Assembly: GCA_913060645.1 (NCBI GenBank)
Contig: CAJXSW010000023.1
Coordinates: 1 to 32,107, forward strand
Length of the DNA stretch: 32,107 nt
Direction: 5' to 3'
Source: an uncultured Dokdonia sp.
GTDB taxonomy: Bacteria; Bacteroidota; Bacteroidia; Flavobacteriales; Flavobacteriaceae
In this document: positions 1 through 32,107 of the stretch, one piece after another
Layout: the number at the start of each line of letters is the position of its first letter
How positions within the stretch are numbered: the first letter of the stretch is position 1
Notes under the pieces: generated by a model
Database searches by the model: none
What the model was told of the DNA's origin: nothing
What the model saw: the letters and a program-made list of their open reading frames with translations, nothing else
Made by a program: the position numbers and the translations under genes

Positions 1-48
1 CGAGATAGGAGTCCGTCTCGTGGGCTCGGAGATGTGTATAAGAGACAG
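1..48. other. Illumina Nextera i7 adapter plus index (not genomic)
   Basis: Positions 15-48 match the Nextera read-2 adapter ending in the Tn5 mosaic end (AGATGTGTATAAGAGACAG at 30-48). Positions 1-6 are the tail of the i7 primer and 7-14 (AGGAGTCC) are an 8-base index. Genomic sequence begins at about 49. This is library-construction sequence left on the contig. Confidence 0.97.
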
Positions 49-193
49 AAATAAACCAGCCGAAGCTGTAATAAGACAGCATTATGGTAAGTATTAAATA
101 AGATGCTCATCATTTATTTAAGTAAATAAAGGTGGGTTGCGCAATGATTGTGCATTACTTTCGACCAACGTTTTTAATATAGCTATAGCCTTT

Positions 194-1454
194 ATGAAAT
201 ATTTCTCCCTCGTCTGCGCTCTGTTGATGACTTCATTTCTTTTTTCACAAGAACCTATTATAGAAGAAATCACTTTTGAAGGATTAAAACGTGTAGATGA
301 ATCTTTATTGAGAAGGCTTATTAAAGTAAAATCACAAACGGCATATGACTCTCTTAAAGTCGCAACAGATATTGAGCGTTTAAATAGACTGCCAGCCATC
401 GCAAATGCAACCGTTGTTCAAACTAAACTTACAGATAGCACGTACAAACTCACCTATAAGATTGTCGAAAACTTCACCATTATTCCAGGTTTGCGCATCT
501 CTGAGGCAAACGATGGTAGTTTTGCTTTTCGCGTAAGCGCATTCGAATTTAATTTTCTTGGTCAAAGTCAGATACTTGGTGGCTTTTATCAGCGGGATGT
601 TTTTGACTCTTATGGAGCTTACTGGGAAGCACCTTTCTTAATCACTAACAAATTAGGGTTAGGTGTCAACTATATTAAAAATGTGACTTTTGAACCTATT
701 TACCTCGATGAAACTCCTATAAACTACAAGAAAGATGATGTAGGTGCAGAGATTTATGGGTTGTATGAAATAGATTTTCACAACAAGGCAGAGTTGGGAG
801 TTAGAGTGTACAAAGAATCTTACGACATTGATGATACGGAGGGGCAAAGTGTACTGCCAGCGGGACTTGATGCAAATAAAGTATCCCTACGCGGAGAGTA
901 TGAGACTAATTTTTTAAACATTACGTATCAATATGTAGAGGGAAGTACGCAATCTCCTTGATGTGCGTTATGTTTTGGGAGGTGATGGTCTCTTAGAAGA
1001 AGGACTTGTAGCGCAAAATGCAACAGAGTATTTTAAAAAAGTAGGAACAAAGGGTAACTGGGCAAGTAGACTACAGCTAGGGTATGCTTCTTATAATGAA
1101 TCTGAGTTTGCTCCTTTTACGGTTGATAATCAGTTTAATCTTAGAGGAGCAGGTAATGATATTGATAGAGGGACATCCTTTGTTTTTGTAAATACAGAAT
1201 ACAGACACACGCTTATAGAAAAGGATTGGTTTGTACTTCAAGGAAATGCTTTTGTAGATGCTGGATCAATACGAAGTCCTAGAGAAGGATTTGATAATCT
1301 AGCGAGTATCAATAATGTGGAGTTGTACTCTGGTCTTGGAGTGCGTTTTATTCATAAACGTATTTTTAACGCTGTCATTAGGTTGGATTATGGAGTGGGA
1401 CTGGGAGCTACTCAAAATCGCGGACTTGTATTCGGGATAGGGCAGTATTTTTAA
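194..1454 (+). pseudogene. Single-POTRA Omp85-type outer membrane protein, frameshifted
   Basis: This is a BamA/TamA-superfamily (bacterial surface antigen) barrel protein broken by one frameshift. The first frame runs from ATG 194 (signal peptide MKYFSLVCALLMTSFLFSQ) through one POTRA-like domain to a stop at 959-961. The second frame carries the rest of the barrel and ends with the aromatic C-terminus GIGQYF at 1454. The paralogue directly downstream is intact and aligns across the break, placing the shift between about 944 and 957 (one extra base or two lost). The downstream part has the Omp85 L6-loop-like motif NLRGAGN. An in-frame ATG at 137 would put 19 non-signal residues before the signal peptide, so 194 is the better start. 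It may be a true pseudogene or a base error near a contig end. Confidence 0.8.
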
Positions 1455-1516
1455 TGTAAGAGAATTTGTAGATTATGAGATAATCTAATTATAAAGCATA
1501 GTAAATCCTACAGTAC

Positions 1517-2776
1517 ATGAAATACTTTTGGTTATACATTTTACTCATGCTGTATTGCTCTATGAGTAATGCGCAAGAAGGCATTGTGGAGGATTTTACC
1601 ATTCATGGCAATAAAAAACTTAAGACCTCTTTTATTAAATTAATTAGTGATTTGCGTGTAGATAGTCCTTTAGATTCTACATTACTAGAGGTAGATATTA
1701 TAAGACTCAAAAGACTACCAGCAGTACGGCACGCATATTATCAAGTGATTCCTTCTTATGATAATTATGAAGTTCGCTATTATATTGAGGAGAATATAAC
1801 GATAAACCCTCAGCTGAATATTTATACTACAAATGATGATGAATTTGCCTTTAGAATAGGTGTATACGAGTTCAACACCTTAGGGAGAAATATAGCCTTT
1901 GGAGGATTTTATCAACGAGATATTTTTAATTCTTATGGGGTGAACCTTAGAGCTCCATTTTTATTTAATAATAAGCTAGGAGTTGCGATAAATGCGCAGC
2001 GATTAACTACACAAGAGCCTGTTTTTCTAGACGAAGGTACCGCAGATTATAAGTACAGTAACACCTCTTTTGAAGTATTAGGATTATATGCCATAAACTT
2101 TAAACATCGGGTAGAGGCAGGTGTAAATTTATTTAATGAAAAGTATGAATACCTAGCTGGTGCGACTTCTGCAGGGGTTCCTCAAGAATTTAATGTAGAC
2201 AAGATTCTTATAAAAGGTATCTATGAATATAACGCACTAGATTACTATTACCAGTATATATCTGGTTTTAAAAGCACATTTAATGTGCAGCATGTGATGG
2301 CAAATGATCGCAGATTACCCGATTTTACAATCTGGTGGAATGACTTTCAATATTTTACTAGAGTAGGTGATAAGGGTAACTGGGCAAACAGATTACGAGT
2401 AGGTCTAGCATCTAATGCAGACTCACCATTTGCACCATTTTCTGTAGATAATAATTTAAACATAAGAGGAGTAGGGAATACGATAGATCGTGGCACAGGA
2501 GTAATTGTAGTAAACACGGAGTATAGACATACACTGGTTGATAAAGAATCATTTGTATTACAAGGTAATGCGTTTGTCGATGCTGGATCTTGGAGAAATC
2601 CAGGTGGAGATTTTGACGATTTTGGAGATGATCAAAACCTTAGAGTGTATCCCGGTCTAGGATTGCGTTTTACTCACAAAAAGATTTTTAATGCAACTTT
2701 TAGGATTGATTATGGATATGGAATAACCCCAAACTCCACTAGCGGATTCGTATTTGGAGTAGGGCAATACTTTTAA
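1517..2776 (+). CDS. Single-POTRA Omp85-type outer membrane protein (intact paralogue)
   Basis: A 419-residue outer-membrane barrel protein of the BamA/TamA superfamily. The signal peptide is MKYFWLYILLMLYCSMSNAQ. One POTRA-like domain follows (about residues 22-90, with a GNKKLKTSFIKLI-type repeat start). The rest is a beta-barrel containing the motif NIRGVGN, comparable to the VRGF/Y motif of Omp85 loop 6, and ending in GVGQYF with a C-terminal aromatic residue. It is a tandem duplicate of the frameshifted gene 62 bases upstream, with matching blocks such as KGNWA-RL and NTEYRHTL. With only one POTRA it is unlikely to be the essential BamA. A role in insertion or secretion of specific surface proteins is inference. 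Confidence 0.85.
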   Translation: MKYFWLYILLMLYCSMSNAQEGIVEDFTIHGNKKLKTSFIKLISDLRVDSPLDSTLLEVDIIRLKRLPAVRHAYYQVIPSYDNYEVRYYIEENITINPQLNIYTTNDDEFAFRIGVYEFNTLGRNIAFGGFYQRDIFNSYGVNLRAPFLFNNKLGVAINAQRLTTQEPVFLDEGTADYKYSNTSFEVLGLYAINFKHRVEAGVNLFNEKYEYLAGATSAGVPQEFNVDKILIKGIYEYNALDYYYQYISGFKSTFNVQHVMANDRRLPDFTIWWNDFQYFTRVGDKGNWANRLRVGLASNADSPFAPFSVDNNLNIRGVGNTIDRGTGVIVVNTEYRHTLVDKESFVLQGNAFVDAGSWRNPGGDFDDFGDDQNLRVYPGLGLRFTHKKIFNATFRIDYGYGITPNSTSGFVFGVGQYF

Positions 2777-2793
2777 TCAAAAGTGAATTACTA

Positions 2794-5010
2794 TTAAACC
2801 TGTACCTGACTAGTAGTAGGTTGTCCAGTATTTAAATGCTGCAAATTGCGCAAGATAGTACGCTTGAAAATGGTGATATCATAAGGCTTTACGATAATAT
2901 CTGTAAGTCCAGCATTGTAAATTTTATAACGCATTTCCTTTACCTCTACCGCTGTAAGCGCTATGATAGGGATTTTTTTATCAAAGAGTCTAATCTCTTT
3001 AGTAGCTTCTAATCCGTCTTTTACAGGCATATTAATATCCATAAGGATAAGATCATATTTATTATCTCTAGCGCATTCTACAGCTTCCTGACCATTGTTT
3101 GCAATGCTGCAAGTAACTTCTAGTTTCTGTAGTATCTTCTTTGTCACTATTTGATTGATGCGGTTATCATCTACAATAAGGATGCGCTTATTTTTGAGTT
3201 GTTTGTCATCTATAATAACTATGGGATCCACAATTAATGATTCATTTGACATCTCAAAGTCTAGCGTAAAGAAGAATGTAGAACCTTTTCCCACCTTACT
3301 TGATAGGTGTATTTCAGCTCCAGAAAGTGCTAGTAGCTTTTGTACAATAGGCAGTCCTAATCCAGTACCTTGATATGTGTAGTGTCTTGAGCTTACTTGA
3401 GAAAATTCATCAAATATACTTTGTTGTTTTTCTTCTGGAATCCCTATACCCGTATCTTGGATTGTAAAGTGAATACTGGCCTTTTGATCATTAAGACCAG
3501 ACGCTTCAAGTAATATATAGATGTCCCCATTTTCTGTAAACTTACATGCATTCCCCACTAAGTTCATCAGTATTTGAGAAAGCCTTGTAGCATCACCCTT
3601 TACAAATTCTGGAACGTTGTCATCAATGTTAATGTGAATGTTGTTCTTGTTTTGCTGGCGCATGTATTCAAAAGAAGAAACGATGTTCTTAATAAAATCT
3701 CTTGTATTAAAAACTTCATTATTTTCTATAACTGTATTGGAATCAATTTTATTGATTTGTAGTACATCATTTATGAGCGCAAGCAGGTAGTCTGCTGAGA
3801 ATTTGAGAGACTTAAGATCTTGTTGATGAGATTTTAATTTTGGATCATCCATCAGGATAGTACTGAGCCCTATAACACCATAGAGAGGAGTTCTTAACTC
3901 ATGGCTCACCGTTGAGAAAAAGGCCGTCTTAGCCTTTGTAGACTGCTCAGATTCATTCTTTGCCGTAAGATATTCTATGTTCTTTTCAGTCAGGCTTTTC
4001 ACATAGTCTTTCTTACTTCTATACATTCTATAGAGTAGGATTAAGAGCAGAATACTTGATGCGGTAACAACAATTAGAAATTTATTCCAGTTTATCTGGC
4101 TTCTTACGATTTCTGCCTGAAGCCTGTTTTTTAATTCATTTCTCTCAATATTCTTTTTGTACTCGGCTACTTGAAAGTTTGCTGCTATTTTTTGAGATTC
4201 TTCATTCTGATATTCATCTGTAGTTTCCTCATATAAATTTTGATATTTCACTCCATACTCATAAGCTTCCTTGTACCTTTTTTGACCATAAAGGCTCAAA
4301 CTATAACTGAGGTAGCTATCTGCAAGTTCAAAGCTAGAAGATTGCAACAAGGTGTCTTTAAAAATCTTTGATAAATGATAATCTACTTTCTTGTAATTTT
4401 TCTCATGTAAATAGTAAATGGCCCATTGATTTTCAAGGTTTGCTTTCAGCCCATTTGATAGGTGGTCTTTAAGTTGATCTGCCTTCGTTAGGTACTTTAA
4501 TGATTTATCAAATCGCTCATGTTCTTGTAGCGTAAGTACAGCGTTTAGATAAGCATTACTTAAGTTTAGAGAATCTTTTAATTTTCTAAATACTATTATA
4601 GACTTGTCATGGTATTGAAGGGCTTTATCAATTGAGGACTCTGAGTAACCATAAAGATTTGCAAGATCCATATAGGTCAGACCTAGCCCTAGACTATCTT
4701 GTGCGAGGCTAGCGTACTCTTGAGATCGCTCAAAGCTTTCTCTAGCTTGTATGGTATCTAGTAAAATCAAATAGTCATACCCTAGATATCTAAAGCCACT
4801 TTGTAAATAACCAGTATGATTTATTTTTTTTGCCTCTTCAATGATTCTAACATTAAGCTCGAGCGATTTACTATAGTTATTAGCCTCGTAATAGGTGGCC
4901 GAAGAGTCCATGAGACGCTGTAATCTTTCTTTTATTTTCAAGCTGTCAATCTGTGCAGTTCCTATAGAACTAGACATAATTAGGATTAAAAAAAAAGTAA
5001 TTCTCTTCAT
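2794..5010 (-). CDS. TPR-containing hybrid sensor histidine kinase/response regulator
   Basis: A 738-residue two-component sensor with a fused receiver. A signal peptide (residues 1-20) leads into a TPR-rich periplasmic or extracytoplasmic region (about 30-260). Then come a coiled-coil stretch, one membrane segment (about 311-327), a HisKA domain with H-box FFSTVSHELRTPLYG (phosphoacceptor H370), and a HATPase with N-box NLVGNACKF (about 483-491), G1 DTGIGIP (about 519) and G2 GTGLGLP. The C-terminal receiver (about 608-725) has the acidic pair D614/D615, phosphoacceptor D658 in LILMDINMP, T686 and K708. It has no DNA-binding output domain, so signalling presumably passes through an Hpt protein elsewhere or back through the receiver. 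No partner gene is adjacent. The ligand is unknown. Confidence 0.93.
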   Translation of the reverse strand: MKRITFFLILIMSSSIGTAQIDSLKIKERLQRLMDSSATYYEANNYSKSLELNVRIIEEAKKINHTGYLQSGFRYLGYDYLILLDTIQARESFERSQEYASLAQDSLGLGLTYMDLANLYGYSESSIDKALQYHDKSIIVFRKLKDSLNLSNAYLNAVLTLQEHERFDKSLKYLTKADQLKDHLSNGLKANLENQWAIYYLHEKNYKKVDYHLSKIFKDTLLQSSSFELADSYLSYSLSLYGQKRYKEAYEYGVKYQNLYEETTDEYQNEESQKIAANFQVAEYKKNIERNELKNRLQAEIVRSQINWNKFLIVVTASSILLLILLYRMYRSKKDYVKSLTEKNIEYLTAKNESEQSTKAKTAFFSTVSHELRTPLYGVIGLSTILMDDPKLKSHQQDLKSLKFSADYLLALINDVLQINKIDSNTVIENNEVFNTRDFIKNIVSSFEYMRQQNKNNIHINIDDNVPEFVKGDATRLSQILMNLVGNACKFTENGDIYILLEASGLNDQKASIHFTIQDTGIGIPEEKQQSIFDEFSQVSSRHYTYQGTGLGLPIVQKLLALSGAEIHLSSKVGKGSTFFFTLDFEMSNESLIVDPIVIIDDKQLKNKRILIVDDNRINQIVTKKILQKLEVTCSIANNGQEAVECARDNKYDLILMDINMPVKDGLEATKEIRLFDKKIPIIALTAVEVKEMRYKIYNAGLTDIIVKPYDITIFKRTILRNLQHLNTGQPTTSQVQV

Positions 5011-5171
5011 TTCAGTGGTTTAATGTCCAGCAATATACAAAACATTAATAAAACGGTATTTAATCGTGTGATATGATATAAATGTTAAGAAAAATCCTAC
5101 AAATATAAGAGTACTTAGTTAAGACTATCTCAATTAATAATGACTTAACGTTCTCAAACACTGATGCTCGA

Positions 5172-5179
5172 TATATTTG
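5172..5179 (+). promoter_or_regulatory. Putative Bacteroidetes -7 element for the YqaE-like gene
   Basis: TATATTTG matches the Bacteroidetes -7 consensus TAnnTTTG and lies 22 bases before the ATG at 5202, implying a short leader. No convincing TTG -33 element sits at the usual distance, so the call rests on the -7 match and position. Confidence 0.45.
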
Positions 5180-5201
5180 TGACTAACTAAAACCAAAAAC
5201 A

Positions 5202-5357
5202 ATGTCAATTCTAACCATCATTTTAAATATCATATTTCCACCACTTGCGGTTGCTTTAAACAAAGGCGTAGGTAAGGATTTAATCATAAATATTATCCTT
5301 ACAATTCTAGGTATAATTCCAGGTATAATCCATGCCTTTTATGTTAATAGTAAATAA
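5202..5357 (+). CDS. YqaE/Pmp3 family small membrane protein (UPF0057)
   Basis: A 51-residue protein starting MSILTIILNIIFPPLAVAL and ending HAFYVNSK. It has the two hydrophobic segments of the YqaE/Pmp3 family and the family hallmarks: FPPLAV in helix 1, a short KGVGKD turn, and the second-helix pattern INIILTILGIIPGIIHA. The length is typical of the family (about 50-55). Members are stress-induced inner-membrane proteolipids, and yeast Pmp3 affects membrane potential. The gene stands alone between the kinase and the PagL-like gene, has a -7 element upstream and a strong hairpin terminator 19 bases after its stop. This suggests a small independently expressed transcript. Confidence 0.88.
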   Translation: MSILTIILNIIFPPLAVALNKGVGKDLIINIILTILGIIPGIIHAFYVNSK

Positions 5358-5376
5358 TTGAATATCAATATATAGT

Positions 5377-5406
5377 AGGGATGCATGAAAGTGCATCCCT
5401 TTTTTT
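5377..5406 (+). terminator. Intrinsic terminator after the YqaE-like gene
   Basis: A perfect 9-bp stem, AGGGATGCA (5377-5385) with TGCATCCCT (5392-5400), has a 6-base loop and runs into seven T residues. This is a textbook rho-independent terminator on the + strand. Confidence 0.9.
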
Positions 5407-5453
5407 ATAGCAGTTCCTATCTATAAATTGACTAATAAAGTATTTATTTATAC

Positions 5454-5473
5454 TACGCTTTCGCGAAAGCGTA
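5454..5473. repeat. Iterated palindrome copy 1 (20-bp perfect form)
   Basis: TACGCTTTCGCGAAAGCGTA is a perfect 20-bp palindrome in the intergenic region between the YqaE terminator and the PagL-like gene. It is one of nine exact copies of the GCTTTCGCGAAAGC core in the window. Confidence 0.92.
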
Positions 5474-5577
5474 ACTATCCATATCACTTGGGTTTTTCCT
5501 TATTAGATAATTAGTATAAAAAGCAAACCTACACGTTCAAATTTTCGTAAGTTCACAAACACTAACCAGTGACTCTT

Positions 5578-6684
5578 ATGAATTACTTGCGCCAGCTAGG
5601 AATTGCGTTTTCTTGCATACTAACCATCACAATACATGCACAAGAGGAAAAAGTGCGTCCTTTTGACCTCGAGGCAGATTTTTTTTATGGTACGCTCTTA
5701 GAACATAATCCAGATATATCTCATCTTATAACAGAGCATCCGCAGGGAATAATGCTTGCCTATAACCGAAAGACTTACGGGTATGAAGCATGGGAGCGAC
5801 GTTATAATTTTCCAGATGTGGGTTACACTTTTGTGTATCAAGACATGAAAAATGAAAATCTAGGGGAATTATATAGTGCTTATGCGCATTATAACTTTTA
5901 CTACTGGAAGCGTAGATTACAGTTTAGAATAGGGCAAGGAGTTGCAATTGCCACAAATCCATATGATAGAGAGACTAATTTTATAAATAATGCTTACGGT
6001 ACCACTGTGTTGAGTAGTACCATGCTTAAATTTGGTTTCAAGCAGGATAATATTTTCAAAAATATAGGAGTACACGCAGGGGTTACCATTATACACTACA
6101 GTAACGCGAACCTCAAAGCGCCTAATAACTCCACAAATACTTGGGCATTTACTGCTGGGATTAATTATTTTCCAAAAGCAAATGAGTTTCCGGATTACAT
6201 CCCACTAGGAGAAAAAACAGCATACTCAGAACCTATACATTATAATCTAGTAGCGAGTGGTGGTGCAAATCAAAGTGATATAAATAATTCTCCACGATAC
6301 GGATTTTTAACCCTTACGGCATTTGCAGATAAGCGTATTAATCATAAATCTAGTTTTACAGCAGGTGTAGATGCCTTCTTTGCAAATTTCTTAAAAGAGC
6401 TTATTCGTTATGAGTCTGTAGCTTTTCCTGAGGGCGAGGTTACTGGTGACGAAGACTGGAAACGCTTTGGGGTTTTTATAGGGCATGAGTTACATTTCAA
6501 TGAACTTTCATTTGTCTCTCAGTTAGGATATTATGTGTATTATCCATACGATTTTGAAGGAAGGTTTTATAATCGATTAGGACTCAAAAGAAAATTTGGA
6601 GATCACTTTTCTGGAAGTATGGTTGTAAAAGCTCACGGCGCAAAAGCAGAGGCAGTAGAATTTGGATTAGGATATAGATTTTAA
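5578..6684 (+). CDS. PagL-like acyloxyacyl hydrolase / outer membrane beta-barrel
   Basis: A 368-residue outer-membrane protein with signal peptide MNYLRQLGIAFSCILTITIHAQ. It resembles the lipid A 3-O-deacylase (PagL) family as found in Bacteroidetes. The motif IIHYSNANLKAPN carries the His-x-Ser-Asn signature (H173, S175, N176) of the PagL active site, and alternating aromatic strands fit a barrel. In Pseudomonas PagL a Glu 14 residues after the His completes the triad. Here that position is Asn, so activity is uncertain. A GTG nine bases upstream (5569) is in frame, but ATG 5578 places the signal peptide correctly. It ends 2 bases before the lipoprotein gene and probably shares its transcript. 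Confidence 0.75.
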   Translation: MNYLRQLGIAFSCILTITIHAQEEKVRPFDLEADFFYGTLLEHNPDISHLITEHPQGIMLAYNRKTYGYEAWERRYNFPDVGYTFVYQDMKNENLGELYSAYAHYNFYYWKRRLQFRIGQGVAIATNPYDRETNFINNAYGTTVLSSTMLKFGFKQDNIFKNIGVHAGVTIIHYSNANLKAPNNSTNTWAFTAGINYFPKANEFPDYIPLGEKTAYSEPIHYNLVASGGANQSDINNSPRYGFLTLTAFADKRINHKSSFTAGVDAFFANFLKELIRYESVAFPEGEVTGDEDWKRFGVFIGHELHFNELSFVSQLGYYVYYPYDFEGRFYNRLGLKRKFGDHFSGSMVVKAHGAKAEAVEFGLGYRF

Positions 6685-6686
6685 AG

Positions 6687-7448
6687 ATGAAAAATAAATA
6701 TTTAATAGTAGTGTTGTTGCCAGTGATGATGTGGTTTGCATCATGTGATACTGAGGATACATTATCATGCCTTAAAACAAGCGGTTCTATAATTACTGAG
6801 GAATATGACCTGGCAAGCTTTGATAGTATCATAGTCTTTGAACGTGTACAGTTAGTCGTAAAAGATGCTCCTGAGATCTCAGTTGTACTTGAGACTGGAG
6901 AAAACCTGCTAGAAGATTTTGAAGTGTATGTAGAGGATAATACGCTCATCGTAAAAAATAATGCCTCATGTAATCTAGTGAGGGATTATGATACTTCTAT
7001 ATTACGGGTGTCACATCCTAACCTTAGGCAGATTAGAAATAGTAGTGGCAGTACAGTTTTAGGAGATGGCTTGATAAGTTGGAACACCTTGCGACTAGTT
7101 TCTGATGATCTTATTGAAGAAGATTTTTATCACAAAGATGGAGATTTTGATATGGAGCTAGACTCAGAAAATGTATTCCTTCAATGTAATGGCTTGTCTA
7201 ACTTTTTTATACGAGGTGCTGTGACTAATCTAGACATTAACTTGCTGGAAGGTGATAGTAGATTGCCACTACAGGATTTAGCTGTGCAAAATGTTACTAT
7301 TTTCCATAGGGGTACAAATGATGTATTGATCTCTCCCCAATTATCAATTACAGGAGAACTTAGAAGTACGGGTAATTTGATATTGAATAACACGCCACCT
7401 ATTGTAGATGTGGAAGCATTTTTTACAGGAGAAGTTATTTTTGATTAG
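6687..7448 (+). CDS. Head-GIN domain (DUF2807-type) lipoprotein
   Basis: A 253-residue lipoprotein with signal peptide MKNKYLIVVLLPVMMWFASC (acylated C20). The mature part has the features of the putative auto-transporter adhesin head-GIN domain: an opening SFDSIIVFERVQLVVKD segment, then repeated short beta-strands with NLRQIRNSSGSTV and similar turns predicting a right-handed beta-helix. Proteins of this family are common in Bacteroidetes. Their function is mostly unknown and the adhesin name is only a family label. It follows the PagL-like gene by 2 bases and ends at a bidirectional terminator. Confidence 0.75.
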   Translation: MKNKYLIVVLLPVMMWFASCDTEDTLSCLKTSGSIITEEYDLASFDSIIVFERVQLVVKDAPEISVVLETGENLLEDFEVYVEDNTLIVKNNASCNLVRDYDTSILRVSHPNLRQIRNSSGSTVLGDGLISWNTLRLVSDDLIEEDFYHKDGDFDMELDSENVFLQCNGLSNFFIRGAVTNLDINLLEGDSRLPLQDLAVQNVTIFHRGTNDVLISPQLSITGELRSTGNLILNNTPPIVDVEAFFTGEVIFD

Positions 7449-7470
7449 TTCTATACTTCAGGTTTAGACT

Positions 7471-7510
7471 AAAAAAAAAGGAGTCACTTTAAATAAGTGA
7501 CTCCTTTTTT
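7471..7510. terminator. Bidirectional intrinsic terminator
   Basis: GGAGTCACTT (7480-7489) pairs with AAGTGACTCC (7495-7504) around a TAAAT loop, flanked by nine A and six T residues. It can stop transcription from both convergent genes, the head-GIN lipoprotein (+) and the nitroreductase (-). Confidence 0.92.
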
Positions 7511-7537
7511 AATGATCCTCATGTATGAACTAGTGTC

Positions 7538-8137
7538 TTAGATGCTTTCTACTACTTTTTCTAAAGCTATTCTTGACTTTGGCTTTTTACTAGGTTGATT
7601 AAAATCATCCTCATCGCGATATCCTATTGCAACAGCTACTAGCGTTGCGTAGCCTTTGTTATCTATAATCTTATCGTAATTTTCTGGCTCAATACCTTCC
7701 ATTGGGGTTGCATCAATATTCATTGCAGCACAGGCGCTTAATAATACTCCTAGAGATAAATACACTTGCTTGTCAAACCATGCCTTGATTTCTTGCTCTG
7801 GTAACGGTTTTAGGTATTCTTTATAGTAATCTACTGCACCTTGTGGTAGTTCTTCTTCTATTTGTTTTTCAAAAGCTGCTAGATCATTAATCCTGCTAAA
7901 TACAACTACAGTATCACTATCTGTTACTTTCTCGGTATTAATCCACGATACTTTAGAAAGTTTTTCTTTGGTAGCTTCGTCAGAAACAAAGGTGAATTTC
8001 CATGGCTGGCTATTGATGGAAGACGGACTTAAGCGAAGTATTTCCTTAAGCTCTTCTATATGTTTACTATCTATTTTTTTTGATGCGTTATACTTCTTTG
8101 TAGTATAACGTTCTTGCATTGCATTTATAAAGCTCAT
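7538..8137 (-). CDS. NfsB-like nitroreductase family protein (FMN-dependent NAD(P)H oxidoreductase)
   Basis: A 199-residue flavoprotein of the nitroreductase family. The N-terminal RYTTKKYNASKKI and the FMN-binding LSPSSINSQPW segment closely follow E. coli NfsB, and the C-terminal ATLVAVAIGYRDEDD matches the conserved end of that subfamily. Such enzymes reduce nitroaromatics, quinones or enones using NAD(P)H and are usually cytoplasmic homodimers. The length is a little short of the usual 215-220. It has a terminator at its 3' side and about 200 bases separate it from the next minus-strand gene, so it is probably a single-gene unit unrelated to the arsenosugar genes upstream. Confidence 0.88.
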   Translation of the reverse strand: MSFINAMQERYTTKKYNASKKIDSKHIEELKEILRLSPSSINSQPWKFTFVSDEATKEKLSKVSWINTEKVTDSDTVVVFSRINDLAAFEKQIEEELPQGAVDYYKEYLKPLPEQEIKAWFDKQVYLSLGVLLSACAAMNIDATPMEGIEPENYDKIIDNKGYATLVAVAIGYRDEDDFNQPSKKPKSRIALEKVVESI

Positions 8138-8334
8138 ATCAATTGTTTTTAAACCATATTAGGTATGTGAGTAAAATTAAGTATCGCAATATTACATTGC
8201 AATAACTGCCTTAATAGATAGTACTATTTTAAGAGAACTTTATGCGTTTAGGTCGCTGAATGAAGTTCAACTATGATTTGAATGACCTCAGAATAGCTAA
8301 AGGAAAGGTTCTTAGATTTTGAATCTCTTGGAGG

Positions 8335-9045
8335 TTAAGATATTTTCTTAAGGTAATATTTATGCAAATCTTCTGCACTTGCACCAAACCACTTGCGCAC
8401 ATAAATACTCCAGAAGTAAAATTGTAGTTTCCAGACACCATTTTCATCATAACGCCTTGCCGAGGAGGTAAGCCACTCTTGAATTACCACAAACTTACGT
8501 TTGGCATATAATTTATTAATAAGGTCATTATCTTCATAAATAATATATCGCTCATCAAAAGTGCCTAATTCCTTAAATAAATCAGTCGTAATAAACTGAC
8601 TTTGATCTCCTCCTCTGCAGGCTCTCCATTTAAATTGTGTAAGCCACCCAGCGAGTCTTAACCACCAGTGGTTAGAGTCAAATTTCATTTTAAAACATCC
8701 GGCAGGATTACCAGCAACCACTTGCTCCATGATATGCTTATCATAATCTTGAGGAGGATAAGAATCTGCATGTAGAAAGTAGAGGATTGAGCTTGTTGCG
8801 ATGGCTGCTCCTGTGTTCATTTGTTTAGCTCTGCCCTTTGCAGATTTTATCACTGTGACCTGAGGATTGTGATCGCTATAGCTGCTTACGAGCTTGTAAG
8901 TATCATCGTTGCTTCCTCCATCTACTACTATTATTTGCTTGACATAATCACAAGAAAAAGCCCTCTCTTTCAAATGTGCTAGTAATTTAATAATCGTTTC
9001 AGATTCATTAAGTACCGGTATGACAATCGAAATAGAAGGCTTCAT
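8335..9045 (-). CDS. TIGR04283-type arsenosugar biosynthesis glycosyltransferase (GT2)
   Basis: A 236-residue family-2 (GT-A) glycosyltransferase. The N-terminal KPSISIVIPVLNESETI and VVDGGSNDDT (about 41-49) form the nucleotide-binding part, LHADSYPP resembles the DxD region, and GGDQSQF plus YEDNDLINKL match the TIGR04283 subfamily. That subfamily is named for its association with arsenosugar loci. Upstream in-frame ATGs at 9064-9066 and 9061-9063 would add seven residues before the conserved start, so ATG 9043-9045 is preferred. It is the last gene of the minus-strand cluster. Transfer of an aglycone or sugar onto the arsenoribose is inferred from family and context, and the substrate is not shown. 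Confidence 0.85.
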   Translation of the reverse strand: MKPSISIVIPVLNESETIIKLLAHLKERAFSCDYVKQIIVVDGGSNDDTYKLVSSYSDHNPQVTVIKSAKGRAKQMNTGAAIATSSILYFLHADSYPPQDYDKHIMEQVVAGNPAGCFKMKFDSNHWWLRLAGWLTQFKWRACRGGDQSQFITTDLFKELGTFDERYIIYEDNDLINKLYAKRKFVVIQEWLTSSARRYDENGVWKLQFYFWSIYVRKWFGASAEDLHKYYLKKIS

Positions 9046-9098
9046 TAAATAATTTATGGTCATCAAATCTACGTAAAAAGAGTAGAGATGGTTTTGAA

Positions 9099-9899
9099 TT
9101 ACTGCTTATTTAATTCCCAGTTATATTCTTTAAACGTAACAGTCGCATCTCCTGCAACTTCTACCGTGCTGTATTTATTTACGTAAGGGATTAAGCTTTC
9201 ATTAGATCCTCTATAAAAATCTTTTGTATAAAACTTGAAAATAGAAGATAGCTCTACTTTATTTGCTGTGATAGTATTCTTATCGCTGTTTATGAACTCC
9301 TTTGTTGCTCTCTCTAATTGCTCATTAATTTTTCCAGCAGTATATGCTTCTCTCAATAGCGGTGGGCATGAAATAGAAGCACAGTTTATAGCAAAGTGTA
9401 TTCTAGGTTCGTTCATCTTGCGTAGTACGCCATTCTCAATTCCTCCTAGAGATAGCTTACGGTTTTGCACAGTTACAATTCCTTTAGTCCATACACCGTC
9501 TATTTCTTTTATGCTTGTAACATTAGGATTTTTAAGGATTTGATCTACAGTATACGCATTGTAAATATTGATGTAATAAGCCAGCAATTCTTGAACGCTC
9601 CAGTCATTATTAGGATCTAGACTCGCAAGTTTATCTAAGTATGCATTAAGGGCTTCTTGATCTTTAGCAAATCCTTTATAATCTACCATTCCTTTTGAAT
9701 CTACATGCTTTTTAAGAAGCTCGTCCCACGCAGAGTGATCTACATTTACAGTAGAGTTTGCAGTCGTTGAGGTTAGTGTTCCTTCTACTTGCTTAGTAGG
9801 CTGTCCTTGACTTGTAATTCCACCTGCAGCTAGTGTAGCGCAACTTTGCAGCGTGATTGCAAAGGCACCTATGGTAAGTAATCGTAAGAAGTTTTTCAT
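9099..9899 (-). CDS. DUF547 domain lipoprotein (copy B)
   Basis: A 266-residue lipoprotein. The signal peptide ends in the lipobox LQSC with Cys20 as lipidation site. A low-complexity Thr/Ser/Val linker runs to about residue 55, and a DUF547 domain fills the rest. The domain shows the family hallmark INCASISCPPL with two conserved cysteines, an upstream AYYINIYNAYTVD block and a Phe-Tyr rich C-terminus. DUF547 has no established activity that I can assign. The conserved His/Asn/Cys residues look catalytic-like. It is a paralogue of the next upstream gene (9991-10890) and lies within the arsenosugar region between that gene and the GT2. Confidence 0.85.
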   Translation of the reverse strand: MKNFLRLLTIGAFAITLQSCATLAAGGITSQGQPTKQVEGTLTSTTANSTVNVDHSAWDELLKKHVDSKGMVDYKGFAKDQEALNAYLDKLASLDPNNDWSVQELLAYYINIYNAYTVDQILKNPNVTSIKEIDGVWTKGIVTVQNRKLSLGGIENGVLRKMNEPRIHFAINCASISCPPLLREAYTAGKINEQLERATKEFINSDKNTITANKVELSSIFKFYTKDFYRGSNESLIPYVNKYSTVEVAGDATVTFKEYNWELNKQ

Positions 9900-9926
9900 A
9901 ATATATCTTATTGAGAGTACAATATC

Positions 9927-9940
9927 GCTTTTGCGAAAGC
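9927..9940. repeat. Degenerate iterated palindrome copy
   Basis: GCTTTTGCGAAAGC differs from the exact core GCTTTCGCGAAAGC by one base (T for C at position 6). It lies between the two DUF547 genes. It may be a decayed or tolerated variant. Confidence 0.6.
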
Positions 9941-9990
9941 AAAATCAACACCCATTAACGTGTAGTTAAGTGAGTTTTGTGAAAACATTA

Positions 9991-10890
9991 CTACTTATTC
10001 AATGTCCAGTCATAATCACGATAACGCACCCTTGCATTCTCTGAAATTGAGGTCGTGGAATAACGATTTAAGAAATCTATAAGAGAGCCGTCTGTTTTAA
10101 AGTCTTTTGAAAACCATGTGAAAATCTTTGAAACTTCGACGCGATCACTTGTGATAGTATTGCGGGTAGGATCATTAATAAATTTTCGAGAAAGCATATC
10201 TAGTTGTGCATCTACCTTGCTAGGTGTAAAGGCTTCATTAAGCAACGGCGGGCAAGAAAAAGAAGCGCAGTTTATCCCAAAGTGTATACGAGCATCTCCC
10301 ATTTTACGTAAAATCTCATGCTCAATCTCATTGAGATTATACCACTTGTCTCCTAATTTCCAAAACCGTTGATCCCATGGATCTTTAATATCTTTTATGC
10401 TTTCAAGTGGATAGTTGCGTAGTATAAGGTCTATTGTCATCGCATTGTACGTATTCATCCAGTAGGATAGTTTCTCTTCTTGCGACCAAGTAGCAGTAGG
10501 CAGCGATTGCCCTAGGGAAGCGATATATGCACGTAAACTACCCCAGTTAGATTTAATACCACTGTAGTTTACATTACCTTCTGTAGAAACGTATTTCTTT
10601 AAAAGTGCATCAAAAGCGTCATGATTAAAATTGGAAACTTCTTCTATAATCTCAACTTCAACAACCTCTTCGAGTTCATTATTTGAGACGGTAACTTCAA
10701 CGACTTCCTCAGGTTTAGAGATCGTTGTTTCTACTTCTTCTGTTTTAGTAATTACCGTTTGTGGTATTTCAACGCGGGTTTCGGTAATATCCATTGGAGT
10801 CTCAGATTCGGGAGTAGTTGTAACATTTTTAGAACTGCTACAGCTAGTGAGAAGTGCAATTGTAAGTATGAAGTAAGCTAATTTTTGCAT
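9991..10890 (-). CDS. DUF547 domain lipoprotein (copy A)
   Basis: A 299-residue lipoprotein. The start at ATG 10888-10890 gives a clean signal peptide MQKLAYFILTIALLTSC with C17 as the lipid site. An in-frame ATG at 10935 would put a basic extension in front of the signal and overlap a palindrome copy, so it is rejected. A Val/Glu-rich linker (about 25-95, for example EVVEVEIIEEV) precedes a DUF547 domain with the motif INCASFSCPPL. It is clearly related to the following gene (9099-9899), with the same order of linker, YWMNTYNAMTID block and Cys motif. The duplication and the acidic linker suggest a periplasmic or surface role. Function is unknown. Confidence 0.85.
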   Translation of the reverse strand: MQKLAYFILTIALLTSCSSSKNVTTTPESETPMDITETRVEIPQTVITKTEEVETTISKPEEVVEVTVSNNELEEVVEVEIIEEVSNFNHDAFDALLKKYVSTEGNVNYSGIKSNWGSLRAYIASLGQSLPTATWSQEEKLSYWMNTYNAMTIDLILRNYPLESIKDIKDPWDQRFWKLGDKWYNLNEIEHEILRKMGDARIHFGINCASFSCPPLLNEAFTPSKVDAQLDMLSRKFINDPTRNTITSDRVEVSKIFTWFSKDFKTDGSLIDFLNRYSTTSISENARVRYRDYDWTLNK

Positions 10891-10912
10891 CAGATTTTTT
10901 CTAAGATTAGTT

Positions 10913-10928
10913 CGCTTTCGCGAAAGCG
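10913..10928. repeat. Iterated palindrome copy 2
   Basis: CGCTTTCGCGAAAGCG is a perfect 16-bp palindrome beginning 11 bases downstream of the stop codon of the sterol-desaturase-family gene (minus strand) and upstream of the DUF547 gene. Confidence 0.92.
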
Positions 10929-10939
10929 TATGCAATAAC

Positions 10940-11830
10940 CTACTTTTCTTTTTCAGAAAGAGGGTAGGTGATTTGACCTACAAAGTCCGTTGGAAATGTT
11001 TCATCTCCGTCAAACCCTAATTCGATATCACGGCCATCATGCGGAACATGACTTGTTCCAAAAAGGTAATCCCATACACTCAACGTTAGTCCGAAGTTTA
11101 CGCCATACTTTACACGTTCAGGTAATTCTTTTGCGTGATGCCAGATGTGCATCTTAGGGTTATTGAGAATATACTTAAGCGGGCCATAATCCCAGCCTAT
11201 GTTTGCATGGTTGAGGTGACCTACCGTAAGTGCGGTAAAGTGTATGATAGCCACATATGCAAGGTCAAAACCACCTATAATCGCAATAGGAATGTATAAA
11301 AAGGACTTGTACATAATGGGCTCTACCCAGTGATAGCGCATCTGTGCTGCAAAAGCCATCTCCTTTGTGGAGTGATGTACTTTGTGAAAATTCCATAAAA
11401 ATGGTACTCTGTGTAGTATTCTGTGCGTGTTCCACTGCACAAAGTCAGATATGATAAAGAAGATAAGCAACCCTACACCAAAGGGTAGTGTGTCTACATC
11501 AAAAAGTTGGAAGTCACTTAATGCTAAGCCTACCACGCCTAGAATATCATCAAAAAACAGTGCTGCGGTATTTGTGAGTGCGATAAATACAATGAGATTG
11601 AGGAAGAAGAAATTAAAGAACATGTAAAATAAGTCCATCCAGAAGTCTTCACGGAAAATCTTCTGATTCTTACGCCACGGAAATACAATTTCTAACCCCC
11701 ACACTACAAGAGACACAATGATCAATCCCCAGAAATAATTATCCCAGTTATTCTCAAAGAAAATCTCACGCTTAAAATAACTCCAATAGTCGGAGTAAGA
11801 TTGTAAGAAAGTATCTAAGTATTTGCGCAT
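10940..11830 (-). CDS. Sterol desaturase/fatty acid hydroxylase superfamily membrane protein
   Basis: A 296-residue integral membrane di-iron enzyme candidate. Several hydrophobic segments occupy about residues 33-50, 64-88, 117-130 and 172-200. The histidine motifs of the superfamily are present: H136-x3-H140, H149-x2-H152-H153 (FHKVHH), H205-x2-H208 and H228-x2-H231-H232 (MHIWHH). Family members hydroxylate, desaturate or cleave lipid substrates with O2. It sits 130 bases after arsM, separated by a strong hairpin, and is followed by the DUF547 pair. A lipid-modifying role linked to arsenolipids is a tempting inference from location only. It could equally act on unrelated lipids. Confidence 0.85.
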   Translation of the reverse strand: MRKYLDTFLQSYSDYWSYFKREIFFENNWDNYFWGLIIVSLVVWGLEIVFPWRKNQKIFREDFWMDLFYMFFNFFFLNLIVFIALTNTAALFFDDILGVVGLALSDFQLFDVDTLPFGVGLLIFFIISDFVQWNTHRILHRVPFLWNFHKVHHSTKEMAFAAQMRYHWVEPIMYKSFLYIPIAIIGGFDLAYVAIIHFTALTVGHLNHANIGWDYGPLKYILNNPKMHIWHHAKELPERVKYGVNFGLTLSVWDYLFGTSHVPHDGRDIELGFDGDETFPTDFVGQITYPLSEKEK

Positions 11831-11864
11831 ATTATATTGGTGATAATAACAAATTTACAAAAAT

Positions 11865-11894
11865 CAAAAGGCACAACCTTAGTTGTGCCTTTTG
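11865..11894. terminator. Strong bidirectional terminator-like hairpin after arsM
   Basis: A perfect 13-bp stem, CAAAAGGCACAAC (11865-11877) with GTTGTGCCTTTTG (11882-11894), has a CTTA loop. On the minus strand the stem is followed by ATTTTTG. It probably ends or attenuates the arsM transcript before the sterol-desaturase-family gene. Confidence 0.85.
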
Positions 11895-11960
11895 TATTAT
11901 CCTTACAAGGTTTCAATAGATTTGAATACTTACAAGTGTGCTAATTTTATAGTTATTCGC

Positions 11961-12929
11961 TTAACAACATCCACCACCATCATAGTGATACGTAGACTCA
12001 CTTATAAAGATGTCATCACGACCTAAAGCAGCAAGTGCTCCTGCTGTCTTATCACAAATAGCCAGCGGCTGATTTTTAAGAAGTATGTGTCCTAGCTTAT
12101 CATCAAAAAAGTCTTCTTCTCCATAATAAATGGCAGCTTTACCTGTAAAAATACAAGGTCCGTCTGCTGGCATAGGATCTTTAATTGCTGCTACTTCAAT
12201 AGACTCAATGTAAATGAGCTCATCCGTAGGGTAGGCTCCAGGATTAAGTATTCTATATGGCTTACGAGCTCTTATCTCAATAGTTCCAAAACCAGCATCT
12301 GTAAGTGCTTTTACATACTCGGCTATGGGTAAACTCCCAGAAAGACAAAGCGCGCGTAAACGATCATCATTTCGCAACTCTTCATTCATTTCCTGCTCAC
12401 AAGTAGGGTCGCTCATTACAAGTTTACCGTGAGGTTTAAGCACGCGATACATCTCTGCAATGGCGCGTTTTAAATCTTCGGCTTTAAAGATGTTGAAGAG
12501 GCAGTTTTGTGCAGCTACGTCTATAGAGTTATCTGCTACATTGAGGTTGAGGGCATCTCCTTTTTGAAGATCTACAAATTCGCTCTTAAACCAAGGGTTT
12601 AACTTCTCTGCTTCTATAAAGTTTTTGCGAGACGCTTCTAGCATTTCATCCACTACATCTACACCTACTACGCCACCTTTATTACGATTAAAGTATGCAA
12701 ACTGTAATAGCTCCATACCACCACCTACACCTACATATAGCATCTTAGGCTCATTAGTAAGATCACGAGCATTTACAGTGCTTCCGCAACCGTAATTCAT
12801 CTCTTGCATAATCTTTGGGATCTTTAATCCAGGTAATTCCCAAATAGGATTTGTAGTACAGCACAGTCCTACATCTGGTGTAAGTGCCGCTTCTTTATAA
12901 AGATCATTTGTAGCATTAAGGTAACTCAT
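11961..12929 (-). CDS. arsM: Arsenosugar-type arsenite S-adenosylmethionine methyltransferase ArsM
   Basis: A 322-residue class I SAM-dependent methyltransferase that should methylate As(III) to mono- and dimethylarsenicals in the cytoplasm. The SAM motif YVGVGGGMELLQFAYF (65-80) and acidic D91/D94 are clear. The cysteines expected to bind arsenic are present: C143 in AQNCLFN and C195 in LCLSGSLP, matching the NC and C-GG-L positions of other ArsM proteins, plus C48 in NYGCGST. Extra cysteines are the vicinal C23/C24 near the N-terminus and a terminal C321/C322 (GGGCC). The sequence corresponds to the longer ArsM subtype found beside arsS. It lies 81 bases after the phosphorylase gene, with a palindrome between, and ends at a strong hairpin. 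Confidence 0.92.
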   Translation of the reverse strand: MSYLNATNDLYKEAALTPDVGLCCTTNPIWELPGLKIPKIMQEMNYGCGSTVNARDLTNEPKMLYVGVGGGMELLQFAYFNRNKGGVVGVDVVDEMLEASRKNFIEAEKLNPWFKSEFVDLQKGDALNLNVADNSIDVAAQNCLFNIFKAEDLKRAIAEMYRVLKPHGKLVMSDPTCEQEMNEELRNDDRLRALCLSGSLPIAEYVKALTDAGFGTIEIRARKPYRILNPGAYPTDELIYIESIEVAAIKDPMPADGPCIFTGKAAIYYGEEDFFDDKLGHILLKNQPLAICDKTAGALAALGRDDIFISESTYHYDGGGCC

Positions 12930-12990
12930 AACTTGTTGTTTGAATAGATAGTAGTTCGTTTGTAATGATGATATCTTTAGGTTTAGATTC

Positions 12991-13006
12991 CGCTTTCGCG
13001 AAAGCG
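12991..13006. repeat. Iterated palindrome copy 3
   Basis: CGCTTTCGCGAAAGCG begins 4 bases downstream of the stop codon of the purine nucleoside phosphorylase gene (minus strand) and about 60 bases upstream of arsM. Confidence 0.92.
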
Positions 13007-13010
13007 TGCT

Positions 13011-13823
13011 TTATAAAGATTTAATCAACCCAGTAAAGAGTGTGATCATCTCTGGCTCTGCCTTACCAGCCATTGCAATTATTTCTGGAATATTTACAGG
13101 TTTGAGGTTATCTGGATCACACTCATCTGTAAGAACAGAAACTGCTACTACGGGTAGATTTAAATGATTTGCCACGATAATTTCTGGCACAGTACTCATT
13201 CCTACAGCATCTGCTCCTATAATTCTTAAGTAGCGATACTCTGCTCTAGTTTCTAGCTGTGGGCCTACTACAGATGCATATACTCCTTCGTGTAAGTTTA
13301 TGCCATTGTCTTTTGCAATAGTGCGTAGCGTGTTGTTCATTACAGTGTCATAAGGTGCGCTCATATCTACAAAACGTTCTCCCATTTTCTCTACACCTTT
13401 GAAAGCAAGCGGAGATCCTCCTTGAAGATTAATGTGATCATCTATGAGCATTAACTCTCCTTTTTTGAAATCAAGGTTAATCGCTCCAGAAGCATTAGAT
13501 ACTAATAGGTGCTTGATGCCTAAAGCGTGCATCACACGTACTGGGTAGGTTACATCTGTAAGTGAGTAGCCTTCATACACGTGAAAACGGCCTTGCATGA
13601 TAATAACCTTTTTACCTTCTAGCGTACCGTAGATTAATTTACCTGTGTGGAACTCTACCGTTGCCGTTGGGAAATTAGGGATATGATTATAACTCGCAGT
13701 GTGTTCTATCTCAACACGATCAATAAGCTGCCCAAGGCCAGTACCTAAAATGATACCAACTTCAGGTTTCTCAAATCCTTTACCTTTTAAATATTCTGCT
13801 GTTTCTATGATGTATTTTTCCAT
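13011..13823 (-). CDS. punA: Purine nucleoside phosphorylase (trimeric PNP-I type)
   Basis: A 270-residue PNP of the trimeric mammalian/PunA type, which splits purine nucleosides with phosphate into base and pentose 1-phosphate. Visible motifs are the phosphate loop ILGTGLGQL (about 25-33), MQGRFHVYEGY with H81, VSNASGAIN (about 108-115), VVGPQLETRAEY with E191, and the base-site region VGMSTVPEIIVANH with M209. The base-recognition segment reads LTDECDP (232-237). The gene sits inside the arsenosugar cluster between the TIGR04282 gene (33-base gap) and arsM. That context suggests it removes adenine from the 5'-deoxy-5'-dimethylarsinoyl-adenosine made by ArsS, giving an arsenoribose 1-phosphate. 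General purine salvage is the alternative. Confidence 0.92.
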   Translation of the reverse strand: MEKYIIETAEYLKGKGFEKPEVGIILGTGLGQLIDRVEIEHTASYNHIPNFPTATVEFHTGKLIYGTLEGKKVIIMQGRFHVYEGYSLTDVTYPVRVMHALGIKHLLVSNASGAINLDFKKGELMLIDDHINLQGGSPLAFKGVEKMGERFVDMSAPYDTVMNNTLRTIAKDNGINLHEGVYASVVGPQLETRAEYRYLRIIGADAVGMSTVPEIIVANHLNLPVVAVSVLTDECDPDNLKPVNIPEIIAMAGKAEPEMITLFTGLIKSL

Positions 13824-13856
13824 AATATGTTTTTTTAAACGTATTAAATTTTCTTG

Positions 13857-14459
13857 TTATTGTAAATACTGAGCAAACTCAGCATATGGCTTTAAATCTT
13901 CGGCAAAGTCTATATCGTTAAGCGTTTCTAGTTGGTGTGTTTTTAACGTTGCTAGATTATCCATAGTGCTTTTAAATACGGTATCTCCGCCCCATTCTTT
14001 ATTGTAAAATACTTCTTTTACAAGCTTGTTCATTCCCAATAAATAATAACCTCCATCTTGCGCTGGACCTATCACTGCATCGTTAGAGTGTAGCGCGTCA
14101 AAAGCTTCATTTATGTGAGAAGCACGCAAGTCAAAAAGGTCACTACCTACAATGAGTACATTGTCATACCCATCAGTAAACGCTTGATCGAAGGCATTGT
14201 GCATACGTACACCTAGATCTTCACCTTCTTGCTGGAATTTTTCAAAAATGGCATTATCCCACATATCATCTGGGCGCACTTGCACAGAGTAGCCTACGCG
14301 TTTTGTGCAGTTTAAAATTGCAACTACGTCTTTAGTATGCGAGAGTAATTTCTTGTAAATCTCAAGAGCGTTTTCTTGACCTACGCCTTTTGCAAGCCTG
14401 CTTTTTACTTTGCCTAGCTCTGGATTCCTGGTGAATATAAGTAGTAGGTTGTTGGTCAT
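13857..14459 (-). CDS. TIGR04282-type arsenosugar biosynthesis glycosyltransferase-like protein (DUF2064)
   Basis: A 200-residue Rossmann-like nucleotidyl/glycosyltransferase of the CofC-like DUF2064 family. It opens with LLLIFTRNPELGKVKSRLA, the diagnostic TIGR04282 N-terminus, followed by a metal-site region VLIVGSDLFDL (the usual GSDxPxL with Pro changed) and GPAQDGGYYLLGM. The family is named for its place in arsenosugar loci. Proposed roles are activation or transfer of a sugar or aglycone, and the exact reaction is not established here. The start overlaps the stop of the upstream small membrane gene as ATGA (14456-14459), implying translational coupling. A second DUF2064 gene lies at 22347-22952. 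Confidence 0.88.
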   Translation of the reverse strand: MTNNLLLIFTRNPELGKVKSRLAKGVGQENALEIYKKLLSHTKDVVAILNCTKRVGYSVQVRPDDMWDNAIFEKFQQEGEDLGVRMHNAFDQAFTDGYDNVLIVGSDLFDLRASHINEAFDALHSNDAVIGPAQDGGYYLLGMNKLVKEVFYNKEWGGDTVFKSTMDNLATLKTHQLETLNDIDFAEDLKPYAEFAQYLQ

Positions 14460-14638
14460 TTTAGTTTCTTGTAGTTTACGATTACATAAAAAAACATGAG
14501 CGCCATCACGATAAGTTGCTGGTACATACTTGAATTATTTGCCCAGCTTAAATTGTCAAAATGTAATTTGCTTATAGTGACTACAATCAATAGTATTATC
14601 AGTATGATAAAGATGAAAAGAACTTTTTTTCTAGTCAT
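14456..14638 (-). CDS. Small membrane protein, 60 residues
   Basis: Two predicted membrane helices (about residues 5-22, rich in Ile/Leu/Val, and 38-55) are joined by a short polar loop, with a basic C-terminus KKLK. I recognise no family. It is supported as a real gene by its packing: its ATG overlaps the upstream small gene's stop by one base (TAATG) and its stop overlaps the glycosyltransferase start as ATGA. A role as a membrane anchor or partner for the neighbouring arsenosugar enzyme is speculative. Confidence 0.7.
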   Translation of the reverse strand: MTRKKVLFIFIILIILLIVVTISKLHFDNLSWANNSSMYQQLIVMALMFFYVIVNYKKLK

Positions 14639-14829
14639 TACTCGTCATCTTTTTTTGTCCATTGGTCACTTTTTTTAATGGCTATAAACATCCCAATATT
14701 TGCAATAATAATAAGAATACTAGAGAGGTAGTCTTTCCAAGTGGATGTCTCTTTAGTAAGATGATAAGCCAGTAAAGCAAATCCTCCTATGGTGAGTCCT
14801 ATAAAAATGAGTGGTATATATTTATTCAT
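14638..14829 (-). CDS. Small membrane protein, 63 residues
   Basis: Two hydrophobic segments (about residues 4-22 and 34-50) flank a short polar loop. The tail is charged (KKSDQWTKKDDE), giving a hairpin membrane topology like its downstream neighbour. No family is recognised. It starts directly after the rhodanese stop codon (no gap) and overlaps the next gene by one base, so it is clearly part of the operon. Confidence 0.7.
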   Translation of the reverse strand: MNKYIPLIFIGLTIGGFALLAYHLTKETSTWKDYLSSILIIIANIGMFIAIKKSDQWTKKDDE

Positions 14830-15324
14830 CTAGTAAACTTTATGTCCTGTTTTTAAATACTTTCCCCATATTTTGGAAAATACGTGAACAGAGTCGGTTG
14901 GTTGTTTTTTCTTGTTTTGAATTTCGTAGCCTTCATCTTTCCAAGCAAATATGCTTCCGTATAGATTTTTGACATTTGTAAACCCTTTCTTCTTCAGTCG
15001 CTCGCCAAAGTCTTCAGAGCGTATCCCTACGGAGCAATAAACGACGATGGGTTGATCTTTTTTTGCTTTCGCGAAAGCGTACATACTATCATTCACCTTC
15101 TCAGAAACCCACACCGCTCCAGGGATATGACTCACGTCAAACTCTTCCTTTTTACGAGTGTCTAAAATTAAATAGTCACTCATTTCCATCTTGAGTTCTT
15201 GCACAGAAATATAAGGAACAGAGCGTGTGTTGTACTGTTTTAAAAGCACATCCATATCCGACTGTCCAAATGAAACTGCCGAAACCAATAGAAGTAATAT
15301 GTAAGCGATATTCTTAGTGTTCAC
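14830..15324 (-). CDS. Exported rhodanese-like sulfurtransferase
   Basis: A 164-residue single-domain rhodanese with signal peptide MNTKNIAYILLLLVSAVSFGQ. The domain shows LILDTRKKEEFDVSHIPGAVWV and the active-site loop VVYCSVGIRSE with the persulfide Cys, followed by NLYGSIFAWKDEGY. Rhodaneses move sulfane sulfur between thiols or other acceptors, and this one should work in the periplasm. A palindrome copy (15065-15078) lies in the gene and encodes AFAKA. The gap to the metallophosphoesterase gene is 3 bases. In this locus it might supply sulfur for thio-arsenicals, which is inference only. Confidence 0.85.
   Translation of the reverse strand: MNTKNIAYILLLLVSAVSFGQSDMDVLLKQYNTRSVPYISVQELKMEMSDYLILDTRKKEEFDVSHIPGAVWVSEKVNDSMYAFAKAKKDQPIVVYCSVGIRSEDFGERLKKKGFTNVKNLYGSIFAWKDEGYEIQNKKKQPTDSVHVFSKIWGKYLKTGHKVY
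15065..15078. repeat. Iterated palindrome copy 4 (inside rhodanese gene)
   Basis: GCTTTCGCGAAAGC is a perfect 14-bp core. It is read on the minus strand as Ala-Phe-Ala-Lys-Ala in the rhodanese coding sequence. Confidence 0.9.
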
Positions 15325-15327
15325 GTC

Positions 15328-16155
15328 TTATAGTTTTATGCCAAATCCTTGTAAGCCACTCTCTACAGGTGGTAGTATTTCTGTGTTGTCCCAGATTCCA
15401 GTTACGATGGTACGTGCATATTCTTCTGGTAGTAAGCCGTTTTGCATTAACTGGCTCGTGAGCTTGTAATTATATGCAAAGGTATGGTGTTCATAGCTAA
15501 GATTGTCAGAAGTATCATCTAGAATGGCATACCAGACTTCGGTAGAGCCGTCATTTGCTGGCATCCCTATCACGCCAGGGTTGAGCCAGAGTTTATCTTC
15601 TTGCTCCGTATGAAAAGGTAAGCCGCAATGTCCCGCAATGATCACATCACTTTGGGTTGTATCAAAATTTGAGCCTTTTATTTCCCAAGGCGTAGATTTA
15701 AATATGAATTCAGAAATATGATTATATGAGCCGTGTACAACCGAAACCTTTTTACCAGCGTAGGTAAATGTAATATGGTCTGGAAGCGCCTCTAATGTCT
15801 CTAGCGAATTCTTAGAGAGTTTGCTTTGTGCGTATGGATACCACAGCTGGCTAAAACCATCACAACGCGATCCTTCTCTAAAATCGCAACCGCAATCTTC
15901 TGCGCCCTCACTCAGTTGTTTTTCTACATTACCGGCGATACCGTGTGTTCCCCATATTTTATAGAGTTGTACGGTTTCTTCAGGCTGCGCACAATAACCC
16001 ACGATATCTCCTGTGCAGATGCAATTTTCTGGAGCAATCCCTTGTTGCTCTGCAATAGATTTTAGTTTCTCAAGCGCTTGTAGGTTGCTATACACACCGC
16101 CATACAGCAATACTTTGCCAGTGAGCTTGCCTATGTTTTTTATCTTTTTATCCAT
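15328..16155 (-). CDS. Metallophosphoesterase-family protein with degenerate metal site
   Basis: A 275-residue calcineurin-like phosphoesterase fold of the YfcE/single-domain type. Motifs in order: motif I reads GGVYSN (19-24) in place of DxHGN; motif II TGDIVGY (D50); motif III AGNVE (N76); motif IV VHGS (H141); motif V GHCG (H176), where GHTH is usual. Ligands for one metal (motif I Asp and His, second His of motif V) are missing, while those of the other metal remain. The protein has seven cysteines, mostly clustered (C45, C47, C55, C88, C90, C98, C177), which is unusual. It overlaps the upstream symporter by 16 bases. It may dephosphorylate an arsenosugar intermediate, act with one metal, or have become a binding protein. 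Confidence 0.82.
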   Translation of the reverse strand: MDKKIKNIGKLTGKVLLYGGVYSNLQALEKLKSIAEQQGIAPENCICTGDIVGYCAQPEETVQLYKIWGTHGIAGNVEKQLSEGAEDCGCDFREGSRCDGFSQLWYPYAQSKLSKNSLETLEALPDHITFTYAGKKVSVVHGSYNHISEFIFKSTPWEIKGSNFDTTQSDVIIAGHCGLPFHTEQEDKLWLNPGVIGMPANDGSTEVWYAILDDTSDNLSYEHHTFAYNYKLTSQLMQNGLLPEEYARTIVTGIWDNTEILPPVESGLQGFGIKL

Positions 16156-17474
16156 CGTGGTATGAGGTATAATATGGTACAGGCTGTGATGCCCCAGACG
16201 TTTGTCCAGAGTAACGCAGCATAAGATCCTGTTGTAAATTGTAATGATAGTGGTAAGGCATCAAAAACTAATATGAAGCCAAAAATGATACCAGTTACTA
16301 CACTCAAGTAATAGCTGATTTTTGGGGCTGGCTTTCGCCAAAATAAAAATACTGGTGTTAGTCCAATTACCATCGTTCCAGATATGGTCGTGGCGCTTAA
16401 AATCTCTGCATTAAGAAATACGGGAATAGTTCCCAATATGGCAATCACAGCCATAGATAATCTCCCAAACGAAAGATTTTTACCCAAATTTAAATCGACT
16501 GAAAGTAATTTTGAAAATGACGAGAATGTGCTGTCCAGCGTAGATGCCGCCGAGGTAATCATAATAAAGTTGATGACTAGTAATATGACTACGCCAAAAG
16601 CTTTACCCACTTCTACAGCGGCTTGACCTGCCATTCCTTGTGACTGGGCATACACACCTATTACACTAAATAAGATAATGCAAGCTGCTCCCAATACCGA
16701 GGCGATTAGAAAGCTACGTAGGGTAACCTTCGGCGAACTTAAAAAAGCTCTATCTGTTAATACAGGATCGTGAAAGGGATATGAGAATGACTGTAACAAG
16801 GCTGCAAATAGCAAATTAAGACCGAGATCAAAACTCCACGTTCCAGAGGTCGCAACCTCCTTCACACTAAAATCATCTACCGAAAATATGCTCCATAAAA
16901 TCACACATAGCAATATGGAGAATAGTCCCATCTGTATCACATCTGTAAATATAGAACTGCTCAATCCGCCCTTGAGCGCATAAGCCAGAGTGAGTATCGT
17001 AAAGACCAGAATCGCCCAATAATAAGGAGTGCTTCCCATTTCTCCAAAATAAGAACCTATCACCATAGTGTTACTCCACACCTCATTAAAAAGCCTAATG
17101 GCAATGAGCACAGAAAATAAGCGCATCGCTCCTTTTCCAAAGCGAGAAGTTAGAAACTGATGTATACTTGTAAACCCACCTTGCAAACGCATCTGGTAGA
17201 TAATCACACCAGCCACAGCAAAGGAGAGGTAGTAACCCGCATAAGCCACACCACCCACAATCCCAAAACTCAGACCTAAGTTGGCAGCATTTGTAATACT
17301 CTTTGCAAAAATCCACGATATAATGAGACTACCCGTAAGCATCCATACATTAGGAGACTTCTTACGATGCGTAGCCTTAAAAAACTCATCAGGACTTTTG
17401 GCAAGCGGAGACAGCACAAACATCAACACACTCGATGCTATAATTAATCCCCATTGCCAGATTTCTACATTCAT
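16140..17474 (-). CDS. Sodium:solute symporter family transporter (SSS/SLC5)
   Basis: A 444-residue polytopic membrane protein with about 12-13 hydrophobic helices. The family traits are the N-terminal block SPDEFFKATHRKKSPNVWML followed by a helix, FTSIHQFLTSRFG, ALKGGLSSSIFTDVIQMGLF (a core SSS signature), and TSAASTLDSTFSSFSKLL near the Na+ site. It should couple Na+ entry to uptake of a small solute. Start ATG 17472-17474 gives MNVEIWQWG. An in-frame ATG at 17504 lies in a hairpin region. The gene follows susD and overlaps the metallophosphoesterase gene. Substrate is unknown; uptake of whatever SusCD brings across the outer membrane is a reasonable inference. Confidence 0.87.
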   Translation of the reverse strand: MNVEIWQWGLIIASSVLMFVLSPLAKSPDEFFKATHRKKSPNVWMLTGSLIISWIFAKSITNAANLGLSFGIVGGVAYAGYYLSFAVAGVIIYQMRLQGGFTSIHQFLTSRFGKGAMRLFSVLIAIRLFNEVWSNTMVIGSYFGEMGSTPYYWAILVFTILTLAYALKGGLSSSIFTDVIQMGLFSILLCVILWSIFSVDDFSVKEVATSGTWSFDLGLNLLFAALLQSFSYPFHDPVLTDRAFLSSPKVTLRSFLIASVLGAACIILFSVIGVYAQSQGMAGQAAVEVGKAFGVVILLVINFIMITSAASTLDSTFSSFSKLLSVDLNLGKNLSFGRLSMAVIAILGTIPVFLNAEILSATTISGTMVIGLTPVFLFWRKPAPKISYYLSVVTGIIFGFILVFDALPLSLQFTTGSYAALLWTNVWGITACTILYLIPRWIKR

Positions 17475-17501
17475 ATATTGGTTTCTTATTCTAATCGTTA
17501 T

Positions 17502-17521
17502 CACTTTCCGTTAGGAAAGTG
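17502..17521. other. Hairpin in leader of symporter gene
   Basis: CACTTTCC (17502-17509) and GGAAAGTG (17514-17521) form a perfect 8-bp stem with a GTTA loop, 27 bases upstream of the symporter start. It has no T tract on the minus strand, so mRNA processing or an operator is more likely than termination. Confidence 0.5.
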
Positions 17522-17534
17522 TATTTCATAAAAG

Positions 17535-17567
17535 TTCCCCTCTTTGAAGAGGGGCTAGGGGAGATGT
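17535..17567. repeat. G/C-run hairpin element, probable dispersed Bacteroidetes repeat
   Basis: CCCCTCTTTGAAGAGGGG (17537-17554) is a perfect hairpin followed by CTAGGGGAG. This resembles short elements I recall as common in intergenic regions of Flavobacteriia. It lies between susD and the symporter gene. Only one copy is in the window. Confidence 0.45.
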
Positions 17568-17590
17568 CCGCAGTACCCTCCCACAATTCC

Positions 17591-19030
17591 TTAATCTACA
17601 TCCCACCACACGCGCACATTAAGACTATTGCCGTCTGTGGCATCAAATGCTGTCTGGTAATTATCTGCATTGAGCGCTTCTTCTTCAGATGGGTAAGGCA
17701 TACGTACGGGAATTAAACCGTCGTTGAGACTTGCTTGCACATCCATAAACGCAGGAAACCCGGTGCGTCTATATTCTATCCAACCTTCATAACCGTTTAT
17801 GATGTTTGCAATCCATTTTTGAGTAACAATTTGTTCTAGTGGCGAACTATCTGCGTTATTAAAAGCAGCATTTCCTGTTAGATAATCTACTGGTAATGGT
17901 GTTTGCCAGTATTCAAAAGCTAGGGTCACACCGTTTTCGTAAAGTGCCTGCGCATCTCCAGAGATGAGTCCGCGCTGGGCAGCTTCGGCTAGAGCTAGCG
18001 AAGTTTCCCAAGCGGTCATAAAGTTGGCATCTAGTACAGAGGTATCTTCTCTAAAGGCAGTGCCTGCAAGTGATAAATCTCCTAGCACGGCAGCCGTTGA
18101 GGTTGCATCTATACCATTTATAAGTCCGTTAAATTCGTCAGTATTTGATGCTGGTCTAAAAAACGTATTAAGTCTAGTGTCTTCAAGGTCTACAAGAATG
18201 GTTTCCATCGTTTCTGAGAGCACAAAATTGTTAAAGTCGCCCACACGCAACTGTGCAAGTCTAAAACTATTAGGCTCCGCATTGCTAAAGTTAAAAACAG
18301 CATTATCACTATTACTAGTTATAAAGTTATCCTCATTAACCAGCGCTTGTAAATCTGCACTTACATCTACACGATCTGAGATACGTAAAAGATGTTTGAT
18401 TTTAAGACTGTTTGCAAAGCGTACCCAAGCTTGTAAATCACCACCATAAAGAATATCTCCCTCTAGCGGGATCACATCTTCATAAGACTCAATAGCAGCA
18501 ATTCCCGCATCTAGATTTGCTAGAATACCATCTGCTCCAGTATATATAGCCTCCTGCGTATCATAAGCTGGTGTTACCGTTCCATCTATTCCATTAAATG
18601 CCTCTGAGTAAGGAACATCGCCAAAAAGATCTGTAAGTCCAGCCGCCATATAAGACTTGAGGATAAGAGCAGGACCTTCATACACAGCAAAGGTCACATT
18701 AGTTTGCGCCTGCTGTAAGATAATCTCATTGTCTCTTAAATTCGTATAAAAAATAGGCCAAGGATTTCCACCTAGCTGCGGTGATTTTAAGGCGTGACGA
18801 TCAAAAAGATTAAAGTCAAGAGCCGTTCTGTGCTGCGAGAGTAAATCTCCAGCCACAAAACCTTCATAACTCATTTGCTCTCCGTAGTCATAAATAACTT
18901 GTCGCAACAACAAGCTAGGTTGCACGCTTACGGGATCATTTGGGTTGGTGTTTATTTCTTCAAAATCTTCTGTGCAACTGCTCATTCCAAGTAAAAGCAG
19001 GAGCGAAGTGATGTATAAAAAATGTTTCAT
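17591..19030 (-). CDS. SusD/RagB-like surface lipoprotein (SusD-like_2 type)
   Basis: A 479-residue lipoprotein that partners the SusC-like receiver encoded immediately upstream (34-base gap). The signal peptide ends MSSC with C19 lipidated, followed by TEDFEEINTNPNDP. The acidic stretch after Cys fits a surface lipoprotein export signal, and EINTNPN is typical of the family. The middle has the TPR-like helices of SusD proteins (LADLFGDVPYSEAF, WVRFANSLKIKHLLRIS), and the C-terminal region includes IVTQKWIANIINGYEGWIEYRRTG-like text characteristic of SusD-like_2. The ligand cannot be read from sequence. Position inside the arsenosugar cluster suggests a nucleoside-, sugar- or arsenical-type ligand. 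Confidence 0.92.
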   Translation of the reverse strand: MKHFLYITSLLLLLGMSSCTEDFEEINTNPNDPVSVQPSLLLRQVIYDYGEQMSYEGFVAGDLLSQHRTALDFNLFDRHALKSPQLGGNPWPIFYTNLRDNEIILQQAQTNVTFAVYEGPALILKSYMAAGLTDLFGDVPYSEAFNGIDGTVTPAYDTQEAIYTGADGILANLDAGIAAIESYEDVIPLEGDILYGGDLQAWVRFANSLKIKHLLRISDRVDVSADLQALVNEDNFITSNSDNAVFNFSNAEPNSFRLAQLRVGDFNNFVLSETMETILVDLEDTRLNTFFRPASNTDEFNGLINGIDATSTAAVLGDLSLAGTAFREDTSVLDANFMTAWETSLALAEAAQRGLISGDAQALYENGVTLAFEYWQTPLPVDYLTGNAAFNNADSSPLEQIVTQKWIANIINGYEGWIEYRRTGFPAFMDVQASLNDGLIPVRMPYPSEEEALNADNYQTAFDATDGNSLNVRVWWDVD

Positions 19031-19047
19031 TTGTAATGTTTTATGTT

Positions 19048-19065
19048 ACGCTTTCGCGAAAGCGT
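19048..19065. repeat. Iterated palindrome copy 5
   Basis: ACGCTTTCGCGAAAGCGT is a perfect 18-bp palindrome directly abutting the susC stop codon (19065-19067) in the short susC-susD gap. Confidence 0.92.
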
Positions 19066-22000
19066 TAAAAGTTAAATCCTGCCTTAAATCCGAAGCTTCT
19101 TGTTGTAGCATAGCTCAAATCTTCTACACCGCTCACAAATCCTTGTCCTTGTACTGCAAGTTGTTCAGGGTCAAAATGTGGGTTTTCTGTGATGGCAAAA
19201 AGATTGCGCCCTATAAGTGAAAGGTTTACATCTACACCTTCTTTAAGACCGATAAATCCGTCTTTAAGCTTGAAAGAATATCCTATAGAAAACTGACGAA
19301 GTTTTAAGAACGAGGCGTCATAAATGTTGTTTTCTTCGTGGTTACGGTCATAAAACTGGCGGTAGTAACTCTCTGCCGAAACTGCTGTGGTGTTTGGAAC
19401 AAAATTTGGATTTGCCGCAGTACCTGTGTTTACAACTCCTTGTGCTATAATTCCCTCTTCTGGGCGGAAAGCAGTTTCTGCTAGTTGGCCTCCTACATTA
19501 CCTAGCGCTCGCGTTCTTGAGACAATATCTCCACCTTGACGCCAGTCAAATAAGAAAGAAGCACTCCACTGCTTGTAGCGGAAATCATTGTTCCACCCTA
19601 GATTAAAATCTGCTGTGTAGTTTCCTATTTTCTTGAGGTTGTTGTCTGCAATAAAGCGACCGTTATTATCAATGATAAAATCGCCATCGTCATTACGTAG
19701 GTAGCCTGTTCCATAAATATCGCCAACTTCCCCGCCCTCTTCTACTTGGAAAAATACGGTTTGGTTTGCGCTGTCATAAATACGGCTAAAGGCAAGCGTA
19801 AGACGACCATCAGATTGTGGTAAACTTTCAACTACGGACTTGTTGGTGCTGAAGTTAAAGGTTGTGTTCCATCTAAAGTTTTCATTTACGATAGGAGTGA
19901 TGCCTGCAATGACCTCGATACCCGAAGTGCGCACCTCACCACCATTTACCACCTGCTGATTAAAGCCTGAAGAAATAGCAATAGGCAAGGAGATAATCTG
20001 ATCTTTGGTAAGGGCGTTGTAGTACGTGAAGTCTACATTAAACCTGTCTTTAAAGAAGCGTATATCCGTACCTATCTCGTACGAGGTAGTTTGCTCTGGT
20101 TTTAGGTTTGCATTAGGGATAAAGTTTTGTGCGCTAAAAGTGGGCTGCCCTTCAAAAGGAGTCTGTGCGATAAATGCTCCAGAAGTTTGGAAAGGATTGG
20201 TGTCATTACCCACCTGAGCAACACTTGCTCTTAATTGCAAGTAGCTTATTGCCTCTGGAAGTTCCCAAACGTTAGATCCTATAAAACTCAAACTAGCCGA
20301 AGGATAGAAAAACGAAGTGTTATCTGCACTAAATGGCGTTGCCAGCGCACTTGACCAGTCATTACGTCCTGTAACATCTAGGTATAAGAAATTCTTGTAA
20401 CCCAGTTTTGCCACTCCGTAAAATGAGTTGATACGCTTTTCAGATTCAAATTGGAATGCTTCTATAGGTGATGCGGCATTATTAAGGTTAAAAATACCTG
20501 GTTGTGCAAGGTTTGTAGCTTGCACCTGTTTTGTAGAAGCTACTTGTGATAAGCGGTTACCTCCAAGACTTACATCTAGCGAGAAATCGCCAAACTTGTT
20601 ATCATAGTTAAGTAAGAAGTCTGTATTGATCTCACGATAAAAAACATCGTGCTCTGCATAGCCACCATTTTGAAAACGATTGGAACTAAAGTTCCTTAAA
20701 AACTGTCGTTTCTCACTACTGTAGTCCATCCCTGTGCGTATGGTAAGGTCAAGATTTTTGGCGAGTGTCTGTGTAAGGGCAATGTTTCCAAAAACGCGAT
20801 CACGGTTAAAAGAGTTTCTGTTTTCTTGTAAAATAAAAAACGGATTATCAAAGAAGGTGTAGTTAAAAGAGTACTGCTGCACGCCTTCTAGACCTGGCTG
20901 CCAGTAATCACGTAGGCTGTCTATATTAAGAGAGCGAGGCCCCCAGGCTACGAGTGAGTAATTTACATTCTCACTTCCGTATCCGTTTGATGGGCGGTTA
21001 TCACTACCAGAATTTACATAACTAATGCTCGCCTTAATTTTAGTTTTGTCTGTTGGCTTAAAGTTGAGTTTTGTTGCGATAGTCTGTCTATCTAAGTTTA
21101 CACCAGGGATGATAGACTCACTACGTAGATCTGTAAACGATATACGGAAATCACCTTTGTCAAATCCGCTAGAGACAGATACGTTATTTATGGTGGTTAC
21201 ACCAGTTTCATAAAAGTCTTTTAGGTTATCTGGGTTCGACCTAAATTCAGTAGGAGTGATGGCAAGTCCATTGTATAAAGCTGTATCTCCACCACGTACA
21301 ATCGTTCCATCTGCAAGTGTCACCGGACTATCAAACTGCGGAATTAAATTTCCAGCATCTAGTCTCGGTCCCCAAGAATAGGTGATGTTATCTGAGATTC
21401 CTGCTCCGAGGCCATCTACATATTCAAAAACACCGCCTTGTCCTTGTCCGTACTCGTTTTGAAAATCTGGAAGTTGGAAAGCACTGTCAAAAAAGATAGA
21501 AGAGTTAATGCTTATACCCAATCCTTTTTTCTTGCTACCATCTTTTGTTTCAATAACAATTACTCCATTTGATGCACGTGTACCGTATAGTGCGGCAGCA
21601 CTTGGACCTTTAAGTACAGAAACAGAAGCAATGTCATCTGGATTTACTTCCATCGCGCCGTTTCCAAAATCTACTTCTTGAAAACCTGCGGCTGCCTCAT
21701 TTGTAAAGTTGAAAACGGTGTTGTTATTTATAGGTACTCCATCTACCACAAACAGCGGATTGTTATTAGAAAACGAAGCTTCTCCACGTATGCTTATGCG
21801 CGATGAAGATCCTACTCCTGTTGCGCCTTGCGTGACGGTGACACCAGCAAGCTTACCAGAAAGGTTATCCAGAAAGTTTACAGACTTTACCTCGTCTATA
21901 TCTTTTGCATTAATTGTTTGTACTGTATATCCTAGTTCTCTTGTGTTGCGTTTTACGCCCAGCGCAGTAACTACAATCTCATTTAATCCCTCAAAGGAAT

Positions 22001-22280
22001 TTTCTAGAGCGATATTGATTTTCGTTTGCGAAGAAACTACAACTGACTGTGTAGTAAATCCTAAAGCAGAAAACTTCAGTCTGTCGTTTGGTGATGTTGT
22101 AGTGATGGTGTAAAAACCATTTTCGTCTGTAATAGTTCCTTGGGTTGTGCCATCTAAAATGACATTTACAAATGGTATTGTGGTGTTATCTTCTGCGCTT
22201 GTAACGGTTCCGGTAACGGTAGTTTGAGCATACAAACTTGCTGTAAAAAGCAAGAGCATACTAAGATAAAATGATTTCAT
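19065..22280 (-). CDS. SusC/RagA family TonB-linked outer membrane transporter
   Basis: A 1071-residue TonB-dependent transporter. After signal peptide MKSFYLSMLLLFTASLYAQ comes a carboxypeptidase-D-like regulatory domain (about 21-95, VTGTVTSAEDNTTIPFVNV). The SusC hallmark NEIVVTALGVKRNTRELGY, the plug domain (about 115-250, with FVVDGVPINNN and LKGPSAAALYGTRASNGVI) and a 22-strand barrel ending in FKAGFNF follow. It imports substrates captured by the SusD-like partner encoded next. The gap to the upstream DUF2064 gene is about 66 bases and contains a weak hairpin. No glycoside hydrolases are nearby, so this is not a classic polysaccharide utilisation locus. The arsenosugar context points to another ligand. 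Confidence 0.95.
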   Translation of the reverse strand: MKSFYLSMLLLFTASLYAQTTVTGTVTSAEDNTTIPFVNVILDGTTQGTITDENGFYTITTTSPNDRLKFSALGFTTQSVVVSSQTKINIALENSFEGLNEIVVTALGVKRNTRELGYTVQTINAKDIDEVKSVNFLDNLSGKLAGVTVTQGATGVGSSSRISIRGEASFSNNNPLFVVDGVPINNNTVFNFTNEAAAGFQEVDFGNGAMEVNPDDIASVSVLKGPSAAALYGTRASNGVIVIETKDGSKKKGLGISINSSIFFDSAFQLPDFQNEYGQGQGGVFEYVDGLGAGISDNITYSWGPRLDAGNLIPQFDSPVTLADGTIVRGGDTALYNGLAITPTEFRSNPDNLKDFYETGVTTINNVSVSSGFDKGDFRISFTDLRSESIIPGVNLDRQTIATKLNFKPTDKTKIKASISYVNSGSDNRPSNGYGSENVNYSLVAWGPRSLNIDSLRDYWQPGLEGVQQYSFNYTFFDNPFFILQENRNSFNRDRVFGNIALTQTLAKNLDLTIRTGMDYSSEKRQFLRNFSSNRFQNGGYAEHDVFYREINTDFLLNYDNKFGDFSLDVSLGGNRLSQVASTKQVQATNLAQPGIFNLNNAASPIEAFQFESEKRINSFYGVAKLGYKNFLYLDVTGRNDWSSALATPFSADNTSFFYPSASLSFIGSNVWELPEAISYLQLRASVAQVGNDTNPFQTSGAFIAQTPFEGQPTFSAQNFIPNANLKPEQTTSYEIGTDIRFFKDRFNVDFTYYNALTKDQIISLPIAISSGFNQQVVNGGEVRTSGIEVIAGITPIVNENFRWNTTFNFSTNKSVVESLPQSDGRLTLAFSRIYDSANQTVFFQVEEGGEVGDIYGTGYLRNDDGDFIIDNNGRFIADNNLKKIGNYTADFNLGWNNDFRYKQWSASFLFDWRQGGDIVSRTRALGNVGGQLAETAFRPEEGIIAQGVVNTGTAANPNFVPNTTAVSAESYYRQFYDRNHEENNIYDASFLKLRQFSIGYSFKLKDGFIGLKEGVDVNLSLIGRNLFAITENPHFDPEQLAVQGQGFVSGVEDLSYATTRSFGFKAGFNF

Positions 22281-22321
22281 CTGAGTGTATTAGTTGGTAA
22301 TTAAGAAAATCTAAGAATAAC

Positions 22322-22342
22322 TGTAAGCTGTTTTGGCTTACA
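22322..22342. other. Weak hairpin between susC and the DUF2064 gene
   Basis: TGTAAGC (22322-22328) and GCTTACA (22336-22342) form a 7-bp stem with a 7-base loop, just after the DUF2064 stop on the minus strand. It could attenuate or be a processing site. Confidence 0.35.
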
Positions 22343-22346
22343 AGAT

Positions 22347-22952
22347 TTAAATACTAACTAATGATGGTGATCCTTTATTAAAGTGGCTTTTAGTGAGCGA
22401 CTCAAAGAATCGGTTTGTATTGTGATAACTAAGAGAAAGACCTTGATTGACTATGTTTTGTATAAGTTGTAATAGTCTTTTTGATAATGTGGTAGTCTCT
22501 TTGAGCATCTGCTGTAAATCTGCAAATGTGTCAAGATCTGAGAGCGTCTCAAGTAGGTAAAGGTTTGGACGCTTTCGCGAAAGCGTATCAGAAATAATAG
22601 CACCCAGTTTACTAGATTGCCACGGTAGGTTTTTAAATTGCTCAGGCTTAAAATGTTTCTTTTTAATCCCCATTAAATAGCAACCGCCATCAGTACTTGG
22701 GCCAATAACAAGCGCAGACTGTTTGAGCTTTTCTTGTGCTAAAAGTATATGCCCCGCCGAAAGGTGCGGAGTGTCATTACCTATGGTTATAACTTGGTCA
22801 TAACCACTGTCAAAAACTGCTGTCAGCGCATTTGTAAAACGCTCGCCAAAGGTGTTTCCTACCTGCTCATTTTCAGAAAAAATAACATAGGGGATTCCTG
22901 TCTTGCGTGCCGTAGTAATAGTTTGCCTATTGAGCTCTTTAAATAAAGCCAT
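22347..22952 (-). CDS. DUF2064/TIGR04282-like protein, start codon unclear
   Basis: A paralogue of the 13857-14459 gene with the same core: QVITIGNDTPHLSAGHI (equivalent to GSDxPxL) and GPSTDGGCYLMGI. The only ATG (22950-22952) would remove the first beta-strand. The frame stays open upstream to a TAG at 23037-23039 and there encodes KTAILIFAQTATTEASCKKL, which looks like the expected family N-terminus. No ATG, GTG or TTG exists in that stretch. A non-standard start such as ATC at 23031-23033, or a base error, is likely, so the real gene probably reaches about 23033. About 50 extra residues extend past the fold at the C-terminus. It follows arsS almost without a gap and carries a palindrome copy encoding TLSRKR. 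Confidence 0.72.
   Translation of the reverse strand: MALFKELNRQTITTARKTGIPYVIFSENEQVGNTFGERFTNALTAVFDSGYDQVITIGNDTPHLSAGHILLAQEKLKQSALVIGPSTDGGCYLMGIKKKHFKPEQFKNLPWQSSKLGAIISDTLSRKRPNLYLLETLSDLDTFADLQQMLKETTTLSKRLLQLIQNIVNQGLSLSYHNTNRFFESLTKSHFNKGSPSLVSI
22570..22585. repeat. Iterated palindrome copy 6 (inside DUF2064 gene)
   Basis: CGCTTTCGCGAAAGCG, within an 18-bp perfect form (22569-22586), is read on the minus strand as Thr-Leu-Ser-Arg-Lys-Arg. Confidence 0.92.
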
Positions 22953-23043
22953 AGACTGCCCGAGCTTCTTGCAAGAAGCTTCGGTAGTTGCTGTTTGAGC
23001 AAATATGAGTATGGCGGTTTTTTGTGTCGTGATTTTCTACGTA

Positions 23044-24099
23044 TTAAGCAACGGTTCCTTGACAACTACTTCCTGCGCCTGCAGTACAACCATAACAGTG
23101 CTGAGAGATCATAATGTTACGATCATTAAGTAAATCTTCATTATAATCTTTAATGTGTTTTACACTACTCGCCACTGGCAATTCTAGCATTTGATTAAAA
23201 TCACAATCAAATAAATAACCATCCCAACTTATTGAAATTGTGTTTTTACACATCACATTCTCTACTGCGGCAGGGTTATATGCCTCTACGAGTTGATACA
23301 TATAATCCTCATAGTTTTCTGATGCGATGAGGTAATCTAAAAATCGTGCTATGGGTAAGTTTGTGATTGCAAAAAGGTTGTGAAATTGGATATTAAAATC
23401 TTCCATCAATCCTTTTTTAAAGTCTTTCTCCATGCTTGCTTGGTCTCCCGGTAAGAAAGCTCCAGATGGATTGTAAACTAGGTCAAGTCTTAAGTCACTG
23501 CCTGGCATACCATACCCGCGCTCATTAAGTTCTTGAAGTGCCTTTATAGATTTATCAAAAACACCATCACCACGTTGTTTGTCTGTCTTTCCGCGAGTCC
23601 AGTGGGGCATAGATGAGATGACGTGTACGTTGTGTTTTTTAAAGAAATCTGGAAGATCGTAATACTTTTTATTTGCACGTATAATGGTGAGGTTAGAACG
23701 CACAATAAAGTCTTTAATCCCAGCCTTACTTGCCTCTTCTACAAAACGTCTAAAATGCGGATTCATCTCTGGTGCACCACCAGTAAGATCTAGCGTGTGA
23801 GCTCCTGTGTTGCGTATCACTTCTAGACATTGCTCCATAGTCTCCCAAGTCATAATCTCCTTGCGATCTGGACCAGCATCTACGTGACAGTGATCACACA
23901 CTTGGTTGCACATGTACCCCACGTTAATTTGGAGTATTTCTAGCTTATTAGGGCGTAACGGTAGCTGATTAGTCTCCTTTATTTTCTTAGCAAACGTAGG
24001 TAGTTCATCTTTGAAAATACCATTAGATAAAATTTCTATCTGCTTATTTGCTTGTGCGAGTTCGCTACCTTCTTTCTTCAGTGATTTTGTTGCTGACAT
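23044..24099 (-). CDS. arsS: Arsenosugar biosynthesis radical SAM enzyme ArsS
   Basis: A 351-residue radical SAM enzyme. The 4Fe-4S motif is C64-x3-C68-x2-C71 (CNQVCDHCHVDAG), the SAM-contact motif LTGGAPEMNP is at about 105-114, and the Cys-rich C-terminal domain carries C284, C299, C335, C338 and C346 (HCYGCTAGAGSSC). This architecture is that of ArsS, which transfers a 5'-deoxyadenosyl radical to dimethylarsenite to form the C-As bond of 5'-deoxy-5'-dimethylarsinoyl-adenosine, the arsenosugar precursor. The pairing of ArsM with ArsS in one locus is the strongest evidence for the pathway. It is preceded by the AhpD-like gene, with 79 bases and one palindrome between, and followed closely by a DUF2064 gene. 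Confidence 0.95.
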   Translation of the reverse strand: MSATKSLKKEGSELAQANKQIEILSNGIFKDELPTFAKKIKETNQLPLRPNKLEILQINVGYMCNQVCDHCHVDAGPDRKEIMTWETMEQCLEVIRNTGAHTLDLTGGAPEMNPHFRRFVEEASKAGIKDFIVRSNLTIIRANKKYYDLPDFFKKHNVHVISSMPHWTRGKTDKQRGDGVFDKSIKALQELNERGYGMPGSDLRLDLVYNPSGAFLPGDQASMEKDFKKGLMEDFNIQFHNLFAITNLPIARFLDYLIASENYEDYMYQLVEAYNPAAVENVMCKNTISISWDGYLFDCDFNQMLELPVASSVKHIKDYNEDLLNDRNIMISQHCYGCTAGAGSSCQGTVA

Positions 24100-24155
24100 T
24101 TAAAAATATTTGTCGTTTGTAGTGTTGATTTCTTTTGGTTGGAAATCTGTATGAG

Positions 24156-24175
24156 TACGCTTTCGCGAAAGCGTA
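24156..24175. repeat. Iterated palindrome copy 7 (20-bp perfect form)
   Basis: TACGCTTTCGCGAAAGCGTA lies a few bases downstream of the AhpD-like gene's stop codon (24179-24181, minus strand) and upstream of arsS. Confidence 0.92.
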
Positions 24176-24178
24176 AAA

Positions 24179-24514
24179 CTACCCGTCTAGTTTATTTACT
24201 TTATTCATCATCATTACGCCGTGTACCAGCGTCGCACCACTTTTTATAGCGGCACCTACGTGCACAGCCTCCATCATCTCTTCCTTAGTGATTCCTTTCT
24301 GTAGGCCGTCTTTAGTATATGCATCTATACAATATGGGCACTGCTCTGTGTGGGCAACGGCAAGTGCGATGAGCGATTTCTCACGCGCAGTGAGTGCTCC
24401 CTCTTCAAAAACTTTACCGTAATAGTCAAAAAACTTAGTTCCTAACTCTTCACTCCACTCCGTGATTTTTCCGAATTTTCTTAAATCTTTTGGGTCGTAA
24501 TATTGATCTGCCAT
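24179..24514 (-). CDS. Arsenosugar-associated AhpD/carboxymuconolactone decarboxylase-like protein
   Basis: A 111-residue alpha-helical protein of the AhpD-like/CMD fold. The CxxC pair is C59 and C62 in HTEQCPYCIDAYTKDG. The residue three after the second Cys is Tyr66, where AhpD has a catalytic His. The segments LTAREKSLIALAVAH and EEMMEAVHVGAAIKSGATLVH match the small CMD-type subfamily found beside arsS. A thiol redox or peroxidase-like role protecting or reducing pathway intermediates is the usual suggestion and is not proven. Start ATG 24512-24514 (MADQYYDPKDL) fits family length. An in-frame ATG at 24568 would add 18 unlikely residues and run through the promoter. It is the first gene of the minus-strand locus. 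Confidence 0.88.
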   Translation of the reverse strand: MADQYYDPKDLRKFGKITEWSEELGTKFFDYYGKVFEEGALTAREKSLIALAVAHTEQCPYCIDAYTKDGLQKGITKEEMMEAVHVGAAIKSGATLVHGVMMMNKVNKLDG

Positions 24515-24537
24515 AATAAAATTGTTGTGTAAACACA

Positions 24538-24568
24538 CGAATATACCTTTAATCGTAACCACTCCCAA
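24538..24568 (-). promoter_or_regulatory. Putative promoter of the arsenosugar locus
   Basis: On the minus strand TTG (24566-24568) is followed after 20 bases by TATATTCG (24538-24545), one mismatch from the Bacteroidetes TAnnTTTG -7 element. It would give a leader of about 17-20 bases before the AhpD-like start. A TGTGT-AA-ACACA inverted repeat (24526-24537) lies at the predicted transcription start and could be an operator. Confidence 0.45.
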
Positions 24569-24644
24569 TTACTTACGTAGAAAATTAGATTCAAGTTTTG
24601 ATGTCTTGAAATTCTAGCTGTACATTAGCATAGGAACCATTGAT

Positions 24645-25646
24645 ATGACTATAACTAAAATGACTTTTGGCTTTACAGCTTGCGGTGAGGAAATTTTTAA
24701 ATTTATTATAAAAAACCATCGCGGACTGCAAGTAGAGGTGCTCACATACGGAGCAACTATACAGAAACTTTATGTTCCCAATGGGGATGGTGGAGTAGTG
24801 GATGTAGTTTTAGGTTTTGATACTTTACCAGAGTATGAGGCTGCACATCCGTATGTAGGGAGTTTTATAGGGCGCAATGCAAATAGACTTAAAAAAGAGG
24901 TGGTTATCGCGGGTGAAAAAATAGCGTTAACTGTAAATGAAGGAGAGAGCCAACTTCACGGAGGTATTAAAGGTTTTGATAAACGTGTCTGGGATGCAGC
25001 AATAGTAGATGACAGCTTGGTGCTTTCTTTATACAGTAAAGATGGTGATGAGGGCTTTCCAGGTAATTTAAAAGTCCAAACTACTTTTAAGCTTGTGGAC
25101 CTACGACTAGAAATGCAATTAAGTGCTACTACAGACCAGCCAACTATCGTAAACTTCACCAGGCATGATTATTTTAACCTGTGTAGTGGAGTAAAGAATT
25201 CTGTTGTAAGTCATAAGTTGCAAGTTCATGCAGGCTCGTATACTGAGCTAGATGGGAATAAGATTACTACTGGTCACTTAGTGCCAGTTGCGGACACTCC
25301 ATATGATTTTATGGAAGTGAGATATGTGGGAGATGCAGATGATGGTTTTGATTTAAATTACGTGCTAGACAACGCACCAAGTAAACTTAGGCTAGCGGCT
25401 CAAGTATGGGCTCCAGATAGCGATATTACTTTGAAGGTATATTGCACGCAACCGGGATTACAGTTTTTTAGTGCAAAATCTATTATGCTTGCAAGTGGTA
25501 AAGAGGACTATGAGCTTGTAGAAAGTCCAGGATTGTGCTTAGAACCACAATATTTTCCAAATTCTCCTTCACATTCACATTTTCCTTCAACAATCCTTTT
25601 GCCATCGGAAGTGTATGAGGAACAGGTAGTTTATGATTTTGGGTAA
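24645..25646 (+). CDS. galM: Aldose 1-epimerase (galactose mutarotase)
   Basis: A 333-residue cytoplasmic mutarotase that interconverts alpha and beta anomers of aldoses. The family motifs are VLTYGATIQKLYVP, IGRNANRL (substrate Arg), QLHGGIKGFDKRVW, catalytic His in NFTRHDYFNL (family usually NLTNHSYFNL) and catalytic Glu in GLCLEPQYFPNSPSH. No signal peptide is present. It is transcribed divergently from the arsenosugar locus across about 130 bases and may share regulatory DNA with it. Sugar-related substrate overlap with the arsenosugar pathway is possible, but a housekeeping role is more likely. Confidence 0.93.
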   Translation: MTITKMTFGFTACGEEIFKFIIKNHRGLQVEVLTYGATIQKLYVPNGDGGVVDVVLGFDTLPEYEAAHPYVGSFIGRNANRLKKEVVIAGEKIALTVNEGESQLHGGIKGFDKRVWDAAIVDDSLVLSLYSKDGDEGFPGNLKVQTTFKLVDLRLEMQLSATTDQPTIVNFTRHDYFNLCSGVKNSVVSHKLQVHAGSYTELDGNKITTGHLVPVADTPYDFMEVRYVGDADDGFDLNYVLDNAPSKLRLAAQVWAPDSDITLKVYCTQPGLQFFSAKSIMLASGKEDYELVESPGLCLEPQYFPNSPSHSHFPSTILLPSEVYEEQVVYDFG

Positions 25647-25711
25647 TGCTCTTGTGATTGTAAACAACAAATTAATTTCAAAAAAAAAATGAATTTTATT
25701 TGAAAAAATAC

Positions 25712-25741
25712 TTGCCAGAGTTCAGAAAGGTTTTATATTTG
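25712..25741 (+). promoter_or_regulatory. Bacteroidetes-type promoter of tRNA-Phe
   Basis: TTG (25712-25714), a 19-base spacer, then TATATTTG (25734-25741) match the -33/-7 promoter of Bacteroidetes closely. Transcription should begin near 25748, about 80 bases before the mature tRNA. Confidence 0.8.
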
Positions 25742-25826
25742 CAACCGCTTACGAAAGCTACTAGAGGTTGTCCTAATAATAATTAGAATACTCGAGTAAC
25801 AAACATAAGCAACCTAAAAATATTTA

Positions 25827-25899
25827 GGTGCCTTAGCTCAGTTGGTAGAGCAATGGACTGAAAATCCATGTGTCCCTGGTTCGATTCCTGGAGGCACCA
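25827..25899 (+). tRNA. tRNA-Phe (anticodon GAA)
   Basis: A 73-base cloverleaf. The acceptor stem is GGTGCCT with AGGCACC and discriminator A at 25899. The D-arm sequence is GCTCAGTTGGTAGAGC, the anticodon stem is TGGACT-GAAAATCCA with GAA at 25860-25862 (positions 34-36), and the T-arm contains GGTTCGATTCC. The 3' CCA is not encoded and must be added after transcription. It stands alone as a single-tRNA unit with its own promoter and terminator. Confidence 0.97.
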
Positions 25900-25901
25900 C
25901 T

Positions 25902-25930
25902 AAAAACCCGATCTTTTGATCGGGTTTTTT
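25902..25930 (+). terminator. Intrinsic terminator of tRNA-Phe
   Basis: AAAAACCCGATC (25902-25913) and GATCGGGTTTTT (25918-25929) form a perfect stem with a TTTT loop and run into a T tract, starting 2 bases after the tRNA. Confidence 0.93.
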
Positions 25931-26017
25931 GTTTTTACATCTCACGCTATCTCTAAGTTGTGATAATTATAATATTTGCTTACCATATGCTTAACACACA
26001 GTCGTGATATTCTAAAG

Positions 26018-26025
26018 TAGCTTTG
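26018..26025 (+). promoter_or_regulatory. Putative -7 element of the lipoprotein esterase gene
   Basis: TAGCTTTG matches TAnnTTTG and lies 11 bases before the ATG at 26037, so the mRNA would be nearly leaderless. There is no clear TTG at the expected -33 distance. Confidence 0.4.
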
Positions 26026-26036
26026 CATAAAAAAAT

Positions 26037-26885
26037 ATGCGTCGATATATTTATATAACAATGGCAATTTTAGGTGTGACTATGTTGAGCTGTTCAAGTA
26101 CTAAGCATAAAAACATCTCTTATCTAGGTGAAGAAATTATAAGCACTAGTCAAGCAGAAAATCTTGAGGCACCTACCCTTAACATCTACGAGCCTTCTGG
26201 CGATCAAGAAAAAACACCCGTACTTATTTATGTGCACGGTGGTAACTGGAATCAAGGCAAAAAAGAAATATACTGGTGGTTGGGACGCAACTTTGCGCAA
26301 AAAGATGTTCTTGCTGTACTGCCAGGATACACGCTTAGTCCTAACGCTACTTATGATGATCAAGCTGCGCAAATTGCAAAAGCTATAGCGTGGACAAAGG
26401 AAAACGCTGCTCAATATGGCGGAGATCCTGAAAGGATTTTTGTTACGGGACATTCGGCTGGCGGGCACCTCGTGGCGCTGGCGGTAATGAATCCCAAGTA
26501 CAATATCAATCCTGATGATATTTCTGGGATTATCCTTAATGATGCAGCTGGGCTTGATATGCATCATTACTTGAGTGAGAATGCTCCAAGTGCGAGTGAT
26601 AATTACAATACCACATGGACGACTAATCCTGAGTTGTGGAAAGATGCCTCTCCTATATATTTCATTAATGATAAAACGCCACCTATACTCAGTTATTTAG
26701 GCAGTAAAACGTATCCTTCTATTACGGTGGCAAATAATCGCTTTAAAGAAGAGCTAATTAAATTTCAGCCAAATGCACGCAGGATCACGCTAGACAAAAA
26801 GCATGTACCTATGATTACTCAATATATTTTTGGTTCAAATAATAGGTATGACGAGATTATACAATTTATGAGCGAGCAAGAGTAG
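26037..26885 (+). CDS. Alpha/beta hydrolase lipoprotein (carboxylesterase-like)
   Basis: A 282-residue lipoprotein esterase candidate with lipobox MLSC (C19). The hormone-sensitive-lipase-like alpha/beta hydrolase fold shows the oxyanion motif VHGGNWNQG (about 66-74), the nucleophile elbow VTGHSAGGH with S140, and a late His in KKHVPMIT. The acid residue is likely in the ILSYLGSKT to YPSITVAN region but is not obvious. It should hydrolyse short-chain or acyl esters at the cell envelope, and the substrate is unknown. It is followed after 19 bases by the MtfA-like peptidase gene and may be co-transcribed. Confidence 0.85.
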   Translation: MRRYIYITMAILGVTMLSCSSTKHKNISYLGEEIISTSQAENLEAPTLNIYEPSGDQEKTPVLIYVHGGNWNQGKKEIYWWLGRNFAQKDVLAVLPGYTLSPNATYDDQAAQIAKAIAWTKENAAQYGGDPERIFVTGHSAGGHLVALAVMNPKYNINPDDISGIILNDAAGLDMHHYLSENAPSASDNYNTTWTTNPELWKDASPIYFINDKTPPILSYLGSKTYPSITVANNRFKEELIKFQPNARRITLDKKHVPMITQYIFGSNNRYDEIIQFMSEQE

Positions 26886-26904
26886 GATGACGTATTTTTA
26901 GCAA

Positions 26905-27681
26905 ATGATTTTATTTATAGCTGGTGCAGCTCTTTTTATATTTATGGGCTATGGCCTTTTTACGCTTTCGCGAAAGCGTACCCCACAGCAATTTCCTGTA
27001 GCATGGGAGGAGATTTTAAGTAATGAGGTGCTATTTTACCAGAAATTATCTGCAGAGAAACAAGCATTTTTTAAAAAGCGCATGATGGCTTTCCTCGCGG
27101 AAGTAAATGTGGAGGCCGTGCAATTTGAAATTACAGATAGAGATAAGATTTTTGTCGCTGCAAGTGCTGTCATTCCAATTCTCAATTTTGGAGATTGGCA
27201 TTATAATAACCTTGACACAGTTTTAATCTATCCAGATTATTTTAATGCAGACTTGGAGTTTCACTCAGACGGAGAGGATAGAAACATAGGTGGTATGGTG
27301 GGCTCTGGGCAGTTTGAAAATCATATGATTTTATCGCGCAAAGCACTGGTGTTTGGATTTGCAAACAAGACAGACAAGGGTAATACTGCCGTTCATGAAT
27401 TTGTACACTTGCTGGATAAGATGGACGGAGAGACCGATGGGATACCAGAGTTTTTATTAGGAAAAGAAAATATAGCTCCTTGGTTAGACCTTATGTATAA
27501 GGAGATGGATGCTATAAATAATGATAAGTCAGATATAAGGAAATACGGAGGAACTAGTGAGATAGAATTCTTTGCGGTAGCCTCTGAGTATTTCTTTGAA
27601 CGTCCAGAATTGTTCAAAAGGAAACATCCTGAACTTTATAAAATGCTAGAGCTCTGTTTTGTGACAGGTGTTTCGGCTTAG
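26905..27681 (+). CDS. MtfA-like zinc-dependent peptidase (M90 family)
   Basis: A 258-residue zincin. One N-terminal membrane segment (about 2-20) is followed by a cytoplasmic domain with the zinc motif HEFVH (H164, E165, H168), the continuation LLDKMDGETDGIP, and a downstream glutamate region EIEFFAVASEYFFE that should supply the third ligand. This is the arrangement of MtfA (YeeI). E. coli MtfA controls the glucose PTS repressor Mlc, but that partner is not expected in Flavobacteria, so the target is unknown. A palindrome copy at 26961-26980 encodes residues TLSRKRT right after the membrane segment. Confidence 0.88.
   Translation: MILFIAGAALFIFMGYGLFTLSRKRTPQQFPVAWEEILSNEVLFYQKLSAEKQAFFKKRMMAFLAEVNVEAVQFEITDRDKIFVAASAVIPILNFGDWHYNNLDTVLIYPDYFNADLEFHSDGEDRNIGGMVGSGQFENHMILSRKALVFGFANKTDKGNTAVHEFVHLLDKMDGETDGIPEFLLGKENIAPWLDLMYKEMDAINNDKSDIRKYGGTSEIEFFAVASEYFFERPELFKRKHPELYKMLELCFVTGVSA
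26961..26980. repeat. Iterated palindrome copy 8 (inside MtfA-like gene)
   Basis: TACGCTTTCGCGAAAGCGTA is a perfect 20-bp palindrome in the coding sequence, read as Thr-Leu-Ser-Arg-Lys-Arg at residues 20-25 after the membrane helix. Confidence 0.92.
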
Positions 27682-27720
27682 TTTTATCATTCCCTTAACA
27701 CCCTAGGTGCTTTGCTTTTG

Positions 27721-27728
27721 TATTTTTG
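27721..27728 (+). promoter_or_regulatory. Putative -7 element for coaX
   Basis: TATTTTTG fits TAnnTTTG and lies 16 bases before the coaX ATG. The -33 element is not clear. Confidence 0.4.
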
Positions 27729-27744
27729 GTGCTTACTTTAATTT

Positions 27745-28470
27745 ATGCAACTTATTATTGATGTTGGAAATACTAGGGTCAAGGCGGCTATCTTCCTTGA
27801 TGATGTATTGCAGGCGCGACACCATTTTCTCTTAGAAAATTTTATAGAAGAGGTAGGGGAGTTTGCAGGTTTGTGTCCTGTGAAGAAAGCTATAATTTCA
27901 TCAGTAGGTAGATTATCTGAGGAGCAAGCGCGATCTGTGCAGCTGCGTTTTCCTACTATAATCCTTAGTCATAAAACATCGCTTCCATTTAAAAACGACT
28001 ACGGCACTCCACATACACTTGGTGTAGATAGGATTGCGTTGGTAGCCGCTTTCGCGAAAGCGTACCCTCAAAAAAATGGACTCATTATAGATGCAGGTAC
28101 GTGTATAACGTATGATTTTATTACTGCAGAAGGCTCTTACAAAGGAGGGGCGATATCACCAGGATTGCGATTGCGATATGAAACTTTAAACAATCTCACG
28201 GCAAATTTACCACTACTTGAAAAGCAAATGCCAGAGAGCATTGTGGGGACAAGTACTCATGAAGCAATACATTCTGGCGTTGTCCAAGGGGTTTTACTTG
28301 AAATTGATGGGGCAATAAATCATTATAAAGAGCATTATAATGTAGAAACCGTAATAATAACAGGGGGTGATGCCGAATTCTTGGCAAAACGATTAAAAAA
28401 TAGCATCTTTGCGCACTCAAAATTTTTGTTAGAGGGCCTCAATTATATCTTAACATATCAGAATGATTAA
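27745..28470 (+). CDS. coaX: Type III pantothenate kinase
   Basis: A 241-residue kinase that phosphorylates pantothenate in the first step of coenzyme A synthesis. It is of the CoaX type (acetate/sugar kinase fold, needs a monovalent cation and is not CoA-inhibited). The phosphate motif is DVGNTRVK (6-13), GVDR is at 93-96, and LIIDAGTCITYD (about 113-124) and GGAISPGL (about 134-141) are all present. The palindrome at 28047-28062 encodes AAFAKAY (101-107) between the GVDR and DAGT motifs, a region variable in the family. The last 8 bases overlap the next gene's start, indicating a coupled operon. Confidence 0.95.
   Translation: MQLIIDVGNTRVKAAIFLDDVLQARHHFLLENFIEEVGEFAGLCPVKKAIISSVGRLSEEQARSVQLRFPTIILSHKTSLPFKNDYGTPHTLGVDRIALVAAFAKAYPQKNGLIIDAGTCITYDFITAEGSYKGGAISPGLRLRYETLNNLTANLPLLEKQMPESIVGTSTHEAIHSGVVQGVLLEIDGAINHYKEHYNVETVIITGGDAEFLAKRLKNSIFAHSKFLLEGLNYILTYQND
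28047..28062. repeat. Iterated palindrome copy 9 (inside coaX)
   Basis: CGCTTTCGCGAAAGCG lies in the coaX coding region, in frame as Ala-Phe-Ala-Lys-Ala. Confidence 0.92.
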
Positions 28471-29710
28471 AAAACTTTTTATAGTAGCAGTGTTGATGGT
28501 GGCCTTTAAGGGTCTTGCACAAGAGGGAGCTACGACATCTCCATATTCATTTTACGGAGTAGGTTTACAGCAGTTTAAAGGTACTGTTGAAAATAAATCT
28601 ATGGGAGGAATACAGTCTTATAGTGATAGTTTACACTTGAATTTACTAAACCCAGCTTCGTTAGGTAAACTGCGTTACACAACTTTTACTGTGGGTGGTA
28701 ATCACCAAGAGGTTACAGCAAAAGATGCATTTACAGAAGAGGGTTCTTCAAAATCTACATTTGATTACCTAGCGATAGGTTTTCCGGTTTCTAAAAAAGC
28801 AGGGGTGAGTTTTGGACTCATGCCATATACTACTGTAGGTTATAAGCTTGATGATAGTGATGAGGATATTGTAAACGCCTTTAGTGGTCGTGGAGGTATC
28901 AATAGAGCATTTTTATCTGCTGGATATACAGTGGCGCCAGGTCTAACTGTAGGTGCTAGTGCAAATTATAACTTTGGTAATATTCAAAATGAGGCATTGA
29001 GATCTCAAGAAGGGGTGGAGCTAGCTACACGAGAAAGTAATCGTAGTGACTTTTCTGGATTTACATTTGATCTTGCAGCTCAGTATGAGCGTATGATATC
29101 AGATAAGCTTCAACTTACGTCATCTGTTAAATATTCACCATCTTCAAGTATAGGCACAGAAAATTCACGTCAAGTGGCTTCTGTGATTTTTAATAGCACT
29201 GGTATAAGCGCAGATGTAGATTCTGAGCAAATTGATGTACAGGATACAGATTTTGATTTTCCTTCTACTTTGACGTTAGGATTAGGAATTGGAGCAGTAA
29301 ATAAGTGGTTTGTAGGTGCAGAATATACATCTCAAAAATCAAGTAATTTTAGTAATAGAACATTTACACTAGATGATGTGGCTTTTGAAGATGCAAGCCA
29401 GATGCGTATTGGAGGATTTTATACTCCTAAATATAACTCTGTTACAAGTTACTGGGATCGTATTGCTTACAGGGCTGGTTTTAGATATGAAGAGAGCGGT
29501 ATTATAGTGTCTAACGAGGACATAAACGAGTTTGGCATATCTTTTGGAGTAGGACTACCTACAGGACGTAGAATAAGTAATTTGAATCTTATGTTTGAGA
29601 TGGGCCAGCGAGGAACGACAAGTTCAGGTCTTATTCAAGAGAATTTTATTAATGTAGGAATAAGCTTATCGGTAAACGACTTATGGTTCGTCCAGAGTAA
29701 ATTTAATTAA
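28463..29710 (+). CDS. Outer membrane beta-barrel protein of unknown function
   Basis: A 415-residue exported protein with signal peptide MIKKLFIVAVLMVAFKGLAQ. The mature N-terminus TTSPYSFYGVGLQQFKG and the following block ENKSMGGIQSYSDSLHLNLLNPASLGKL resemble FadL/OmpP1-like outer-membrane proteins of Bacteroidetes, whose early part is an NPA-type motif followed by barrel strands. Many alternating strands with aromatic girdles follow to the end (VNDLWFVQSKFN). No specific ligand is evident. It overlaps coaX by 8 bases and precedes the TPR gene by 17 bases. Confidence 0.75.
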   Translation: MIKKLFIVAVLMVAFKGLAQEGATTSPYSFYGVGLQQFKGTVENKSMGGIQSYSDSLHLNLLNPASLGKLRYTTFTVGGNHQEVTAKDAFTEEGSSKSTFDYLAIGFPVSKKAGVSFGLMPYTTVGYKLDDSDEDIVNAFSGRGGINRAFLSAGYTVAPGLTVGASANYNFGNIQNEALRSQEGVELATRESNRSDFSGFTFDLAAQYERMISDKLQLTSSVKYSPSSSIGTENSRQVASVIFNSTGISADVDSEQIDVQDTDFDFPSTLTLGLGIGAVNKWFVGAEYTSQKSSNFSNRTFTLDDVAFEDASQMRIGGFYTPKYNSVTSYWDRIAYRAGFRYEESGIIVSNEDINEFGISFGVGLPTGRRISNLNLMFEMGQRGTTSSGLIQENFINVGISLSVNDLWFVQSKFN

Positions 29711-29727
29711 TTGAAAAACCCAACACT

Positions 29728-31107
29728 ATGAAAACTAAATTAACCACACTTTTTGTAGCTATAGTAATGACAGTAGGATTTACTGCTCAAGCTCAAATAA
29801 GTGAAGAATGTATGACCACAGGTTCTATATTCAACGAAGCTGCAAAAGTTAAGAACTGGGATGCTGCGAGAGCACCATTTACAAAACTTAGAAAAGATTG
29901 TCCTAACTGGTCACTTGCATTATACCAGTATGGTGAGAAATTATTAAAAGCAGATCTTAAAGCCGCAAGCGGTGAGCAAGAGAAAGCAGTAGCTCAAGAT
30001 TTAATCTTATTACTACAGCAAAGAGAGCAGTATTTTCCAGGAAAAACTGACAAAGGTGAAAATGCTGCAGATCAGGCTCAGATAATGTTTGATAGCAAAA
30101 TAGGAACTAAGAAGTCTCAGTTTGATGCATTTCAAAAAGCATTTCAACTAGACGCAGCTTCTATTTCAAGCGCAAAAAGCATCTATACTCGTTTTAAACT
30201 AGCTGTAGATTTATATAAAGAAGGAGCGCAAATTCCACTACAAGACGTTTTTGATCTTTATGATGATACTCAAAGTAAATTAGGAAAAGAAGCAACTGTT
30301 CTTGATTCTAAGCTACAAGCTCTTTTAGATAAAGAAGAGGCTGGTACAGCACTTAGTGCTAAGGAGAAAAGAAGAGTAAAAGGTTATGAAACTAACCTAA
30401 GAGCTTTTGGAATCTTTGGAGGAAGTACTGATGGTGCAATGGGAGCTTTAGGTAACTGTGAGAACTTAGTGCCACTTTACCAAAAAGATTTTGAGTCTAT
30501 GAAAAATGACAAAGAATGGATTAAGAAAGCTGCTGGACGTCTTGCTGGAAAAGATTGTACTGATACAGATTTATTTAAGCAAATGGTTGAAAGTTTACAC
30601 AGACTTGAGCCTTCTGCAAAATCTGCAAAGTACTTAGGTATCTTAGCTGGAAACAGAGGAGATTCTGCAGCAGAGTCTAGATATTACCAAGAAGCAATTG
30701 ATCTTGAAACAGATCCTACAGAAAGAGCAAATGCTTATTACAGACTTGCAGAAAAAGCAAGAAAATCTGGAAGCTACGGTAAAGCAAGAGGTCTTTATAA
30801 TAAGGCGCTTAGTGAAGATGCTTCTTACGGAATCGCTTACTTGAGAATTGCAGCAATGTATGCAGCAAGTGCAAATAACTGTGGCGAGACTGCATTTGAT
30901 AAGAGAGCGGTATACTGGTTAGCTGCTAGTACTGCAGAAAGAGCTGGACGTGTAAGTCCATCACTAGCAGGAACTGCAAATAAGACGGCTGCAAGTTATA
31001 GAGGAATAGCTCCTAGTAAAGCGGATATATTCCAGTCTGGAAAAGGTGGTCAAACTATCAAGATAGGATGTTGGATTGGATCAAGCGTAAGAGTTCCAAG
31101 TAACTAA
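29728..31107 (+). CDS. Exported TPR-repeat protein
   Basis: A 459-residue protein with signal peptide MKTKLTTLFVAIVMTVGFTAQAQ. It begins ISEECMTTGSIFNEAAKVKNWDAARAPF, a TPR-like helical pair, and continues as alpha-helical repeats, with clear TPR units near residues 285-375 (AKYLGILAGNRGD, ANAYYRLAEKARKSGSYGKARGLYNKAL). Paired cysteines occur (about C28/C54, C253/C277). Codons look strongly biased (AAA, GAA, CTT, AGA dominate), suggesting high expression compared with its neighbours. It is conserved in flavobacteria beside lptC as far as I recall. A scaffold role at the envelope is plausible. The stop overlaps the lptC start by one base (TAATG). Confidence 0.8.
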   Translation: MKTKLTTLFVAIVMTVGFTAQAQISEECMTTGSIFNEAAKVKNWDAARAPFTKLRKDCPNWSLALYQYGEKLLKADLKAASGEQEKAVAQDLILLLQQREQYFPGKTDKGENAADQAQIMFDSKIGTKKSQFDAFQKAFQLDAASISSAKSIYTRFKLAVDLYKEGAQIPLQDVFDLYDDTQSKLGKEATVLDSKLQALLDKEEAGTALSAKEKRRVKGYETNLRAFGIFGGSTDGAMGALGNCENLVPLYQKDFESMKNDKEWIKKAAGRLAGKDCTDTDLFKQMVESLHRLEPSAKSAKYLGILAGNRGDSAAESRYYQEAIDLETDPTERANAYYRLAEKARKSGSYGKARGLYNKALSEDASYGIAYLRIAAMYAASANNCGETAFDKRAVYWLAASTAERAGRVSPSLAGTANKTAASYRGIAPSKADIFQSGKGGQTIKIGCWIGSSVRVPSN

Positions 31108-31676
31108 TGTATCTACTACATAGAAATATATTAAAATTCTTAGTCACGGCTTTTGCCGTGACTTTGTTTTTAGGTTGTGGTGATAAAGGAGAGGAGATAC
31201 GTAAAATGAGTATCAAGTCTGATGGGCCTGTGACAGAAGGAAGAGGTATAAACTTAAAGTATACAGACTCTGGGAAGGTAACGGCTCATCTCAAAACACC
31301 ATATATAAAGAATTATGCAAACTCGCCTTTTCCATACGAGGAGTTTCCAGAAGGGGTAGAGGTTATTTTTATAGATGACGATAAAGAGAATGTGATTACC
31401 TCAGATTATGCAGTACGTTATAAATACACAAATCTCATAGATTTGCAACAAAACGTAACCCTTGTAACTAGTGATTCTGTTACACTTAAGGCAGAGCAGT
31501 TGTATTGGGATCAAACTAATAACTGGATTTTTACAGATCAACCATATACCATTATTACGAAAGACGGTTCCCGCAATGATGGGGACCTTTTTGATTCTAA
31601 TGAAGACTTTACAAATTTTGTATCTTTAAACAACGTAAGTAAACAATACGTTAAAGAAAATAAAGAAGACTTATGA
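31107..31676 (+). CDS. lptC: LptC-like LPS export protein (lipoprotein form)
   Basis: A 189-residue protein of the LptC family, which links the inner-membrane LptBFG ABC transporter to the periplasmic LptA bridge. In Bacteroidetes it is often a lipoprotein. Here the lipobox is FLGC with C24. The mature domain is the beta-jellyroll type, with segments LKYTDSGKVTAHLKTPYIKNY, VITSDYAVRYKYTNLIDLQ and VTLKAEQLYWDQTNNWIFTD typical of LptC. A perfect terminator-like hairpin lies inside the signal-peptide codons. The stop codon overlaps the next gene's start as ATGA. Confidence 0.85.
   Translation: MYLLHRNILKFLVTAFAVTLFLGCGDKGEEIRKMSIKSDGPVTEGRGINLKYTDSGKVTAHLKTPYIKNYANSPFPYEEFPEGVEVIFIDDDKENVITSDYAVRYKYTNLIDLQQNVTLVTSDSVTLKAEQLYWDQTNNWIFTDQPYTIITKDGSRNDGDLFDSNEDFTNFVSLNNVSKQYVKENKEDL
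31142..31171 (+). terminator. Terminator-like hairpin inside lptC
   Basis: AGTCACGGC (31142-31150) and GCCGTGACT (31155-31163) form a perfect 9-bp stem with a TTTT loop, followed by TTGTTTTT. It sits 35 bases into lptC and could attenuate transcription after the abundant TPR gene. Confidence 0.6.
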
Positions 31677-31867
31677 TGCGATATATAAAATACACGGAGT
31701 ACGTTTATATCATAGTAGCTGTGCTAGCGGGGTATAAGGTGGCGACACTTTGGGGGGAAGATCAGCCCAAGGCTTATTTCTTTTTGTTTTGCTTTGCTGT
31801 AAGTGTTGGTATGTATTTCTTTAGACGTCACTTCCGAAAGAAATTTGAAAACAGGAAAAACTCTTAA
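31673..31867 (+). CDS. Small membrane protein, 64 residues
   Basis: Two membrane helices (about residues 10-26 and 34-50) are followed by a strongly basic tail (RRHFRKKFENRKN). No family is recognised with certainty. It is translationally coupled on both sides: ATGA overlap with lptC and TAATG overlap with the CNNM gene. That position suggests an envelope function in the same operon. Confidence 0.75.
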   Translation: MMRYIKYTEYVYIIVAVLAGYKVATLWGEDQPKAYFFLFCFAVSVGMYFFRRHFRKKFENRKNS

Positions 31868-32059
31868 TGGGCAGCTTTGAAGTCCAGGTTATTGTCGTTT
31901 GTTGCTCATTAATATTATCTGCATTCTTCTCAGGAATGGAGATTGCATACATTTCGGCAAATAAAATCCACATTGAAATAGAAAAAAAACAGAATGATTT
32001 TCTTTCTATTGTATTAACTCGACTTACTGCGAGACCTTCAAAGTTTATTGCAACCATGT
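31867..32059 (+). CDS. CNNM/CorC-HlyC family membrane protein (5' part only)
   Basis: The first 64 residues of a CNNM (DUF21) transmembrane-domain protein, the group once called hemolysin/CorC, now linked to Mg2+ or other cation transport. A first helix is followed by the diagnostic SAFFSGMEIAYISANKIHIE. The reading continues artificially into the adapter from 32060, producing the known spurious peptide SYTHLTLPTK. The real gene continues beyond the contig with CBS and C-terminal domains expected. Confidence 0.88.
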
Positions 32060-32107
32060 CTGTCTCTTATACACATCTGACGCTGCCGACGAAGAGGATA
32101 GTGTAGA
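32060..32107. other. Illumina Nextera i5 adapter plus index (not genomic)
   Basis: From 32060 the sequence is the reverse complement of the Tn5 mosaic end (CTGTCTCTTATACACATCT) followed by the Nextera read-1 adapter to 32092. An 8-base index AGAGGATA (32093-32100) and the start of the P5 arm come next. Confidence 0.97.

Follow-up and report, generated by a model that had tools for sequence, protein, structure and literature searches.

What does a protein do that has a metallophosphoesterase fold, has lost most of one metal site, and carries conserved cysteines within an arsenic locus? The question is raised by a 275-residue protein encoded in a 32,107-nucleotide stretch of DNA (the window) from an uncultured Dokdonia sp. 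(Table 1). Our results suggest, with a confidence a little above even, that it is a one-metal thiol reductase, derived from the Car1 type of arsenate reductase, that acts on an imported pentavalent arsenical and is re-reduced by an AhpD-like partner. Arsenical reduction, rather than phosphate cleavage, is probable because a metal site has been lost, the cysteines of an arsenate reductase have been kept, and uptake and arsenosugar genes adjoin. Thiol-based redox chemistry on an arsenical fits better than a phosphatase or an arsenical binder.

Table 1. Features of the locus, with positions in the window
Feature	Positions	Strand	Remarks
arsM, arsenosugar-type arsenite methyltransferase	11961..12929	minus	NF038099, 559.2 vs cut-off 400
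Purine nucleoside phosphorylase	13011..13823	minus	
TIGR04282 arsenosugar-associated glycosyltransferase (DUF2064)	13857..14459	minus	
Rhodanese-domain protein, next downstream gene	14830..15324	minus	NF045521
Protein of 275 aa with metallophosphoesterase fold and CxCx7C loop, metal site 1 lost	15328..16155	minus	ATG start
GHCG, residues 175-178	15622..15633	minus	replaces GHxH
CGC-x7-C, residues 88-98	15862..15894	minus	C88, C90, C98
GGVYSN, residues 19-24	16084..16101	minus	replaces D-x-H motif I
Sodium/solute-symporter-like transporter	16140..17504	minus	overlaps gene of 275-aa protein by 16 bases
susD-like gene	17591..19030	minus	name by sequence and position
susC-like (TonB-dependent) gene	19065..22280	minus	name by sequence and position
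Partial TIGR04282-like protein	22347..22952	minus	97 bits vs cut-off 134; profile 71-189
arsS, radical SAM arsenosugar enzyme	23044..24099	minus	TIGR04167, 437.6 bits vs cut-off 300
AhpD-like protein with CPYC	24179..24568	minus	TIGR04169

The protein matches the PF12850 profile at 42.8 bits (gathering score, 27) and reaches only 25.7 bits against the YfcE family TIGR00040 (cut-off, 56.25). A preliminary description of this DNA had named it a metallophosphoesterase, an identity upheld by the PF12850 score and by fold matches to solved structures. The letters and numbering given there (GGVYSN, GHCG, D50, N76, H141, H176, and seven cysteines with two CxC pairs) were also right. The cysteines lie at positions 45, 47, 55, 88, 90, 98, and 177, with CxC at 45 and 88. 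Compared with a canonical two-metal enzyme, the protein has the metal 2 ligands (Asp, Asn, His, His), and D-x-H and GHxH are absent. It had been said that all ligands of one metal were gone; this is true of only three of the four metal 1 ligands, because D50, the residue that bridges both metals in the superfamily, remains. The position of the motif III histidine is occupied by V77, a loss that is not specific, since the same position is already Tyr in three of seven canonical relatives. A paralogue was sought in the source genome (89% complete) up to E 10, and the search returned the gene itself alone.

The losses and the cysteines might have been peculiar to this sequence. Among 199 genomes of the same family as the source, 37 gave matches at E 1e-10; 30 of these, the source included, are at least 57% identical, and 7 are distant at less than 30%. 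GG-x-YSN, D50, N76, H141, H176, G178, C45, C55, C88, C90, and C98 are invariant in the 30 close members, with Cys at position 47 in 26 and at position 177 in 28. In all seven distant canonical relatives from this sample, the metal 1 positions that correspond to G20, Y22, and G178 are occupied by D, H, and H. A phylum-wide sample of 395 genomes yielded nine matches at E 1e-25, counting the source; five lie outside the family and show 50 to 58% identity. A wider genome scan at E 1e-3 found 569 stretches encoding a relative, and the best 80 of the 569 were used, all titled as flavobacteria; the closest match among these 80 was from an uncultured Dokdonia (98%). The conservation alignment comprised 120 rows, which minus 12 duplicates left 108 distinct homologues, one of them from Roseomonas. 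Across all 108, 41 of 275 columns are invariant, including G20, Y22, D50, N76, H141, H176, G178, C88, C90, and C98. These three are the only invariant cysteines; C55 is present in 107 homologues (Gly replaces it in Roseomonas), C177 in 103, C45 in 100, and C47 in 99. The motif III position holds V, I, or C, never His. Private mutation or decay is thus ruled out, since the changes are common to every distinct homologue. The alignment with homologues that the preliminary description proposed does not refute it, as the metal-site loss (108 of 108) and the cysteines (C88, C90, and C98, 108 of 108) are family traits. The spread of the family beyond Bacteroidota rests on one plasmid, that of Roseomonas; a plasmid search at E 1e-12 for more homologues of this kind returned the query itself only, and 38 pattern matches on viral contigs included no relative.

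These patterns bear on the two functions first suggested for the protein, a one-metal phosphatase or an arsenical-binding protein. A one-metal phosphoesterase, acting for example on a phosphorylated arsenosugar, would make use of the fold and of the one complete metal site. However, not one of the 108 homologues has D-x-H, the motif III His, or the last His, and the conserved cysteines would be left unexplained; this option fits poorly, and we consider it the least probable of those weighed here. The binder keeps a share of the probability, and the predicted structure is relevant to it. An AlphaFold2 model (81 rows) has a mean pLDDT of 89.6 and a pTM of 0.90, and in this otherwise confident model residues 91 to 97, within the CxCx7C loop, fall below a pLDDT of 50, as would be expected of a mobile loop. 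The best matches among solved structures are 3rqz (Foldseek E 4.4e-15) and 3qfm (VIA Z 26.7, rmsd 2.6, 245 aligned). The protein shares its overall fold with these YfcE-like or SapH-like phosphodiesterases (3rqz, 3qfm, 1nnw) but is only ~20-27% identical to them in these alignments, and the superfamily motifs D-x-H and GHxH are missing from it. A non-catalytic binder, in which As(III) or methylated As(III) would be held by the three thiols of C88, C90, and C98 and then passed to ArsM or ArsS, is the main rival to a reductase: three invariant cysteines within one flexible loop, the arsenic locus, and the loss of hydrolytic residues would all suit it. We nevertheless judge it unlikely, as the four metal 2 ligands, needless for a pure thiol binder, are invariant in 108 of 108 homologues, the CxC is kin to that of a reported reductase, and the protein is in places fused to a CxxC redox-type domain.

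The origin of the cysteines was traced through plasmid records. A protein search returned 29 records, of which the best was Roseomonas at 37% identity and the other 28 stood at 23-28%. Eight of those 28 neighbourhoods were opened (Paraclostridium, Pedobacter, Adhaeribacter, two Hymenobacter, Rubrobacter, Pontibacter, and Mucilaginibacter), and in all eight the homologue was surrounded by arsR, ACR3/arsB, arsC, arsM, or arsH genes. The ten metallophosphoesterases encoded there all have D-x-H and GHxH. A CxC that lines up with C88/C90 is present in eight of them, at 74/76 or 75/77; the two that lack it are the second copies in the tandem pairs of Pedobacter and Mucilaginibacter. When nine further relatives are included, all 19 ars-type rows have D-x-H and GHxH and 15 have CxC at this aligned position, the 4 rows without it counting against a reductase. 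The neighbourhoods of six of these nine were searched (L198-L200 were left out), and they held an arsR-like gene in six cases and ACR3 in four. As a control, CxC was found in 0 of the 30 top-scoring PF12850 proteins of the class, 4 of the 30 being poor extractions without D-x-H.

Passages of PMC12124457 describe a Paraclostridium ars-operon metallophosphoesterase (Orf1) as ~40% identical to Car1 of Rufibacter tibetensis (Shen et al. 2024), a metallophosphoesterase-type arsenate reductase, and state that Cys74 and Cys76, essential to the activity of Car1, are present in the Paraclostridium protein. The location of C88/C90 at the position of this reported essential pair, the invariance of C88, C90, and C98, and the absence of CxC from the 30 ordinary PF12850 proteins argue for a reductase. 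Because C88-G-C90 aligns with CGC at 74/76 of the ars-operon metallophosphoesterases, the CxC was probably inherited, with the metal-site loss and C98 as new features. Gain of C88/C90 along with the metal loss is ruled out, since relatives that keep every ligand share both. Hence the earlier phrase "gained cysteines" applies in part: C88/C90, and mostly C47, are common to relatives with all metal ligands, whereas C98 and C55, joined in most members by C45 and C177, are new alongside the metal-site loss.

A tree of 43 rows placed 20 members of the family on one branch (100/100) with a stem of 3.07 changes per column. A 96/91 split separated the family and the ars-type rows from three other metallophosphoesterases, with an outgroup of 4 rows. 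The Paraclostridium protein was nearest to the family (93/87), a placement made with a long stem and a thin outgroup; one "other" row (L201) fell among the ars-type rows, and 16 of 40 inner branches were unsupported. Given the very long stem and the thin outgroup, it is likely rather than proved that the family arose from an ars-type ancestor with CxC and then changed greatly. That grouping with ars-type proteins, tentative as it is, and the ars genes around the homologue in all eight opened neighbourhoods are further points for a reductase.

The protein resembles the Car1 type, as compared via the ars-operon homologues and not the Car1 sequence, in its metallophosphoesterase fold, its arsenic gene context, and a CxC at the 74/76 position. 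It differs in its low identity to the plasmid ars-operon homologues, in the absence of the metal 1 ligands, in two additional cysteines (C98 and C55) and a C-terminal tail that contains WDN, and in its locus, which is susC-susD-symporter-arsS as opposed to an arsR-ACR3 operon. Car1 reportedly keeps both metals and is coupled to thioredoxin; as both metals are kept, its mechanism is not transferable as it stands. MrMe1 and MrMe2 of Mucilaginibacter ars operons, called uncharacterised in passages of PMC10652896, are also metallophosphoesterases encoded among arsenic genes. Unlike the protein described here, the tandem pair of M. robiniae retains D-x-H and GHxH in both members, and CxC occurs in the first alone.

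The placement of the gene in an arsenic locus by the preliminary description was borne out, with arsS, the arsenosugar-type arsM, TIGR04282, TIGR04283, TIGR04169, and the purine nucleoside phosphorylase all above cut-offs within ~16 kb. No match to ArsR or ACR3 was found among the scanned proteins of the window. The partial TIGR04282-like protein covers the second half of its profile alone and lies upstream of susC in most loci. The symporter frame opens with GTG; as homologue alignments begin at about residue 6-14, translation more likely starts from the ATG found at residue 11 (17474).

Some neighbours accompany the gene closely. In the family loci the symporter is present in 29 of 29 and susC with susD in 26 of 29. 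The best 80 of the 569 loci have the symporter in 80, arsS in 77, the AhpD-like gene in 75, susD in 73, and susC in 72, several loci ending at contig edges. Other families of the class supplied seven loci, all of which hold susC, susD, the symporter, and the gene, with arsS within reach in two. Of the 199 family genomes, 30 have a symporter orthologue (E 1e-120), and these are exactly the ones with the gene (Fisher p 3e-36, kinship uncorrected). Of 118 loci, 97 have the start of the gene overlapping the stop of the symporter, and in 82 the overlap is 16 bases long; for this count, starts were set by alignment and some genomes entered twice. arsS is found in 148 of the 199 genomes, comprising all 30 with the gene versus 118 of 169 without it (p 7e-5), and in 9 of 9 further gene-bearing genomes, two of which (G672 and G580) were chosen for arsS. 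A general step of arsenosugar synthesis is ruled out, as most arsS genomes (118 of 148 in the family sample and 28 of 31 in the class sample) have no close homologue.

It could be argued from the exact co-occurrence and the usual overlap, together with the loss of canonical catalytic residues, that the protein serves the symporter as a subunit for coupling or regulation, with a dead phosphoesterase fold put to use in binding. We think this improbable, more so than the binder: the second metal site and the cysteines are invariant, the Roseomonas homologue follows an unrelated ABC transporter, and the fusions seen join an AhpD-like domain, not the transporter. One open frame joins the gene and this domain in 4 of 30 family members (L039, L045, L046, and L047) and also in L156, one of the seven loci from other families. 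CPYC is present in all four family fusions, each of which is the only TIGR04169 match of its genome. These fusions, the exact symporter co-occurrence with its frequent overlap, and the presence of arsS in 30 of 30 gene-bearing genomes favor a reductase.

TIGR04169 occurs in 147 of the 199 genomes and in 29 of the 30 with the gene. The exception, G002, counts against a reductase and indicates that the AhpD-like partner is not indispensable. Across the sample TIGR04169 follows arsS almost one to one (147 versus 148 of 199 genomes, the difference being G002), and it hence looks like a core arsenosugar component. The rhodanese, purine nucleoside phosphorylase, DUF547, fatty-acid-hydroxylase, and GT2 genes are missing from several gene-bearing loci, some of which reach contig ends, and this patchy presence weakens the case for a reductase.

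The place of the symporter is taken in Roseomonas by an ABC transporter, with PhnE and a binding protein of the PhnD type, which precedes the gene and overlaps it by 4 bases. The cluster contains TIGR04282, DUF547, and two radical SAM genes, both below the ArsS cut-off. Differing transporters beside one enzyme suggest that the enzyme handles an imported compound; the substitution of a PhnDE-type transporter and the mobile look of the CxCx7C loop are consistent with a reductase, while the Gly in place of C55 is against it. This plasmid cluster (L145:3877-16932) also has two FAD-dependent oxidoreductases and a TIGR04283-like gene, and may possibly represent a different organoarsenic pathway.

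The reaction scheme that we infer for a reductase would run as follows. Derived from the ars-operon Car1 type, the protein would have retained the redox CxC (C88, C90) and, of the two metal sites, the one made by D50, N76, H141, and H176, while the ligands belonging to the other metal alone were lost. Two cysteines would have been added, C98 as an invariant third and C55 as a fourth that is nearly so. SusC/SusD and the symporter would work in the direction of import and bring in a pentavalent arsenical, which would bind beside the single metal. One CxC cysteine would attack the arsenic, and the other would then release the trivalent product and form a disulfide, which C98, perhaps with C55, may relay outward. 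Re-reduction of this disulfide would fall to the AhpD-like protein with CPYC, which some genomes encode in one chain with the enzyme, and the trivalent product would feed ArsM or ArsS.

ArsI, a C-As lyase, offers an analogy for a metal held by two His and one Asp. By that analogy, the protein might instead use its one metal to cleave the C-As bond of organoarsenicals that have been imported, the thiols holding the arsenic. The retention of D50, N76, H141, and H176 plus thiols and the adjoining of uptake and arsenic genes are compatible with such cleavage, but the relative of reported function reduces arsenate, and we regard the idea as very unlikely. A broader proposal, a one-metal three-cysteine enzyme for imported organoarsenicals that reduces pentavalent methyl- or sugar-arsenicals or even breaks the C-As bond, and so lets marine bacteria acquire arsenosugars or methylarsenicals and channel them into arsenosugar metabolism, is tentative and to our minds rather doubtful.

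In the titles and abstract openings of the literature searched, we found no organoarsenical reductase on a metallophosphoesterase fold and no SusC/SusD-symporter route for arsenicals. Among the papers searched, none was found that joins "arsenosugar" with "metallophosphoesterase". The review PMC6205960 does not mention phosphatase, phosphoesterase, arsenosugar, calcineurin, or radical SAM; the sole such protein mentioned in PMC6775490 is of the unrelated YmdB type; and a figure legend in PMC6620896 marks "MPE" in ars clusters. Passages of PMC8787705 cite work on a methyltransferase providing DMA.

If a reductase is the true reading, the family would be a second step in the change of function of this fold, from a two-metal phosphoesterase to a CxC arsenate reductase and then to a CxCx7C protein that has one metal and is linked with an operon for uptake. 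The label "metallophosphoesterase", carried by the record of the Roseomonas homologue, would then point to the wrong chemistry for the family. If organoarsenicals are reduced, a redox step would be supplied for arsenosugar metabolism, and common marine flavobacteria would import arsenicals.

Two further observations concern neighbouring genes. Beside arsM, positions 8335-11830 (minus strand) encode a TIGR04283 glycosyltransferase, two DUF547 proteins, and a fatty-acid-hydroxylase-family protein, which might make a lipid-linked arsenical. Tandem metallophosphoesterase genes occur in ars operons at L161:6028-7539 and L167:4998-6490; the presence of CxC in the first copy and its absence from the second suggest a division of labour.
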